DNA of 64,000 bases from Clostridia bacterium (GTDB lineage Bacteria; Bacillota; Clostridia; UBA1381; UBA9506): the NCBI GenBank assembly GCA_017399695.1, contig JAFQBK010000002.1, positions 1 to 64,000 on the forward strand. Direction: 5' to 3'. Of the stretch, positions 1 to 64,000 are shown one piece after another (positions within the stretch are counted from its first letter, which is position 1; every line of letters starts with the position of its first letter). A program made the translations under genes and the position numbers. A model generated the notes under the pieces. The model did not search any database. It had not been told where the DNA came from and saw only the letters and a list, made by a program, of their open reading frames with translations.

Positions 1-16
1 ATAGCTGCGCTCGAGT

Positions 17-75
17 CCAAATCTTTGATTTGGCTAACGAGAGCCATGCAACAGCGTTCTAAATCTTTGATTTAG
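17..75. repeat. Two related hairpins with a compensated base pair
   Basis: CCAAATCTTTGATTTGG (17-33) and CTAAATCTTTGATTTAG (59-75) are the same 7-bp stem with a TTT loop, followed by GCTAACG and GTAACG respectively. The one stem difference is paired on both sides (C-G in the first, T-A in the second), so the fold is kept although the sequence differs. Confidence 0.6.
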
Positions 76-185
76 GTAACGCCACTGCACAGGCTCCAAG
101 AGAACGAGCGTAAGCGAAGTTCGATTGGCTAAGCCAAGCATCCATGCGAGCGTGGCGAGTCGTAGTTAGGCCTTGGGAGCCACGT

Positions 186-231
186 CGGAACAAGTTTCGC
201 TTGTTCCGATTTTTTTATGCAAAAAAATCGG
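186..231 (+). terminator. Hairpin plus T-tract with an overlapping alternative stem
   Basis: CGGAACAAG (186-194) pairs with CTTGTTCCG (200-208) and is followed by A and seven Ts, the form of an intrinsic terminator. A second stem, CCGATTTTTTT (206-216) with AAAAAAATCGG (221-231), shares bases 206-208 and would take up the T-tract, so the two folds exclude each other. Confidence 0.5.
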
Positions 232-332
232 TCACTTGCTTCACTGTTCCTCCTTTATCCCACAAAGGCGAAGCCTTTGCGGGAGCCCTGCGCCTTCGGC
301 GCTTATGCCACCATAGGGTGTCTTTTTGTACT

Positions 333-433
333 ATTATCTTTTCGTTCTTCTCTCTTCACTCTTCACTAAAAAATTTTCATTTTCAAAGAATAGATAAAAG
401 AGAATAGAGAAGAAAGAAGAGAGAAAAGATTAT
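333..433. repeat. Imperfect long inverted repeat
   Basis: The pyrimidine-rich arm at 333-367 and the purine-rich arm at 399-433 are inverted copies matching at about 28 of 35 positions, separated by about 31 nt. This could be the ends of a small non-autonomous element or one large hairpin. No transposase or target duplication was identified. Confidence 0.45.
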
Positions 434-437
434 GGTT

Positions 438-461
438 GCTTTGCTTACGCAAAGCTTTTTT
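438..461 (+). terminator. Intrinsic terminator
   Basis: GCTTTGC (438-444) pairs with GCAAAGC (449-455) across a 4-nt loop, followed by six Ts. Confidence 0.6.
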
Positions 462-494
462 AATGTGTATCTAAACCATTCGGATATCTCAACC

Positions 495-530
495 AAAAGA
501 CCACCCGCTGGGTGGTCTTTTGCGTATTTT
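495..530 (+). terminator. Intrinsic terminator
   Basis: A 12-bp stem, AAAAGACCACCC (495-506) with GGGTGGTCTTTT (510-521), and a T-rich tail. It probably closes a gene lying left of the window. Confidence 0.75.
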
Positions 531-628
531 TTAACCTTTAATATCCCAAAGTGCTAGAGCCCACTATGTTGACAGGCGTCTTACGCTATGGTATGATTAT
601 CCTATCTTTGTTTGGAGGGATGTTTGTT

Positions 629-1018
629 ATGAAAATGAGTTTGCGTGCGTGCGGGATACTCGTGTTAGTTTTCCTGTTTTTGCTTTCCATGGCAGGGTGT
701 AGCGGTAGTAAAGGCAATGCTCTTGTTGGTGTCTGGACAGTAGAGAGTTCAGTCACGGACGCCAAGGAGGATTTTCTTCAAGAAAGTTATCTTGTGATTG
801 CGAAAATGCACTATTACGAGGGTGCGACCGTTGAAATAACGGAAGATAGTAAGTTTATTGTAAACGGAAATATTGGCACTTATGAAGTGCTTGATGATTC
901 GCAAATCGAAATCAAGAGTGCAGCAGCATCAGGCAAAGACGCCTATATTCTTGATAATGACCATCTGACGCTGAAACTGTTCGACGGACAAATTGTAGTT
1001 AATATGATAAAGAAATAA
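629..1018 (+). CDS. Small secreted lipoprotein of unknown function
   Basis: A 129-residue protein with a lipoprotein signal peptide: positively charged start, hydrophobic stretch, then a lipobox ending L-S-M-A-G-C at about residue 24, after which the mature protein begins SGSKGN. The start ATG at 629 is preceded by GGAGGGA, and an upstream in-frame start would put extra hydrophobic residues before the signal. The mature part has a predicted beta-rich pattern (a GVWTVESS-like opening and an acidic EDSKFIVNGNIGTYEV stretch), as in lipocalin-like or DUF-type lipoproteins, but I do not recognise the family. It is followed directly by its own terminator and appears monocistronic. It would sit on the outer face of the membrane. 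Confidence 0.75.
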   Translation: MKMSLRACGILVLVFLFLLSMAGCSGSKGNALVGVWTVESSVTDAKEDFLQESYLVIAKMHYYEGATVEITEDSKFIVNGNIGTYEVLDDSQIEIKSAAASGKDAYILDNDHLTLKLFDGQIVVNMIKK

Positions 1019-1022
1019 GAGG

Positions 1023-1053
1023 AATGCCCCACTCTGCAGTGGGGTCATTTTTT
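1023..1053 (+). terminator. Intrinsic terminator
   Basis: CCCCACT (1027-1033) pairs with AGTGGGG (1038-1044), followed by a T-rich run. It lies a few bases after the lipoprotein stop. Confidence 0.8.
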
Positions 1054-1078
1054 GTATTTAGTCCAAAAGTTATAATAA

Positions 1079-1132
1079 TACGAAAAAGGTGCGATAAGTG
1101 CTATTTTGTTGCGCCTGTTTTTGTGTTATACT
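1079..1132 (+). promoter_or_regulatory. Promoter with candidate YesN site (site 1)
   Basis: An extended -10 box, TGTTATACT, has its hexamer at 1127-1132. There is no good -35 box. TGCTATTTT starts at 1099, exactly 28 bp before the -10 hexamer, the same geometry as the promoters before yesN and lplB. Bases 1083-1107 match the yesN promoter at about 19 of 25 positions without gaps (shared AAAGGT and AGTGCTATTTT). Confidence 0.55.
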
Positions 1133-1178
1133 TACCGTATAGAAGCTTATTTTGTATCGTCGGACGGAGGGCTATATT

Positions 1179-3152
1179 ATGAGAAACAGACAGGTACATT
1201 TGGATTTTCATACATCGGAAAAGATTGAAAATATCGGCGAAAAATTTTCCAAAGCACAGTTTCAGGAGGCCTTAAAAGTCGGGCATGTGGATTCCATTAC
1301 CATATTTTCCAAGTGTCATCACGGCTGGGCGTACCATCCATCGGATGCCAATGAGATTCATCCCCATTTAAGCTTTGATTTATTGAAAGCACAGCTTGAG
1401 GCAGCGCATGAAATCGGGGTAAAAGCACCGATTTATCTCTCGGCGGGATTTGATGAGAAATATGCGGTGCGTCATCCGGAATATGTACAGCTGTCGGAAC
1501 CGGAACAGGTGGTTGATTTTAAGGACCCGGGTTACCACATCGTCTGTATGAATACGCCATATTTAGAGTATTTGCTCAACCAAATTACGGAGGTTTTAGA
1601 GCGCTATGACGGCGACGGGATTTTCCTTGATATTGTCGGCGTCCGTCATTGTTATTGTCCTGCCTGCCGAAAGACGATGGCAGAGCGTGGTTGGGATGTA
1701 AACGACGAAGAAAAGGTGCATCAGCTGGCAGAAGAAGTATATGCAAACTATACAAGGCGCGTCAGGGAAACGGTGGATGCAGTGAAGCCCGGTCATCCGG
1801 TCTTTCACAATACAGGACATATTACCTGCGGCAGACGGGATATGGCACATATGAACAGTCATCTTGAGCTGGAAAGTCTACCGACAGGTGGCTGGGGCTA
1901 TGACCATTTTCCTTTATCTGCGGCATATGCGAGAACGCTTGGCATGGACTATCTCGGAATGACAGGAAAATTCCATGGCACCTGGGGCGAGTTTGGTGGC
2001 TATAAGCACCCCAACGCACTACGGTATGAGACCGCCCTTTCGGTTGCCAATGGCGCGGCGGTTTCTGTTGGTGACCAGCTGCATCCGTCCGGTGAAATGG
2101 ATATGGCGACCTATCAGAGTATCGGAGAGGCGTACCGCGAGGTAGAGGCGTTGGAACCGTGGCTTACGAAAGGAAAATACTGCTCGGAAATTGCGATTTT
2201 GTCGCAGGAAGCGATGAAGGAATATTATGAGCATCCAAATTTTAATAAGATTGGCAGAGATTTTTCCGGTAATACCGGTGCGACAAGAATGCTTTTAGAA
2301 GGTCAGTTCACCTTTGATGTAGTGGACCACGAAGCAGACCTTTCGGGCTATAAGGTCTTGATTTTGCCGGATACGATTTTGCTTGATGCCTATATGCAGA
2401 AAAAAGTCCGCGACTTTGTCCGTGGTGGCGGCAAGGTTTTGGCCAGCGGTGTTTCCGGTCTTAACTGCGAAAAAACGGAATACTGCATTGATTTCGGGGT
2501 AAAATATATGGGAGAATCCGAGTATACCCCGGACTATCTGAGATTGCCCGAAAATATGGGAGGTCTGTATGCCGCAGACTATATCATTTATGCACAGGCA
2601 CAAAAACTTGCGCTTGATGGCGGAGAAGAGCTTGTGCAGCACATTCGCCCGTATTTTAACAGAACGCGGGAGCATTTTTGCTCTCACCGTCACGCACCGT
2701 CTTCGGGCGAGACTTATGGTGCGGGTGTTGTTTTGGGAAAAGACGGCATTGTTATTCCGTGGAACATTTTTCATGAGTATGCGACCTGCGGTTCGTTGAT
2801 TTCCAAAGTGGTGGTGCACCATGCACTGAATCTGCTTTTGGACAACCAAAAAACAGTGGAAACAAGTCTGCCCTCAAGAGGAATTGTAACGCTTGCAGAT
2901 TGCGGCGAATTTTTCCGTAATCATTTACTGTATGTGTCGCCTATGAAGCGTGGCGACGGCGTTGAAATTGTCGAGGATATTCTTCCGGTTCATGATGTTA
3001 AGGTGCGTATCCGAGTAGGCGAGAACACCATCGACAAAGTATATACTGCACCGCAAAAAGAGGAAATTCCGTTTGTGCAGGAGGGAGAATTCGTCTCCTA
3101 TCACCTCAAAAAGATAGAAAATCATCAGGTGGTCATTTTAGAGAAAAAATAA
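1179..3152 (+). CDS. TIM-barrel glycoside hydrolase (GHL6-like) with trimerization-type domain
   Basis: A 657-residue protein without a signal peptide, so probably cytoplasmic. The start ATG at 1179 follows GGACGGAGGGC; an earlier TTG at 1152 has no such site. The N-terminal half resembles the alpha-amylase-superfamily group GHL6: a barrel with an internal motif GDGIFLDIVG followed by a C-x-C-x-x-C cluster (HCYCPACRK), then HNTGH and GMTGKFHGTWGEFGG. The middle (about 340-450) resembles the beta-galactosidase trimerization fold, including a VLILPDT motif and a conserved FVRGGGKVLASG segment. The tail is a beta-sandwich-like region. Substrate is not evident; fucosidase- or galactosidase-type activity is possible. 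Its promoter carries the same element as the yesN and lplB promoters, which ties it to the glycan locus. Confidence 0.75.
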   Translation: MRNRQVHLDFHTSEKIENIGEKFSKAQFQEALKVGHVDSITIFSKCHHGWAYHPSDANEIHPHLSFDLLKAQLEAAHEIGVKAPIYLSAGFDEKYAVRHPEYVQLSEPEQVVDFKDPGYHIVCMNTPYLEYLLNQITEVLERYDGDGIFLDIVGVRHCYCPACRKTMAERGWDVNDEEKVHQLAEEVYANYTRRVRETVDAVKPGHPVFHNTGHITCGRRDMAHMNSHLELESLPTGGWGYDHFPLSAAYARTLGMDYLGMTGKFHGTWGEFGGYKHPNALRYETALSVANGAAVSVGDQLHPSGEMDMATYQSIGEAYREVEALEPWLTKGKYCSEIAILSQEAMKEYYEHPNFNKIGRDFSGNTGATRMLLEGQFTFDVVDHEADLSGYKVLILPDTILLDAYMQKKVRDFVRGGGKVLASGVSGLNCEKTEYCIDFGVKYMGESEYTPDYLRLPENMGGLYAADYIIYAQAQKLALDGGEELVQHIRPYFNRTREHFCSHRHAPSSGETYGAGVVLGKDGIVIPWNIFHEYATCGSLISKVVVHHALNLLLDNQKTVETSLPSRGIVTLADCGEFFRNHLLYVSPMKRGDGVEIVEDILPVHDVKVRIRVGENTIDKVYTAPQKEEIPFVQEGEFVSYHLKKIENHQVVILEKK

Positions 3153-3171
3153 GAGCATAAAACACAATAGT

Positions 3172-3208
3172 AAGCGGTGTGTTCTTAAAGGATGCACCGC
3201 TTTATATA
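3172..3208 (+). terminator. Probable terminator
   Basis: AAGCGGTG (3172-3179) pairs with CACCGCTT (3195-3202) followed by TATAT. The T-tract is weak, so the call is tentative. Confidence 0.45.
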
Positions 3209-3218
3209 AGCAAAAAAA

Positions 3219-3272
3219 TGCTATAAAGGTACTTTGAGTGCTATTTTTATTGTGCAGGGAATGTGATATAAT
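3219..3272 (+). promoter_or_regulatory. yesN promoter with candidate YesN site (site 2)
   Basis: TATAAT is at 3267-3272 and no -35 consensus precedes it. TGCTATTTTT starts at 3239, 28 bp before the -10 hexamer, and a second copy, TGCTATAAA, starts at 3219, 20 bp further up. Two same-strand half-sites two helical turns apart are typical for AraC-type regulators. Confidence 0.6.
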
Positions 3273-3360
3273 GATACAAGCAAGTAGGTTTATCGGAAAA
3301 GACTCCTGCTGTATTGACAGAATATGAATGCAAATCAGACCAAAGATTGAGGGGATGGAT

Positions 3361-4620
3361 ATGTTTAACATTGTAATTGTTGATGATGAACGCATTATCC
3401 GTATGGGCTTGCGCGCATATTTCCAGGAGGATTTAAAATCTTATTTCGTCCTGGAAGACTTTGATAATGCAGAAGATACCATCGCATATCTGAAACAGAA
3501 CCACGAGAAGGTGGATGTTGTCCTGGCGGATATTTGTCTTCCGCGTGACAATGGGATTGAAGTGGCAAAACAAATTTTTGAAAACCAGTGGAATATAGTC
3601 GTCATTCTGATTTCCGGGCACAAGGAATTTGCGTATGTCAAGCAGGCGTTTAAGTACAATGTGTATAACTACCTCGAAAAACCCATCAATTTTGAGGAGC
3701 TTGATGAGATTTTTGGAAAACTTGAGGAGGAACTCAAGTGGAAAAAGCACCGAACCTTCTCTGCCTGGGAAAAAGAAGAAAATGCCCTGCGCTTTATTGG
3801 CTTTTTGACTGCGGCCTATACGGGGCTTTATGCTGATAAAACACAGATGGAAAAACAGTTAAAACAGCTTCAACTGTCTCCGGAGCTGATGATGCTTCCC
3901 TGCGCCCGCCTTTCACTTGAATGCACGGACAGTGTGGAAAATGTGCAAAAATACGGCAAAGGCAGTATGGACAATGTGCTGTCTAACTGCTTGTTAAACC
4001 CGTATATTGACTTTTATCCAATGTATGAAAATGATGGTTATCGGGAAATGATTGCGGTTAGTAAGCAGGGAGCAGGCGATGTGGTCTTTGATAAAATGCT
4101 TGCTACGGTCTTAAAGGCGCTGGAAACAGAATTTGTACAGCTTGGACTCTCCTTAAAACTACTCAAAACCGAGGTTTTTGACGATTTATCTATCATGAAT
4201 GAAAATGCACAGCAGATGACGGCAGAGCAGAGCGATATGAAAGATAATATGGAGGCGATGCTCAAGGAGTCTGCATCCGAGAAAGCAGACGATAAGCTTT
4301 TAGACCGGCATATTATTAAGGCACTTGAATATATCAAAGTAAATTATAAAAATGACATTTCCATCGGTGAGGTTTCGCGATATGTCGCACTCAGTCCGGG
4401 TTATTTCAGTCGTGCATTTAAGCTTTGCACAGGGAAATCCTTTACGGATTACTTGCTTGATTTGCGGATGGATAAGGCAAAAAGTCTTTTGAAGATGACG
4501 GCACTTAATGTGTCTGAGGTCAGCCGTGAAGTCGGCTATCATGATGTCAACTACTTTATCCGGCTGTTCAAAAAGCGCGTCGGCTGTACTCCCAGTAAAT
4601 ATAAAAAGGGAGGAGAATGA
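3361..4620 (+). CDS. yesN: AraC-type response regulator, YesN family
   Basis: A 419-residue response regulator. The receiver domain (about 1-120) shows the acidic pair D8-D9, the phospho-acceptor D57 in LADICLP, S85 and K107 in YLEKP. A linker of about 190 residues follows, and an AraC/XylS double helix-turn-helix occupies about 318-419 (ISIGEVSRYVALSPGYFSRAF and VSEVSREVGYHDVNYFIRLF segments). The start at 3361 is favoured over ATG 3355 because GAGGGG lies 6 nt upstream. It overlaps or abuts yesM and is expected to activate sugar-uptake genes when phosphorylated by YesM. The promoter carries a candidate self-binding site. Confidence 0.92.
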   Translation: MFNIVIVDDERIIRMGLRAYFQEDLKSYFVLEDFDNAEDTIAYLKQNHEKVDVVLADICLPRDNGIEVAKQIFENQWNIVVILISGHKEFAYVKQAFKYNVYNYLEKPINFEELDEIFGKLEEELKWKKHRTFSAWEKEENALRFIGFLTAAYTGLYADKTQMEKQLKQLQLSPELMMLPCARLSLECTDSVENVQKYGKGSMDNVLSNCLLNPYIDFYPMYENDGYREMIAVSKQGAGDVVFDKMLATVLKALETEFVQLGLSLKLLKTEVFDDLSIMNENAQQMTAEQSDMKDNMEAMLKESASEKADDKLLDRHIIKALEYIKVNYKNDISIGEVSRYVALSPGYFSRAFKLCTGKSFTDYLLDLRMDKAKSLLKMTALNVSEVSREVGYHDVNYFIRLFKKRVGCTPSKYKKGGE

Positions 4621-4622
4621 AA

Positions 4623-6404
4623 ATGAAAATTTTTACGTCATACCCAAAAAACGATGCAAGGCTTATGCGTCTGTTCCGGAAAAATCTGTTGATTTTTTCA
4701 CTGACGATTATCTTCTTTATTTTGGTTTCGACTTGCTCATTTTTTGTTTATAGTACTTATATCTATAACAATCAACTAAACGATATCAACAGCAATATTT
4801 TACAGCGCGCATCTTACACAGGTGACGCGCTGCTTTCGCAGGTGGAGCACACCTTGATTCGTCTTTCGCAGGAGGACTGGATGCGCGATTTTCTGATTGA
4901 ACAGAATGTCTTATATGATGTAGAGGAGCTGCGCGAACTGTTGAAGAATCAGCGACTCTCTAATACCAATATTGACTCTATCAATCTATACAATGTTACG
5001 GGAGGCACGGTACTTTCCGAGCCGATGGAAAAAGGAGCCTGGGGCGCAGAGGATACGTTCATCTATGCAATGCAGGAGAACCCGTCGGTGACTCATATCG
5101 AGGTTAAGGCATATAAAGACAACTATCCGTACTACATCCGCATTGGGCGGGGCGTGTATTACGAGGGGCATTTTGGAGCCGTTGTAGCAAATATCAATGT
5201 AGAGTCGTTTCATGATGTTCTATCTACGGTGGATGAAAAAGAAAATATTAAAACGATGATTCTGACAGAGGATGGAAGAATTGCCTATATGAATCCGCTG
5301 TATGACCGGTTTTTGAAGGAATATACAGTAGAGGGTAGCGGAGATGTGGTGGCGATGTCTATGCCTTCTAAATTTTCCGGACTTGTGTACCGTTCCGAGA
5401 TTTCCGAGGCATATTTTATCGGCATTCGCAATATGTATATTATCTTGATTGCGGTAATGAGTTTTGTACTTTTGATTGTCGGTGCCATTCTTGCGATGTA
5501 TTATACCAAACGAAGCGTTACGCCCCTTAGCATGATTCTACATACGGTCGAACATTACGGGGAAGATACCGGCGATATGAAGAGCCCAGTGGAGATTCAG
5601 TGTATTTTGGATGATATCCGCAATACCATAAAAGAACGGCGTGACGAGGATATATTGTTGGCACTTCGTATGCTGTCCTTAAAATTCTCGCAGATTCAGG
5701 CGCTTGAAGTGCAGATGAATCCGCACTTTTTGTACAATTCGCTGGATACAATTAACTGGATGGCGTATATGAAATTCGGCAGAAATAATGAGGTTTCCAC
5801 CTCGATTCGAAATCTCTCCGATATGCTCAAATACAGCATCGACACGGACGCTTATATCGTACCGTTTGAGGATGAGTTGAAGTACACGGGAATGTATGAA
5901 CATATCCTCAAGCAAAACTATGGTAGTTCCATACAGATCGAGTATTTGCTTGCGGACCAGACCTTTGGGCTTGAGACGGTAAAATTCCTTTTGCAACCGC
6001 TGATTGAGAATTCCTTGCATCATGGGCTCGAAAAGGGAAAACGAAGCGGAACCATCCGGGTTTCTTCACGCATATTTGACGATTGTTGGGAAGTTTCGGT
6101 GGAGGATGACGGCAAGGGGCTTTCTCCGGAGGAGATTAGGGACCTCAATGAAAAGCTTCAGCGCAGCAAAGAGCTGGAGCAGGAAATTACCGATATGGTT
6201 TTCCATGTAAAAAGCGACGGAACGCCAAAATATATGGGTGAAAAAGTGTTGTATCAGGAGAAGAAGGGCGGACACGGTTTATCCAACTTAAACCGCCGGA
6301 TCAAGCTTATCTTCGGTGAGGATTACGGCGTTCGTGTAGAAGCGAGTAAAATGGGCGGACTTTCGGTCGTTGTGCGACAAAAAATGGTCTTGCCGGACCT
6401 CTAA
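4623..6404 (+). CDS. yesM: Sensor histidine kinase, YesM family
   Basis: A 593-residue membrane kinase. A first membrane helix lies near residues 16-40, an outside sensor region of about 230 residues follows, and a second helix lies near 272-295. The kinase part has the His_kinase signature LEVQMNPHFLYNSLDTINW with the phospho-His, the N-box PLIENSLHHGL, and ATP-binding glycine motifs EDDGKGLSPEE and GGHGLSNLNRRI. ATG 4623 is chosen because AGGAG (4611-4615) is 7 nt upstream; ATG 4617 would be only 1 nt from it. The gene follows the yesN stop by 2 nt, so the two are co-translated. It probably senses an oligosaccharide or its binding protein outside the cell. Confidence 0.92.
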   Translation: MKIFTSYPKNDARLMRLFRKNLLIFSLTIIFFILVSTCSFFVYSTYIYNNQLNDINSNILQRASYTGDALLSQVEHTLIRLSQEDWMRDFLIEQNVLYDVEELRELLKNQRLSNTNIDSINLYNVTGGTVLSEPMEKGAWGAEDTFIYAMQENPSVTHIEVKAYKDNYPYYIRIGRGVYYEGHFGAVVANINVESFHDVLSTVDEKENIKTMILTEDGRIAYMNPLYDRFLKEYTVEGSGDVVAMSMPSKFSGLVYRSEISEAYFIGIRNMYIILIAVMSFVLLIVGAILAMYYTKRSVTPLSMILHTVEHYGEDTGDMKSPVEIQCILDDIRNTIKERRDEDILLALRMLSLKFSQIQALEVQMNPHFLYNSLDTINWMAYMKFGRNNEVSTSIRNLSDMLKYSIDTDAYIVPFEDELKYTGMYEHILKQNYGSSIQIEYLLADQTFGLETVKFLLQPLIENSLHHGLEKGKRSGTIRVSSRIFDDCWEVSVEDDGKGLSPEEIRDLNEKLQRSKELEQEITDMVFHVKSDGTPKYMGEKVLYQEKKGGHGLSNLNRRIKLIFGEDYGVRVEASKMGGLSVVVRQKMVLPDL

Positions 6405-6436
6405 AATGACAATATATATAAGAAAAAACAGAATAA

Positions 6437-6491
6437 TGCTAATTTTATAAGAACCAGTGCTATTTTATAACCTCTCCTTTTCGTATATAAT
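6437..6491 (+). promoter_or_regulatory. lplB promoter with candidate YesN site (site 3)
   Basis: TATAAT lies at 6486-6491 without a -35 box. TGCTATTTTATAA (6458-6470) begins 28 bp before the -10 hexamer, and the near-identical TGCTAATTTTATAA (6437-6450) begins 21 bp further up. This is the clearest direct repeat of the three sites. Confidence 0.65.
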
Positions 6492-6514
6492 TAATGATAA
6501 AAGGAGGGGTTTTT

Positions 6515-7465
6515 TTGTCATCTTTAACAAAATCTATGAAACAAAGTGCTCCGGAAAAGGCCTTAAGAGCGAAGCGGGGCGCACAAAGAAAAGACATCAT
6601 GCTGCTTACTTGTATGCTGCTTCCGTCTTTTATCTACTACATTGTATTCCACTATCTGCCGATGTGCGGTATTGTTATCGCATTTAAGGACTACACATAC
6701 AGTGGAGGAATGTTCGGAAGTGACTGGAATGGCTTTAAGAACTTCGAGTATTTCTTTACATCGACGGACGCATGGGTCATCACCAGAAATACCATTCTTT
6801 ATAACCTGGTGGCGATTGTATCGACGGTTACAACGAACGTAGCGATCGCGCTGGTATTGTTTGAAGTCAGCAGCCGTAAGGCGCTGAAGTATTATCAAAC
6901 GACAATGCTTCTGCCGAACTTTATGTCCTGGGTTGTAGTCAGCTATATCACCTATGCGTTGTTCGACTATGACTACGGCGTAATTAATCATATGTTTGGT
7001 ACAGACATCAACTTTTACGCTGAACCGGTCTACTGGCCGTTTATCCTGTCCTTCGTTAATGTATGGAAGGGAATCGGTATGGGATCCGTTATGTACTATG
7101 CCGCACTGATGGGAATCGACACCGAACTCTTTGAAGCGGCAAAAATTGATGGAGCGAATAAGTGGCAGCAAATCTGGCACATTTCGATTCCGTCTCTTAA
7201 GAACATTATGGCGGTTTTGATCATTATGGGAACCGGCAACATCTTCCGCGGGGACTTCGGGTTGTTCTACCAGATTCCAATGGATGTCGGTAACCTTTAC
7301 TCGGTCACAGACGTTATCGATACTTATGTATACCGTGGTTTGTCGGGTGGCGAATATGGTTCGACGGCAGCGGTCGGACTGTTCCAGTCCGTGGTTGGTT
7401 TATTCACAATTATCTGTGCGAATTCGGTGGTTAAGAAGATTAGCCCCGAAAGCGCAATGTTTTAG
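6515..7465 (+). CDS. lplB: Sugar ABC transporter permease, LplB type
   Basis: A 316-residue integral membrane protein of the MalF/LplB permease class with about six helices. It contains the EAA loop for contact with the ATPase (ELFEAAKIDGANKWQQIWHI). The start is a TTG at 6515 because AAGGAGGGG (6501-6509) is 5 nt upstream; the ATG at 6494 lies before this site and the next ATG (6536) is too far. It forms the import channel with the downstream permease and the binding lipoprotein. No ATPase gene is in the window, so a shared MsmX-type ATPase elsewhere is expected, as is usual in this family. Confidence 0.9.
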   Translation: MSSLTKSMKQSAPEKALRAKRGAQRKDIMLLTCMLLPSFIYYIVFHYLPMCGIVIAFKDYTYSGGMFGSDWNGFKNFEYFFTSTDAWVITRNTILYNLVAIVSTVTTNVAIALVLFEVSSRKALKYYQTTMLLPNFMSWVVVSYITYALFDYDYGVINHMFGTDINFYAEPVYWPFILSFVNVWKGIGMGSVMYYAALMGIDTELFEAAKIDGANKWQQIWHISIPSLKNIMAVLIIMGTGNIFRGDFGLFYQIPMDVGNLYSVTDVIDTYVYRGLSGGEYGSTAAVGLFQSVVGLFTIICANSVVKKISPESAMF

Positions 7466-7482
7466 AAAGGAGGAGAAAAGCG

Positions 7483-8385
7483 ATGCTGAAAAACAGAGCA
7501 TATTACAGATCGCAGGCAATCATCAATGTTGTTATGGTTTTAATTTCAATGTTGTTCGTATTGCCGCTGATTCTTTTAATCTCCTCATCTTTAACAGATG
7601 CCGAGGCACTCAAAGACGGCGGATACAGTTTAATTCCAAGAAGCTTTTCGCTTGCCGCATACCAGAGTATCTTCAGTAATCCGCAACAGATTATTGATGG
7701 CTATAAGACAACGATTTTTGTTTCGGTAACAGCGGCACTTGCTGGAACCTTCGTGATGTGTTTGACAGCATATCCGTTGTCCCGCAGTTACTTTCCGATG
7801 AAAAAGGTGTATAACTGGTTTATCTTTTTCCCAATGCTGTTTTCGGGCGGTATGATTCCAAGTTATATTATCAATACGCAGTATCTGAATCTGGACAACA
7901 CCTATTGGATTTATATTCTTCCCGCATTGTGCAGCACATGGAATGTTATCATTATCAAGACCTTCTTTTTAGGTCTTCCGAATGAAATTTTTGAGTCGGC
8001 AAAAATCGACGGAGCAAGTGAGCTTTCCATCTTCTTCCGGTTTGTGCTTCCGCTTTCCAAGCCGGTTATTGCGACGATGGCGCTGACAACGCTTTTAGGT
8101 AAGTGGAACGACTGGAATACCGCACTTCTCTACATCAGAGATACCGAGCTTTACAGTCTCCAGTACCTCTTGCAGAGAATCTTGCGTGAAGCAGAGTTCA
8201 TTAAGCAGATGAGCTACAATACAGAAATCAATATGGGTATGATTGATGTCGGTAGCCAGCAAGCGGCACCTGAGGTTATCCGTTATGCAATGTGTATCGT
8301 TGCAGCGGGTCCTGCGCTTTGCATTTTCCCGTTTTTCCAGAAGTATTTTGCAAAGGGTTTAACCGTTGGTTCAGTTAAAGGTTAA
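7483..8385 (+). CDS. lplC: Sugar ABC transporter permease, LplC/MalG type
   Basis: A 300-residue membrane protein with about six helices, the second permease subunit. The EAA motif is seen in NEIFESAKIDGASELSIFFR. It starts 17 nt after lplB with a strong AAAGGAGG site. The N-terminus has a typical LplC opening (SSSLTDAEALKDGGYSLIPR). The C-terminal end, AKGLTVGSVKG, is the usual family ending. It works with lplB and the solute-binding protein that follows. Confidence 0.92.
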   Translation: MLKNRAYYRSQAIINVVMVLISMLFVLPLILLISSSLTDAEALKDGGYSLIPRSFSLAAYQSIFSNPQQIIDGYKTTIFVSVTAALAGTFVMCLTAYPLSRSYFPMKKVYNWFIFFPMLFSGGMIPSYIINTQYLNLDNTYWIYILPALCSTWNVIIIKTFFLGLPNEIFESAKIDGASELSIFFRFVLPLSKPVIATMALTTLLGKWNDWNTALLYIRDTELYSLQYLLQRILREAEFIKQMSYNTEINMGMIDVGSQQAAPEVIRYAMCIVAAGPALCIFPFFQKYFAKGLTVGSVKG

Positions 8386-8428
8386 GTTTAATATATATCA
8401 AAATTTATAAAAAAGAGAGGGAATGACG

Positions 8429-9988
8429 ATGAAAAAGAGTATCAAATTAATTGCGGCAGTTTTGGCATGTGTGATGGTTTTAGGACTCTGCGCTTGTGGC
8501 GGAAGCCAGACAGCAACCGATACTGACGGTGAAGTTACATTAAAATGGCTCACCGCAGGTCCCGGCAAACAGAAAGATTCCGATTTGGTTTGGGCAACAT
8601 TCAATGAAAAATTAGCAGAAAAAATGCCGAATACACAGGTTGAAATCGAAGCACTGCCGTTTGCAGACTTCGCTGAAAAATGGCGCCTGATGATTGCGGC
8701 AAACGAGACGATTGATATTGCTTGGTCCGGTTATGCAGTCAACTACACAGATGAAGTGAAAAAAGGCGGATACTTAGAGCTTAACGATTTACTTACCCAG
8801 TACGCACCGAAGCTTTACAAGAGTATGCCGGAATGGGTATGGGATCTAATGGAAGTTGATGGAAAGATTTACGGTATCCCGTGTTATCAGATGATGGCTT
8901 CCCGTCCGGCGGGTTTTAAGGTATTTAAAGAAGATGCAGAGAAATACATGGATTACAAAACCTTAGAAGAAGAACTGCTGAAGAAATCAGAGGCAGGTAA
9001 TCCGGTTCTCAGCGAAAAAGCATTTGATGTGATTGAAAATTACTTGCTGGCTCTGAATGCTAACGGCGTTCCCAACAAGGGATTTGCTCCGTATAATATC
9101 GCATTTATCGGTGAAGCAGAAGCACAGAGCGACTATGGTCTTTCCAGCCCGGTTAACACCGTTTACCTCGAGTATGATGAAACCGGCAGACCGATTGCAA
9201 AAGACGGTTGTGCACCGGATGTTACCGATGTTTTCTATAAGCGCATGGCAGGAATCTATCAGAAAGGCTTAATCCGTAAGGACGTTTTGACCGCTTCTGA
9301 TATCCGCGCAGATGAAGGTGTCATTGGCGGTTATGCAATGTGGTATCATGCTTATGATAAATTTACTGAACAGCAGGAAAGCCTCCAGATTGGTAAGGAT
9401 ATTAAGGTTATCCACGGTGAAGAAAAATATATCAGACCGACCGGTCCTGCTGCAACCAACAACTCTCTGCCGCGTTCCTGCTCGAACCCTGTAAGGGCAA
9501 TGCAGTTCTTAGAAGTATTAAACGATCCGGCAGATACCTCCCTTTATAATATGTTGGTATACGGTATCGAAGATAAGCACTACAAAAAGGTCGGCGACAA
9601 CAAAATCGAAACTTTGGATTATGTAGGTAGCCCGACCCTTGATTCCGGCTATGGTATTCAAAAGTGGGTTATTGGTGACAGCTTTAACGCTTACATGACC
9701 CAGGGTGATGTAGAAGGCTACGATGAGTATGTAAAAACCGATATGAACGCAAATGCTGTTGCAGGCAACATGGAAGGTTTCAAATTTGACAAAACTCCGG
9801 TTAAGACGGAGCTTGCACAGATTGACAGCGTAAGAAAAGAGTTCTACGGTCTGCGTTATGGTACATATACCGATTGGCAGGCAAAATTGAAAGAATACCG
9901 CGAAAAGGTTCAGAAGTGCGGTCAGCAGAAGGTTATCGCTGAAGTACAGCGTCAGCTGGATGCTTGGTATGACGCACAGAACAAATAA
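8429..9988 (+). CDS. Extracellular solute-binding lipoprotein
   Basis: A 519-residue substrate-binding protein of an ABC importer. The signal peptide ends in the lipobox L-C-A-C at residues 20-23, so it is anchored outside by Cys23. After that comes a family-1/LplA-like binding fold (VTLKWLTAGPG opening; DIAWSGYAVNYTDEVKKGGYLELNDLL segment). ATG 8429 is chosen because GAGAGG lies 8 nt upstream; ATG 8423 is only 2 nt away. It is in the same operon as lplBC, 43 nt downstream. The bound sugar is unknown; large LplA-like proteins bind oligosaccharides. Confidence 0.9.
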   Translation: MKKSIKLIAAVLACVMVLGLCACGGSQTATDTDGEVTLKWLTAGPGKQKDSDLVWATFNEKLAEKMPNTQVEIEALPFADFAEKWRLMIAANETIDIAWSGYAVNYTDEVKKGGYLELNDLLTQYAPKLYKSMPEWVWDLMEVDGKIYGIPCYQMMASRPAGFKVFKEDAEKYMDYKTLEEELLKKSEAGNPVLSEKAFDVIENYLLALNANGVPNKGFAPYNIAFIGEAEAQSDYGLSSPVNTVYLEYDETGRPIAKDGCAPDVTDVFYKRMAGIYQKGLIRKDVLTASDIRADEGVIGGYAMWYHAYDKFTEQQESLQIGKDIKVIHGEEKYIRPTGPAATNNSLPRSCSNPVRAMQFLEVLNDPADTSLYNMLVYGIEDKHYKKVGDNKIETLDYVGSPTLDSGYGIQKWVIGDSFNAYMTQGDVEGYDEYVKTDMNANAVAGNMEGFKFDKTPVKTELAQIDSVRKEFYGLRYGTYTDWQAKLKEYREKVQKCGQQKVIAEVQRQLDAWYDAQNK

Positions 9989-10043
9989 GATTTTCCGAAA
10001 GACAAGTAACATTCTTTAGAATGCGAAAGGAGAACATTAGGCT

Positions 10044-12674
10044 ATGAAATTGATTCGTTTATTGCTCGTTGCTCTCTTGCTTTTCAATACAACCATTGGT
10101 GTTGTATCGGCAGCTGAACCGACGATTGAGTATTTTGTAGATGCTAACGCAGAGCTTTCCGGCGATGGTAGCATCGATGCTCCGTTTGCAACTGTTCAGG
10201 AAGCACAGGAGCAGGTCAGAAGCTTAAAAAGAAGCGGTCAGTATCCGTCCGGCGGCGTCATTGTGACGCTGCGCGGCGGGGACTACCGTATGAATGAGAC
10301 GCTTACCTTTACTGCTGAGGATAGTGGTAAAGAGGGGGCACCGGTCGTATACCGCGCTTACCCGATGGAGGAGGTTAACTTCTCCGGTTCCGCATCCCTG
10401 AAGTTAGGCGACTTTGTGGTTTCCACGGATGAGCGTATTCCTGCTTCGGCACAGGGTAAGGTATATCAGTACAGCTTAACGGCAAACAATGTTGAGCCAT
10501 ATAAGGAACTTCAGATTACCGGTCACGCCAGCTACTACATCTATTTGTGGGGTCTCACTCCCTATAACGGCGGCGATGCAGTTCCGACGGTTTATATCAA
10601 TGATGAGCCGGGAACACTTGCCCGTTACCCCAACGGCAACGAGTTCATGACGATTGAATCGGTTCAGGAGGCGGGCTCTAATATTCGTGACCTCTGCAGA
10701 GTGATTGAAGAAGGAATCGAATCTAGAAAAGAACGCTCGATGGATGAGGTAGAATCTCCGGTATTTACACCGGCAGGTATTGACCTTGCGCGTGCAGAGC
10801 GTTGGTCCAATGCAAAGAACGCGTGGATGAATGGCTACTGGTTCTATGACTGGTCCGACCAGACGATTCCGGTGGCTAGTGTTGACGGAGCTACCAAGCA
10901 GATTACCTGTGCCGCACCGAGCACATATCAGGTGCGGAATGGACAGAGATTCTTCATTTATAACCTGATTGAAGAGTTGGATGACCCGGGGGAATGGTTC
11001 TATGATAAAGACAATGGAACGCTTTATATTTATCCGAAACAGGCAAAGGCAGATGCAATCGTTGATATCGCGTTTAACACGAATCCGATTGTTGTATTTA
11101 ACGGTGCGGAGTGGATTGATTTCCGTAATATTAATGTAGCGGCAACCCGTTCTGACGCTATTAAGGTGCATAACTCCAAAGATATTAACATCTTCGGTTG
11201 TACGGCAAGAAATGCAGCGAATTGCGGTATTACGGTAGATAGTAACTGCCGCAGAGTAGTTGTGGATAGCTGTCACGTATATAATCTCGGTTATAGAGGT
11301 ATTGAAATAGGAGGCGGAGATCTCATTACCTTAGAGCGTGGTGATAACGTTGCTACAAACAACTGGGTTCATGACTTTGGACAGACGACGAAAACCTATG
11401 CGCCGGGCATCGGTATCGGCGGTGTAGGCACAATTGTTCGAAATAACCTGATTCATGACGGTCCAAGCTCCGGTATTACCTTCTCCGGCAACGATACCTT
11501 AATCGAGCGTAACGAGATTCACTCCGTGATGAAAGAGGGCGCGGACATGGGTGTTATGTACTTCGGTCGAAGCACTTTGGACCGTGGCCAGGTCATCAGA
11601 GAGAATATTATTCACGATATGGCTTCTGACTCCGCTCACGGCGGTCAGAACGGTATCTATTTAGACGATATGGGTGCGCAGGTGGATATCGTAGACAACC
11701 TGTTCTACAACCTAGATGGTTGTGCAGTTTTTGTTAACGGCGGCCGTGATAATCATGTAGAAAACAATTTGTTTATTAACTGTACAACGGCAATGGATCT
11801 GACCGATATTGGTATGGCAAGTGGTTGGGATTATAATTTAGACTTCTTTAAGCAGTTCCTTCTTAAAGACACTGACCGTCACCTGTCCGAGCCGTATGCG
11901 AAATACGAGCATCTGGCAAATATTTTAGAAGACGACCCGCTCATGCCGAAGTACAATACCTTCAAAAACAATGTTGCATATAAGGTAGATACGCTTGAAA
12001 AAATTTCCAACTTTGTTTCCGGCGGAAGTACGCTGACTCCGGCAGATGTTCGTAAGGTAAATACCTGGGAAAGCAATGTAATGGTCAACTCATTAGACGG
12101 CTTTGTTGACCCGGCAAACAGTAACTACAACGTAAAACCGAATGGACTGATTCAGGAAAAGGCTCCGAACTACAAACCGGTTGATTTCACTAAGGCAAGC
12201 TTAATTACCAGTCGCTTAAAGGTAAACCTTTCTGACGATGCAATCGTTCTTTCTGTAGGCAAGCCCTTAAGCTATGTCAACTGGAAGCAGGCTTTGGTTG
12301 ACCCGAAGAACCTCTCCGTTGTTCCGTTTATCGAAAACGACTATACGATGGTTCCGGTCAGATTCTTAATTGAATCCTTGGGCGGCAAGGCAGACTTTGT
12401 TGACGGCAAGGTTATCTTAAATTATGAAGGCCGTGAGCTTGTGATGACCTCCGGCAGTGCGGAAGCAACCATCGACGGTGAAACCGTAATGCTCGACAAC
12501 GCAGCAAAGATTGTTGACGGACGTACCTTTATTCCTTTACGTAATTGCAGTGAGCTCTTTGGCAAAGAAGTATTCTGGGATAACGGCGGACTGATTGTCG
12601 TTTCCGGCAAAAATATGACCGATATCCTGGATGTCGATATGATTGACAACCTGCTCGAAAGACTGGCTTATTAA
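10044..12674 (+). CDS. Secreted right-handed beta-helix protein with stalk domain
   Basis: An 876-residue exported protein. The signal peptide runs to about residue 23 (cut near VSA-A). Residues about 28-650 form a right-handed parallel beta-helix: an opening DGSIDAPFATVQEA, the block NAWMNGYWFYDWSDQT, then many short N-rich coils (NNLIHDG, RNEIHSV, DNLFYNL, ENNLFIN). Such folds are used by polysaccharide lyases and glycosidases, though no catalytic set can be assigned. The C-terminal 110 residues (about 750-860) are a copper-amine-oxidase N-terminal-like stalk domain (MVPVRFLIESLGG and RTFIPLRNCSELFG), which usually binds the cell wall. It follows the binding lipoprotein by 55 nt and is probably in its operon. 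A paralogue lies at 21611-23458. Confidence 0.85.
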   Translation: MKLIRLLLVALLLFNTTIGVVSAAEPTIEYFVDANAELSGDGSIDAPFATVQEAQEQVRSLKRSGQYPSGGVIVTLRGGDYRMNETLTFTAEDSGKEGAPVVYRAYPMEEVNFSGSASLKLGDFVVSTDERIPASAQGKVYQYSLTANNVEPYKELQITGHASYYIYLWGLTPYNGGDAVPTVYINDEPGTLARYPNGNEFMTIESVQEAGSNIRDLCRVIEEGIESRKERSMDEVESPVFTPAGIDLARAERWSNAKNAWMNGYWFYDWSDQTIPVASVDGATKQITCAAPSTYQVRNGQRFFIYNLIEELDDPGEWFYDKDNGTLYIYPKQAKADAIVDIAFNTNPIVVFNGAEWIDFRNINVAATRSDAIKVHNSKDINIFGCTARNAANCGITVDSNCRRVVVDSCHVYNLGYRGIEIGGGDLITLERGDNVATNNWVHDFGQTTKTYAPGIGIGGVGTIVRNNLIHDGPSSGITFSGNDTLIERNEIHSVMKEGADMGVMYFGRSTLDRGQVIRENIIHDMASDSAHGGQNGIYLDDMGAQVDIVDNLFYNLDGCAVFVNGGRDNHVENNLFINCTTAMDLTDIGMASGWDYNLDFFKQFLLKDTDRHLSEPYAKYEHLANILEDDPLMPKYNTFKNNVAYKVDTLEKISNFVSGGSTLTPADVRKVNTWESNVMVNSLDGFVDPANSNYNVKPNGLIQEKAPNYKPVDFTKASLITSRLKVNLSDDAIVLSVGKPLSYVNWKQALVDPKNLSVVPFIENDYTMVPVRFLIESLGGKADFVDGKVILNYEGRELVMTSGSAEATIDGETVMLDNAAKIVDGRTFIPLRNCSELFGKEVFWDNGGLIVVSGKNMTDILDVDMIDNLLERLAY

Positions 12675-12709
12675 TTAGGAAGAAATTCGATTACGGAAAG
12701 AGGGAGATT

Positions 12710-15658
12710 ATGAAGAAATTTTTCAGTGTGCTCTTGAGCACAATGCTGATTTTCGCTCTGATATTACCGGCTTCTGTGCCGGTAGTATCGGCGGCAACGA
12801 CTTACAGCAATGATTTTGAAAGTTATCAAACGACTGCGCAGGTGCAGGCAGCAATGGCTGCGAACGGAACGGCAGTTGCTTTGGCAACGGATTCCGACCC
12901 GGCGAGAAACAAGGTTTTGTCGGTAACGGCGGCAAGCAAGAACGTTGCAATCACTGATATCAGTACCGTGCCGCAGACCGGCAAATGGGTTTATCAGTTT
13001 GACTTAAAGACAAACTGCCAGATTCAGACCTTAGACCTTTATGACGGTAACTGGGGTAGTTTGTTCGGTCTTAACTCCTCTTCGGGTGACCCGAACGTAA
13101 AATGTAGCGGTGTAACCGTTGCCCGTGCATTTGATATGGTAGCCGGTGTAGCAAATGTGTATTGGCATACTTACCGCTTTGTTTTTGATGCAGGTGCAGC
13201 TACTTATTCCTTGTATGTTGACGGCGAACTCAAAACAAGCGGTACATATAATTCTCAGAAAAAAGCCAGACGCCTGAGAATTCAAACACTTACGACTCCG
13301 AGTGCGACCAACATTATGTATCTTGATAATATTGTCTTAAAGCAGGAAGGCGTCGAAATTACCGGCGTTTCTCCGGCAACGGGCGCAACGGGTGTTGAGG
13401 TTAATTCCAACATTGCGCTGACCTTCGTAAATCCGCCGACGCAGGTGGAAGCAGGAAAAATCAGCATCAAAGCGGGCGGTGCGACCGTAAACCCGTCGGA
13501 GTATACCGTAACGGCGACTTCGGCAAATGTATGGACCATTCACTTTACCAACGGAATGGACTACAGCAAAACCTATGAACTGACGGTTGACAAGAGTCTG
13601 ACGCCTCCGGCAACAGGTCTTGTAGGAATGGATTCCGATTTTGTAACCACATGGACAACCAAGTCTATTCTTCCGGCAATTACCGGAATCGCAGACGGCG
13701 GCACCTATTCCTACAGCGCAACGCCGACGATGGCGGCACCGGCATCCGGTGTAACGATTGCTACAACGCTTGCAAAGGACGGTGGCGATGCGTCTGCTTA
13801 TACCATGGGTACCGCAATCACCGAGCAGGGCTCTTACGTTTTAGCCGTAACTGCAACCGAAACCGCAACCGGCAAAACCGAAACGAAAGTATTTGCCTTT
13901 GCGATTGTTGGAGCAACGGCTCCTGTTGCATCAAATACCGAGATTACCGCAAGCGGTGAGATGAGAATCGGAACCGTGCTGACAGCAACCTACGATTATT
14001 TCGATATCAACGGCGATGCCCAAAGCGGCAGTGTTGGTCGTTGGTATAAATCCACAACGGGTGCAGAGGGTTCCTTTACGCCTTGTACGGATGAGCTGAC
14101 CCTGGTTGGTAACACCAGCACCTATACAATCGCTGAGAACGACTACTATTATCAGTTTGTCGTAACACCGAAAACGACCGTTGAACCTTTGGTAGGTGAA
14201 CCCGATGAATCTTCGGTATTTACCGGTGCATTCCTGCCGACCGTAACGGATGTAAAAATTGAAGGTGAGGCAGTCGTCGGTCAGAACTTCACCATTACCA
14301 GCTACGACTATGACGATGTCAATGGCGAGGCAATGAACGCAAATACCGCATATCAGTGGTACCGCAGTACCGACGGCGGCGAAACCTATGATCCGATTTT
14401 AGGCGAAACCACCAATACACACTTGGTTTCTAATGATGATGCTGACGCACTTCTTTATGTAGCGATGATTCCGCATAAGGGTGTAACGCAGGATGTTGCA
14501 GGTCTGCCGGCAGATTCGAATATTTTGGCAGGTCCGGCAGCTCCGGTCGCAAGTGATGTTACCATCAATGGTACCGCAAGCGTTGGACAGAGCCTCTATG
14601 TAACCTATACTTATACGGATGTAAACGGCAATAAAGAAGACGGAACGGAAATTACCTGGTATGTTGACGGTGTTAGAACCGAAACAGGTAAGCACCTGAC
14701 TCTCACCTCTGACATGGTAGGCGCAGAAATTTCTGTAACCGTTCAGCCGAAAACGACTGTATATCCGCAAACCGGTGCGCCTGTACCGTGTGACGAGACG
14801 GTAATCGTTCGTTCCGGTTCGGTTAGACCGTCCGGCGGCGGTGGCGGAAGACTTCCGTCCTCGAAAAACGAGACCCCGACCACTCCGGCAACACCGACCC
14901 CGTCGGCACCTCCGGCAGTTACGGGCTTTACGGATACGGCTTCCCATTGGGCAAAAGATTCCATCAAGAAGATGTACGATAAGGGCATCGTTTCCGGTAT
15001 TACGGAAACCGAATTTGCACCGGACATGAGCATCACCCGTGCACAGGCGGCAGTTTTGTTTGCGAGAGCATTCGAGCTTTCTGGCAGCGCCGATGCAGGT
15101 CTTTCCGATGTGAATGGCGAGTGGTTTGCAGAGGGCGTTAATGCTGTGGCAGCAGCCGGCTTTATGCAGGGCGCTGACGGAAAATTCCGTCCGGACGACA
15201 AAATCACACGTGAAGAAATGGCAATGGTATTTTACAATATCGCAAAAGCAAAGGGTCTGACCTTTGATGCAAGCGAAACAGGCGTAAGCTTTGACGGCGT
15301 ATCCGGCTGGGCATTAGAGGCGATGAAATTCGCTAACGGTGCAGGCTTGATTAACGGCATGGACGATGGCTTGCTCCATTCGAAAGACAGTGCGACCCGT
15401 GCACAGTTTGTGGTTATTTTAGATCGTTTTATGACGAAGGGTGTGGAGGCGCCGGCTGCTCCGGAAACGGAAGAACCGGCATCGGAGACCACTGAGGAGG
15501 TGGCTCCTGAAACAGAAGAAACTACCGAAACAGTTACTGAAGAGGTAGCAGAAGAGGTAACGGAAGAAAAGGTTACCGAGGAAGTGACGGAAGAAACAAC
15601 GGAAGAAACCGTTGAAACGGAAGAAATCGTAGAGGAGGGTGAGACGAATGAAGAATAA
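12710..15658 (+). CDS. Multi-domain SLH surface protein with acidic repeat tail
   Basis: A 982-residue exported protein. The signal peptide ends near residue 28. Residues about 29-220 are a ConA/LamG-like beta-sandwich (TYSNDFESYQ opening), about 218-310 a bacterial Ig-like domain of the SbsA type (GVSPATGATGVEVNSNIALTF), and about 403-700 three diverged Ig-like repeats beginning near 403, 507 and 610, each with a Y-x-D-x-N-G core. A Gly/Pro/Thr linker leads to three SLH motifs (about 739, 797 and 857), which bind pyruvylated wall polymer. The last 70 residues are almost wholly E, T, V and P. The start has AGAGGGAG upstream. It overlaps the next gene by 11 nt. It probably displays a carbohydrate-binding platform on the wall. 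Confidence 0.85.
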   Translation: MKKFFSVLLSTMLIFALILPASVPVVSAATTYSNDFESYQTTAQVQAAMAANGTAVALATDSDPARNKVLSVTAASKNVAITDISTVPQTGKWVYQFDLKTNCQIQTLDLYDGNWGSLFGLNSSSGDPNVKCSGVTVARAFDMVAGVANVYWHTYRFVFDAGAATYSLYVDGELKTSGTYNSQKKARRLRIQTLTTPSATNIMYLDNIVLKQEGVEITGVSPATGATGVEVNSNIALTFVNPPTQVEAGKISIKAGGATVNPSEYTVTATSANVWTIHFTNGMDYSKTYELTVDKSLTPPATGLVGMDSDFVTTWTTKSILPAITGIADGGTYSYSATPTMAAPASGVTIATTLAKDGGDASAYTMGTAITEQGSYVLAVTATETATGKTETKVFAFAIVGATAPVASNTEITASGEMRIGTVLTATYDYFDINGDAQSGSVGRWYKSTTGAEGSFTPCTDELTLVGNTSTYTIAENDYYYQFVVTPKTTVEPLVGEPDESSVFTGAFLPTVTDVKIEGEAVVGQNFTITSYDYDDVNGEAMNANTAYQWYRSTDGGETYDPILGETTNTHLVSNDDADALLYVAMIPHKGVTQDVAGLPADSNILAGPAAPVASDVTINGTASVGQSLYVTYTYTDVNGNKEDGTEITWYVDGVRTETGKHLTLTSDMVGAEISVTVQPKTTVYPQTGAPVPCDETVIVRSGSVRPSGGGGGRLPSSKNETPTTPATPTPSAPPAVTGFTDTASHWAKDSIKKMYDKGIVSGITETEFAPDMSITRAQAAVLFARAFELSGSADAGLSDVNGEWFAEGVNAVAAAGFMQGADGKFRPDDKITREEMAMVFYNIAKAKGLTFDASETGVSFDGVSGWALEAMKFANGAGLINGMDDGLLHSKDSATRAQFVVILDRFMTKGVEAPAAPETEEPASETTEEVAPETEETTETVTEEVAEEVTEEKVTEEVTEETTEETVETEEIVEEGETNEE

Positions 15659-18395
15659 GCTTTTATCTTTATTACTCGCAGTCGTATTAATTTGTTCGTT
15701 TACCACCGTATCCTTTGCGGTAGTAGACGATGTGCCGATTCCGACCTGGTTAAACACCTCGGGCGGACAGAAATTTGACACCTTAACCGAGCGCAGTGGC
15801 GCGGCATACGACCTTCTTTCCTATATCGGCGTCATCACGAAAGAACGCCTGGATATTGACTCAGCAAAAGAAGTCACCCGCGCAGAAGCAGTAGCTGCAG
15901 CAGTTCGACTGGTTGTTGGCGATGGTATTGCCGAAGCAGAGAGTACGCCTTACGGCGATGTATCCTCAAGCCACGCATATATCAATGAAATCGCAATGGC
16001 AAAACAGATGGGACTGTGCGATGCAAACGGTACGAGATTCACTCCGGATGAACCGGCATTACCGGCATCTGTTGCCCGCTACATCGTAAAAGCATTGGGT
16101 CTTGATGTGTTCGTGAAAAACGACGCATACCTGACCTATGCGATGGCAAATGACATTTTTAACAGTGTTTCCGTCAGCGGAACGACCCCGATTACCTGGG
16201 AACAGCTGCTTCTGATTTTGCAGAATGCGTTGCATCTTTCGGTAACGGAAGCACGTGGCATTGATTCTGACGGCGAAATTTCCGGTATCGTGGTAAAAGA
16301 CACCACATATCTGGAAGAAAAACACGGTATTACCCTGATGAAAGGTGTAGTCACCGCAGCAGCAAATGTTGGTATCTACGATGCTTCCAAAATGAAAGCA
16401 GACCAGATTGCAATCAACTATGCAAAATATACTTCCATTCCAAAGGTAGACCTCGACTGGGTTGGCAGAAGTGTTTACGCATATGTTGACAACAATGCAA
16501 ACAATATGATTGCACTGTTTGAGGACAGAAACGAAGTATACGAGGTAGCAAAGCACCGCTATCTGCGCTCTGGCGCGAATTCGCTTTATTATGAGACAGA
16601 AACCGGAGACGAGGAAGAGATTGCAGTAAGAGCGAGCGCAGCAGTAACCTATAACGATGTTTACTACGGCTCATTTTCGCAGTCCGCATCTCTGTTTGAT
16701 GCATCGAAGACCTATACCTTGATTGATAATAACAAAGATGGTCAGGTCGATGTGGTTCAGGTTCGTAAATCAGAAGAGCGCTTAGTGACTGCCGTATCTG
16801 CTTATTCTGAAATTATCGCATTTGCTTACGGCAAAGACTCGATTCATATGAACGACCCGAGCATTAACCTCTTGTACTGCGAGCTTTCCGGTCAGCCGGC
16901 AGAGGTTTCTGATATTTTAGCAAATGACATCATGTCCTTATATGTCGGAACCTATCCGGACGGCACGAAACTCTACCGTATGGATATCCACCGCGAGTCA
17001 ATCGAGGCGGTATTAGAGGAAATTATTACGGTTTCCGCAAGCGAGCGGTACTTCGTGGTTGATGGCGAAACCTATCCGCTCACCGAGACCTACATTGCAT
17101 ATTTAGCAGGCGGCCACTCGGAAACACTTCCGACCGCAGGCAAAACCGCACGTTTTTACCTGAATAAGGACGGCGAAATTGCGGCATCGAAAGTAAGCTC
17201 CGATTATTCCTTTGCATACCTTTTGGGTGTTGAGGATGGCGGCTTCGATGGTCAGGCGCAGATTTGGATGTACCTCTCGAACGGTAAAGAGGCGATTTAC
17301 CCCATCTCCGATAAGGTGCTGTACTATAACGGCACCAGCGTAACCCCGACGAAAATGACGGGCAACGACCTGGCGGCAGCCCTCAATCAGAAGGCAAGCC
17401 CGGTGGCGTATAAGGTAAGTGATGACGGTGTCCTGACCGAGATTGCACTCCCGATGAACAGAACGTCATATCCGCACGCAAGCATCACCTATCCGCTCAC
17501 TAAGGATAAGGTAATGGCATCCGGCGACCGTCTCTATACCGGTTACTTTGGTTCAAAATACAATCTCAAATCCTCTTTCGTTATTATGTATCCAAACCAT
17601 TTGGATTCGAGCTACTCCAACGTAGATGTGGATTATTTCTCCTCGATGAGTGGTATGTCTGATCGCTACGGTGATGACTACTACTTTAACAGCGAGACTG
17701 TAACGCTCTATAATGTTGACAAGTTCTTCAAACCGGCGTATGTAACGGTTGGAGTTCAGAGCTCGTTGAGTGGTGGCGCAGGTGCTCCGGTGGACGACTT
17801 TACACAGACCGCGGTTATCGAAAAGATTACCAAAGCAATCGATTCCAGTGAAAATGTCGGCTACCGCATCAGCTACAGAAACCGCTTCGGCCTGCAGTCA
17901 GCAATGGTAATCCCTGATGTGTACGTCCAGTACGAAACCGGCGAGAACTATGTCGGTGCAAAGGATGAGCTTTCCGAGTTCGAGTTCGGTGATGTGGTTC
18001 AGATTTCGAAGAACTTCAACGACGAAATCGAGACCATCCGTATGATATTTAACGCAAACGAGCGTGGAGACTATCGCGTACAGAACAGTGACAAAGGAAC
18101 AATATCCGCAACGACCCGTGACACGACAGGCTTCAGCCGTCTGGCAGTTGTTTACGGTAAGGTCGTAGACAGAAGCGGCGGAACGTTCTTAGTAAACCTT
18201 AAGTATGCAAATGAAACCACCGATATCTTATTCCCTGAGGAGGTTTCGGGTCTTTACGATACACCGCAGTATATCTTAGTAGATACCGCGGCGAAGAAGA
18301 CAGAGCTCATCGCTATGACGGATATTCTGCCAGGTGACGAGATTGTGATGAGAAAGCGCTATAATATCGCATCCGACGTTTACATTTACAGATAA
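15648..18395 (+). CDS. Large exported protein with SLH-like N-terminus, unknown body
   Basis: A 915-residue exported protein. The signal peptide is cut near residue 24 (VSFA-VVDD). Residues about 45-180 look like two to three SLH motifs (DLLSYIGVITKERLDID, ITRAEAV-like VTRAEAVAAAVRLV, and MAKQMGLCDANGTRFTPDE). The remaining 700 residues match nothing I recognise; they are beta-rich with repeats of the form YLNKDGEIAASKV and D/N-rich turns. ATG 15648 is preceded by GGAGGG at 8 nt and lies inside the end of the previous gene, so translation is coupled. Coupling suggests the two surface proteins are made in matched amounts and may assemble together. Confidence 0.75.
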   Translation: MKNKLLSLLLAVVLICSFTTVSFAVVDDVPIPTWLNTSGGQKFDTLTERSGAAYDLLSYIGVITKERLDIDSAKEVTRAEAVAAAVRLVVGDGIAEAESTPYGDVSSSHAYINEIAMAKQMGLCDANGTRFTPDEPALPASVARYIVKALGLDVFVKNDAYLTYAMANDIFNSVSVSGTTPITWEQLLLILQNALHLSVTEARGIDSDGEISGIVVKDTTYLEEKHGITLMKGVVTAAANVGIYDASKMKADQIAINYAKYTSIPKVDLDWVGRSVYAYVDNNANNMIALFEDRNEVYEVAKHRYLRSGANSLYYETETGDEEEIAVRASAAVTYNDVYYGSFSQSASLFDASKTYTLIDNNKDGQVDVVQVRKSEERLVTAVSAYSEIIAFAYGKDSIHMNDPSINLLYCELSGQPAEVSDILANDIMSLYVGTYPDGTKLYRMDIHRESIEAVLEEIITVSASERYFVVDGETYPLTETYIAYLAGGHSETLPTAGKTARFYLNKDGEIAASKVSSDYSFAYLLGVEDGGFDGQAQIWMYLSNGKEAIYPISDKVLYYNGTSVTPTKMTGNDLAAALNQKASPVAYKVSDDGVLTEIALPMNRTSYPHASITYPLTKDKVMASGDRLYTGYFGSKYNLKSSFVIMYPNHLDSSYSNVDVDYFSSMSGMSDRYGDDYYFNSETVTLYNVDKFFKPAYVTVGVQSSLSGGAGAPVDDFTQTAVIEKITKAIDSSENVGYRISYRNRFGLQSAMVIPDVYVQYETGENYVGAKDELSEFEFGDVVQISKNFNDEIETIRMIFNANERGDYRVQNSDKGTISATTRDTTGFSRLAVVYGKVVDRSGGTFLVNLKYANETTDILFPEEVSGLYDTPQYILVDTAAKKTELIAMTDILPGDEIVMRKRYNIASDVYIYR

Positions 18396-18407
18396 AACAA
18401 AATCATA

Positions 18408-18467
18408 GGGCAGGAGCTCAGCTCCTGCCGCAAACCGATGCGGAACGACCAAGGCCGTTCCCTACGG
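18408..18467. repeat. REP-like palindromic unit
   Basis: GCAGGAGCT (18410-18418) pairs with AGCTCCTGC (18420-18428), and GGAACG (18442-18447) pairs with CGTTCC (18456-18461), followed by CTACGG. Units of this look (GGAACGACCAAGG...) recur as intergenic repeats in related Clostridia from general knowledge; only one copy is seen here. It lies between two surface-protein genes and could dampen readthrough, but has no T-tract. Confidence 0.5.
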
Positions 18468-18578
18468 AAAACACAACGGTTTAACCCTCGAAAGAGGCTT
18501 AAATAAAAAGCAACTTCCTTTCTTGTGTAGACGGTACACGAAAAAGGGGTTAGTAACAAAATAGGAAGGTGGAACAAG

Positions 18579-21500
18579 ATGAGAAAAACAATATCTCTGG
18601 CACTTGTTTTCGCAATGCTATTAAGCTTGGTAGCATTTGCACCCGCAGCTTCAGCTGCAACCACGCCAATCCTCGATATCGACTTCGATGATTGCGAAAC
18701 CACGGCAGATTTACGGGAACTCATTGCCTTAAATGGCGAGTCTGCCGAGCTGGTAACCGACCCGGATACAGGGTCTAAGGTTATGTCTGTTACGGCGGCT
18801 CAGTCGGTGCGCTTTGCTTTGCCGTCAGGTCAATACCCGACCAGTGGCAGATGGGTGTATGAGTTTGACTACAAGTCAGGAACACTGCCGCATGTGCTTG
18901 ACGTCTATGATGACGCCCAAGGCACTATGTTCGGTCTAGTGGAGTATAATGGAAACCGGTACACATACCCGCAGGTTAACGGCACGGTGGATTCTGCCAC
19001 ACAACTTGCAAGAGCATTCGAATGGGATAATGGAATTACTACCGCCCATTGGCATACTTACAGTCTGTGCTTTGATGCAACGAATCACACGGTTGAATTT
19101 TATGTAGACGGCGAATTAAAATATGGCCCTAGTTCCTATTCGTCGAATAAGGTAGCAAAAACGCTTCGTTTCCAACCAAAGTCCGCCCCCAATGCTTCCA
19201 CGGGCTCCGTATTCTACATTGATAACATCAGTGTTCGTCCTGACGTTTTCGAGCTGGAAAGTGCAGGTCCGAACGCCGACAACTCGGCGATTGAAGTAAA
19301 ATTCAACAAGCCGGTTGAAGGCACATACTTAAACGAAACCTATTTCGCCCTCACGAAGGACGGCACAGCACAGACAGGCTATGCGGTTACCCAGAGCGGT
19401 ACAACCGTAACCTTAACTCCGACCGGCGGTCTGGGTGAGGATGGCACCTGGGGTCTGACCGTTGCAAGTTTAGTTGGTTCTACCGGCTACGGCACCTTAG
19501 GCGAAGTATATGAAGCTAGCTTTGAGCTGGCAGAGCCGGCAGGAAACATCAAGTTTGACTGGAACTTCGAAGACGGAGTTCTCCCGTCCACGTTTGCCGG
19601 CAATGCAGAAATCGTTACTGATGATATTACCGGTTCGAAGGTTGTTTCTATTACCAGTACAAGCAACATTGATGCGTTCAATATGTCAAGTGACCTCCCG
19701 AGCTCCGGCACCTGGGAATGGTCCTTTGATATAAGAAGTTCTTTGTATTTTACGAAGGTTAGAATTTATGATGGAAACGTTGGCTCTCTGTTGGGTATCA
19801 AGGGTGACGCGGGCGATCATAAACGCATTCTGGAAAATCAAGACAGCTCATTCTTGTATAACGCATATTCTTCGAATGATAACCCGAAGGGAACCTCAAG
19901 CTGGCATAACCACAGATTTGTTATGACGGTTACAGCTGTCAATGCAGGTACTTACGTTCATTATGTTGACGGCGTACAGGCTTACAGCGGTTCCTGGTCC
20001 GGCAGAAGCCCGAAACTCTTCCAGATTCAGGCTGGCGCCGCACCGAGTGCAGACAGAATTATCTATTTTGATAACTTCAGCTTTAAGAAAGCTCGTCTGG
20101 CGGTTCAGAGCATTGCAAAGGACGAAGAAGCAAGCACCATCAGCTTGACTTTCAATACTCCGGTTGCAGCTTCTTGCCTGACGCAGAGCTACTTCCAGCT
20201 GACCAAGAACGGTGCTACCTTTAATGATTATACCGTAGCGCAAGATGGCAGCGTTGTTACCCTGACGGTTGGCGAAGGTCTCGGCGCGGATAATACCTGG
20301 GCGGTAACCGTTCCGAAGTGGACAACGGCAGCTGACGCTGCATTCGGTACGATGCGTTCTCTCTATGAGGGCAGCGTTACGACTGCGTTCGTCGAAATTC
20401 CGGACGGCACCGAAGCAAACGTATTGTTTAGCGACGATTACGAATATGCTGACGCTGCAGCACTGCAGGCATCTCTGCCGAGTAACAGCACAGACTGTTT
20501 CACGATGGCAATCGACCCGCAGACCGGTTCTAAGGTTCTGTCCGTGAACTACTATGCATACGCGGATGATGGCCATAACAGCAGATATTCTTATCCTGCT
20601 ATGCTAAACTTGCCGAACAGCGGTAAGTGGGAATGGCAGTTTGATATGAAGGCAAACGTTGCCATCGAGCGCTTCAAGGTGTATAACACAAGTAACGGCG
20701 GTGGCTTTGGACTTTCAGCGACGGATGCCGGCGTGGTACGAAACAACGCTGGTACGGAATTGGATGCAACACTCTGGACGGATTCCAGACTCCAGCCTGA
20801 GTGGCACACCTATCGCTTTGCAGCAGATATGGATGCAAATGTTGCTTATATGTATGTGGATGAAGTTTTGGTAGACACCTATTCTTTCTCCAACTACAGC
20901 TATAACTGTATACAGCTCAGAACCCTGGCGCCTGAAATTATGGATGAAAACTACTATATCTATATTGATAACATGAGTTTAAAAGCTGACCACATCGGCG
21001 CAAAGAAAATCGATGCTACGGACAGCGCAATCAATGTTACGATGAACTATGAGGTTGCGGATAGCTCCCTGACCGCAAACCACTTCAAACTCGCAAAGAA
21101 CGGCGCACCACTTGCTGCTGCTGATTACACGATTGCGAAAAACGGCAAGGTTATTATCTTAACTCCGGCAGTTGCACCCGCTGGAAATGACAGCTACACC
21201 GTTACCGTTTCTAATCAGGTCAAAGCAGCAGATGCTGCATGGGGCACGACGGTTGTGACCAAGGCTCTGTCTGTAACCGTTCCGCTCGAGGCAGGTTATG
21301 GATTCCTCTACGATAGCACCGGCGAGAACGATGTTGCCGATATTTCTGATTATCTCGATCAGGATGTTACGGTAAAAGCGCAGGTTTCTGCTACCTATAC
21401 CGGACATACCGCTTTCGTAGCAATCTATGACGGTACGGTACTTAAGGATGTAGAGGTAGTTGCTGCAAATGCAATGACCGACGGTTTCTTTACCGCTACA

Positions 21501-21605
21501 TTGCACGTTCCGGCAAGCGTAGCTGACGCAAAAGTTTGTGTATTTGTTTGGGATGCTAACTTCAAGCCGCTCGAGGCTCCAATTGAAATCTACCCAAACC
21601 GCTAA
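18579..21605 (+). CDS. Exported protein of three ConA-like/Ig-like modules
   Basis: A 1008-residue exported protein with a signal peptide cut near residue 26 (ASA-A). It is built from three tandem modules starting near residues 28, 322 and 613. Each has a LamG/ConA-like sandwich (DFDDCET, DWNFEDG, DDYEYADA openings; W-x-W/Y-x-F-D core; YIDNISV-like ending) followed by an SbsA-type Ig domain with an ALTKDG or QLTKNG strand. A last beta domain begins near 900. No SLH, LPXTG or membrane anchor is present. The start has AGGAAGG upstream. It is likely a glycan-binding protein. It ends 5 nt before the next beta-helix gene, in a different frame, and carries a possible slip site at its end. Confidence 0.8.
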   Translation: MRKTISLALVFAMLLSLVAFAPAASAATTPILDIDFDDCETTADLRELIALNGESAELVTDPDTGSKVMSVTAAQSVRFALPSGQYPTSGRWVYEFDYKSGTLPHVLDVYDDAQGTMFGLVEYNGNRYTYPQVNGTVDSATQLARAFEWDNGITTAHWHTYSLCFDATNHTVEFYVDGELKYGPSSYSSNKVAKTLRFQPKSAPNASTGSVFYIDNISVRPDVFELESAGPNADNSAIEVKFNKPVEGTYLNETYFALTKDGTAQTGYAVTQSGTTVTLTPTGGLGEDGTWGLTVASLVGSTGYGTLGEVYEASFELAEPAGNIKFDWNFEDGVLPSTFAGNAEIVTDDITGSKVVSITSTSNIDAFNMSSDLPSSGTWEWSFDIRSSLYFTKVRIYDGNVGSLLGIKGDAGDHKRILENQDSSFLYNAYSSNDNPKGTSSWHNHRFVMTVTAVNAGTYVHYVDGVQAYSGSWSGRSPKLFQIQAGAAPSADRIIYFDNFSFKKARLAVQSIAKDEEASTISLTFNTPVAASCLTQSYFQLTKNGATFNDYTVAQDGSVVTLTVGEGLGADNTWAVTVPKWTTAADAAFGTMRSLYEGSVTTAFVEIPDGTEANVLFSDDYEYADAAALQASLPSNSTDCFTMAIDPQTGSKVLSVNYYAYADDGHNSRYSYPAMLNLPNSGKWEWQFDMKANVAIERFKVYNTSNGGGFGLSATDAGVVRNNAGTELDATLWTDSRLQPEWHTYRFAADMDANVAYMYVDEVLVDTYSFSNYSYNCIQLRTLAPEIMDENYYIYIDNMSLKADHIGAKKIDATDSAINVTMNYEVADSSLTANHFKLAKNGAPLAAADYTIAKNGKVIILTPAVAPAGNDSYTVTVSNQVKAADAAWGTTVVTKALSVTVPLEAGYGFLYDSTGENDVADISDYLDQDVTVKAQVSATYTGHTAFVAIYDGTVLKDVEVVAANAMTDGFFTATLHVPASVADAKVCVFVWDANFKPLEAPIEIYPNR

Positions 21606-21644
21606 AGAGTGTGCGCCTGTACGTAGGTACCGAAGGTAACTACG
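21593..21644 (+). promoter_or_regulatory. Candidate -1 frameshift site
   Basis: CCCAAAC at 21593-21599 is read in the first gene as C-CCA-AAC, the X-XXY-YYZ phase for -1 slippage. The stop TAA (21603-21605) follows one codon later. A -1 shift continues as CCG-CTA-AAG-AGT into the frame of the downstream gene at 21611 with no stop. A hairpin follows at 21622-21644 (CGTAG with CTACG, TACC with GGTA, GAA loop), 22 nt from the heptamer, farther than is typical. Confidence 0.4.
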
Positions 21645-23458
21645 ACGGCGAAACCTTCGCTACGCCCGAAGAGGCTGTCACTAGAATGCGCAGCCTCCGG
21701 GCAAGCGGGGTGACCGAGAAAGTAGAGATTTACTTGGAAGGGGGAACCTACTACTCGCCCGGCACACTCGTACTTGATGACAGAGATTATAATTATTCCA
21801 TTCAACCGGTGGGAGACGATGAGGTTACCATCACAGCGTCTTCTGATATCCCGTTGAGCGAATTCACACTTGTCTCAGGTGACAGTAAGCTTTTGCCTGC
21901 CGCGCAGGGAAATGTTTATAAGGTAAAGCTTTCTGAACATGGTATTTCCGGCTATAATGCGCTTCCTGTGGTTGGTCACAGCCGCAGCGTACTCGAAATG
22001 AACGGCTATTCCTTGGGCGGAGAGGTTATGCCTATCATCTGTCAGGATGATAATCTGATGACTCTCGCTCGCTATCCCAACGACGGATATCTGACAACGC
22101 AGTCGGTTGTAACTAACGGTACTCCGGAGAATGGAAACAATTTTGCTTTTAAGGTAGACTCAGACCGCCTCGCAAATTGGGCGAACGAGTCGAACGCGTG
22201 GATGCACGGATTTTGGTACTATGACTGGTCCGACCAGACCGCGCCGATCAGCAGTATTGATACATCGAGCAAAACGATTGCCGCAGGACTGCCCTCGGCG
22301 TACGGCGTAAGGAGCGGACAAAGATTTTATGTGTATAATATGTTGTGTGAATTAGATGAACCCGGCGAATGGTATTATGATGGCGAATATCTTTATATTT
22401 GGCCGACAAATACCAATGCAGACAGTAAGGTCAGTATCGGCTTTAACCAAGGTGCGAGAACACTTACGCTTTCTAATACCCATGATGCAAGCATCTCGGG
22501 CCTTCGGTTCATCAACGCCCCAAACTATTTGTTGCGCATTGAAAACAATTGTGAGGATATCACTGTTTCTGATTGCTTGCTGAAAAACAGCGGCTTTGGT
22601 GCTGTTAGTGTACATGGAAGCAATATTACCGTCTCAGAATGTGAAATTTCTCATTCGGCAAAAGGCGCAATTGCCCTGAATGGCGGCGACAACACAACAC
22701 TTACCCCGGGAAACAATGCCATCATCGGCAGTAAGCTTCATGACTACGGTTGGATGATGAAATGTTATTCCGCGGGAGCAAGCGTAGGCGGCGTTGGAAA
22801 CAAAATCTTAAATTGTGAGATTTACAATTCGCCGCAAAATGCCATTACCGGCAGCGGTAATGACCATTTAATTCAAGGAAATAAGATTCATGATGTATTA
22901 AAAGAAGCAGCGGATGCTGGTGCAATTTATTTCGGCAGAAGCTATGTCCAACGCGGAAACAAATTTATTGGTAATGAAATTTATAATCTTGCATCCGATA
23001 GCTCTCACGGCGGTCAGTATGGCATTTACCTGGATGACTGCTTCTCGGGTGCTACAATCACGGGTAACACCTTCAGAAATATCACTGGCTCCGGCGTATT
23101 CGTTAACGGCGGCCGTGATACCACTGTGACCAATAATACATTCAGTAATGTTTCGGGAACGGGTATTATCCTTGCGAACACCGGTTTGACCGACTGGAAC
23201 GGTGCAACGGATGATGAGTTCTTTAAGACCATGGGTCTTAAGCTGGGGCTTCATACGACAGCTCCGTATGCAAAATATGCTCACCTTGCCAATGTATTAA
23301 ACGACGAACCGAGAAAACCGAAATATAATGTGGTTTCCGGCAACTCGTTTACCTCGGTTGGAACGAATGTTTCCATTGCTTTGTTTGAAGCAGCAGAGGG
23401 AATCACGCCGATTACGGAGGCTGAGTACAGGCAACTAAACACAGTTTTAGATTCATAA
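21611..23458 (+). CDS. Right-handed beta-helix protein lacking its own signal peptide
   Basis: A 615-residue protein paralogous to the beta-helix part of the 10044 gene. Shared blocks include LARYPN, NAWMHGFWYYDWSDQT, FYVYNMLCELDEPGEWYYD and FVNGGRDTTVTNNTF. The earliest start is GTG 21611, with only AAAGAG 1 nt away as a possible ribosome site, and it has no signal peptide although its paralogue does. It begins 5 nt after the previous stop in the -1 frame. Possible readings are translation restart at the stop, a real or sequencing frameshift splitting one gene, or programmed -1 slippage giving a fused secreted protein of about 1626 residues. The domain itself is complete. Confidence 0.75.
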   Translation: MRLYVGTEGNYDGETFATPEEAVTRMRSLRASGVTEKVEIYLEGGTYYSPGTLVLDDRDYNYSIQPVGDDEVTITASSDIPLSEFTLVSGDSKLLPAAQGNVYKVKLSEHGISGYNALPVVGHSRSVLEMNGYSLGGEVMPIICQDDNLMTLARYPNDGYLTTQSVVTNGTPENGNNFAFKVDSDRLANWANESNAWMHGFWYYDWSDQTAPISSIDTSSKTIAAGLPSAYGVRSGQRFYVYNMLCELDEPGEWYYDGEYLYIWPTNTNADSKVSIGFNQGARTLTLSNTHDASISGLRFINAPNYLLRIENNCEDITVSDCLLKNSGFGAVSVHGSNITVSECEISHSAKGAIALNGGDNTTLTPGNNAIIGSKLHDYGWMMKCYSAGASVGGVGNKILNCEIYNSPQNAITGSGNDHLIQGNKIHDVLKEAADAGAIYFGRSYVQRGNKFIGNEIYNLASDSSHGGQYGIYLDDCFSGATITGNTFRNITGSGVFVNGGRDTTVTNNTFSNVSGTGIILANTGLTDWNGATDDEFFKTMGLKLGLHTTAPYAKYAHLANVLNDEPRKPKYNVVSGNSFTSVGTNVSIALFEAAEGITPITEAEYRQLNTVLDS

Positions 23459-23470
23459 TTCGAATGGATA

Positions 23471-23506
23471 AGGGGATGTAAAAAGCAGTTTTTACATCCC
23501 TTTATA
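23471..23506 (+). terminator. Intrinsic terminator
   Basis: GGGATGTAAAAA (23473-23484) pairs with TTTTTACATCCC (23489-23500), followed by TTTATA. It closes the surface-protein operon. Confidence 0.8.
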
Positions 23507-23555
23507 CTAAAAAAGACAAAAATTATTTTCTTTCATTTATATGGAGGGGCTACTT

Positions 23556-25112
23556 ATGGTAAAGCTAGAAGATTTAACTCTGCGTGAAAAAATTTGTCAG
23601 ACGGTGATTATTAATCATCCGCAGGAAATGTTTAAAAAGTACGGCGGATACAAAAATTTCTTAGAAAAATATCCGGTGGGCGGCTTGTACTTAGGCGGCG
23701 CAATCGTCGGTGGTCCGATGGACGGCGCAGATGAGTTCTTCTCCGAACAGGAGGAATGGAACAAGTGCCTGAAGGTTCCTTATATTAATTGTTGTGATAA
23801 TCCGGCACCGGGTCTGCCGAGCATCAACTCTATGGCATTGGGAGCAACGGACGATGAAGAGCTTGCTTATCAGTGGGGCTGCGATATGGGCAGAATCTGC
23901 CGTAGAAATAAGATACATTGGCTGTTTGCACCGGTATCAGACTTGACACTTTCGGCAACTGCGCCCATCAACACCCGAACGGTCGGTGATTCGCCCGAGC
24001 GTTCTGCTCGCCTTTGTGCAGCAAGAATCCGCGGTCTGCAGAAGTATGGCGTCATCGCTACTTCCAAGCATTATCCGGGTATGGGAAGGGAAAGTATTGA
24101 TACACACATCGCTCCCGTTCCGGTGCATCTGACCAAGGAAGAGTGGGATGCAACCTACCGTAAGATTTACAAGCATTTAATCGATGAGGGCGTCGGTTCG
24201 TTTATGACCGGTCATATGTCCCTTGCCTCTTATCAGCCGAATGAGAGAAATGAGCGCGGCCTTTACAGACCGGGAACTGTTTCTCACGACCTGATTACCA
24301 AGCTTCTGCGCGATGACCTTGGCTTTAACGGCGTGGTTGTTACCGACGGTTTAATCATGGGAGGCTTCGGCGGAAGCTCTTGCGAGCTTGAAATTGAGGC
24401 ATTTAAAGCCGGTAACGATATGCTCCTGTGGCCGAATATGGAGTATGTTGATATTTTAGAGGAGAAAATCTTAAGCGGTGAAATCAGCGAAGAACTCCTC
24501 GATGAAAAAGTAAGAAGAATTTTGGCGGCAAAGGAATTTGCTTTTGCTCCTTGCAATGAGACGGATGTCGAGGAATATCATATGCCGGAAATTATCCAGT
24601 CCATTTGCGAAAAATCAGTGGCGCTGTTTAACAACTATCAGAATCTGTTGCCTCTTGAAAAAGATAAATATAAGAAAATTCTTTTGGTTGCCCTGCATCC
24701 GAGAGAGCAAGTGGCAAAAGAACTGCAGGCGTTAAAGGAAGATTTAGAGGAACGCGGCTTTGAGGTTACGCTGGTTCCTAACCTCTGGATTCCTAAGCTC
24801 CGCGAGCTTGAGCCGCAGCACGATTTAACCATTTTTGCGTTCTACGAGGGCATTAACGGAACAGACGGTTCCTTTGCTCTTCATGGTGATACGGTGGTCA
24901 ATATCTGGGCGGCACAGGCTTCCGACCCGTCAAAAACCATCATCGCCGGTTTCGGTTCGCCGTATTTCTATACACAGTATTTCCATCATATTGACACCTA
25001 TGTTCACACGTATGATTATGCAAAACCAAGCCGCGAGGCGTTTGTTAAGGCTATTTTGGGTGAACTCCCGTTTGAAGGAATTTGTACTATTAATATTGAA
25101 AAAAACATCTGA
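23556..25112 (+). CDS. GH3 glycosidase, N-acetylhexosaminidase-like
   Basis: A 518-residue glycoside hydrolase of family 3 without signal peptide, so cytoplasmic. The barrel (about 1-330) contains KHYPGMG followed by DTH; this loop matches the NagZ-type K-H-F-P-G...D-S-H motif whose Asp-His pair acts as acid/base in beta-N-acetylhexosaminidases. The nucleophile Asp is in VVVTDGLIMGG. The C-terminal part (about 345-518) is a GH3_C-like alpha/beta domain. ATG 23556 is chosen because GGAGGGG (23543-23549) lies 6 nt upstream. It heads an operon with the GH29-like and GH38 genes. Activity on GlcNAc-type ends is inferred from the motif. Confidence 0.85.
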   Translation: MVKLEDLTLREKICQTVIINHPQEMFKKYGGYKNFLEKYPVGGLYLGGAIVGGPMDGADEFFSEQEEWNKCLKVPYINCCDNPAPGLPSINSMALGATDDEELAYQWGCDMGRICRRNKIHWLFAPVSDLTLSATAPINTRTVGDSPERSARLCAARIRGLQKYGVIATSKHYPGMGRESIDTHIAPVPVHLTKEEWDATYRKIYKHLIDEGVGSFMTGHMSLASYQPNERNERGLYRPGTVSHDLITKLLRDDLGFNGVVVTDGLIMGGFGGSSCELEIEAFKAGNDMLLWPNMEYVDILEEKILSGEISEELLDEKVRRILAAKEFAFAPCNETDVEEYHMPEIIQSICEKSVALFNNYQNLLPLEKDKYKKILLVALHPREQVAKELQALKEDLEERGFEVTLVPNLWIPKLRELEPQHDLTIFAFYEGINGTDGSFALHGDTVVNIWAAQASDPSKTIIAGFGSPYFYTQYFHHIDTYVHTYDYAKPSREAFVKAILGELPFEGICTINIEKNI

Positions 25113-25129
25113 CACAGGGGGAAATGATT

Positions 25130-26047
25130 ATGGCACACATTACAGACAGACTATATGAAAGAAAATGGGGTGTATTCAACCACTATCTCGCCGGCAGACA
25201 GAAGCAGGACTGGAACGCGAGAGTGGAGGGTCTTGATGTAAAGAAGCTCGCACGCAATCTCCATGAGGTTGGTGCAGGCTACTATTTCATTACCATTATG
25301 CAGGGCGGACGCTATATGCTGATGCCGAACAAGACCTATGATGATATTATGGGTGTTGAGCCGGGCGACTGCTGTCCGAAGCGCGATGTTGTTATGGAAC
25401 TGGGGGAAGAACTTGCCAAATACGACATTGATCTCTATCTTTACTACACCGGCGACGGTCCGCACTTTGATGAAATCGGCTGGCAGAAATTCGGTTTCCG
25501 CTATGATATCGATGAAATCTGGACGCCGAACGGTCTCGTTCCGACCAAAGAGCCGATTACCAAGGACTTTGTTGATAAGTGGGCGGCAGTACTTGAAGAG
25601 TACACCCTCCGCTACAAGGATATGGTGAAGGGCTGGTGGATGGACGGCTTCTATGGAATTCAGTTCGGTTACACACCGGAGCTGATTCGTCCGTACTATG
25701 ATGCAGTCAAAGCCGGTAATCCGAACGCAATTTGTGCGTTCAATAACGGTGTAAAGAAGCAGGCAGAGCGTTGGACGGAGTACAGTGAATTTGTTGCCGG
25801 CGAGTTTAACGATTATAACTATATCCCGCCGGAACGCTTCATTGATGGTGCACAGGCACACGTTCTCGCACCTTTGGGCGAAAAATGGTCTCGAGGCGAT
25901 ACCAATCGTTATGATGTGAACTTTATGAGTGATTATATTACCAAGGTTAACAAAAACGGCGGTGTTGTAACGGTTGAGATTCATATTGAGCCGGACGGTT
26001 CATTTACGGATGAACAATTCACGCTTCTTAAGAATCTGAAACTGTAA
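25130..26047 (+). CDS. Short alpha-L-fucosidase-like (GH29-like) protein
   Basis: A 305-residue cytoplasmic protein resembling the barrel of GH29 alpha-L-fucosidases. Seen segments are AGYYFITIMQGGRYMLMPN, DIDLYLYYTGDGPH and KGWWMDGFYG, where the Asp of WMDG matches the family nucleophile position (W-x-D-G). It lacks the C-terminal beta-sandwich of usual fucosidases (about 450 residues), so it may be a distinct subgroup. ATG 25130 is used because AGGGGGA is 7 nt upstream; ATG 25124 is too close. It starts 17 nt after the GH3 gene and 14 nt before GH38, clearly one operon. Fucose specificity is inferred and unproven. Confidence 0.75.
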   Translation: MAHITDRLYERKWGVFNHYLAGRQKQDWNARVEGLDVKKLARNLHEVGAGYYFITIMQGGRYMLMPNKTYDDIMGVEPGDCCPKRDVVMELGEELAKYDIDLYLYYTGDGPHFDEIGWQKFGFRYDIDEIWTPNGLVPTKEPITKDFVDKWAAVLEEYTLRYKDMVKGWWMDGFYGIQFGYTPELIRPYYDAVKAGNPNAICAFNNGVKKQAERWTEYSEFVAGEFNDYNYIPPERFIDGAQAHVLAPLGEKWSRGDTNRYDVNFMSDYITKVNKNGGVVTVEIHIEPDGSFTDEQFTLLKNLKL

Positions 26048-26061
26048 TCGCGGAGGGACAT

Positions 26062-28695
26062 ATGAAACAGACGGTCTTTGTTCTGATTTATGAACACGCG
26101 GATTTGGTATGGAGAAGATGCTTTGCCAAAGATTTTGAATATGAGGGACAGAACTTTGTGTCTTACGCTAAACTTGAGGCATATTATATCCTCGAAAATA
26201 TCCGTTTGTGTGACAAATATGATTTTTATAAATTTACGGTGGAGAGCGTTGCGATGCTCCGTAAATTCTTAGAAGACCATCCGGAATATGAAGAAAAGGT
26301 AGAGACACTTGTGAAAAGCGGGCGCCTCTACATTCCGTTTTCCGGGGACAATATCGTGGATTCTAATATGGTCGAGGGTGAAAGTATCGTAAGAAATTAC
26401 CTTTACGGCCACAACTATCTAAAGGAAAAATATGGTGTAGAGCCACAGCAGGTCACGAGAAATGATGCGTTCGGAAACTCGGCACAGCTTCCACAGATTA
26501 TCCGTAAATTCGGGCGCAAGTGGGTCACAAATCTGACCTATAATAAGTGCGATAATCTGTACTGGAAAGGTTTGGATGGCAGCACGGTCTTAAACTATGA
26601 GCCGAAAATGCTTGCCTCCTGCGGCGGCTGGTATAAGTACCGCCCCTGTCCTGCGTGTAAGGGATATGAGGGCGAGGATTGCCCCGAGTGTAATAATCTG
26701 CGCATTGATATTGCTCACACGGAAGCAATGCGTGTAAAACCCGGAAAGCTTTCAGAATACGACGGCGCGATTCCGGGGTACATCTACTGTGGCGGCGAGG
26801 AAATTCTGCCGACCGAGGATGTCGTCACCTGGGTGCTCGAACATAAAGACGAGTATGATTTCCGTTTTATCGGTTTCGATGAGTATCTTCCCTACATTCA
26901 GGAAATGCTTGACCGCGTGGACGAGGTAAAAGATGACGAGCTTCATTCCTCGTGCGAGGTCAATGTCAATAACTCGGGCTGCTTTGTGACGAGAATTGAG
27001 ACCAAACAGGTGGTCCGCAAAAACGAACAGGAAATTCTGGCGGCAGAAACGCTGCAGCTCTTAAAATGCTTAAAAGACGGAAGCTATCCGACCGAGAACT
27101 TCCGAAAACTGTGGGAAAATATGTTCTTTACCATTTTCCATGACTCCATTACCGCAACGCATATTGATGCGGCAAAAGAAGAAATTATGGAGGCTAGCCG
27201 CGCGGTTTCGAATGAGGCAGTTCGTTTGCAAACGGATGCCCTTTTGACGCTTTCGCAGGACGAAAAAGGCTGTGTTACCATCTATAATCCTTACGGGCAG
27301 ACGGTCAGCGCAGACGCCGTTGTTACGCTTTCATCCGATGAGGATGTTTGCCTTTTGGACGGCGAGGGCAATCGAGCGCCAATCAAGGAGTTCCAAAGAG
27401 ATGGTGATGTGGTAACACTTACTGTTTTTGTTAAGGATTTAGGTGCATTTTCCGCACGCAAATATCAGGTCGTTCAAGAGGTATATCAGTCAGAAAAGGT
27501 TACACTGTGCGAAATTGATGAATTCCGTGGTGCACCGATTCTGACCAATGATGTGGAAGATGCCATTGCCACCGATGAAAAAGGCGAGCAGACGGTCATT
27601 GAAAATGAGTATTTTCGCATTACTGCAGAAACGAGCGGCGTGGTAGAAATTTTCGATAAAACGCTGGGCAAGGTCATTTCTGAGAAAGGAAAATACGGCG
27701 TTTGTGAGTGGGTTTTAGAGCATGACGAGGGCTCCCCTTGGGCAACACACTCGGTGGATATGCATCGGATTCCCCTCGGAAAGAGCACGCATCTTGTTTC
27801 CGTCGAGAAAACAGCGGATATGCAGAAATTGAATTTCTATGTCTGTCCCCACGATGTGGAAGCAAACAGCGTGATGGGTCTGCGCATCCATTATTCCGTG
27901 ATGTTGCTTGCCGGTTGCGATATGGTTAAATTCAGCGCAGATGTATTCTGGCATACGCAGAGCTACCGTTTGCGCATTGCAGTACCAACGCTTGGCGAGG
28001 CGAAACATTTTTACGAAATTCCCTACGGCGTGCTGGAAAGAAACCCGTATGAGCCGAATATTATGCGTCCGGACGGCAGTATTAACTGGGCAAGTGCCGC
28101 TGGGGATTATCCTGCGATTCATTGGGCGGGTACGCAGAATGAGGACTATAGCCTTGCAGTATTTAATAAGGGAACGCCATCGTATCAGGTGGATGACGAT
28201 TCCGTGATTTATTTGAGTGTGCTGCGGAGTCCGTCGCTTGGCTCTTATCTGTATTCTCCGAGAGAGTATACGATGACGGCGTATGATGGAATGCGCGACT
28301 CTGGCGACCATCATTTTGAGTATGCCATCAAGGCATACCGTGAGGGCTTTGATAAGAATAGCGCTGTTACAGACGGTGTTTCTTATCAGGCAAAGTTGGT
28401 TACGAGCGAGGGCATATTTGAGCCATGCGCACTCCCAACGCTTTCTGCGGAAGATGCAAGAATATCTTCGGTAAAGCGTTCCGAGGATGGTCGAGGCATC
28501 ATCGTAAGAATCTGCGAGTACCACGGAAAAGCGGCGAACGGTGTACTTCATCTGCCGAAAGAGCTTTCCGTATCCGGTGCTTGGATTACGGACCTAAAAG
28601 AGGATACAGAAAGCGCGCTTACCATCGCGAATGGCGAGATTCCGCTTTTTATCAAACCTTATGAAATACTGACCGTGTATCTTAAATTATTATAA
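26062..28695 (+). CDS. GH38-family alpha-mannosidase-like protein with four-Cys insert
   Basis: An 877-residue cytoplasmic protein of glycoside hydrolase family 38. H12 and D14 (YEHADLVW) match the metal-binding H-x-D. D135 in RNDAFGNSAQLPQI matches the nucleophile of the W-D-x-F-G-H motif, and a later FHDSITATHID supplies the last metal His. C-terminal beta domains follow. Unusually, residues 196-210 hold CPAC and CPEC, a zinc-ribbon-like pair not typical of the family. The FG-N change (usually FG-H) is also notable. It is the third gene of the GH3/GH29-like/GH38 operon, which ends at a strong two-way terminator. Substrate may be mannosides, but GH38-like enzymes are diverse. Confidence 0.8.
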   Translation: MKQTVFVLIYEHADLVWRRCFAKDFEYEGQNFVSYAKLEAYYILENIRLCDKYDFYKFTVESVAMLRKFLEDHPEYEEKVETLVKSGRLYIPFSGDNIVDSNMVEGESIVRNYLYGHNYLKEKYGVEPQQVTRNDAFGNSAQLPQIIRKFGRKWVTNLTYNKCDNLYWKGLDGSTVLNYEPKMLASCGGWYKYRPCPACKGYEGEDCPECNNLRIDIAHTEAMRVKPGKLSEYDGAIPGYIYCGGEEILPTEDVVTWVLEHKDEYDFRFIGFDEYLPYIQEMLDRVDEVKDDELHSSCEVNVNNSGCFVTRIETKQVVRKNEQEILAAETLQLLKCLKDGSYPTENFRKLWENMFFTIFHDSITATHIDAAKEEIMEASRAVSNEAVRLQTDALLTLSQDEKGCVTIYNPYGQTVSADAVVTLSSDEDVCLLDGEGNRAPIKEFQRDGDVVTLTVFVKDLGAFSARKYQVVQEVYQSEKVTLCEIDEFRGAPILTNDVEDAIATDEKGEQTVIENEYFRITAETSGVVEIFDKTLGKVISEKGKYGVCEWVLEHDEGSPWATHSVDMHRIPLGKSTHLVSVEKTADMQKLNFYVCPHDVEANSVMGLRIHYSVMLLAGCDMVKFSADVFWHTQSYRLRIAVPTLGEAKHFYEIPYGVLERNPYEPNIMRPDGSINWASAAGDYPAIHWAGTQNEDYSLAVFNKGTPSYQVDDDSVIYLSVLRSPSLGSYLYSPREYTMTAYDGMRDSGDHHFEYAIKAYREGFDKNSAVTDGVSYQAKLVTSEGIFEPCALPTLSAEDARISSVKRSEDGRGIIVRICEYHGKAANGVLHLPKELSVSGAWITDLKEDTESALTIANGEIPLFIKPYEILTVYLKLL

Positions 28696-28699
28696 TTTC

Positions 28700-28743
28700 A
28701 AACAAAAATCCACTCCGGAAAAGTCCGGAGTGGATTTTTGTTT
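28700..28743. terminator. Two-way terminator
   Basis: A 19-bp perfect stem (28700-28718 with 28725-28743) with a 6-nt loop, T-rich on both sides. It lies between the convergent GH38 gene and the stalk-domain gene. Confidence 0.9.
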
Positions 28744-28750
28744 GGTGCAA

Positions 28751-29590
28751 TTATTTTACTAAGTAAAATGTCTTCAGAAGACTGCTTGCTTCATCAGGTG
28801 AGGTCGAGGAAATGGTTACGTTGGCAATATGAGTACCTAAATCAATCAAAAATCCCTTTTGATAGATGGTGATGCTGTCGGTATTTCCCACAATGTTGTA
28901 ACCGGAAAAGCTTTTCTGACCGACGGTGCATTTCTCTTTATTTACCGAGAAGCTGCTATAGGTGTTCGTCAGAACGTTGTTTAAGTTATCTACCGTTTTT
29001 TCATAAATTGCATCGAAACTTGTATTTTTCATTGTATCGCTTTTCTTTTCGACCATCAGGCTGATGTTGGAGCCGGTCGTGGTATCAATCATTAAGACAT
29101 CACAAAAGGCATTTAAGTTCTCAACGCCATTTTTTAAGTCGGCTGCACTGTAGCCGGTCAGGGATTCGATTTCCTCATCGCTGGCTGCCTCCCAGTTTGC
29201 GCTCGGCGCCTTAAAACCGAGACCGACAAAACTGCTTTCATAGGTCGTTCCGCTGACGGTTCCGCGCGAAGCCGGCTTCGGCTGATTTGCAAGGAAGTCT
29301 GCCGCATCCTGACCTAAAAGTACGGTGTTGTTTGCACCATCCCAGGCGATTTCAACACCCAGGAGATTACTGATGGCACGCACCGGAAGATAGGTCGAAT
29401 CGTTATAAGTAATCGGGTATACTCTTGTGCCCTGCGCATCCGCCATGGTCTGCGCCTCGCCGTCATATTGTACAGTAATGCCGTAGTTTAAGAAAGCTTT
29501 GATTTCTTCTAAATTTCCTGCAGCAACCGCACCGAGACAAAAGCTTGCTAAAATCAAAAGAGCAAGAAGTAAAACGCGTAATTTCTTCAT
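28751..29590 (-). CDS. Exported copper-amine-oxidase-like stalk domain protein
   Basis: A 279-residue exported protein. The signal peptide ends near residue 24 (AVAAG). Residues about 30-95 are a copper amine oxidase N-terminal-like domain (NYGITVQYDGEAQ, STYLPVRAISNLLGVEIAWD, NTVLLG), a fold commonly used for wall attachment in Clostridia. The second half (about 100-279) is unrecognised; it opens with GTTYESSFVGLGFKAPS and resembles lipoproteins that carry an alpha/beta protein-binding fold. ATG at 29590 has GGAGGG 8 nt upstream. The gene is convergent with GH38 and stands alone. Nothing in the context sets its function. Confidence 0.8.
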   Translation of the reverse strand: MKKLRVLLLALLILASFCLGAVAAGNLEEIKAFLNYGITVQYDGEAQTMADAQGTRVYPITYNDSTYLPVRAISNLLGVEIAWDGANNTVLLGQDAADFLANQPKPASRGTVSGTTYESSFVGLGFKAPSANWEAASDEEIESLTGYSAADLKNGVENLNAFCDVLMIDTTTGSNISLMVEKKSDTMKNTSFDAIYEKTVDNLNNVLTNTYSSFSVNKEKCTVGQKSFSGYNIVGNTDSITIYQKGFLIDLGTHIANVTISSTSPDEASSLLKTFYLVK

Positions 29591-29723
29591 AGGAAAACCC
29601 TCCAAATTATTTTTTATAATTTTATTTTATCATAGGAGAAAAGGTGCTGTCAATAAAGGCAGATATTATATTATTGTTACAAATAAAGCGCAAGATATGG
29701 AAAGTTTATTGCAATTTAGTCTA

Positions 29724-29751
29724 TTGACTAATGATAAAAATGTGATAAATT
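29724..29751 (+). promoter_or_regulatory. Predicted promoter of the DUF4838-nagBA operon
   Basis: TTGACT (29724-29729), 16 bp spacer, TAAATT (29746-29751). The fit is reasonable and it lies 48 nt upstream of the start. Confidence 0.5.
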
Positions 29752-29798
29752 AAATTTAGGATAAAATGTGGAAGCGTATGCACGAGAGGAGAAAGAAG

Positions 29799-31826
29799 AT
29801 GGCTGTCAGTATTGTATTGCCTTATCAGGAAGCCGGGAAATATTATGCGCGCTGGGCGCACGAAGAGCAAGCGATTGACTTTCAAAAAGAGAGGGAGCGC
29901 GCGAAGCGTTGTCGTCTTTCCTATGCAGCAGAGGAGCTTTTCATCTATCTCGAGAAGATGGGAATCAAAGCGCAGGTATCAAACCAAACAGGCGATGAAA
30001 ATATTATTCTCCTTTGTGAGGATGGCGAAACAGAAGCCTTTACCATTGAGCAGGACGGTAAGGATTTACTATTAAAAGGTGACTCGGCACGAGGACTTTT
30101 GTATGCCGTATATGAGCTTTTGGAGGCACAGGGCATCCGTTGGTATGCACCGAAAGAGGAGTTTGTTCCGCAAAGAGAAAACCTCATAATTCCAAAGTGC
30201 GGACATTTTGTGTATGATATGCCGGACGGCAGGGGTTTTCATTTCGAGGGACTCTTAAAAGAGTCGGAGAGTTTTCTCATCTGGATGGCACGAAACCGTT
30301 TGAATCTGCATGCCTGCCACGCGCACACAAAGAAACTGCAGGAAAAACAGGGCTTTACCTTTAAAACGGGCGGGCATATTTTTACAAAACTTTTAGACCC
30401 GAACAATATTACAGAAGACGGCAGAACCTATCTCGATGCGCACAAGGACTGGTACGGAAAACGCAAGGAAGAAATTACGGCGGAAAATGCAATTCATGTA
30501 CAGTTTTGTGTCACCAATACGGAGCTTTTAGATGCGCTGTCGGAGCTTGTAATTTCAAAGCTCAAAGGCGACTGGAAAAACGAGGACATATTAGAACTTG
30601 CCGGCTTTGACACCTGGGGCGCAAGCTGTGAATGTGAAGAATGCAAAAAGCTGGGTAACGGTGCAGACAGAACGCTTCATTTTCTGTCGCATATCCGCAA
30701 GCGAATCGATGAGGCGACCGAAAGAGGAGAGCTTCAAAAGCGCGTTCGACTTTCCTTTGACGCTTATGAGGGAACGGATACTTTAGAGGCACCGGAAAGG
30801 AAAGTACCCCAAAACCTTATTGATGCGGGAGATTATCCTTTGTACTGTCCGATTTTAAGATGCTATCATCACAATATTGATGATAACTCCTGTGATAAAA
30901 ATAAAATATACGACCGCACGATTCGTGCCTGGGAAAAAACTGGGATGAAGCTTGCGATGAATGAATACTACAGTGTCTCAAAGTATGAGGATTTGCCGCT
31001 TTTATTTACCGAGCGAATGAAGTATGAAATTCCTTATTATATTGAGCGCGGAGTAACAGAGATCCAGTATATGCATACCCCCATACTCGAATGGGGCGTG
31101 CGCAGTCTGTCGCAGTATTTGTATGCAAATTTAAGCCGTGACAGAAATTGCGATGCGGACTTCTTAATTGAAAAATACTTTGAAGATGTATATGGCATCC
31201 ACGAAAAGAAAGCGAAAAAAAGCTATGCGCTGATAGAAGAGGCAACGAGCCTTTGCGGCTCATGGCGCAACTGGTTTGAAACGAGTATCTTAACGCATCT
31301 TTGTGAGTGGGACGGATGCGCGCCGAAAGAACCATTTTATCGGGAGTCACATCTGGGCGAGAATGCCGTGGCGATGGGTTATGAAATGGTAGAAAAACTG
31401 AGTGAGGCGCTTTCCACTCTGCGCACGATTAAAAAAGACGCGCTCAAAACGTTAGACCCCGAAATCTTTACAGAGGATGGTCTCGCCTTAAACCCCATCG
31501 AACAACAGAAAAGACGGGCAGGCTCACAGCTCCTTAACAAAGTCAACGAAGACATCCGCGGAGTAAAATACGGGCTTGATGTCTTTCGTCTGATGGTGCT
31601 TTGCCTTGACTATTATGAGGCATTGTACGAACAAAGAGCGGATGCAGAGAGTTTAGTGCAGAAAATCGCAGAACTTGGTGATGCGATGAGCGAATACACC
31701 GTGGGCATCAACTATGCTGCATACACACCCGATACGGAAATCCGTGATGCACTGTTGCGCTCACAGCTGAAGAATTTATACTATAAAATCATTGCAAACC
31801 ATAAAGGAGATTTGTTATGGAACTGA
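29799..31826 (+). CDS. DUF4838 family putative glycoside hydrolase
   Basis: A 675-residue cytoplasmic protein. Residues about 1-130 match the GH67N/GH20b-type N-terminal fold (KDLLLKGDSARGLLYAVYELLEAQGIRWYAP). The rest is a DUF4838-type barrel (FHFEGLLKESESFLIWMARNR, LAGFDTWGASCECEECKKLG with two C-x-C/C clusters, MNEYYSV). Conserved acids such as E and D in these blocks are candidates for catalysis. ATG 29799 is chosen because GAGAGGAG is 6-7 nt upstream. It overlaps nagB by 10 nt, so the two are co-translated, which suggests it releases an amino sugar. The product and bond cut are not known. Confidence 0.75.
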   Translation: MAVSIVLPYQEAGKYYARWAHEEQAIDFQKERERAKRCRLSYAAEELFIYLEKMGIKAQVSNQTGDENIILLCEDGETEAFTIEQDGKDLLLKGDSARGLLYAVYELLEAQGIRWYAPKEEFVPQRENLIIPKCGHFVYDMPDGRGFHFEGLLKESESFLIWMARNRLNLHACHAHTKKLQEKQGFTFKTGGHIFTKLLDPNNITEDGRTYLDAHKDWYGKRKEEITAENAIHVQFCVTNTELLDALSELVISKLKGDWKNEDILELAGFDTWGASCECEECKKLGNGADRTLHFLSHIRKRIDEATERGELQKRVRLSFDAYEGTDTLEAPERKVPQNLIDAGDYPLYCPILRCYHHNIDDNSCDKNKIYDRTIRAWEKTGMKLAMNEYYSVSKYEDLPLLFTERMKYEIPYYIERGVTEIQYMHTPILEWGVRSLSQYLYANLSRDRNCDADFLIEKYFEDVYGIHEKKAKKSYALIEEATSLCGSWRNWFETSILTHLCEWDGCAPKEPFYRESHLGENAVAMGYEMVEKLSEALSTLRTIKKDALKTLDPEIFTEDGLALNPIEQQKRRAGSQLLNKVNEDIRGVKYGLDVFRLMVLCLDYYEALYEQRADAESLVQKIAELGDAMSEYTVGINYAAYTPDTEIRDALLRSQLKNLYYKIIANHKGDLLWN

Positions 31827-32575
31827 AAAAAGACAAACTGACAGTCAAGATTTTTGAAACCCGCGACGCAATGGGCGAGGCAGCAGGAACGGAAGCGGCG
31901 GCGAAAATCCGCGAGCTGATTGAAAAAAAAGGAGAAGTCAATATGATTTTTGCGGCAGCACCGTCGCAGAATGAGACTCTTCGCACGCTCGTATCCGCCG
32001 AGGGCATCGACTGGACAAAGGTCAACGCCTTTCACATGGATGAATACATCGGTCTTTCTGCCGATGCACCGCAAGGGTTTGGCAATTTCCTAAAAGAGCG
32101 CCTGTTTGACCTGCTCCCGTTTCGCAGTGTGCAATATATTTATGCCGAGGGCGAAACGGCGGAAGAAACCATGGAAAGATATACGCGACAGATTTCCGAG
32201 CATCCGATTGATATCGTTTGCCTCGGTATCGGTGAGAACGGTCACATTGCGTTTAATGACCCGTGGGTTGCGGATTTTAATGACAAAGAGGTCATTAAAA
32301 AGGTGCCGCTGGACGAGGTGTGTCGTCAGCAACAGGTCAATGACGGATGCTTTGAAAGAATCGAGGATGTGCCGAAGTATGCGCTGACTTTGACCGTTCC
32401 GACACTTTTTAACGCCGACTACTTATTCTGTACCGTACCTGCAAAAACCAAGGCAGAGGCGGTTTATAATACGGTGAATTGCGAAATCAGCGAGGAAGTG
32501 CCTGCAACGATTATGAGACGGCACGAGAACGCTGTGATGTACTGTGACCGTGATAGCGGAGCAAAGCTATTGTAA
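31817..32575 (+). CDS. nagB: Glucosamine-6-phosphate deaminase-like protein
   Basis: A 252-residue sugar-phosphate isomerase/deaminase. It shows the NagB landmarks: a phosphate loop (FAAAPSQNET), MDEYIGL with the catalytic Asp, and GIGENGHIAFNDP with the active His. It converts glucosamine-6-phosphate to fructose-6-phosphate and ammonia. The family also includes glucosamine-6-phosphate and galactosamine-6-phosphate forms, so sugar identity is not fixed. It begins inside the end of the DUF4838 gene with AAAGGAG upstream and is followed 11 nt later by nagA. Together they break down N-acetylated sugar phosphates in the cytoplasm. Confidence 0.88.
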   Translation: MELKKDKLTVKIFETRDAMGEAAGTEAAAKIRELIEKKGEVNMIFAAAPSQNETLRTLVSAEGIDWTKVNAFHMDEYIGLSADAPQGFGNFLKERLFDLLPFRSVQYIYAEGETAEETMERYTRQISEHPIDIVCLGIGENGHIAFNDPWVADFNDKEVIKKVPLDEVCRQQQVNDGCFERIEDVPKYALTLTVPTLFNADYLFCTVPAKTKAEAVYNTVNCEISEEVPATIMRRHENAVMYCDRDSGAKLL

Positions 32576-32586
32576 GGAGAAGTAGT

Positions 32587-33732
32587 ATGATTACGAAGAT
32601 AAAAAACGGAAAGCTGTTGCTACCTGACGGCATTTGCGAGAAAAATCTGTATTTTGAAAACGGCACCATTACGGCGATTACCGAAGAAGAGCTTCCGTTT
32701 GATGCGGAGTATGATGCAGGTGGTAATTTCGTTTCGGCAGGATTCATTGATATTCATGTCCATGGTGGCGCAGGTTTTGAATTTGTTGATGCGACGAAGG
32801 AGGCGCTTTGCGCGGCGGCAAACATCCATGCGGCGCACGGAACAACGACCATTTATCCGACTATTTCCGCCTTTGATTATGAGAAAACGGCGGCGGCTCT
32901 TTCAGTGCTTGAAAGCTATAAAGATGATGCAGATGTTTTACCGCATATCTACGGTGCACATTTAGAGGGTCCCTACTTTTCCCCAAAGCAATGCGGCGCA
33001 CAGGACCCGACCTTTATCCGGGAGCCTGAAAAAGAGGAGTATGAGCGCCTGTATGCCAAGTACGGAAATCTCATCAGCCGTTGGAGCTATGCACCGGAGC
33101 TTTCCGGCGCGGACCGGTTTTTAGCATTTTTACAGGAAAAAGGAATTGTCGCTTCTGCCGGCCATACCGATGCGGAATATTCCCATATCTTATCCGCATA
33201 CGAGAATGGAATGAGGCTCATTACGCATCTTTATTCCTGCACCTCGACCATCACAAGACGCGAGGGCTTTCGCGTGCTTGGCGTTATAGAGTCGGCGTAT
33301 CTCTTGGACGAGATGGATGTAGAAACGATTGCGGACGGTTGTCATCTTCCGCCGGAGCTTTTAAAACTCATTTACAAAATCAAGGGCGAGAAGCATATGT
33401 GCCTGATTACCGATGCCATTCGTCACGGCGGAATGGAAAACATTGAAAATGAGACCTGTGAGAATGGAAATGTACCATATATCATCGAAGATGGCGTCGC
33501 AAAGCTTGTTGACCGCAGCGGTTTTGCGGGGAGTATCGCGACAGCAGATACCTTAATCCGCACCTGTACGAAAAAAGCGGGAATTTCCCTTTTGTCAGCA
33601 GTGAAAATGATGACGGAAAACCCGGCGAGGATTATGGGTCTTACCCGAAAGGGGAGACTTGCGGAAGGTTTTGATGCCGACATTGTCATTTTTGATGACG
33701 ATATCCGCATCCAAAAAGTGTATATTGCATAA
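32587..33732 (+). CDS. nagA: N-acetylglucosamine-6-phosphate deacetylase
   Basis: A 381-residue amidohydrolase. Features are the metal motif DIHVHGG (here IDIHVHGGAG), EGPYF with the metal Glu, GHTDAEY, LFNAM-like HLYSC, and DGCHLPP and TDAI with the catalytic Asp. The usual LFN-A-M block is changed to L-Y-S-C-T-S, so substrate preference may differ. It removes the acetyl group from GlcNAc-6-phosphate to feed NagB. The start ATG 32587 has AAGGAGAAG upstream. It is the last gene before a strong terminator. Confidence 0.88.
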   Translation: MITKIKNGKLLLPDGICEKNLYFENGTITAITEEELPFDAEYDAGGNFVSAGFIDIHVHGGAGFEFVDATKEALCAAANIHAAHGTTTIYPTISAFDYEKTAAALSVLESYKDDADVLPHIYGAHLEGPYFSPKQCGAQDPTFIREPEKEEYERLYAKYGNLISRWSYAPELSGADRFLAFLQEKGIVASAGHTDAEYSHILSAYENGMRLITHLYSCTSTITRREGFRVLGVIESAYLLDEMDVETIADGCHLPPELLKLIYKIKGEKHMCLITDAIRHGGMENIENETCENGNVPYIIEDGVAKLVDRSGFAGSIATADTLIRTCTKKAGISLLSAVKMMTENPARIMGLTRKGRLAEGFDADIVIFDDDIRIQKVYIA

Positions 33733-33738
33733 AAAAGG

Positions 33739-33786
33739 CATCATATCACTATTTGCCTAAAATAGTGGTATGATGTTAATTTTTTG
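33739..33786 (+). terminator. Intrinsic terminator
   Basis: A stem of about 16 bp (33739-33754 with 33759-33775, one G-T pair) with loop GCCT, followed by TTAATTTTTTG. Confidence 0.85.
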
Positions 33787-33789
33787 GGC

Positions 33790-33818
33790 TTGTCTTATGG
33801 TTGTCGGGGTGATATAAT
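33790..33818 (+). promoter_or_regulatory. Predicted promoter of the SGNH gene
   Basis: TTGTCT (33790-33795), 17 bp, TATAAT (33813-33818). Confidence 0.65.
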
Positions 33819-33855
33819 TAAAAAAATTTATAAAAATTATGGGTGGAGGATTCAT

Positions 33856-34515
33856 ATGATTTTTGAACGTTACGACCGAATTGTATTTGCAGGAGATTCC
33901 GTAACAGATATGGGAAGTCAGCAACCGGTGGGCGAGGGCCTGTTTGAGAATGTGGGCAGAAGCTATGTCCGCGTTTTAGAAAATATGTTTGCAAGCTATT
34001 ACCCGGAAGTGTTTTTAAGAATCACCAATGCCGGAATTTCGGGTAATACCAGTCGTGATTTATTGGAACGCTTTGACCAGGATGTCGTAAGTCTCAATCC
34101 GGATTGGGTATCCATCTGTATCGGTATCAACGACGTATGGCGTCAGTTTGATTCTCCGGCGATTTTGGATTCTCACGTACTTCCCAAGGAGTATGAAAGT
34201 AACCTGACCAAAATGATTGAAAAGGTCAAGGATAATGTAAAGGGCATCTTCATTCTTTCACCGTATATGATTGAGCCACTTCGTGAGGATAAAATGCGAG
34301 CACGCATGGATGAGTATGTGGAAATTTGCCGTAAGCTTTCTAATGAATACGGCTGTATTTTTGTCGATTTTCAGAAAATGTATGAGGATTATTGCCAGAT
34401 TCGTCATTCTGCCTATATTGCCTGGGACAGAATTCATCCGAATCAAATCGGCGCGACCTTAATGGCAAAGGAATTCTTAAAATATTGCGATTTTGACTAT
34501 CATCATGAGAAATAA
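33856..34515 (+). CDS. SGNH/GDSL-type esterase
   Basis: A 219-residue cytoplasmic hydrolase of the SGNH superfamily. Blocks are visible: GDS in VFAGDSVTDMG (nucleophile Ser), the Gly of NAGISGNTS, the Asn of IGINDVW, and D-x-x-H in WDRIHPNQ (catalytic Asp and His). Enzymes of this type remove acetyl or other acyl groups from sugars. ATG 33856 is taken because GGAGG lies 7 nt upstream; the long upstream extension has no ribosome site and would overlap the promoter. It is a single-gene unit between two terminators, next to nagA, so a sugar-deacylation job is likely. Confidence 0.88.
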   Translation: MIFERYDRIVFAGDSVTDMGSQQPVGEGLFENVGRSYVRVLENMFASYYPEVFLRITNAGISGNTSRDLLERFDQDVVSLNPDWVSICIGINDVWRQFDSPAILDSHVLPKEYESNLTKMIEKVKDNVKGIFILSPYMIEPLREDKMRARMDEYVEICRKLSNEYGCIFVDFQKMYEDYCQIRHSAYIAWDRIHPNQIGATLMAKEFLKYCDFDYHHEK

Positions 34516-34516
34516 A

Positions 34517-34558
34517 AAGAAGAGACAGTCTAAACAGACTGTCTCTTCTTCATTTTCA
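34517..34558. terminator. Two-way terminator
   Basis: A 15-bp perfect stem (34517-34531 with 34536-34550), loop AAAC, then T-rich sequence. It serves the SGNH gene and could serve pnuC from the other side. It overlaps the region that pnuC would encode if its TGA were read through. Confidence 0.8.
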
Positions 34559-35222
34559 TCCAGTTATAATAGCCATAAAGGTCGTTAACCAAAAACAGGG
34601 AAAAGCAAAGGGCAACCGATAAATACGAAATATCTGATATCGTAGCGAGGACTCATAAGCCGATTAACACAATGTCGTTGGCTGCATACGCGATGGCGTA
34701 ATAGGGACTTCGCTTGTAGGAAAGCGCCGCAGCAATAAAGCTTGTGGTAACGGAAAAGGTACTCAAAAGCAGATTTGCGGTATTGAGTGCTTTTAGGATA
34801 AAGTAAAAGAGGACGGTAACGCCAACGGACAAAAGAAGAATTACGAGGATGTCTTTTTTGCTGACGTCGTTTACGGTTACCTCAGCTTTGTTTCCTTTGT
34901 ACGGGTTACGAAGCCAGGAAACCAGTGCGACCACTGCCATTGGAAGCGACATTCCGAGATAGGTAATCGTTTCGCCGTAATAGGCATAGGTCAAAGATAT
35001 AATGCCGTAAAACAAACAGAAAACAACCATCAAAAACGGACCCATGGGGTTTCCCTTGGCACAAAAGATGAGCGAGATGGTACCGACCAAAGACGAAATC
35101 AGATTGACGTAATTTTCGCGGTCGAAAAGCACGAACGTGACAATAATCAAAAACCAGGAGCAGAACCACAACAGACGCTCTGCAATGGTGAAATAGCGGA
35201 AAAAAGAAAGTAGCTTTTTCAT
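34530..35222 (-). pseudogene. pnuC: PnuC-type nicotinamide riboside transporter with in-frame TGA
   Basis: The open part (35222 down to 34653) encodes 189 residues with about six membrane helices and the PnuC blocks RYFTIAERLLWFCSWFLII, GNPMGPFL, YGETITYLGM and AYAANDIVLIGL. The frame then stops at TGA (34653-34655). The same frame continues for 40 codons to TAG (34530) with PnuC-like sequence: VLATISDISYLSV, LFLVNDLYGYYNWMKM. In the family a Trp sits where this TGA lies (VLW-type motif), and TGG to TGA is one base change. So the gene is a recent nonsense mutant, a sequencing error, or is read through. TGA is a normal stop elsewhere here. ATG 35222 has GGAGG at 5 nt. Confidence 0.85.
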
Positions 35223-35261
35223 CATATCCTCCAAACAATAAGCTTCATACCAAACAAAGCT

Positions 35262-35290
35262 ATTATACCTTTTGGGGCAGGCAAAGTCAA
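35262..35290 (-). promoter_or_regulatory. pnuC promoter
   Basis: On the minus strand TTGACT (35285-35290), 17 bp, TATAAT (35262-35267). The leader is only about 30 nt, too short for a riboswitch. Confidence 0.8.
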
Positions 35291-35336
35291 GGAGATTATT
35301 GGGTAGAATGAGCTTTGTTCTGTCTTTCTGTCAAGA

Positions 35337-35365
35337 TTGACCTTTCTTTTCCTTTGTGCTATAAT
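35337..35365 (+). promoter_or_regulatory. Promoter of the GGDEF gene
   Basis: TTGACC (35337-35342), 17 bp, TATAAT (35360-35365). Confidence 0.75.
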
Positions 35366-35396
35366 AAAAGGACTTGACAGAGTAAGGATGGAGCGT

Positions 35397-36482
35397 ATGA
35401 ATAAACAACAGACATTAATTAAAAATTACAGGGATAAGCTGCTTGGTCTGCATTTGGTTACGGTAGCCATCGTATCCTTTTGCGAACTGCTTGCCTACCT
35501 GATTTTTTTGTGGAGAGGTGTGTATACACTTTCTTTTGCCTGCGACTACCTCTGGCTGTATGTGGTGTTGCCGATTGTGCTGAATTTCGGGGCGCATATT
35601 GTGGCGCGGAAAATTGTAAAACGAGATACTGAAAGCCATGAAGTCAAAAATGCCGCGGTGGTGTATGCGACGCTTGTTACGGCTGTTTTGGTTTCGGTGC
35701 TTCACCGTGAATTTACTGTAACAGCCTGCGCCTTTGTGTTTCCGATGATCCTGTCGGCATTATTCAGTGACCGAAAACTGTTAAACAGAAGCCTCATTGT
35801 TTCAGTGCTCTGCGTCGTTTTAACATTGGCGATTCGGACGCTGGAACAGCCGATTGATTTAGAATATGTGATTACAGGGCTTGCTCTTTTTGGCTTTTTA
35901 GCGGTTTCGTATCTGTCGGGCAGTATCGTGATTGAAAATTCCGAGCTGAATTTGTTTGTGATTGAGAATCAGGCGATGACCAACACCCGCCTTCGTAATA
36001 AAATCAAAAAAGACCCGATGACGAACCTTTATAATCACAAAATGTTCTTTGTGGAGCTGGAGGCAGTAATCGCAGAATGCGAAACAAGCGGGAAAACATT
36101 TTGCCTTTCTATGTTTGACATTGACGATTTCAAAAAAATCAACGACGAACATGGGCACGACGGCGGCGACGAGGCCTTGCTTGCCCTTTCTAAAGTGATT
36201 CGAAGAAACTGCACAAACTCGGACGTTCCGTTCCGTTATGGCGGCGAGGAGTTTGCAATTTTGTTTAAGCAAAAGACAAAAGACGAAGCGTATGCGGTAA
36301 TGGAAAAAATCCTCCGCGAGTTTTCGTCTATACGTTTTAAATTCATTGACCGACCACTAACATTTTCCTGCGGCATCGGCGTTTTTGAGCCCGGTATGAC
36401 GAAAGAGGAAATGTTCGATGCAGCAGATGACGGGATGTATCAGGCAAAGCATAACGGAAAAAATCAGATTTATATGAAATAA
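35397..36482 (+). CDS. Membrane-bound GGDEF diguanylate cyclase
   Basis: A 361-residue protein. About six hydrophobic helices cover residues 15-185. A GGDEF domain follows (about 200-361): DPMTNLYNHKMFFVEL, FDIDDFKKINDEHGH, and RYGGEEF, the active-site signature. It would make cyclic di-GMP from two GTP at the membrane. The inhibitory R-x-x-D site expected a few residues before GGEEF is not seen. There is no recognised sensor domain besides the membrane region. ATG 35397 is preferred over ATG 35388 because the GGATGGAG stretch is better spaced. It stands alone between divergent pnuC and the pheST leader. Confidence 0.88.
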   Translation: MNKQQTLIKNYRDKLLGLHLVTVAIVSFCELLAYLIFLWRGVYTLSFACDYLWLYVVLPIVLNFGAHIVARKIVKRDTESHEVKNAAVVYATLVTAVLVSVLHREFTVTACAFVFPMILSALFSDRKLLNRSLIVSVLCVVLTLAIRTLEQPIDLEYVITGLALFGFLAVSYLSGSIVIENSELNLFVIENQAMTNTRLRNKIKKDPMTNLYNHKMFFVELEAVIAECETSGKTFCLSMFDIDDFKKINDEHGHDGGDEALLALSKVIRRNCTNSDVPFRYGGEEFAILFKQKTKDEAYAVMEKILREFSSIRFKFIDRPLTFSCGIGVFEPGMTKEEMFDAADDGMYQAKHNGKNQIYMK

Positions 36483-36485
36483 TCC

Positions 36486-36514
36486 TTGAAAAATCCATTT
36501 TTTTGTGATAGAAT
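36486..36514 (+). promoter_or_regulatory. Promoter of the pheST leader
   Basis: TTGAAA (36486-36491), 17 bp, TAGAAT (36509-36514). Confidence 0.75.
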
Positions 36515-36550
36515 ATGTAAATTGTAAAGGAAAAGTACATAAATAAAGGC

Positions 36551-36793
36551 GATGAGGAAGCAAAGTAAGTGCGCACTACCTAAAAAGAGAGGATTTCTCG
36601 GCGGCTGTGAGGAAATCCGGTTAAGGCGCAACTGAAATTTCACTTCGGAGCCGTGCGGTTGAACTGACAGTAGGCCGTGCCGTTTTGCAAACGTTATTAG
36701 CTAAAAAGAGAGCTTTGCCCTATCCGGCAAAGAATCAGGGTGGTACCGCGGATGACTCAGTCGTTCGTCCCTTGGGGACGAGCGGCTTTTTTA
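36551..36793 (+). ncRNA. T-box leader, specifier TTC (Phe)
   Basis: The T-box sequence AGGGTGGTACCGCG is at 36737-36750 and a terminator hairpin with a T-tract follows (about 36760-36793). Stem I can be built by hand: GAAG (36557-36560) with CTTC (36643-36646) and TGCGC (36570-36574) with GCGCA (36626-36630). Between these, the 3' strand ends TTC (36639-36641) then A, which is the specifier position. TTC is a Phe codon and the next genes are pheS and pheT. Uncharged tRNA-Phe is expected to allow readthrough. Confidence 0.92.
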
Positions 36794-36835
36794 TTTGCCG
36801 AAAATTGTAATGCAGGAAAGAAAGGAATGAATCGT

Positions 36836-37855
36836 ATGAAAGAACAGCTTCTTAACATCAAAGAGGAAGCGAAGAAAGTTTTGGATGCAGCAAAGACTGC
36901 ACAGGAACTGGAGGATGCGCGTGTCCGTTTCCTCGGAAAAAAAGGAGAATTAACCGCTGTATTGCGCGGGATGGGACAGCTCTCTGCCGAAGAGCGTCCG
37001 GTCATTGGTCAGATTGCCAATGAGGTGCGCGGCGAGATTGAAACCTTAATTGAAACGAAAAAGGCGTCCGTCGGTCAGCAAGAGCGCATGGCAAAGCTTG
37101 CGGCAGAAAAGATTGACGTTACGATGGCGGGAAAAGTGCCGCAGATGGGCAAGCGTCATCCGCTGACTTCGGTGCTTGATGAAATCAAGGAAATCTTTAT
37201 CGGTATGGGCTTTTCGATTGCCGAGGGACCCGAGGTAGAGCTTGACTATTATAACTTTGAGGCATTAAACATCCCGAAAGACCATCCGGCGCGCGATACG
37301 CAGGATTCGTTCTATATTACGGAAAATGTCGTGCTTCGCTCGCAGACCTCGCCTGTTCAGGTGCGTGTGATGGAAAAACAAAAACCGCCGATTCGCATTA
37401 TTGCACCGGGTAGAGTATATAGAAGTGATGCCGTAGACGCAACACACTCTCCGGTGTTTCATCAGATTGAGGGCTTGGTGGTTGATAAAGGAATTACGAT
37501 GGCCGACCTTAAAGGTACGCTTGAAACATTCTTAAAAACACTCTATGGACCGGAAGCAAAAATCCGTCTGCGTCCGCACCATTTCCCGTTTACCGAGCCG
37601 AGTGCAGAGGTGGATGTATCCTGCTTCGTGTGTGGCGGTAAGGGTTGCCGTGTTTGTAAGGGTGAGGGCTTTATCGAGATTTTAGGTGCCGGTATGGTGC
37701 ATCCGAAAGTGCTCGAGCGTTGCGGTATTGACCCCAATGTGTACAGCGGTTTTGCCTTTGGCTTGGGATTAGAGCGCGTAGTTATGCGCCGTATGAATAT
37801 TGATGATTTGCGCTTGTTCTATGATAATGACCTGCGCTTTCTGAAACAGTTTTAA
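36836..37855 (+). CDS. pheS: Phenylalanyl-tRNA synthetase alpha subunit
   Basis: A 339-residue class II synthetase subunit that charges tRNA-Phe with PheT in an alpha2beta2 enzyme. The N-terminal coiled coil is followed by the catalytic core with motif 2 ([20 protein letters not shown]) and motif 3 ([14 protein letters not shown]). A C-x-x-C pair is present at CGGKGCRVC. Length is normal. The start could be ATG 36827 or 36836; 36836 is preferred because AAAGGA is 9 nt upstream and the product begins [12 protein letters not shown], as usual in the family. Control is by the Phe T-box. Confidence 0.96.
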
Positions 37856-37870
37856 GGGAGGGAGATAGCG

Positions 37871-40243
37871 ATGAAAATTCCAATGAGTTGGCTTTCAGAC
37901 TATACTGATATTTCCGGGATTAGCCCCGAAGAATACAATCACGCCCTGACGATGACAGGCTCGAAAGTTGAGGGCATTGAAAACATCGGTGACAGCGTGC
38001 AAAATGTGGTAACAGCAAAAATTATGTCCGTAGAAAAGCATCCTGATGCAGACAAATTAAAGGTTTGCCAGGTGGATACCGGAAAAGAGCAGCTTCAGAT
38101 TATCACAGGTGCAGATAACGTAAAACCCGGCCAGATTGTACCGGTGGCATTAGACGGTGCCATTCTGCCCGGCGGCGTGAAGATTAAAAACGGTAAGCTT
38201 CGCGGTCTTCCGTCTTATGGTATGATGTGTTCCTATGAGGAAATCGGTATGACAAAAGAAGATTTTCCGGATGCAGAGTACGGCATTTTAATCCTAGATG
38301 AAAATCTTCCGTTGGGAAAAGACATCCGTGAAGTCTTTGGTCTTAATGAAAATATTGTTGAGTTTGAAATCACCTCGAACCGCCCCGATTGCCTAAGCGT
38401 CATCGGTCTTGCAAGAGAAACGGCAGTCACCTTTGGTCGTCCGTTTTCGGTCAAAGCGCCCGAGGTCAAAGGCGCAGGCGATGATATCAGTAACTATATC
38501 AAAATCAGTGTAAACGATACAGACCTTTGTCCGCGTTACAGCGCAAAGGTGATTAAAAATGTCAAAATCGGTCCGTCTCCTAAGTGGATGGTTGACCGCT
38601 TAAAGGCATCGGGCATCCGCTCCATCAATAACATTGTTGACATCACAAACTATGTCCTTTTAGAGTACGGTCAGCCGATGCACGCGTTTGACCTTAACTA
38701 TGTTAGCGGCAATGAAATTATTGTCCGCCGTGCAAAAGACGGCGAGGAAATCGTGAGCTTAGACGGCGAAACCAGAAAGCTCGATTCTTCGATGCTGATG
38801 ATTTGTGATGCAAAAAACCCGTCTTGTATCGCAGGTGTAATGGGCGGAGAACATTCCGAGGTTACCGAAGAAACCAAAACGATTCTCTTTGAGTCGGCAA
38901 ACTTCTTCGGCACCAGCGTCAGAAGAACCGCACAAAAGCTCGGTCTCCGTACCGAATCGAGTGCACGCTATGAAAAAGGACTCGATGCAAACAACACCAT
39001 TCCGGCGCTGCTTCGTGCCTGCGAGTTGGTAGAACTGCTTGGCGCAGGTGAAGTGGTTGATGGTATGATTGATATTGACCATTCCGATAAAACCGAGAGA
39101 AGAATTGCGTTTGACCCGGCAAAAATCAATGCTTTCTTGGGCTGCGATGTAAAAGAAGAGGATATGGTAAAGAGCCTTACGGCACTTGGTTTTAAAGTAG
39201 AAAAGGATGAAGTTATCGTTCCGTCGTTTCGTGCCGATGTCGAGGGCTTTGCTGATGTGGCTGAGGAAGTGGTCCGAATTTTCGGCTATGACAAGATTCC
39301 GTCGACCCTGATGCGCAGCGAAACCGTTTCTGCGGTCAAAACGCCGAAACAGATGGCAGAGGATAAGGTTAGGGATATTCTGACCGCTTGCGGTATGTAT
39401 GAAATTATCACTTATAGCTTTACCAATCCGAACTTGTTTGATAAGCTTTTGATTGATAAAGACAGCACGCTGCGTAATGTTGTAAAAATCTCGAACCCCT
39501 TGGGTGAGGAGAACTCCATTATGCGTACCACAGCGCTTTCCTCGATGATGGAAACGCTGGCAAGAAACGCAAACTTTAAGGCAGATAAAGCAAGACTGTT
39601 CGAGCTGGCAAAAATCTATTTGCCGGTTGAGGGAGAACAGCTCCCGAACGAAGAACAGGAAATTACGCTCGGTATGTTCGGTGCTTGCGACTTTTTTGAC
39701 TTAAAGGGTATCGTTGAGGCGTTGCTTTTGGGAATGAATGTAGGAAAGGTTCGCTTTGTTCCGCTGACCGATGACCCGACCTTCCATCCGGGCCGTGCGG
39801 CAGAACTTTATATCGGAAACGAGAAGGCCGGTGTACTTGGACAAATCCATCCTGCTGTTTGCGATAACTATGATATCAGCGGCGAGGTTTACGCGGCACA
39901 AATCAGCTTTGAGGCTGTATTTGGCGGTGCAGCAAGCGAGAAACAGTATCAGCCGCTTCCGAAATATCCGGCGGTCGTTCGTGACCTTGCAATTTTGGTA
40001 GACGAAGCTGTACTCGCAGCAGAGGTAGAAGAAATTATTAAGAAAAAAGCAAAGAATTTGTTTGCAGGCCTTACCTTGTTTGATGTATATCAGGGTAAGC
40101 AGGTGCCGGAGGGCAAAAAGTCTATGGCATACTCCTTAACGCTTCAGTCGGACGAGAAAACGCTGACGGATGAGGATACTACCGGCGCGGTGCAGGAAAT
40201 TTTAGAAGCATTAAAAAGCAAACTGGGTGCAGAACTCAGATAA
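37871..40243 (+). CDS. pheT: Phenylalanyl-tRNA synthetase beta subunit
   Basis: A 790-residue subunit of normal length. Domains in order: core opening MKIPMSWLSDY, an EMAP-type tRNA-binding domain (about 40-150: VEKHPDADKLKVCQVD, ITGADNVKPG), the B3/B4 editing part (SNRPDCLSVIGLARE), a B5 domain (ITNYVLLEYGQPMHAFDL is nearby), the catalytic-like domain and a C-terminal FDX-ACB anticodon domain (LPKYPAVVRDLAILVDE). It follows pheS by 15 nt with GGAGGGAG upstream. It edits mis-charged Tyr and binds tRNA. A hairpin with a short T-run follows the stop, so readthrough into aroA is probably partial. Confidence 0.96.
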   Translation: MKIPMSWLSDYTDISGISPEEYNHALTMTGSKVEGIENIGDSVQNVVTAKIMSVEKHPDADKLKVCQVDTGKEQLQIITGADNVKPGQIVPVALDGAILPGGVKIKNGKLRGLPSYGMMCSYEEIGMTKEDFPDAEYGILILDENLPLGKDIREVFGLNENIVEFEITSNRPDCLSVIGLARETAVTFGRPFSVKAPEVKGAGDDISNYIKISVNDTDLCPRYSAKVIKNVKIGPSPKWMVDRLKASGIRSINNIVDITNYVLLEYGQPMHAFDLNYVSGNEIIVRRAKDGEEIVSLDGETRKLDSSMLMICDAKNPSCIAGVMGGEHSEVTEETKTILFESANFFGTSVRRTAQKLGLRTESSARYEKGLDANNTIPALLRACELVELLGAGEVVDGMIDIDHSDKTERRIAFDPAKINAFLGCDVKEEDMVKSLTALGFKVEKDEVIVPSFRADVEGFADVAEEVVRIFGYDKIPSTLMRSETVSAVKTPKQMAEDKVRDILTACGMYEIITYSFTNPNLFDKLLIDKDSTLRNVVKISNPLGEENSIMRTTALSSMMETLARNANFKADKARLFELAKIYLPVEGEQLPNEEQEITLGMFGACDFFDLKGIVEALLLGMNVGKVRFVPLTDDPTFHPGRAAELYIGNEKAGVLGQIHPAVCDNYDISGEVYAAQISFEAVFGGAASEKQYQPLPKYPAVVRDLAILVDEAVLAAEVEEIIKKKAKNLFAGLTLFDVYQGKQVPEGKKSMAYSLTLQSDEKTLTDEDTTGAVQEILEALKSKLGAELR

Positions 40244-40250
40244 CAAGACC

Positions 40251-40284
40251 AAAAAAGGAGAATGGCATCGCCTTCTCCTTTTGC
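40251..40284 (+). terminator. Hairpin between pheT and aroA (possible attenuator)
   Basis: AAAAGGAGAA (40253-40262) pairs with TTCTCCTTTT (40272-40281) around an 9-nt loop; the T-run is part of the stem. It overlaps an ATG at 40262 that is too close to its AAGGAG to be the aroA start. Confidence 0.5.
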
Positions 40285-40303
40285 AATACCGTGGGGTGAA
40301 TGT

Positions 40304-41521
40304 ATGGAGCAGGTAGCTATTGTGCCGAAAAAGCTTTCGGGAAACTTAACGGTTCCACCGTCAAAAAGTGCGGCGCACAGACTTTTGATTTGTGCCTCTC
40401 TTTCTGCGGGCGAAAGCAGAATCGAAAATGTAGATTTGTCGCAGGATATTTCGGCGACGATTTCTGCTGCGCGTGCGCTTGGCTCACAAATCACGGAAAC
40501 CGAAAACAGTTTTTTGTGCAAAAGAGGCGAGACTTGCTTTAGCGGAGAGACTTTGATTGATTGCGCAGAATCCGGCTCGACACTACGATTTTTCATCCCG
40601 ATTGCTCTCGCCTTTGGTGGAAACTTTCGATTTACCGGGCGGGGCAGATTGTTTGAAAGACCGCTCGATAGCTATTTTGACATTTGCAGAGAAAAAGGAA
40701 TTCATTTTGAAAAGGATGAGAGTGGAATACTTTTTTGTGGCAAGCTTTCCGGTGGAACTTACACACTTCCCGGAAATGTCAGCTCGCAGTATGTTTCCGG
40801 TCTTTTGTTTGCGCTTCCGCTGCTTTCGGAGGGCTCAAAAATAGTGATTACTTCGCCTTTAGAATCAGCGGCATATGTTGATATGACGCTTTCGGCACTT
40901 TCGGCGTTTGGTATTTGCATCGAAAATAAAGATTATCAGGAATTTTATATCCGTGGAGGGCAAAGCTTCAGAGCTTGCCAAATGGCAGTCGAGGGCGATT
41001 ATTCGCAGGCAGCGTTTTATCTGGTGGCAAACGCCTTGGGGAGCGATGTCAGACTTTCGGGACTAGAAGAAAACTCTCTGCAGGGAGATAAAGCGATTAC
41101 CGAGATTATCAAAAGTATGGGCACGCCGCTTTCGGCGCGTACGATTGATGTCAGCGGGGTTCCAGATTTGGTTCCGGTCCTTACGGTACTTGCAACACAG
41201 GCAGAGGGCGAAACAAAGCTTGTAAATGCGGCAAGACTGCGCATCAAAGAAAGCGACCGTTTGGCGACCATTACACAGGAACTGACAAAGATGGGTGCTG
41301 ATATAAAAGAACTTCCCGATGCGCTCATTATTCGGGGGAAAACGAATCTTAGGGGTGCGGTCTGCGATGCGCACAATGACCACCGGATTGCGATGGCGAT
41401 TGCGATTGCGGCAACCGTGGCAGAGGGAGAGGTTACAATCTCCGGCGCAAATTGTGTCAGAAAATCCTACGGAAAATTCTGGGACGATTATCAGAAGTTA
41501 GGAGGAATTATTCATGGCTGA
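40304..41521 (+). CDS. aroA: 3-phosphoshikimate 1-carboxyvinyltransferase (EPSP synthase)
   Basis: A 405-residue enzyme of the shikimate pathway joining phosphoenolpyruvate to shikimate-3-phosphate. It has the family marks: PPSKSAAHRLLI near the start, AESGSTLRF, LRIKESDRLATI, and DHRIAMAIAIAATVAEG near the end. Start ATG 40304 is preferred: GGGGTGA lies 5 nt upstream and the product opens MEQVAIVPKK as usual, while ATG 40262 adds 14 atypical residues and its site is 1 nt away. It overlaps aroC by 8 nt, so the genes are co-translated with aroC, pheA and aroK. Confidence 0.95.
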   Translation: MEQVAIVPKKLSGNLTVPPSKSAAHRLLICASLSAGESRIENVDLSQDISATISAARALGSQITETENSFLCKRGETCFSGETLIDCAESGSTLRFFIPIALAFGGNFRFTGRGRLFERPLDSYFDICREKGIHFEKDESGILFCGKLSGGTYTLPGNVSSQYVSGLLFALPLLSEGSKIVITSPLESAAYVDMTLSALSAFGICIENKDYQEFYIRGGQSFRACQMAVEGDYSQAAFYLVANALGSDVRLSGLEENSLQGDKAITEIIKSMGTPLSARTIDVSGVPDLVPVLTVLATQAEGETKLVNAARLRIKESDRLATITQELTKMGADIKELPDALIIRGKTNLRGAVCDAHNDHRIAMAIAIAATVAEGEVTISGANCVRKSYGKFWDDYQKLGGIIHG

Positions 41522-42599
41522 TACGTATGGAAAATTATTTCGCATCACCTTATTCGGCGAGTCTCATTCGGCGGCAATCGGTGTGGTGATAGATGGCGTT
41601 CCGGCAGGAATCAGCCTTGATTTAGACGAAATCGGGCGCGAAATGAGCCGAAGAGCACCGGGAAAGGATGCAATGTCCACGCCGAGAAAAGAGGCAGACA
41701 TTCCGCAGATTGTCAGTGGATTTTTTGAGGGGAAAACAACGGGCACAGCGCTTTGTGCCATCATTGAAAATACAAACACACGCTCCGGCGATTATGAGCC
41801 GGACCTTCTTCGTCCTGCACACGCAGATTTTACGGGAAAGGCTCGTTATGAGGGATATAACGACTATCGTGGCGGTGGACACTTTTCGGGCCGCTTAACC
41901 GCACCGCTGGTCTTTGCAGGTGCAGTTGCCAAACAGTTTTTGGCAGGGTGCGGAGTTTCAGTTTGTGCCCATCTTCAGAGTGTTGCCGATATCTTTGATG
42001 AGCCGTTTGATGCCTGCGCACCAAAGATGGTTGAAAAGACGCTTTCGGCAAGGGAACTTCCCGTACTTGATGAGAGCGTCATAGAGCAAATGAAACAGGC
42101 AATTTTATCAGCAAAAGCGGACGGAGATTCCGTCGGCGGATGCGTCGAGTGTGCGATTGTCGGTTTGCCGGTTGGCGTTGGTTCACCATTTTTTGAGTCG
42201 GTGGAAAGCAGACTTTCTTCGATGCTGTTTTCCGTTCCGGCGGTTAAGGGTGTGGAGTTCGGGACCGGCTTTGCCATTTCCAAATTGCGCGGCAGCGAGG
42301 CAAACGACAGTTTTTATTTAGATAACGGAGAAATTAAAACACGTACCAATCATAACGGCGGCTTAAATGGCGGAATCACCAACGGAATGCCGGTGATTTT
42401 CCGTGCGGCAATCAAACCGACACCGTCGATAGCAAAAGAGCAGATGACGGTCAATATCGCGGAAATGAAAGAATGCAGTATGCGTGTCCATGGTCGCCAC
42501 GATCCCTGCATTGCACATCGTGCGGTCTGTGTCATCGAGGCGGCAGCAGCGATTGTAGCGGCAGACCTTTTACTGGAGGCGAAAAGCTATGGAAAATAA
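41514..42599 (+). CDS. aroC: Chorismate synthase
   Basis: A 361-residue FMN-dependent enzyme that makes chorismate from EPSP. Family motifs seen: LFGESHSAAIG, GYNDYRGGGHFSGRLTAP and GRHDPCIAHRAVCVIEA. It overlaps aroA by 8 nt and pheA by 11 nt. The need for reduced FMN fits the FMN riboswitch and flavin-related genes nearby, though this link is only suggestive. Confidence 0.96.
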   Translation: MADTYGKLFRITLFGESHSAAIGVVIDGVPAGISLDLDEIGREMSRRAPGKDAMSTPRKEADIPQIVSGFFEGKTTGTALCAIIENTNTRSGDYEPDLLRPAHADFTGKARYEGYNDYRGGGHFSGRLTAPLVFAGAVAKQFLAGCGVSVCAHLQSVADIFDEPFDACAPKMVEKTLSARELPVLDESVIEQMKQAILSAKADGDSVGGCVECAIVGLPVGVGSPFFESVESRLSSMLFSVPAVKGVEFGTGFAISKLRGSEANDSFYLDNGEIKTRTNHNGGLNGGITNGMPVIFRAAIKPTPSIAKEQMTVNIAEMKECSMRVHGRHDPCIAHRAVCVIEAAAAIVAADLLLEAKSYGK

Positions 42600-43713
42600 A
42601 ACAAAGCTTGATATGCTTCGGGAAGAAATCAACTCGATTGACCGTGAGATTGTGCGCCTTTATGAAGAGCGAATGAATGCAGCGCGTCAGGTAGGCAAGT
42701 ACAAAAAGGAACACGGGATGGAGGTCTTTGTTGCCGAACGGGAAAAAGAGGTACTAAAAACCCGCAAGAGTTGGGTAGAAAATCCTGCGTACCAAATGGG
42801 CGCGGAGGAATTGTTTGAATGCCTGATGGGGATTTCACGTACGCTTCAGCACGAAACCGTGCCGCAAGAGGCACTGCCGTCAGGCGAGCCAGTTGAGAAT
42901 CCCACAGTTGCGTTTAGCGGTGTTGCCGGCTGTTATGCCGAAGAGGCGTTGAAAAAATATTTTGGAGAAGATACCAAGTCCGTTTCTGTCGGCTCTTTTG
43001 AAGAAGTATTTACGGCACTTTCTTCCGGTCGGGCGGATTATGGGGTTGTGCCGGTGGAAAATACCTCAACAGGTGCGATTGACGATGTTCTGGATTTGCT
43101 GGGTACGGCGGGACTCTACATTGTCGGTCAGACGGTAATTGAAATTAATCATTGCCTGATGGGACTTCCCGATGCGGAGCTTTCCGAACTCCGTGAGGTG
43201 TATTCCCATCCGCAGGGGCTTTCGCAAAGCAGAGACTTTCTTAAGACATTAGAAAACATTAAGCAGATTCCGTACTATAATACAGCGGCGTCAGCCAAGC
43301 TCGTGAAAGACGAGCAGGACAAGAGCAAAGCGGCGGTCGCCAGCCGACACGCAGCAGAACTTTACGGACTTAAAATTTTAGCAGAGGGAATCAATCAGAA
43401 AGACAACAATCACACGCGCTTTGCGGTGATAGGAAAACATCTGGAAATTGCGGATGAGGCAAATGTCGTCAGTATCGAGCTGACCTTAAAGCACGAAAGC
43501 GGCGCCCTAAAGCGTGTGCTTTCACAGTTTGCGCAGGCAGGGCTGAATCTTTTGCATATTGAATCCCGTCCGCTTGCGGATAAGAATTTTGAATACCGTT
43601 TCTTTATTGATTTTGACGGAAATTTAAAAAATGACGGCGTGCAGGATGCACTCCAAAAGGCAAAAAGCGATTGCCTGACCCTGCGTGTTTTGGGTAACTA
43701 CAAGGAAAATTAA
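42589..43713 (+). CDS. pheA: Bifunctional chorismate mutase/prephenate dehydratase
   Basis: A 374-residue enzyme for phenylalanine synthesis. An AroQ-type chorismate mutase is at about 1-90 (REEINSIDREIVRLYEERM), prephenate dehydratase at about 105-280 (VAFSGVAGCYAEEA, VPVENTSTGAIDDVLDLL, NHTRFAVIG), and a C-terminal ACT domain at about 287-370 (LLHIESRP motif), where Phe feedback inhibition is expected. It starts inside the end of aroC. It completes the conversion of chorismate to phenylpyruvate. Confidence 0.95.
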   Translation: MENKTKLDMLREEINSIDREIVRLYEERMNAARQVGKYKKEHGMEVFVAEREKEVLKTRKSWVENPAYQMGAEELFECLMGISRTLQHETVPQEALPSGEPVENPTVAFSGVAGCYAEEALKKYFGEDTKSVSVGSFEEVFTALSSGRADYGVVPVENTSTGAIDDVLDLLGTAGLYIVGQTVIEINHCLMGLPDAELSELREVYSHPQGLSQSRDFLKTLENIKQIPYYNTAASAKLVKDEQDKSKAAVASRHAAELYGLKILAEGINQKDNNHTRFAVIGKHLEIADEANVVSIELTLKHESGALKRVLSQFAQAGLNLLHIESRPLADKNFEYRFFIDFDGNLKNDGVQDALQKAKSDCLTLRVLGNYKEN

Positions 43714-43732
43714 GAGATGAGGAGGAAAGCGG

Positions 43733-44242
43733 ATGGAACAAAAGAAAAATGTTGTTTTAATCGGTATGACCGGCGCAGGAAAAACGACGGTTGGTATCTC
43801 GCTTTCCTACCGATTAAAAATGCCGTTTGTAGATATGGATTCCTGGATTGAAAAAAAGGCAGGAAAATCCATCCCACAGATTTTTGCAGATGAGGGAGAA
43901 GAGGCATTTCGCGCGCTTGAGACCGAGGCAGCAAGAAAGCTGGGCGAAGAAAATGGAATGATTATTTCCACGGGCGGCGGCGTGGTAATGCGCCCGGAAA
44001 ATATGGAACATCTAAAGAAAAATGCGATTGTCGTATATTTGAATCGCAGCATCGAGGATATCGTAAAAACACTTCGGATGGAAAAACGACCGATGCTTGC
44101 CGGGAAAACAGATACGCTTTATCCAATGTATGAAAAAAGACATCCGCTGTATCTTTCCTATGCCGATATCGAGGTAGTTAACCACAGCGATTTTAAGGAG
44201 GGCGTCGAGAATGTGTATCGCGCGCTTGCCGATAAACTTTGA
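43733..44242 (+). CDS. aroK: Shikimate kinase
   Basis: A 169-residue P-loop kinase that phosphorylates shikimate with ATP. The Walker A is GMTGAGKTTVG (residues 11-21), the shikimate-binding D-x-D region is FVDMDSWIE, and the lid has MEKRPML. GGG motif ISTGGGVVM is present. GAGGAGG lies upstream. It is the last gene of the aromatic operon; its stop is followed by the promoter of the FMN riboswitch. Confidence 0.95.
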   Translation: MEQKKNVVLIGMTGAGKTTVGISLSYRLKMPFVDMDSWIEKKAGKSIPQIFADEGEEAFRALETEAARKLGEENGMIISTGGGVVMRPENMEHLKKNAIVVYLNRSIEDIVKTLRMEKRPMLAGKTDTLYPMYEKRHPLYLSYADIEVVNHSDFKEGVENVYRALADKL

Positions 44243-44254
44243 TGCACGAAGCTA

Positions 44255-44283
44255 TTGACGATTGCGTATATTAGTGGTAGAAT
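44255..44283 (+). promoter_or_regulatory. Promoter of the FMN riboswitch
   Basis: TTGACG (44255-44260), 17 bp, TAGAAT (44278-44283). Confidence 0.75.
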
Positions 44284-44299
44284 AATAATGGTTTTGTTT

Positions 44300-44416
44300 T
44301 AGGGCGAGGCGAAAATCCTCACCGGCGGTAATGAGCTTATGCTACGAGTCCGAGAGCCTTTTTGGTTGAGCAGGTGTGATTCCTGCACCGACGGTTATAG
44401 TCCGGATGAAGAAGAC
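44300..44416 (+). ncRNA. FMN riboswitch
   Basis: The conserved aptamer blocks are in order: AGGGCGAGGCGAAAATCCTC, ACCGGCGGTAATGAGC, CGAGTCCGAGAGCC, GCAGGTGTGATTCCTGC, CCGACGG and AGTCCGGATGAAGAAGA. It is followed by a terminator and by ribU. FMN binding is expected to favour termination. Confidence 0.95.
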
Positions 44417-44440
44417 AAAATACAGAATGTATGTATTTCG

Positions 44441-44472
44441 CTCCCTTTGCAAAGCGCAAGGGGAGTTTTTTC
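44441..44472 (+). terminator. Riboswitch terminator
   Basis: CTCCCTTTGC (44441-44450) pairs with GCAAGGGGAG (44456-44465) with one wobble pair, then six Ts. Confidence 0.85.
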
Positions 44473-44513
44473 ATTCCTATACAAAACCTCAAAATTATGA
44501 GGAGGTTTGTGTG

Positions 44514-45086
44514 ATGAGACAAATTAAAAGCGTCAGAAAACTGACAACCATGGGGGTATTGGCTGCCATTTCCGTTGTGCTTGTGGCAGTAGTGCATTTT
44601 CCGATTTTACCTGCCGCACCGTTTTTGGAGTATGACCCGGCAGATGTGCCAATCTTTTTGGCAACCTTTATGTTCGGACCAATGTCGGGACTTCTTTTGA
44701 CGGTGGTAGTCAGCATCGTGCAAGGGGTGACCGTCAGCTCGGGTAGCGGCATCATTGGAATAGTGATGCATATTTTGGCAACCGGAGCCTTTGTTTTGGT
44801 TGCAGGTTTTATCTATCGGGCACGCCGTACCAGAAAAATTGCTTATCTTTCTTTGGCCTTAGGCGCGCTTACAATGACTACGGTGATGTGCCTTTGGAAT
44901 GTGATTTTTGTACCTATTTTCACCCCGACAATGGACCGTACCGTCGTAATTTCCATGCTCCCGACCGTGTTTATCCCGTTTAATTTAATCAAAAGCGGCG
45001 CGAATGCCATTATTACAGCGGTACTTTATAAAAGTATTTCCAATCTTGTGTTCAGGGCAAGTGACGACAAAGAACTCACGCTTTAA
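44514..45086 (+). CDS. ribU: Riboflavin ECF transporter S component
   Basis: A 190-residue membrane protein with five to six helices, the substrate-binding subunit of an energy-coupling factor importer for riboflavin. Blocks are KLTTMGVLAAISVVLV, FLEYDPADVPIFLATFMFGP and FIPFNLIKSGANAIITAVLYK. ATG 44514 has GAGGAGG 8 nt upstream; the longer upstream frame runs through the riboswitch terminator. The energizing EcfAAT genes are not in the window. Control by the FMN riboswitch fits riboflavin as the substrate. Confidence 0.95.
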   Translation: MRQIKSVRKLTTMGVLAAISVVLVAVVHFPILPAAPFLEYDPADVPIFLATFMFGPMSGLLLTVVVSIVQGVTVSSGSGIIGIVMHILATGAFVLVAGFIYRARRTRKIAYLSLALGALTMTTVMCLWNVIFVPIFTPTMDRTVVISMLPTVFIPFNLIKSGANAIITAVLYKSISNLVFRASDDKELTL

Positions 45087-45097
45087 TTTTAGTACTT

Positions 45098-45130
45098 AAG
45101 AGGATGCAACTGCATCCTCTTTTTATTTTC
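45098..45130 (+). terminator. Intrinsic terminator
   Basis: AAGAGGATGC pairs with GCATCCTCTT (stem 45098-45121), then TTTATTTTC. Confidence 0.8.
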
Positions 45131-45134
45131 TTTC

Positions 45135-45192
45135 TTGACAATGTCTGCGGGAAAGGATATAATAAAAACAGACACCCCCAGGGGGAGGGTAT
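45135..45192 (+). promoter_or_regulatory. copA promoter with CsoR-type operator
   Basis: TTGACA (45135-45140), 17 bp, TATAAT (45158-45163), a full consensus. Just downstream CCCCC-A-GGGGG (45175-45185) forms a GC palindrome ending in GGGTAT, the general form of CsoR operators. CsoR is encoded at 47714, so self-control by copper is likely. Confidence 0.75.
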
Positions 45193-45205
45193 AAGAGGTG
45201 ATTTT

Positions 45206-47710
45206 ATGAAGCAAAAATTTACGGTTACGGGGATGACTTGTTCTGCCTGCAGCGCACATGTAGAAAAGGCGGTGCGCGCACTTTCTTGCGTGGCGGAGGC
45301 AAATGTCAATCTTCTTTTGAATTCTTTAGAGGTTACCTATCGGGATCAAGCAGAGACCGATGCGGTCATTGATGCGGTCGTAAAGGCAGGATATGGCGCT
45401 GCTGTTTTCGGGGAAGAGAAAAAGACCGGAGGAAAAGGAAAAACGGAAAAGGATGAAACACTTAAGAATGAAAAAAAACGCATCCTTTGGTCGCTTGCCT
45501 TTTTGCTTCCTTTGATGTATTTATCGATGGGGCCGATGCTGTCGCTCCCGATTCCGGGGATGCTTCTAGGTGCGGATGGGGCAGCGGCGTATCTTCTGAC
45601 ACAGTTTCTGTTGACGATTCCGGTCATTGTGTTTCACCGTCGGTTTTTTACGGTTGGTTTTCGCCGATTGTTTTCGGGGAGTCCAAATATGGATTCGCTC
45701 GTCAGCGTTGGTTCGGGTGCGGCACTTTTGTATAGCGTTATTATGCTTTATTTAGCGACGCTCTCTGCAGGAAATCACGAGCTTTTGCACACTTTGCGCC
45801 ACGAGGTCTATTTTGAGGCAGCGGCAATGATACTTACGCTGGTAAGCGTGGGTAAGTTTATGGAAGCACGTCAAACGGGAAAAACCTCGCAGGCGATTCA
45901 GAGGCTCGTAGAGCTTACGCCGCCAACGGCGATTGTTTTGCGTGATGGCGAAGAGAAAGAAATATCGATAGATGAGGTTCGTGCCGGGGAGTTGTTAGTC
46001 ATTAAGCCGGGAGCAAAAATCCCGGTTGACGGTGTAGTCCAAGAGGGCTTTGGTGCGGTGGATGAGTCTGCACTTACCGGTGAGAGTATCCCAGTGGACA
46101 AAACAGCGGGAGACGCGGTCACGGGAGGCAGTGTCAACCAATCCGGTGCTTTTATCATGCGCGCGGAGTGCGTGGGGGAACAAACGGTTTTAGCGCAGAT
46201 GATCCGGATGGTGGAAAACGCAGCAGCATCCAAAGCGCCTGTGGCAAAGCTTGCAGACAAGGTCAGCGGCATTTTTGTTCCAACGGTGATTGCGATTGCG
46301 ATTGTGACCTTTATTGCATGGCTTTTGCTCGGTGCGACGCTTTATTTTGCCCTTTCGTGTGCGATTTCTGTTTTGGTGATTTCCTGCCCCTGCGCTTTGG
46401 GCTTAGCGACACCGACGGCAATTATGGTCGGCATGGGAAAGGGAGCAGAATATGGCATTTTGTTTAAGAATGCAGAAAGTTTAGAGGCGGTTTCCAGTGT
46501 TCAGGCGATTGTGCTGGATAAAACGGGAACGGTGACGGAGGGGCAGCCGCGCGCAAGCGATGTGGATACCGATATGGCAGAGGAAGAATTTTTGCGCCTT
46601 GTTGGAAGTGGTGAGCAATTATCGGAGCATCCGCTGGCACTTGCGGTTGTGGAAAAATGCCGTGCAGAGGGCATCAAGCTATCCGCGTGCGAGGATTTTT
46701 ATAATGAAACGGGTTCAGGAATTCGCGCGGTGGTCGATGGTAAGAAACTTTTGGTGGGCAACCGAAGTTATCTCTTGACAAACGGAGTGGATACGGATGC
46801 GTGGCAAGCCAAGGGAGAACGTTTGTCCAATGAAGGCAAGACCGTTCTTTATGTGGCAATTGATGGAAAAGCAAGCGGTTTGATTGCCGTGGCAGATCCG
46901 GTGAGAACAACCAGTCGGGAGGCAATCGCCAAAATGAAGAAAATGGGACTTTCGGTGGTGATGCTGACAGGTGACAATCGACGTACGGCAGAGAGAATAG
47001 CAGAAGAAGTAGGAGTTGACCGAGTGATCTCCGAGGTTTTGCCGCAGGACAAGGAAAGAGAAATCCGACGCCTAAAGGAGCAGGGAAAACAAGTGGCCAT
47101 GGTGGGTGACGGCATCAATGACGCACCGGCACTATCCCGCGCAGATATTGGGTTTGCCATTGGTGCAGGGACGGATATCGCCATCGAGGCGGCTGATGTC
47201 GTTTTGGTAAGAAATGATTTATCTTCCGCTGTCACCGCAATCCGACTGGGAAAAAGCACAATGCGAAATATCAAGCAAAATCTGTTTTGGGCGTTTTTTT
47301 ATAACTGTATCGTGATTCCCTTGGCGGCAGGGATGCTGTATCCGGTATTCGGGCTGACGTTAAGCCCGATGATTGGGGCACTTGCGATGAGCTTAAGCTC
47401 GGTTTCCGTGGTATCCAATGCACTTCGTCTGCGGTTTTTTCAGGAAGAAAAACATAAGCAGATAGAATCAGAATATATTAATAAAACAGGAGGAAAAACG
47501 ATGGAAAAGAAGATGGTAATTGAGGGTATGGCATGTGCGCATTGCTCGGCGCGTGTAGAGCAGGTTTTAAATGCAATGGATGGCGTCAGCGCAAGGGTTG
47601 TTTTAGAAGATAAGTGCGCATATATTACGCTCGAAAAAGAGGTTTCGGATGAAGTGCTCATCGGGGCGGTTACTGAAGCAGGATATACCGTCGTATCCCT
47701 TTCGGTGTGA
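45206..47710 (+). CDS. copA: Copper-exporting P-type ATPase with N- and C-terminal metal-binding domains
   Basis: An 834-residue P1B-type ATPase that pumps Cu(I) out of the cytoplasm. N-terminal metal domain has M-T-C-S-A-C (C12, C15). Membrane helices surround the C-P-C motif (near residue 392, ISCPCALGLATPTA), the phosphorylation site DKTGTVTEG (near 438), TGDN and GDGINDAPAL. Uniquely, residues 766-834 form a second heavy-metal domain (EGMACAHCSARVEQ) placed after the last helix, joined by EYINKTGGKT. A strong ribosome site and ATG lie at this joint. Start ATG 45206 follows AGAGGTGA. A perfect promoter with a CsoR-type palindrome lies upstream. Confidence 0.93.
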   Translation: MKQKFTVTGMTCSACSAHVEKAVRALSCVAEANVNLLLNSLEVTYRDQAETDAVIDAVVKAGYGAAVFGEEKKTGGKGKTEKDETLKNEKKRILWSLAFLLPLMYLSMGPMLSLPIPGMLLGADGAAAYLLTQFLLTIPVIVFHRRFFTVGFRRLFSGSPNMDSLVSVGSGAALLYSVIMLYLATLSAGNHELLHTLRHEVYFEAAAMILTLVSVGKFMEARQTGKTSQAIQRLVELTPPTAIVLRDGEEKEISIDEVRAGELLVIKPGAKIPVDGVVQEGFGAVDESALTGESIPVDKTAGDAVTGGSVNQSGAFIMRAECVGEQTVLAQMIRMVENAAASKAPVAKLADKVSGIFVPTVIAIAIVTFIAWLLLGATLYFALSCAISVLVISCPCALGLATPTAIMVGMGKGAEYGILFKNAESLEAVSSVQAIVLDKTGTVTEGQPRASDVDTDMAEEEFLRLVGSGEQLSEHPLALAVVEKCRAEGIKLSACEDFYNETGSGIRAVVDGKKLLVGNRSYLLTNGVDTDAWQAKGERLSNEGKTVLYVAIDGKASGLIAVADPVRTTSREAIAKMKKMGLSVVMLTGDNRRTAERIAEEVGVDRVISEVLPQDKEREIRRLKEQGKQVAMVGDGINDAPALSRADIGFAIGAGTDIAIEAADVVLVRNDLSSAVTAIRLGKSTMRNIKQNLFWAFFYNCIVIPLAAGMLYPVFGLTLSPMIGALAMSLSSVSVVSNALRLRFFQEEKHKQIESEYINKTGGKTMEKKMVIEGMACAHCSARVEQVLNAMDGVSARVVLEDKCAYITLEKEVSDEVLIGAVTEAGYTVVSLSV
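47501..47710 (+). CDS. Possible internally started CopZ-like chaperone
   Basis: Inside copA, AGGAGG (47488-47493) lies 7 nt before an in-frame ATG (47501). The product would be 69 residues, MEKKMVIEGMACAHCSARVE..., a complete HMA domain with the M-x-C-x-x-C copper motif, the size and shape of CopZ chaperones. The same residues are the C-terminus of CopA. It looks like a copA-copZ pair whose intervening stop was lost while the copZ start signals stayed. Whether it is made separately is not shown. Confidence 0.55.
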   Translation: MEKKMVIEGMACAHCSARVEQVLNAMDGVSARVVLEDKCAYITLEKEVSDEVLIGAVTEAGYTVVSLSV

Positions 47711-47713
47711 GTG

Positions 47714-47980
47714 ATGAAGGCGGATAAGAAAAAGGTATGCCACCTGATAAAGACCGCAAAAGGACAACTGGACGGCATACTGACGATGATAGAAGAAAAC
47801 CGCTATTGTATGGATATCTCGGCACAGGTTTTAGCGGTGGTGGCGGTCTTAAAAAAAGCCAATCAGGAGATTCTTTCCGCGCATATTGCAAGTTGTCTGG
47901 CAGAAACTTTAGCCAGCGGAAACGAGCAGGATGCGCAGAAGAAAATTGAGGAACTGATGGGCGTAATCGGAAAAATGTAA
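47714..47980 (+). CDS. csoR: Copper-sensing repressor CsoR
   Basis: An 88-residue all-helical DNA-binding protein of the CsoR/RcnR family. The Cu(I) ligands are all present: C32 (RYCMDIS), H57 and C61 (SAHIASC). It represses copA until copper binds. It starts 3 nt after the copA stop at ATG 47714 and has no clear ribosome site, so it is probably translated by coupling to copA. A CsoR-type palindrome lies in front of copA. Confidence 0.92.
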   Translation: MKADKKKVCHLIKTAKGQLDGILTMIEENRYCMDISAQVLAVVAVLKKANQEILSAHIASCLAETLASGNEQDAQKKIEELMGVIGKM

Positions 47981-47992
47981 GGAGAGGTGTAT

Positions 47993-48502
47993 ATGTCAGA
48001 TTGGAAAGAAATCAAAGCGGAAAGTATCGAAAAAACTCCGTTTGAACTGATTGGAAAGGACTGGATGCTGATAACTGCGCAAAAAAAAGACGGCAGCATT
48101 AATACGATGACGGCGTCCTGGGGCGGTCTTGGTGTTTTGTGGAACAAAAATGTGGCGTTTGTGGTCATTCGTCCCCAGCGTTATACCAAGGAATTTGTGG
48201 ATGAGGCGGAAACTCTCTCTTTATCCTTTTTTGACGAGGAGTACAAAAAACAGTTGGGCTATTTAGGCAAGGTCTCCGGACGGGATGAGGACAAAATTAA
48301 AAACAGTGGATTAACGGTAGCAAATAATGAAACAGCTCCGTATTTCGCGGAGGCAAAGACCGTGCTTTTGTGCAAAAAACTGTTTGTGCAGGAGATGCAA
48401 AAGGATGCCTTTTTGGATGAGGCAATCATTAACAACTGGTATCCGGGGGAGGATTACCATATTCTTTATGTTGCGGAGATTGAAAAGGTGCTGGAAAAAT
48501 AA
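47993..48502 (+). CDS. Flavin reductase-like FMN-binding protein
   Basis: A 169-residue protein with the FMN-binding split-barrel fold of flavin reductase-like proteins (MTASWGGLGVLWNKNVAFVVIRPQRYTKEFV, FFDEEYKKQLGYLGKVSGRDEDKI). It may bind FMN and carry out a small-molecule reduction, but no substrate can be assigned. ATG 47993 has GGAGAGG 5 nt upstream and lies 12 nt after csoR, so it shares the copper operon. A tie to copper stress is possible but not seen in sequence. Confidence 0.85.
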   Translation: MSDWKEIKAESIEKTPFELIGKDWMLITAQKKDGSINTMTASWGGLGVLWNKNVAFVVIRPQRYTKEFVDEAETLSLSFFDEEYKKQLGYLGKVSGRDEDKIKNSGLTVANNETAPYFAEAKTVLLCKKLFVQEMQKDAFLDEAIINNWYPGEDYHILYVAEIEKVLEK

Positions 48503-48525
48503 ATGAAAAAATCCTAAAAAACTTC

Positions 48526-48554
48526 TTGACTTTGTGAATCGAAAGTAGTAGAAT
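48526..48554 (+). promoter_or_regulatory. Promoter of the Tyr T-box leader
   Basis: TTGACT (48526-48531), 17 bp, TAGAAT (48549-48554). Confidence 0.78.
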
Positions 48555-48573
48555 AAAGTCATTAAATGCGTTT

Positions 48574-48842
48574 GAGCAGGAACAAGTAAGCTTTAGCGGA
48601 ACCGAAAGAGAGTTGCCGGTTGGTGCGAGGCAATGGGAAAACTAAAGCCGAATACATCCTGCGAGCAGTGCACCGAACGAACTGTTTTTAGTAGGCTGCA
48701 ACGGGTGTTCCCGTCACAGAACGAAGGTATTGTTTGATACCTGAAAAGGCCGCAGTTGTGAGACCGCGGTAAATTGAGGTGGTACCACGGGATTTATCTC
48801 GTCCTCTGTATTCTTTATCGGAATGCGGAGGGCGTTTTTTAT
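48574..48842 (+). ncRNA. T-box leader, specifier reads TAC (Tyr)
   Basis: The T-box sequence TGAGGTGGTACCACGG is at 48775-48790 and a terminator with six Ts ends at about 48842. Stem I pairs GCAGGA (48576-48581) with TCCTGC (48657-48662) and CTTTAG (48591-48596) with CTAAAG (48642-48647). The 3' strand between them ends TAC (48653-48655) then A, the same place where the Phe leader has TTC then A. TAC is a Tyr codon. It controls the symporter that follows. Confidence 0.88.
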
Positions 48843-48887
48843 TTGTGAAAACGCCCCGCATCGCCGAAATTTTAAGGAGGAAAACTC

Positions 48888-50438
48888 ATGGAACAAACAC
48901 AAATCTTTACACTGACGGCACTGTTTATCTATGCAGTCATCATGGTAGTGGCAGGCGTTGTCAGTTACGGAAAGTCAAAGACCTTAGACGGCTTTTTAAT
49001 CGGCGGCAGAAATGTCGGTGCATGGATGACCGCTTTCGGTTATGGGACAACCTATTTTTCGGCGGTTGTCTTTGTCGGCTATGCCGGTCAACACGGCTGG
49101 AACATCGGTCTTGGCAGTATCTGGATTGGTGTCGGAAACGCAATTTTAGGATGTCTTTTGTCGTGGCTGTTATTTGCCAACCGCACCAGAAAAATGACCA
49201 AAAAACTGGACGCCAAAACCATCTCGGAATTTTTTGAAAAACGTTATGGTTCGAAAGGAATGAAAATTTTAGCGGCAGTTGTTATCTTTATTTTCCTTGT
49301 TCCGTATTCTGCCGCTGTATATAAGGGCTTAGGTTCTCTCTTCAGCGCAATATTCCCCGGAGTGGAGACTTGGGTATGGATGCTTCTTATTGCGTGCCTG
49401 ACCGGTATTTATCTTGTCGCAGGCGGTTATATCGCAACGGCATACACTGATTTGGTTCAGGGCGTAGTTATGATTGTCGGCGTTGTATTGCTTGTCTGCG
49501 CAACGCTTGGCCACGAAAGTGTCGGCGGTCTTTCGGGACTCATTACAAATCTTTCGAATTTTGTGTCTCTGCCAAATGACCCCAATCCGACAAGCGGCGC
49601 ACAGCTCACCAGTATTTTCGGCGGCTCATCGTTTAAGTTCCTTTGCTTTAATATTATGCTGACCAGTTTTGGTACCTGGGGACTTCCGCAGATGCTCGGC
49701 AAGTTTTATGCCATCAAGGACACTGGCGCAATCAAGCGCGGAACGGTTATTTCCACTGTATTTTGTATTATCATTGGTTGCGGCGCATACTTAATCGGCA
49801 GTACCTCGAGACTGATTCTCGGCGGCGTGCTTCCGGAGGGCGGAATCGACTCCGTCATTCCGACGCTTTTAATGGAAGTGTTAGGAAACGGCACACTTGG
49901 AATTATTCTCCTTGCGATTATTGTAGTTCTTCTTCTTTCGGCTTCCATGTCGACCCTGCAGGCGGTGGTCTTGACCTCTGCATCTGCAGTCTCAGTAGAC
50001 CTGATTCCGTCTCTTAGAAAGAACGGAGTTAAGCCGGAACATCAGGTGCTCCTGACACGTATTCTGTGTCTTGTATTTGTGGCATGCTCATTCATTTTTG
50101 CAACTCAGAACATCCCAATTATTGTCAGTTTGATGTCGTTTTCCTGGGGTGTGGTTTCCGGTTGCTTTATCGGGCCTTACCTTTGGGGATTGTTCTCGAA
50201 AAAGGTTACCAAAGCCGGTGCGTATGCTGGTATGATTGGGGGGCTTTTAACGGTAGGAATTTCGACTCTCGTCATTACGCTCAGCTCTGATTTTTCTGCG
50301 GCAGCAGCAGCGTCACCGGAAATGGGTGTTTCGGCAATGGCTGTTTCGCTTCTCGTTGTTCCGATTGTCAGCGCATTTACCAAAACCCCTGATGCAAAAG
50401 CAGTAGAAACCATGTTTGAATCTTTCAGCGAAGAATAA
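48888..50438 (+). CDS. Sodium:solute symporter, predicted tyrosine/aromatic amino acid uptake
   Basis: A 516-residue membrane protein of the SSS family (PutP/PanF fold) with about 13 helices. Blocks include DGFLIGGRNVGAWMTAFGYG, SEFFEKRYGSKGMKILAAVV and LLLSASMSTLQAVVLTSASA with the Na+-site region. Substrate cannot be read from the protein itself; proline, pantothenate and sugars are known for the family. Because a Tyr-type T-box precedes it, tyrosine or another aromatic amino acid is inferred. The start has AAGGAGGAAA upstream. It is a single gene ending at a strong terminator. Confidence 0.88.
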   Translation: MEQTQIFTLTALFIYAVIMVVAGVVSYGKSKTLDGFLIGGRNVGAWMTAFGYGTTYFSAVVFVGYAGQHGWNIGLGSIWIGVGNAILGCLLSWLLFANRTRKMTKKLDAKTISEFFEKRYGSKGMKILAAVVIFIFLVPYSAAVYKGLGSLFSAIFPGVETWVWMLLIACLTGIYLVAGGYIATAYTDLVQGVVMIVGVVLLVCATLGHESVGGLSGLITNLSNFVSLPNDPNPTSGAQLTSIFGGSSFKFLCFNIMLTSFGTWGLPQMLGKFYAIKDTGAIKRGTVISTVFCIIIGCGAYLIGSTSRLILGGVLPEGGIDSVIPTLLMEVLGNGTLGIILLAIIVVLLLSASMSTLQAVVLTSASAVSVDLIPSLRKNGVKPEHQVLLTRILCLVFVACSFIFATQNIPIIVSLMSFSWGVVSGCFIGPYLWGLFSKKVTKAGAYAGMIGGLLTVGISTLVITLSSDFSAAAAASPEMGVSAMAVSLLVVPIVSAFTKTPDAKAVETMFESFSEE

Positions 50439-50446
50439 AAATAGAA

Positions 50447-50478
50447 CCCGTCGGCGAAAGTTGCCGACGGGCGTTTTT
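50447..50478. terminator. Intrinsic terminator
   Basis: CCCGTCGGC (50447-50455) pairs with GCCGACGGG (50463-50471), then CGTTTTTT. It lies between the convergent symporter and ddh genes. Confidence 0.85.
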
Positions 50479-50484
50479 TGTTTT

Positions 50485-51471
50485 TTATAATAATTCTTTC
50501 CGGAGTTCCTCCGGTGTTTTGACAGAAAGCAGGGCAGGGGCAATATCCAAAACGGATTTTGCGCCGATGTCGCCTTGTTGATTTAAGCGGTATGCTGCGC
50601 GCGCATAGGAAACTAAAACGCTGGAGGTAAATTGCGGATTGGAGCCGAGCGTTAAGCCGAACTCAATAATCTGTGAGGTTTCTTCGTTTGCACCGGTTTT
50701 TCCGCTGCGAATCACAAAACCGCCGTGCGGCATCGCTTTGTGGTCGCGGGCAAATTCTTCCTCAGAAATAAAATGAACCGTCGTATTGTAGTCTGCGAAA
50801 TAATTCGGCATTGTTTTGATTTCATTTTCGATTCTTTCCGCGTCTGCGCCGTCTTCCAAAACAACAAAGCATTCGCGCGTGTGCTTTTCACGGGTGGTAA
50901 GCGTCGGGTTTTCGCCGCTTCTTGCTTTATCTACCGCTTCGGGTACGGGAACGGTGTACTGAATGGCATTTTTTACACCGCTGATTCTGCGGATGGCATC
51001 GGAATGTCCCTGACTCACGCCCTTACCCCAAAAGGTATAGGTTTCACCACAGGGGAGAACCGCCTCGGAATATGCGCGGTTTAAGGAAAACAGTCCCGGG
51101 TCCCAGCCGACCGAAATAATACTCGTCTTTCCGGCATTTTTTGCAGCATTATCGACAGATGCAAAATATTCCGGAATTTTTGCGTGGGTATCAAAGCTGT
51201 CGATTGTATTAAACATCGAAGCAAAATGCGGACCCTGCTCGGGCAGGTCGGTAGCACTTCCGCCACAAAGAATTAAAACATCAATTTTATCTTTCATCTG
51301 TTCGGCGTCGTCTGCCGCATAAACAGGAACACCGCTTGCTGTTTTGACGGTGTTCGGGTCACGACGTGTAAAAAGCGCTACAAGCTCCATATCGGGATTC
51401 TGTGCAAGCGCCATTTCAACGCCACGTCCTAAATTACCGTAGCCGGCAATACCGATTCTGATTTTTTCCAT
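50485..51471 (-). CDS. ddh: meso-Diaminopimelate dehydrogenase
   Basis: A 328-residue NADPH-dependent enzyme that makes meso-DAP from tetrahydrodipicolinate in one step, for lysine and peptidoglycan. Rossmann opening is IRIGIAGYGNLGRGVEMAL. Family blocks seen are LCGGSATDLPEQGP, DSFDTHAKIP, SVGWDPGLFSLNR, KGVSQGHSDAIRRI and RECFVVLEDGAD. ATG 51471 has GGAGGG 7 nt upstream; a long upstream extension is not needed. It is the last gene of the minus-strand set; 239 nt separate it from murQ. Confidence 0.95.
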   Translation of the reverse strand: MEKIRIGIAGYGNLGRGVEMALAQNPDMELVALFTRRDPNTVKTASGVPVYAADDAEQMKDKIDVLILCGGSATDLPEQGPHFASMFNTIDSFDTHAKIPEYFASVDNAAKNAGKTSIISVGWDPGLFSLNRAYSEAVLPCGETYTFWGKGVSQGHSDAIRRISGVKNAIQYTVPVPEAVDKARSGENPTLTTREKHTRECFVVLEDGADAERIENEIKTMPNYFADYNTTVHFISEEEFARDHKAMPHGGFVIRSGKTGANEETSQIIEFGLTLGSNPQFTSSVLVSYARAAYRLNQQGDIGAKSVLDIAPALLSVKTPEELRKELL

Positions 51472-51608
51472 AGTATAACCCTCCATATCCGTATTCTCTG
51501 CATCGGACAGAGAAAATATCCAAAAAATAACAAATAGTATTATATCATATGGCGAGGCAGATGTAAACAAAAGTTGGAAAAAAACAAAAAAACAGAATTT
51601 TGTTACCA

Positions 51609-51701
51609 TTAGCGGAAGCAGAAAAAGCTTCCCGTAAAGGCTTCTTTCCGTTCACCCGTCGAAAAACTGCAAAGTTCAAAGTAAAGCACACACTCCATAA
51701 A
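51609..51701 (-). pseudogene. Fragment matching the 3' end of the MurK-like gene
   Basis: Bases 51669-51701 match 52597-52631 inside the 3' end of the kinase gene except for one base and a 2-nt gap. In frame the copy still reads CVLYFELC (kinase: CVLCFELC) and then runs to TAA at 51609. No ribosome site precedes the 29-codon frame. It seems to be a decayed duplicate of a kinase tail or a shared repeat unit. Confidence 0.5.
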
Positions 51702-51710
51702 CTGAGTGTT

Positions 51711-52535
51711 TTATTTTGAACTGTAATTGCCAACGGTATTTTCTACGACCGCAGGAATACTCCAGTCGTAACTATTTAGCAGGCATTCTGCCTTTTTTTC
51801 GTCGCATTTTAAAATTTCACAAACAATGCCGATCATGCGCATTTTCAGCTTGTTGTTTGTCGGCTTTAAGTTCACCATCATATTTTCATACACATAACCG
51901 CATTGAATCATGGAAACCGTGGAAAGCATATTTAATACTAGCTTTTGTGCCGTGCCAGCTTTTAAGCGGGTGGAGCCAGTGATTACCTCAGCGCCGGTAT
52001 CGGTACAAATGGAAATGGCAGAGAGGCGGTCTAGCATACTTTCTTCGTTTGAGGTGACTCCTATGGTTATGGCCCCTAACAAATTGGCATATTCCACAGC
52101 ATTTGTGACATACCTTGCGTTACCGGCGGCAGAGATGCCGACTAAGACATCTTGCTTGCAAAAGCCATAGGATTTTAAATCCTCAATTCCCGCATCGGGA
52201 TTATCCTCAACATTTTCCTGTGCCTGCTTCAGCGCAATATCACCGCCTGCGATGATACCGATAACGGTGTCGGGTTCAACGCCGAAAGTAGGAGGACATT
52301 CACAAGCATCTAAAACACCGAGTCTGCCAGAGGTTCCCGCACCGATATAAAAGAGGCGACCACCGGCCTTTAATGTATTTGTGATGGCATTGACTGCCTT
52401 TTCAATATGGGGCAGCTCGGCTTCCACTGCCCGTACCGCATTTTCATTTTCTTCGCTCATCACCTTTAATTGTTCCAGGGTGCTCATTTTGTGGATCTTC
52501 ATTGTTTTAGGGTTACGCATTTCAGTTTTCAGCAT
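51711..52535 (-). CDS. murQ: N-acetylmuramic acid 6-phosphate etherase
   Basis: A 274-residue enzyme that splits the lactyl ether of MurNAc-6-phosphate to GlcNAc-6-phosphate. The family signature is clear: YIGAGTSGRLGVLDACECPPTFG, then GGDIALKQAQENVEDNP and GSTRLKAGTAQKLVLNMLST. ATG 52535 has AAGGAGA 6 nt upstream and lies within the end of the kinase gene (14-nt overlap). Length is slightly below the usual 300. Product would feed nagA and nagB elsewhere in the window. Confidence 0.95.
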   Translation of the reverse strand: MLKTEMRNPKTMKIHKMSTLEQLKVMSEENENAVRAVEAELPHIEKAVNAITNTLKAGGRLFYIGAGTSGRLGVLDACECPPTFGVEPDTVIGIIAGGDIALKQAQENVEDNPDAGIEDLKSYGFCKQDVLVGISAAGNARYVTNAVEYANLLGAITIGVTSNEESMLDRLSAISICTDTGAEVITGSTRLKAGTAQKLVLNMLSTVSMIQCGYVYENMMVNLKPTNNKLKMRMIGIVCEILKCDEKKAECLLNSYDWSIPAVVENTVGNYSSK

Positions 52536-53685
52536 TGTTTGTCTCCTTTTCATAATCGCTCGCAAAGTTTTCCTCTAACTTCTCTGAGGGGATCCCGCAA
52601 AGTTCAAAGCAAAGCACACACGCTCCATAAATGGGAGGCAAATTTGGTGTGATTAAGCAGAGGTTTTTGTTGAGTTGTTCTTTGATTAGCTTAAAATAAG
52701 GACTGTTCTTTGAAACAATCCCACCCGAAATGACAACATCGCCGGAATAAGCATACTTAGCAGCTGCGAAATTTACGCGATCTGCAAAGGCATTTGCGTT
52801 ACTGACCATAATCTCCGCCGCAACTGCATCTCCCATTTGATATGCTTTAAAAACCTCGACCGCAAAGGATGCAATAAAGCTTTTGTCTTCTGTGTATAGG
52901 CGGGTAATGCTATCCCAGATGTTCATGCCGAGGCGATCTTCAATCAGTTCTGTCAGCAACGTTTTCGGACCAATTCCGTCGTTTTCTGCAAGGGTTGTAG
53001 CGATCGCATCGCGCCCGATATCAAAGCCGCTTCCTTTGTTATCAAACAAATATCCCCAGCCACCGACACGGTGCAAGGATTTTCCCTCGATGATACACAC
53101 ATTTGAGCCGGTACCGCAGATGGCTGCGATGGAGCGTTTACCCCGTGTTGCGCTCGCAGCAACGTTAAATATATCACTCCGGCACTCAATCCGGATGTCG
53201 GGATATTGATTTTTTAAGAAAGTATCAATTATTTCTGCGTTGTTGCCCGAGGCGTATCCTGCCATTCCGCAATAGATGCCGACAACATCGTCTTTTGAAA
53301 ACATCAGGCTGTCAATGCCCGTTTTTAAAATCTCACAGCAACGTTCCTTTTCGTAAATGTTGGGGTTAGAGCCGGAAAGCACCAAACGTTTTTTGATGTT
53401 TCCCTTTTCAGAAATCAACACAAACTCGGTTTTCGTACCGCCGCCGTCAATGGCAATCATCAGGCGCTCTTTTTGGCTTTTATGGTTTAACAGCTCATCA
53501 ATCGAAACGCCTAAAATCTCGGCGAGCAGGCAGAGATTTTGTACATTGGGCATGGATTGCCCCTGCTCCCACTTCGAAACCGACTGGGGGCTGATATACA
53601 TTTTATCCGCAAGCTCCCACTGCTTGATGCCGCTTTTTAGGCGGTATTTATGCATATTTTCCGCAAACGCTTTCATATCAAACAT
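52522..53685 (-). CDS. murK: XRE helix-turn-helix fused to BadF-type N-acetylmuramate/GlcNAc kinase
   Basis: A 387-residue fusion. Residues about 4-70 are an XRE/Cro helix-turn-helix (KQWELADKMYISPQSVSKWEQGQSMPN). From about 77 a BadF/BadG/BcrA kinase starts with DGGGTKTEFVL (phosphate-1 site), with GSNPN, CGTGSNVCI and GGWGYLFDNKGSG following. Such BadF kinases next to murQ in Clostridium (MurK) phosphorylate MurNAc and GlcNAc, and murQ directly follows here. The DNA-binding head suggests that the kinase also acts as a sugar-responsive repressor. ATG 53685 has GGGAG 7 nt upstream and overlaps the previous stop by 8 nt. Symbol is by context. Confidence 0.85.
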   Translation of the reverse strand: MFDMKAFAENMHKYRLKSGIKQWELADKMYISPQSVSKWEQGQSMPNVQNLCLLAEILGVSIDELLNHKSQKERLMIAIDGGGTKTEFVLISEKGNIKKRLVLSGSNPNIYEKERCCEILKTGIDSLMFSKDDVVGIYCGMAGYASGNNAEIIDTFLKNQYPDIRIECRSDIFNVAASATRGKRSIAAICGTGSNVCIIEGKSLHRVGGWGYLFDNKGSGFDIGRDAIATTLAENDGIGPKTLLTELIEDRLGMNIWDSITRLYTEDKSFIASFAVEVFKAYQMGDAVAAEIMVSNANAFADRVNFAAAKYAYSGDVVISGGIVSKNSPYFKLIKEQLNKNLCLITPNLPPIYGACVLCFELCGIPSEKLEENFASDYEKETNNAEN

Positions 53686-55771
53686 GGTCATACTCCCAAA
53701 CTTTCACTTCGTATTTGTTGAGGCTACCTTCGATGGTGCACAGATCGCCGCAAATCGTAAATCCTTCGGGTAGATTTGTTTCGCTTATTCCATATTCGGC
53801 GCAGTTCACTGACAGTGTGTATTCCGCCTCATCTTCTGCATAGTTAATGGCAAAAATATAAGTTTTTTGACCGTTTCTTTGCCTCCACCCACCGGCTAAA
53901 ACATAATCGCATACGATTTCACCGTCAAACCAAAGCCCCGCGCCCGTTGTCAGCTTTTCTAAGTTAGTGGTAACCTTCGGCGGACGAAGCATCGAAAAAC
54001 CGTTAAATACCTCCGTGTATTTATATCTTTCGTTGACGATTTTCTTTAAGAATTCCATATGCTTTTCGGAGTAGACAATGTCTGCTTTCGACCAGCCAAT
54101 CTGCTGACCGTAGAGGAACGACTTCGCACCGCAATATTTGAAAAACTCAAAATCATCTTTTTTCGCGCCGTTGGTGTTTCTGCCGAGCATCTGAATATAT
54201 CCTGCATAAACCGTCGGATACGCAGGAACCTCGCCGGCGCCGACCCACATCCAAGTCAGAAAACCGTCAAAGCTTTTCATAAAGGCTTCGGAATTACATT
54301 CAGAAAAATTGAAGTTTTCTTCTGGCTTTTCTGCATTGATCATCTTCATCATACGGTTATGACCTTCGACCCAATAGTTACCGCCACCGGGTAGGTGCGC
54401 GTGCTCCTTACTGAAACAGGGATAGCCTTCAACGGCAGCTACCTGATCATAATAGATGCCGTCAACGCCCAGAGTGCGCTCTACATCTCTTGATAAAGTA
54501 CGCATCATTTTACGCCACTCAGAAGAAGCACCGCATGCCATTGCCAGCTGACAGCTTTTTCCGCTGACCGTTGTTTGCGGATATTCCTGCAAGACGAAAG
54601 TGTCGTCTTCCTGTATCTGCACATTCTTACAACCCGTGTTTTCAAAATTGATTTCGTGCCCTGCGTCTTTGTCATTAATTTCCCACGCGAGAGCGTTGGT
54701 ATAGGGCAATACATAGACGTTATTTTCCTGCAGCTCTTTGATGTGGTCAGTAAATTCTTTTTTGGCAGGAAGAAAATGAGGATATTCGATATTAAACGGA
54801 ATTTCGTGCCAGTTATACACGTGGTATGCAATCGGGACCCCTAATTGCTTTTGCAATTCAATCGGGGCTTGGTACCAGTATGATTTTTCATAGATATCGC
54901 TTCCCGCGCTTAAGGATGCAGGTTTATTGTCGCGCTGCGATTCGCTGTTGGGAATATAATCACAAATCCAGAACGGCACATGCTTAAAACGGTCAGGCGT
55001 GTCCGGTCTGCCGTTTTCGTCAATCTCCGGAAGCCACTTGGCTTCATGCCTTACAAAATCTGCGTAAATCAGCGAGGCATCATACCAATCGCCATCTAAA
55101 AAGCGCCAATGACACTTGCCGGATGCCTGAAAGGAGTTTGCCGAAAGGCTCGCGCCAATGCCATAAAACTCTGCATTTAAGGTGCAAACACCATCTTTGG
55201 AGGCACATTCAAATCGCTTGGATGCAGCTTCACCATCTTCAATGCCGATATAAATACCGTTCTTTTTGCCGTAAATAGCAAAATACTGCATACAAAAACC
55301 CCAGTGTGGGTAGATGCCATCCTGATAAAAATCCTTGTTTGTTGCGTCATCAAATACGCGACCGCACCAATAGGGGATGAAATAGTCAAGCTTTTCTCCC
55401 GTCATTTTTGGGGTTGGATATGTAAGCTCCATTACGGAAAAATCACTGTTGTTATTGATGACTTCAATGCTCCATTTTACGCCGTCGGAAAGCTTACGCG
55501 CTTCAACAAAAACGCCGATATCGTTCATCTTTTCGGGCGTTAAAAAGCAAAACTCGGTGACAGAGGCACGTTTTGTAGCCCGAACCTTTCCCCATCCGCT
55601 TTCCGAGCTTATATGTTTGCTTTCGCCCGTCGCGATATTTTTGATTCTCATCCGAAATATCGGTTCAGAAAGAAGACGAACTTCACCAAAATTTCCGCTT
55701 TCTATTACTGCGCCGTCAGAGTCTGTGCGCACATTGATTTCGTAATTCGACATTTTTAACGTGTGTATCAT
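53678..55771 (-). CDS. DUF6259 family putative glycoside hydrolase
   Basis: A 697-residue protein without a signal peptide. An N-terminal beta-sandwich (about 1-200) precedes a TIM-barrel region with GVPIAYHVYNWHEIPFN, YVLPYTNALAWEIND, GVDGIYYDQVAAVE and FNFSECNSEAFM, where Asp of YYDQ and Glu of SECNSE are candidate catalytic acids, then a C-terminal beta domain. This matches the DUF6259 group, whose substrate is not known. ATG 55771 has GGAG 9 nt upstream. It leads the murK-murQ set, so an amino-sugar-releasing role is plausible. Confidence 0.75.
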   Translation of the reverse strand: MIHTLKMSNYEINVRTDSDGAVIESGNFGEVRLLSEPIFRMRIKNIATGESKHISSESGWGKVRATKRASVTEFCFLTPEKMNDIGVFVEARKLSDGVKWSIEVINNNSDFSVMELTYPTPKMTGEKLDYFIPYWCGRVFDDATNKDFYQDGIYPHWGFCMQYFAIYGKKNGIYIGIEDGEAASKRFECASKDGVCTLNAEFYGIGASLSANSFQASGKCHWRFLDGDWYDASLIYADFVRHEAKWLPEIDENGRPDTPDRFKHVPFWICDYIPNSESQRDNKPASLSAGSDIYEKSYWYQAPIELQKQLGVPIAYHVYNWHEIPFNIEYPHFLPAKKEFTDHIKELQENNVYVLPYTNALAWEINDKDAGHEINFENTGCKNVQIQEDDTFVLQEYPQTTVSGKSCQLAMACGASSEWRKMMRTLSRDVERTLGVDGIYYDQVAAVEGYPCFSKEHAHLPGGGNYWVEGHNRMMKMINAEKPEENFNFSECNSEAFMKSFDGFLTWMWVGAGEVPAYPTVYAGYIQMLGRNTNGAKKDDFEFFKYCGAKSFLYGQQIGWSKADIVYSEKHMEFLKKIVNERYKYTEVFNGFSMLRPPKVTTNLEKLTTGAGLWFDGEIVCDYVLAGGWRQRNGQKTYIFAINYAEDEAEYTLSVNCAEYGISETNLPEGFTICGDLCTIEGSLNKYEVKVWEYDHV

Positions 55772-55802
55772 AAAATCACGCTCCAAATTCCTTGATAATA
55801 CA

Positions 55803-55838
55803 ACTATAGCACGTTTCATATCTTGAATCAATATTCAA
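55803..55838 (-). promoter_or_regulatory. DUF6259-murKQ promoter with palindrome over the -35 box
   Basis: On the minus strand TTGATT (55826-55831), 17 bp, TATAGT (55803-55808). The palindrome TTGAATCAATATTCAA (55823-55838) covers the -35 box, a place suited for a repressor. Confidence 0.6.
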
Positions 55839-55867
55839 TCAGTTGAAAGTCATGCATTTTTCCAAAT

Positions 55868-55936
55868 AAAAACAACTGCTAGTTGTTTTTCGTAAGTTAT
55901 TTTTCTATTAATATATATAATAGCATTAAAGTGCTA
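55868..55936. promoter_or_regulatory. Divergent control region with two palindromes
   Basis: AAAAACAACT (55868-55877) pairs with AGTTGTTTTT (55881-55890), and TAGCA (55921-55925) with TGCTA (55932-55936). A TATAAT at 55916-55921 may be the -10 box of the rightward gene, with no clear -35. Confidence 0.4.
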
Positions 55937-56060
55937 TATTTGGTTATGATTGTCCTGCTGTGGAATGTTGACATGGGAAATCTTGTTTGCTAAAATAAAA
56001 TCAAAAGAGAAAAAACCGCGCTGTTGCCTTGTGCGCAGCCCGAAAAGAGGAGACGGTTTT

Positions 56061-58112
56061 ATGTTTACACCTGATATGATTTCAACTTTATATGTTTCAA
56101 AAGAATTTGGAGATGATCGGGCGAGCTTTGGCTTCAGCCCGGAGAAAAAATACCGCGCAGAGGGACCTTTAAAAACCTTGGAGCAGGCTCTTTTTTATAT
56201 TACGGAGCTCCGCCTAAACGGACACGATCAGCCAATTACGATTGTAATGATGGATGAAGAATATGAGATTTCAAAGCCGGTTGTTTTAACACCGGAAATG
56301 CATAGCATTACCATTAAACCATACACCAAAACGGTGTTCAGTGGTGGCTTTACCATCAAGGGTTTCAAAAAAGACGTGTTTAACGGAACAGAGTGCTTTA
56401 GCGCTTATGTTCCGGAAATCAAGGAAAAGGGCATTTGGTTTACCGACCTTTATGTAGACGGCGCGCGTGCGCAGTTTACAAAGTATCCGAAAAAGGGAAC
56501 CTTAGAGCCTTCGGAAGTGGAGACGGAGGAAGACTGGCTGCATACACCGGTATCCTGGTTTAAGACGCAAAAAGAAGATTTGGAAACCATTTCAAAATTC
56601 AGGAATTTTGGGGACTGCTTTATCAGCTATAACCATTACTGGATTGACGAGCATTCTCCGATTAAAAGCTATGATTTGGAAAGCGGAAAAATTGAGTTTG
56701 AGTATCCGTCGAGATTTTCGCTTTGCCCCACGCAGCCGCATACAGCCCTGCACTACATCATTGAAAATGTGGCAGAAAGCTTTGAAAACCCGAATGAGTG
56801 GTATTTAGACCGTGAAACTTCGATGGTGTATTATATACCGCGAAATGAAAATCAAACACCGGAGAATATCAAGGTTGTTGCGCCTCTGACCGACAAACTC
56901 TTCATCCTGCAAGGCAAAAACGAGAATAAGCTGTCCTATGTGCATTTCGAGAATCTTGATTTTGCTTATACCAAGGGCGACTATAAGAGCGAATTTGTTG
57001 ACCCAAAAACGGGCGAGCTAACTTACCGGGCATCGGATGCACAGTCTGTTGCACAGGCACACGGTTCTATCGAAATGTTCCATACCAAAGGCTGTTGCAT
57101 CGAGAATTGCAATTTATATTGTCTGGGTGTTCATGCCGTTACCGTGAATGAAGGTTGCAGCGGAACGAAACTCTGCAACAACCATATCTACGATATCGGT
57201 GCCGGTGGCATTAAAATCGGCGGCGAGGGCTACCTCTTTGATGCAGAAGGAAATGCGACCCTCGATGACCTTAATCAAAACAGCGGCAACTTTGTGAAAA
57301 ATAACCGCATAGAGCGATGCGGCAGACGCTATTTTGCCGGTTGCGGTATTTTGGTGAAGCATTCGTTTGAAAACTATATCGGACATAATGAAATATCTGA
57401 CCTGTATTATACCGGTATTTCGGTCGGTTGGGTATGGGGTTATAAGCCTTCCGTCACGCGTGATAACCTGATTGAAAAGAACCTGATTTACAATATCGGC
57501 ATGGGTGCACTTTCCGATATGGGTGGTATTTATACTTTAGGCAAGCAGCCGGGTACGGTCATCCGCGGCAATGTGATTCACGATGTTACAACCTATGACT
57601 ACGGGGCATGGGGTATTTATTTGGATGAGGGTTCAAGCTACATAACAGTAGAGAAGAACCTCTGTTATAATATTGGAAAAAATGGCTTCAACCAGCACTT
57701 TGGTCAGATGAACACCATCCGTAACAACGTGTTTGCTAAAATGGGTCATTGTGCAGCTCGTGTTTCACTCTGGCATATCAATAACCGAGCTATTTTTGAA
57801 AAGAACATTTTGGTTACGGACGGAAAATCGTCCTATTCTTCGATGATTGACGGAGATTCTATCGCACCGAATCAGATTATCGCGACCTCGAATCTGCATT
57901 ATAACGTGAGCGGTCCGGTGTCTGCGATGGGAGAAAAAGAAAAGATTTCGCTGGAAGAGTTCCAGACAGCTTACGGAAATGATAAATATTCCATCGAAGC
58001 AGACCCGATGTTTGTGGATTATGAAAACAATGATTTCCGTTTGAACCCGGATTCACCGGCATACAAAATCGGTTTTCGTGACATTGATTTTTCTGATGTG
58101 GGAATTCAATGA
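56061..58112 (+). CDS. Right-handed beta-helix protein, probably cytoplasmic
   Basis: A 683-residue protein in the same broad family as the two secreted beta-helix proteins but without a signal peptide. It opens with a DUF-like strand (STLYVSKEFGDD), a conserved block AVTVNEGCSGTKLCNNHI, then helix coils GNFVKNNRIERC, GHNEISDLYY, RGNVIHDVTTYD and EKNLCYNIG. The last part returns to a typical tail. ATG 56061 has GAGGAGA 8 nt upstream. It is divergent from DUF6259 and ends at a terminator. Role as a lyase or hydrolase for an imported oligosaccharide is likely but unproven. Confidence 0.8.
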   Translation: MFTPDMISTLYVSKEFGDDRASFGFSPEKKYRAEGPLKTLEQALFYITELRLNGHDQPITIVMMDEEYEISKPVVLTPEMHSITIKPYTKTVFSGGFTIKGFKKDVFNGTECFSAYVPEIKEKGIWFTDLYVDGARAQFTKYPKKGTLEPSEVETEEDWLHTPVSWFKTQKEDLETISKFRNFGDCFISYNHYWIDEHSPIKSYDLESGKIEFEYPSRFSLCPTQPHTALHYIIENVAESFENPNEWYLDRETSMVYYIPRNENQTPENIKVVAPLTDKLFILQGKNENKLSYVHFENLDFAYTKGDYKSEFVDPKTGELTYRASDAQSVAQAHGSIEMFHTKGCCIENCNLYCLGVHAVTVNEGCSGTKLCNNHIYDIGAGGIKIGGEGYLFDAEGNATLDDLNQNSGNFVKNNRIERCGRRYFAGCGILVKHSFENYIGHNEISDLYYTGISVGWVWGYKPSVTRDNLIEKNLIYNIGMGALSDMGGIYTLGKQPGTVIRGNVIHDVTTYDYGAWGIYLDEGSSYITVEKNLCYNIGKNGFNQHFGQMNTIRNNVFAKMGHCAARVSLWHINNRAIFEKNILVTDGKSSYSSMIDGDSIAPNQIIATSNLHYNVSGPVSAMGEKEKISLEEFQTAYGNDKYSIEADPMFVDYENNDFRLNPDSPAYKIGFRDIDFSDVGIQ

Positions 58113-58116
58113 TAAA

Positions 58117-58148
58117 AAGAAAAGCACGCATTAATGCGTGCTTTTCTT
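58117..58148. terminator. Two-way terminator
   Basis: AAAAGCACGCA (to 58130) pairs with TGCGTGCTTTT (58135-58145), extended by AGA/TCT outside. It lies between convergent genes. Confidence 0.85.
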
Positions 58149-58177
58149 ATTAGAAGATGGAATTTATCGGTATAAGA

Positions 58178-59485
58178 CTAGAATAACTTGTTTAATAATT
58201 TTGTGTTTTCTTCTACAATTTGGACTTCTGCGTTTTCTTCCAGAATAAACACATTATATGACTGAAAACTGTCGATTTCATATCCGCCGAGAGGAATCTG
58301 GTCTTCCGTCGGGAGATAGCCGATGCTTCCATTTGCGTTGGAAAGACATAAGGTATACGCAAACGGACTGTTCTTTTGCTGGTTTAAGGATATCTGGCAG
58401 AACATCTCCATCGGGTACGGCACAAACACAACCGGCCCCAGTGCGATATAAGTTTGTTGGAATTTCCAGTGAGTTTCCATCGGGAGCTTTTGCTCGTAAT
58501 GTGAAAGAATATTTTTATATCTTTCGTAAACGAGAATATCAACCTCTATCAGCTTTTCTGGGTCACCTAAAGCCTCGATCGCTGATTTTGTTTCTTCGAT
58601 GGTTGGCAACTTTCTGTACGGCAATACGAGCATATCGGATTTTACCTTGAATTCTGGTTCGCAGTATGTTTTAATATTTTGGTATGCACGAACCGCATCT
58701 TCGCCTGCGATGATGCCGACTTCCTTCATCAGCTCCATATCCCCCGTAGTCATACCATTAGAAAGACGGGGACCGATATCACCCTCTGCACCATTAAAGA
58801 ACACGGCAGGGGCACCCGTTTCTTTTTCCAAACGGTCCACCATATATCCGGGCCAGTCTCTTGAAATTTCCGGAGCCTGACCGGCGGCCGTGGGATGACA
58901 ACCGTAATGAATTAATGACACAATCGGTTCGCTGGTCAGGCTCACAAAAGAAAGAACCCGCATCTTGTCGTCAAACGGTCCATCGGGATTTTGACCTAAA
59001 ATTACCTTTCCGTCTGCAGTCATTTCGCGGCGGTTAATGCCGGCCAGGCTTGAGGTTTCGCCAATGCCCATATGTGCCGGTGCCAGGCTTTTTACCGCTT
59101 CTTTTGCTGCGGAAATTGTCTGCGGGAACAGGATTTTTTCGACAAAATCCATATCCATACTGCCCCAACCGTTATCGGCAGTACTGTTTCCTGCAGAAGA
59201 TGGACCGGAATGGGTATGAATCATAGCAAGAATGATTTTTTCTGCTGGGATTCCAACTTCCTTTGCAATTTTTTTGCGCAATTCATCGTTGGTTGTTTGC
59301 TCAAGGACGCAAAGGTCAACGCTGATCAATAAAGCCATTTCATTTTCTCCGGCAAAAGCCAAAGTATTTACAAATAAATCGTCGTGCAGAAGCTTAGACG
59401 CGCGCGCTCCGGGATAGCCATATAATCGTGCACCGACTGCCGGTGTAATAGACCGTCTGGCAAAACCGACCTGAAAGCGTTCCAT
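58178..59485 (-). CDS. Neutral/alkaline ceramidase-like hydrolase
   Basis: A 435-residue protein of the neutral/alkaline non-lysosomal ceramidase N-terminal domain family. Motifs seen: FARRSITPAVGARLYGY, ISVDLCVLEQ, IHTHSGPSSAG (metal His), HYGCHPTA and FFNGAEGDIGPR. No signal peptide or C-terminal ceramidase domain is present. In sugar clusters such short forms often cleave unknown amide or ester bonds rather than ceramide. AAGGATG precedes ATG 59485. It is divergent from the AraC regulator and likely under its control. Confidence 0.82.
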   Translation of the reverse strand: MERFQVGFARRSITPAVGARLYGYPGARASKLLHDDLFVNTLAFAGENEMALLISVDLCVLEQTTNDELRKKIAKEVGIPAEKIILAMIHTHSGPSSAGNSTADNGWGSMDMDFVEKILFPQTISAAKEAVKSLAPAHMGIGETSSLAGINRREMTADGKVILGQNPDGPFDDKMRVLSFVSLTSEPIVSLIHYGCHPTAAGQAPEISRDWPGYMVDRLEKETGAPAVFFNGAEGDIGPRLSNGMTTGDMELMKEVGIIAGEDAVRAYQNIKTYCEPEFKVKSDMLVLPYRKLPTIEETKSAIEALGDPEKLIEVDILVYERYKNILSHYEQKLPMETHWKFQQTYIALGPVVFVPYPMEMFCQISLNQQKNSPFAYTLCLSNANGSIGYLPTEDQIPLGGYEIDSFQSYNVFILEENAEVQIVEENTKLLNKLF

Positions 59486-59516
59486 ACAATCACATCCTTA
59501 GTTTATGTTTACTTAG

Positions 59517-59545
59517 ATTCTAACATTCGACAAAATATTAGTCAA
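59517..59545 (-). promoter_or_regulatory. Promoter of the ceramidase-like gene
   Basis: On the minus strand TTGACT (59540-59545), 17 bp, TAGAAT (59517-59522). Confidence 0.7.
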
Positions 59546-59562
59546 GGACAGAAGCTAACAGA

Positions 59563-59642
59563 TTATACTCAAAAATTAGCGCCTTTTCAAAAAAGAGATT
59601 GCACAGAAGAAAAAAATATAGTATGATATTATTTGAGTATAA
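59563..59642 (+). promoter_or_regulatory. araC-type gene promoter flanked by inverted half-sites
   Basis: TTGCAC (59599-59604), 17 bp, TATGAT (59622-59627). Perfect 11-bp inverted copies flank it: TTATACTCAAA (59563-59573) and TTTGAGTATAA (59632-59642). The arms could be AraC half-sites joined by a loop. Confidence 0.6.
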
Positions 59643-59680
59643 GCGATGAAATATAGTAAGTCTACAAGGCAGGGAGAAGT

Positions 59681-60520
59681 ATGGAATACCATAAAATTTT
59701 ACTTGGCGATGATCCGTATTGGTTACAATATGTGAAATGGTCTTATCCGCAACACTGTCATAATGAAATAGAACTTGCATATTGTATGCATGGCGAAGTT
59801 CGAATCACAGTCGAAGACAAGGAATATTTGTTAAAAGAAAAAGATATTTTGTGCATTGACGCTTTGGCGATGCATGCATACGAAATGGAAAACGATGCCT
59901 CTGTGTTTGTGGTGGAATTTGGAGGACAATTTATCGGGAAAGGGTATCAGGAATTTGCAAAAAAGAGTTTCTGTTTTCCTCATATCGCGTCTGATAGCGG
60001 AAGTTCGTACGCTACAGCAATGCGAATGCTGTTTAAAAAATTTTATGATGAGTTTATCACTCCTGATGAAGCCAGTACCTGGGCAATCCGGGGCTGTTTG
60101 AATGAGCTTTTTACGCTTTTGGTTCGTTCTGTTCCCCGTTCCGTTATCAAGAACGACCGACGTCAAAAACAGTTGGAACGTTATGCGAGAATTCACAAGG
60201 TGTTTGATTTTGTCAAGAATCATTATGATGAACCAATAACGCTTTCTGAGGCGGCCGGACTTGTCGGGTATGACCCAAATGCATTTTGCAGACTGTTTAA
60301 GGAAATTACCAATTCAACCTTTCATCAGTATTTGAACAGTTATCGAATCAATTTGGCCATGCGCCTTTTAGCAAACCAGAATATGTCCATTAACGAAATC
60401 GCACAGCAGGTTGGTATGTCATCAACTAAAATGTTCGGGCGCGTATTTAAGGAACATACCGGAATGTCCCCCCGTGAGTATAAACAATGTATCAATAAAG
60501 AAGCGGAAGTGATGGAATAA
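59681..60520 (+). CDS. AraC family transcriptional regulator
   Basis: A 279-residue regulator. The N-terminal half is a cupin-like sugar-binding fold (PQHCHNEIELAYCMHGEVRI, KEKDILCIDALAMHAYE). The C-terminal 100 residues are the AraC double helix-turn-helix (ITLSEAAGLVGYDPNAFCRLFKE and SINEIAQQVGMSSTKMFGRVF, ending TGMSPREYKQ). ATG 59681 follows GGGAGAAG. It stands between the divergent ceramidase-like gene and the DegT operon and probably controls both. Inverted half-sites surround its own promoter. Confidence 0.9.
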   Translation: MEYHKILLGDDPYWLQYVKWSYPQHCHNEIELAYCMHGEVRITVEDKEYLLKEKDILCIDALAMHAYEMENDASVFVVEFGGQFIGKGYQEFAKKSFCFPHIASDSGSSYATAMRMLFKKFYDEFITPDEASTWAIRGCLNELFTLLVRSVPRSVIKNDRRQKQLERYARIHKVFDFVKNHYDEPITLSEAAGLVGYDPNAFCRLFKEITNSTFHQYLNSYRINLAMRLLANQNMSINEIAQQVGMSSTKMFGRVFKEHTGMSPREYKQCINKEAEVME

Positions 60521-60530
60521 ACCGCAGCCT

Positions 60531-60570
60531 AAAGGTCAGGTTCCGTAGTCTCGGAGGCCTGACCTTTTTT
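60531..60570 (+). terminator. Intrinsic terminator
   Basis: AAAGGTCAGG (60531-60540) pairs with CCTGACCTTT (60558-60567), inner CCG with CGG, then T-run. Confidence 0.8.
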
Positions 60571-60613
60571 ATAATATTGCTAATTTTTGGGTAAAAGCTG
60601 ATAGGAAATAGCC

Positions 60614-60643
60614 TTGTATCTGTATCGTTTGCTGTGTTATATT
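60614..60643 (+). promoter_or_regulatory. Promoter of the DegT operon
   Basis: TTGTAT (60614-60619), 18 bp, TATATT (60638-60643) with an upstream TG (extended -10). Confidence 0.55.
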
Positions 60644-60691
60644 TTAGGTAGTTAAGCATTGTTATTTTTATTTCAGGGAGGAGATTATTTT

Positions 60692-61873
60692 ATGTTTAGA
60701 ATGGGACAGGAAGAAATTGATGCAGTAGCTCGCGTGATAGAGAGCAAGGAGCTTTTCCGTGTGAATACTGCTTTAAAGGAAGCGGAAAAATTTGATAAAG
60801 AATTCAGCGAGGTTATCGGTACAGAGTATTCCATCCTCGTATCTTCGGGTACAGGTGCTCTTATGTCTGCCTTAGCAGGTCTTGGAATCGGACCTGGTGA
60901 CGAAGTTATTGTTCCTGGTTATACTTTTATGGCAAGTGCAAGTGCAGTACTCGCAGTGGGTGCGATTCCGGTGCTTGCTGAAATTAATGAAACGATGACA
61001 ATCGACCCGAAGGATATTGAAAAGAAAATTTCTAAATATACAAAAGCAATTATTCCGGTACATATCTGTGGTTATCCTTGTGATATGGATGCAATCTGCG
61101 AAATTGCTAAGAAACATAATCTTTATATCATTGAGGATGCTTGTCAGGCGGATGGTGGTTCCTACAAAGGTCGCAGAGTTGGTAGCATCGGCGATGCAGG
61201 AGCATTTAGCTTTAACCATTGGAAGCTTCTTTCTGCTGGCGAAGGCGGCAGCGTTGTAACAAACAACAGAAAGGTTTATGAAAGAGCATTGATTTATCAC
61301 GATGGCGGGGCAGCATTCCGTCCGTATTCCGGTGATTTCACCGAGCCGATTTTCATGGGCACACAGATGAGAACCAATGAGGTTACTGCTGCTATTATGC
61401 GTGTACAGCTCAAGAGAATGGACGGTATTATTGAAGACCTGCGTCGTGTGAAAGCAACGATGATGGAAAAACTGTCCGGCAATGAATTGTTTGACTTCGC
61501 TCCGAGTAATGATATCAAGGGTGATTTAGGTACAACGCTTCCGCTTCAGTTTAAGGATAGAGCAGTTGCAAGGAAATTTGCGGATGCGATTAACGGTAAA
61601 ATTAACGGTATTCTTGTTGCAGACAGTGGCAAGCACATCTACTACAACTGGACACCGCTCATGGAGCATCGCGGAAGCCATTGTGCGGCTACCAACCCGT
61701 ATAACCTTGCAGAAAATAAGGATTTGAATATGGAATATAGCCACGATATGCTGCCTGTTACTATTGACCTCATTGAGAGAACGTACCACGTACTTCTCCA
61801 TTGTGACTGGACAGCTCAGGATATCGAAAATACCGCGAAAACAATTTTAGATGTTTGTAACGACATTAAATAA
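60692..61873 (+). CDS. DegT/DnrJ/EryC1/StrS aminotransferase family protein
   Basis: A 393-residue PLP-dependent enzyme. Marks are LVSSGTGALMSALAGLGIGPGDEVIVPGYTF, IIEDACQADGGSYKGRRVGSIGDAGAFSFNHWKLLSAGEGG with the PLP lysine in the N-H-W-K motif, and MRTNEVTAAIMRVQ. Family members transfer amino groups to keto-sugars or dehydrate sugars. ATG 60692 has GGAGGAG upstream. Clustering with an RpiB-type isomerase and DUF4867 suggests catabolism of an uncommon sugar rather than surface sugar synthesis, but this is inference. Confidence 0.88.
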   Translation: MFRMGQEEIDAVARVIESKELFRVNTALKEAEKFDKEFSEVIGTEYSILVSSGTGALMSALAGLGIGPGDEVIVPGYTFMASASAVLAVGAIPVLAEINETMTIDPKDIEKKISKYTKAIIPVHICGYPCDMDAICEIAKKHNLYIIEDACQADGGSYKGRRVGSIGDAGAFSFNHWKLLSAGEGGSVVTNNRKVYERALIYHDGGAAFRPYSGDFTEPIFMGTQMRTNEVTAAIMRVQLKRMDGIIEDLRRVKATMMEKLSGNELFDFAPSNDIKGDLGTTLPLQFKDRAVARKFADAINGKINGILVADSGKHIYYNWTPLMEHRGSHCAATNPYNLAENKDLNMEYSHDMLPVTIDLIERTYHVLLHCDWTAQDIENTAKTILDVCNDIK

Positions 61874-61889
61874 TGCCAGGAGTGATATG

Positions 61890-62522
61890 ATGAAGGTAAA
61901 ATCGGTATTTGACCCGGAATTCAAAAAATACGGTGCGGTTTTGGAAGGCTATGACTTTAATGAACTGTTTGACGCACTTGACAGATGTAATACTCCGACG
62001 GACGGCATTGAATATGTGGCAAGCGTCAAGGTGCTTGAAGATTGTGAGATTTTTGATGAGCTTTGCAATCGTGGTTTTGGCGGAATGCCGATTCAGCTCG
62101 GCTATTGCAATGGTGTCAACGATACCTTAAATTGTTTGGAATATCACAAAAGCAGCGAGTTTAATATCGCAAAAGACGATTTGGTTTTAATTCTCGGCTT
62201 GCAGTCGGATATCACGGACGGAAAGTACGATACTTCTAACACGGAGATTTTCCACGTTCCTGCGGGCGTTGGTGTTGAGCTGTATGCTACGACCCTTCAC
62301 TATGCACCTTGCGCATTAAATCCCAAGGATGCGTTCCGGATGGTGTGCGTTCTTCCAAAAGGAACGAATATGGAAAGACCTTCGATGAAAAACGAAGAGA
62401 CCATCGAAGCGAAAATGTGCCTTGGAAGCAATAAATGGCTGTTGGCGCACAAGGATTCAAATGAGGCAAACACAGGAGCTTTTGTCGGTTTGATCGGAGA
62501 AAACATTATTTATACAAAATAG
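61890..62522 (+). CDS. DUF4867 family protein, cupin-like
   Basis: A 210-residue protein of the DUF4867 group. A cupin-like core is suggested by EIFHVPAGVGVELYATTLHYAPC and a preceding LVLILGLQSDI strand. It often occurs beside sugar isomerase genes, which hints at a sugar or sugar-phosphate isomerase/epimerase, but activity is not known. ATG 61890 has AGGAG 7 nt upstream; ATG 61887 is closer. It starts 17 nt after the DegT gene and ends 14 nt before rpiB. Confidence 0.75.
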   Translation: MKVKSVFDPEFKKYGAVLEGYDFNELFDALDRCNTPTDGIEYVASVKVLEDCEIFDELCNRGFGGMPIQLGYCNGVNDTLNCLEYHKSSEFNIAKDDLVLILGLQSDITDGKYDTSNTEIFHVPAGVGVELYATTLHYAPCALNPKDAFRMVCVLPKGTNMERPSMKNEETIEAKMCLGSNKWLLAHKDSNEANTGAFVGLIGENIIYTK

Positions 62523-62535
62523 GAGGTAGAGAAGC

Positions 62536-63081
62536 ATGGCAAAAAAGATTTATATCGGAAATGACACAGCTGGTTTTTACTTAAAGAGCAAATGTATTGA
62601 GTATTTGGAAGGTAAGGGAATTGAGTATGTTGATTGCGGTTCGGAGGATAATCCGGACATCGAAGCAACCCGTTACCCGTTTTTTGCAGCAAAGGTTGCA
62701 AAAGCTGTTGCAAGCGGAGAAGCACGTTGCGGCCTCTTGATTTGCGGTACCGGCATCGGAATCAGCATGGCTGCCAATAAGTTTAAGGGCGTTCGTGCGG
62801 CTTTGGTTAACAGCACATACCTTGCAAGAATGACCCGCAGACATAACGATGCAAACATTCTCTGCCTTGGTGGAAGAACCATTGGTGAATGGGAAGCGAT
62901 TGATATTTTAGAAACCTTCCTCAATACGGATTATGACGGCGGTTTCCATGACGGCTCTTTAGATTTGATTAAAGAAGCAGAAGAGCTGATGATGAACGAT
63001 AATGTGTGGTGCGAAGAACCCCGTAAGATTTCTACCGGACCTTTGGCTGACGCTGAAATTTTTGACAGAAGCAAAGGTTGA
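62536..63081 (+). CDS. rpiB: RpiB/LacA/LacB-type sugar-phosphate isomerase
   Basis: A 181-residue isomerase. GNDTAGFYLK resembles the opening GxDHAG, LLICGTGIGISMAANK has the catalytic Cys, and ARMTRRHNDANILCLGGR holds the active His region. The family interconverts ribose-5-phosphate and ribulose-5-phosphate or related sugars such as allose, galactose-6-phosphate. Length exceeds the usual 145-150 by about 30 residues at the C-terminus (MMNDNVWCEEPRKIST). It is the last gene of the DegT operon. Confidence 0.85.
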   Translation: MAKKIYIGNDTAGFYLKSKCIEYLEGKGIEYVDCGSEDNPDIEATRYPFFAAKVAKAVASGEARCGLLICGTGIGISMAANKFKGVRAALVNSTYLARMTRRHNDANILCLGGRTIGEWEAIDILETFLNTDYDGGFHDGSLDLIKEAEELMMNDNVWCEEPRKISTGPLADAEIFDRSKG

Positions 63082-63096
63082 GACTTAACATCATAA

Positions 63097-63155
63097 GTAC
63101 AAAAAGGATTCGGACTCTTTGCTGAAATAAGCAGTGTTCTGGTCCTTTTTGTATA
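63097..63155 (+). terminator. Intrinsic terminator
   Basis: ACAAAAAGGA near 63099 pairs with TCCTTTTTGT near 63143-63152; an inner stem (TTTGCT/AGCAG) closes a GAAATA loop. It ends the DegT operon. Confidence 0.7.
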
Positions 63156-63175
63156 TACTTGAGAGGAAAATGATT

Positions 63176-64000
63176 ATGAAAATACATCAAAAATGCTGTG
63201 ATGCCGTCCATCCGGTGGGGGTTGTAGACCCAAGCTTTACCTGGAATATACCGGAATGCAGCGGATTATACCAGACGGCTTATGAACTATGGATTTATAA
63301 TGACGAGTATTCCTGGTCCAGCGGAAGAATCGAGAGCAATCAAAGTGTAAGAGTTTGTTGCGAAGATTTAGAACTGGAAAATAACAAAAAATATTACTGG
63401 ACTGTGCAAATAGATACAAATGACGGAATATACAAAAGTGAAGCTGATTGGTTTATTACAGGCCTTGCCCGAGAGGAAGAATTGACATGGATTACTGCTG
63501 ACCCGGCGATTTCCTCTCCTTTGTTGCGTAAGGAATTTGTTCTTGAAACCGTTCCGGAATATTCGGTAATCAATGTCTGCGGTCTCGGCTTTTTTGAGTT
63601 GTATATCAATGGGAAAAAAGTTTCAGACGATATAATGCAGCCTGTTCGTTCAGATTACGATGAAATAATTTATAGAAATCTTCCCAATGAATTTAACGCA
63701 ACGACAAGAAAAAGCGTGTATTATCTGTCTTATGAAGTGTCGGAGTATCTGGTCAAAGGCAGTAACACCATCGTTTTGTGGTTGGGAAACGGTTGGTACA
63801 GAGAAAAAGCGAGAGCGACCATCCGGGGAGATTTTGATTACGGCAATTATTTGAAAGCGTTAGTAAAACTGACTGCCGGCGACATTACCATACATACAGA
63901 TGAAACATGGCAGTATATTGAAAGCCCGATTGTACACAACAACCTTTTCTCGGGAGAAATTTATGACGCGAGAAAATTCGTGCCGGCGTTTTTCCAAAAC
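63176..64000 (+). CDS. GH78 alpha-L-rhamnosidase, N-terminal part (cut by window end)
   Basis: The frame is open for 275 codons and continues past the window. It has no signal peptide. The N-terminal beta-sandwiches of GH78 rhamnosidases are clear: VDPSFTWNIPEC, GLGFFELYINGKKVSDDIMQ, VLWLGNGWYREKARA and FSGEIYDARK, the last being the usual lead-in to the catalytic barrel. The barrel with its acids lies outside the window. ATG 63176 has GAGAGG 9 nt upstream; ATG 63170 is too near. It follows the rpiB terminator and may be in the AraC-controlled set. Removal of terminal rhamnose from imported glycosides is the expected role. Confidence 0.88.
   Translation, partial: MKIHQKCCDAVHPVGVVDPSFTWNIPECSGLYQTAYELWIYNDEYSWSSGRIESNQSVRVCCEDLELENNKKYYWTVQIDTNDGIYKSEADWFITGLAREEELTWITADPAISSPLLRKEFVLETVPEYSVINVCGLGFFELYINGKKVSDDIMQPVRSDYDEIIYRNLPNEFNATTRKSVYYLSYEVSEYLVKGSNTIVLWLGNGWYREKARATIRGDFDYGNYLKALVKLTAGDITIHTDETWQYIESPIVHNNLFSGEIYDARKFVPAFFQN

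Follow-up and report, generated by a model that had tools for sequence, protein, structure and literature searches.

Can the binding site of a sugar-responsive regulator, the regulator itself and the genes under its control be proposed together from the genome of an uncultured species? YesNM two-component systems are very common in gut Firmicutes and, to our knowledge, few of them have a known binding site. The locus examined here lies in a stretch of 64,000 nucleotides, hereafter the window, which corresponds to C9:1-64000 of a 1.69-Mb assembly comprising 17 contigs (86.8% complete). The window contains a cluster of the following genes.

1182 to 3152, forward strand: TIM-barrel hydrolase (GHL6 / GH42 trimerisation-like; Pfam PF14871, E 1.3e-28, and PF08532)
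3361 to 4620, forward strand: yesN, response regulator with a receiver and an AraC-type DNA-binding domain (Pfam PF00072 and PF12833; nearest solved chain 3lsg)
4623 to 6404, forward strand: yesM, sensor kinase combining a dCache-like sensor with a His_kinase domain (PF06580, E 1.3e-18; PF02743 below cut-off)
6515 to 7465, forward strand: lplB-type permease, with a TTG start behind AAAGGAGGGG (Pfam PF00528; sequence)
7483 to 8385, forward strand: second permease, ytcP type (Pfam PF00528)
8429 to 9988, forward strand: solute-binding lipoprotein (Pfam PF12010, DUF3502)
10044 to 28695, forward strand: remainder of the presumed transcription unit (all genes on this strand, mostly with short gaps; Pfam)

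The remainder of the unit encodes a beta-helix/GH141-like protein, an SLH protein, further exported proteins, a GH3 enzyme, a fucosidase-like protein and a GH38 alpha-mannosidase (26062-28695). For lplB, an alternative ATG at 6494 would sit at or before the expected transcription start. The product of yesN combines an N-terminal receiver domain (PF00072, E 6.6e-23, residues 4-116) with a C-terminal AraC-type double helix-turn-helix (PF12833, E 1.4e-22; PDB 3lsg and 2k9s), and its nearest solved chains include 3lsg, entitled 'Two-component response regulator yesN', and AraC, the arabinose operon regulatory protein. Adjacent to it are a YesM-type kinase (PF06580) and the components of a CUT1 transporter, namely two permeases (PF00528 twice) and a DUF3502 solute-binding protein.

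The original prediction held that one word recurs in front of the hydrolase, yesN and lplB at a fixed 28 bp from the -10 hexamer, that no -35 box accompanies it, and that a second same-strand copy lies 20-21 bp further upstream at yesN and lplB and is weak at the first site. The features of these three promoters are as follows.

1078 to 1090, forward strand: degenerate distal half of site 1, ATACGAAAAAGGT, identical to that of yesN at 10/13 and 20 bp ahead of the proximal TGC
1097 to 1107, forward strand: site 1 proximal half-site AGTGCTATTTT, exact match
1127 to 1132, forward strand: site 1 extended -10 element, TATACT with TGT ahead of it; the hexamer begins 28 bp from the start of the TGC
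3218 to 3230, forward strand: site 2 distal half-site ATGCTATAAAGGT, its TGC 20 bp before the proximal TGC
3237 to 3247, forward strand: site 2 proximal half-site AGTGCTATTTT, exact match
3267 to 3272, forward strand: site 2 extended -10 element, TATAAT with TGA ahead of it; the hexamer begins 28 bp from the start of the TGC
6436 to 6447, forward strand: site 3 distal half-site ATGCTAATTTTA, its TGC 21 bp before the proximal TGC
6456 to 6466, forward strand: site 3 proximal half-site AGTGCTATTTT, exact match
6486 to 6491, forward strand: site 3 -10 hexamer TATAAT, 28 bp after the TGC start

A search of the window recovers exactly these three copies of AGTGCTATTTT, all on the forward strand. 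The TGC begins at 1099, 3239 and 6458 and the hexamer at 1127, 3267 and 6486, which confirms the 28 bp register in three of three. The core TGCTATTTT, searched on both strands of the window, likewise occurs only three times, each time with a -10-like hexamer after a 19-base gap. The upstream TGCs at 3219 (yesN, 20 bp) and 6437 (lplB, 21 bp) agree with the expected second copies; at site 1 the upstream half is as weak as anticipated, having lost its TGC while keeping 10 of the 13 positions of the yesN half. The claim concerning the -35 box stands for sites 1 and 2, where none is present, and needs qualifying for lplB, which has a weak -35-like TTTATA (4/6 match) at 16 bp spacing to the -10. Across the -52..-17 region sites 1 and 2 are identical at 25 of 35 positions, and the flanks of the other site pairs at 15-16 of 35. 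Separately, positions 1087-1116 of the window form a weak hairpin with a T-rich tail over the site 1 operator, which may be due to chance because a better terminator lies at 1026-1045.

We next asked how rare such an arrangement is. When the three upstream regions were shuffled 20,000 times with their dinucleotides preserved, no shuffle contained a common 11-mer, and the longest shared word, a 10-mer, arose once. The word by itself is unspecific, since copies with at most one mismatch to the proximal word number 68 in the whole genome versus 66 for the control. Combined with its register it is specific: the genome-wide search for the motif at its distance from a -10 box, proposed with the original prediction and run here as TGCTATTTT-N17..20-TATAMT (pattern TGCTATTTTN{17,20}TATAMT), returned three matches, all of them the sites above, and one match for the reversed control. 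Three further exact genomic copies of AGTGCTATTTT, found when the spacing rule is dropped (C9:125851-, C9:127482- and C14:118254+), were rejected as sites because no -10 hexamer stands at 28 bp. A near match within the window, AGTGCTATATT at 55930, was also rejected, being out of register and followed by a promoter with its own TTGACA-N17-TAAAAT. Beside that promoter, between divergent genes and outside the YesN register, lies an inverted repeat (55915-55942) that reads AATAGCA-ttaaag-TGCTATATT.

A pattern of two half-sites plus a -10 hexamer matched the whole genome three times, at the yesN promoter, at the lplB promoter and at a promoter on a different contig, C7, and matched the control once. 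The C7 site is the sole independent match, because lplB and yesN shaped the pattern. Located at C7:6354 on the reverse strand, it reads ATGCTATATAATCTTAAATTAGTGCTATTGT, with one mismatch to the word; its proximal word is AGTGCTATTGT, the distance from the TGC to TATAAT is 28 bp, and a second copy of the word lies 21 bp upstream. The site was found from the proximal word and, separately, from the word plus -10, and both the upstream copy and the neighbouring glycosidase lay outside the two search criteria. When up to two mismatches to the proximal word were allowed together with a -10 hexamer, the genome yielded 19 matches, of which 15 others lack a TGC 20 or 21 bp upstream. One candidate, C8:4233(-), was rejected since, despite the register, it has no upstream copy and a different word.

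These searches bear on an alternative in which no specific regulator is involved and the word is either a T-rich element of promoters in general or a remnant of a recently duplicated promoter. A T-rich -35 position does recur in the related systems on C11 and in sibling genomes described below, and the weak hairpin at 1087-1116 overlaps site 1. Against this, word and -10 together are found elsewhere in the 1.69 Mb only at the one-mismatch C7 site and at the weaker C8 candidate with no upstream copy, the flanks diverge (15-16/35) except between sites 1 and 2, and the distal half recurs 20-21 bp before the proximal half in three of the four sites. We consider this alternative very improbable.

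The C7 site stands ~50-100 bp before a gene for a GH38 alpha-mannosidase, after which come genes for a HAD hydrolase and an iron alcohol dehydrogenase. From its sequence the site is predicted to be the promoter of this GH38 operon and a YesN target. The C7 contig (9.5 kb) has no open reading frame in which a regulator was noticed. The window cluster, too, ends in a GH38 gene, preceded by GH3 and fucosidase-like genes. GH38 enzymes are thus present at both loci, and therefore the window cluster and the C7 operon fit one sugar, probably an alpha-mannoside-containing glycan, as judged from the two GH38 enzymes.

Which protein recognizes these sites? Their location and the example of published systems lead us to assign them provisionally to YesN. 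The ~30 response regulator or AraC-domain matches in the genome leave room for another AraC-type regulator that binds the sites and counts yesN merely among its targets, particularly as the motif was assigned by location only. Yet yesN is the only one of these genes found with a site in its promoter, no other regulator gene having the word in register; local autoregulation is usual in such clusters, and a second yesN promoter, on C11, bears a word of its own. Control by another regulator is, in our estimation, unlikely. The assembly being 86.8% complete, further targets or regulators may be absent from it. A search of the genus, the family, the order and a class sample (E<=1e-35 to 1e-40) for YesN orthologues, with which the sites could be compared across species, recovered none. 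Wider searches for YesN relatives recovered only three distant ones among genome contigs and none among viral contigs.

The layout of the four promoters is that expected of tandem, activator-dependent sites. Same-strand half-sites lie 20 bp apart at yesN and 21 bp apart at lplB and the C7 GH38 promoter, with a degenerate distal half at site 1, and the proximal half overlies the -35 region, where the -35 box is poor, in a 28 bp register in four of four. Taken together, the sites with their register and their rarity, the unlinked C7 promoter, the genes present and the recurrence of this geometry in two further groups of YesN-type regulators make it likely that YesN occupies a pair of same-strand half-sites and activates the hydrolase gene, yesNM, the operon of the transporter and the distant GH38 operon. 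The repeated word would then be the promoter-proximal half of a two-part operator for YesN (3361-4620). In the mechanism that we infer, YesM would sense the sugar outside the cell and phosphorylate YesN, two DNA-binding domains of which would occupy the half-sites 20-21 bp, or two helical turns, apart; the proximal domain, placed over the -35 region, would stand in for the missing -35 contact and, at its set spacing from the -10, assist sigma-A RNA polymerase. Four units would be turned on in this way, comprising the hydrolase (1182), yesNM by autoactivation, the transporter/glycosidase operon (6515 to 28695) and the C7 GH38 operon, and a single sugar-sensing regulator probably switches the four promoters on together. 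The original reading of the sites as operators of an activator, with YesN as the probable regulator, gains support from the unlinked C7 site and from the recurrence of the geometry in the other YesN groups.

The same geometry could also serve repression, with YesN binding and blocking the -35 region, or YesN could act at only some of the sites. The proximal half does cover the -35 position, and of five AraC-type two-component systems in Caldicellulosiruptor bescii only three show the site placement of an activator (PMC8579813). However, sites 1 and 2 have no -35 box left to block, the constant -10 register over four promoters fits activation, and the same study places sites upstream of the promoter for four single-component AraC-family regulators in addition to the three of five two-component regulators. 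Repression or partial action is accordingly somewhat less probable even than control by another regulator, and activation by YesN remains our preferred reading.

Control of this kind is already known, similar AraC-type two-component/ABC regulons having been published (PMC8579813). In C. bescii, AraC-type two-component systems that adjoin sugar transporters have their tandem sites ahead of promoters that have been mapped (PMC8579813). Systems such as BxgRS share with the window a CUT1 transporter encoded next to a kinase and an AraC-domain response regulator, sites made of tandem repeats upstream of promoters, and a local regulon; the genes differ, and here an unlinked GH38 target is predicted as well (PMC8579813). 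XydS/R of Clostridium cellulolyticum also joins a receiver to an AraC domain and controls carbohydrate enzyme genes, and its authors noted direct and inverted repeats near predicted -35 boxes, although the sections of that report used here define no tandem consensus at a fixed -10 distance (PMC3572039). By analogy, the arrangement proposed for YesN is that of XylS-like activators and close to that of AggR promoters. The tandem operators of XylS, AraC and MekR type consist of same-strand half-sites, for XylS TGCA-N6-GGNTA-N6-TGCA-N6-GGNTA with a 21-bp period (quoted in PMC4514859); unlike that formula, the sites here place the proximal TGC only 28 bp from the -10 and carry no second conserved GGNTA-like box. 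AggR promoters likewise require their activator site at a fixed -10 distance (a 21-22 bp gap), but a single AggR site is enough, in contrast to the two halves here (PMC6392122). What the present analysis adds, namely the unlinked GH38 target and a frame common to several YesN-type systems, draws on few systems and is suggestive.

This common frame emerges from two other groups of YesN-type regulators, whose words differ from that of the window. One is a paralogous yesN/yesM/ABC cluster on C11 (L102, G000:C11:108000-127999), where GGTCT-N16-CCTT occurs at three promoters, including that of the cluster's own yesN, followed by 25-26 bp to the -10; the proximal box falls where it does in the window, from -28 to -20 relative to the -10. 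A genome search for GGTCT-N16-CCTT plus -10 returned the three C11 promoters, which match by construction, and an unlinked site on C15 (L116, G000:C15:228846-228898), which does not, with 0 control matches; this fourth match stands before a gene that reads as GH3-like from its sequence. The recognition helices of the window and C11 YesN proteins differ, and so do their words. A third YesN cluster of the genome (C15, L101) has no common word between its yesN and lplB promoters. In sibling genomes, AraC-type response regulators (on L107/L025 and L108/L028) are accompanied by CGGAAAAATCC words with a 21-bp period. The proximal copy stands at a constant 36 bp before TAAAAT, and its second part, which reads TCCGATTTA in L107, again starts 28 bp before the -10. 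The sibling CGGAAAAATCC copies lie at the following positions.

L107, 3214 to 3235, reverse strand, and 3371, forward strand
L108, 11267, reverse strand
L025, 1324 to 1345

It is possible, though we lean slightly against so broad a rule, that the YesN-type regulators of this lineage use different words within one fixed frame, with halves 20-21 bp apart and the proximal half ~28 bp from the -10. Conservation would in that case concern the frame rather than the word, and regulator and regulon could be read directly from the sequence of genomes of uncultured organisms. For the one uncultured species considered here, word, spacing, regulator and targets can be put forward together, and the site search ties an unlinked alpha-mannosidase operon to the transporter cluster. 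The recurrence of the frame in paralogous systems suggests a general way of predicting YesNM regulons.

A minor observation concerns the surroundings of the two GH38-encoding loci: a related dispersed repeat (GATTTTTTTATGCAAAAAA plus flanks) lies upstream of both the window cluster (200-300) and the C7 GH38 operon (L082 6480-6570, reverse strand).
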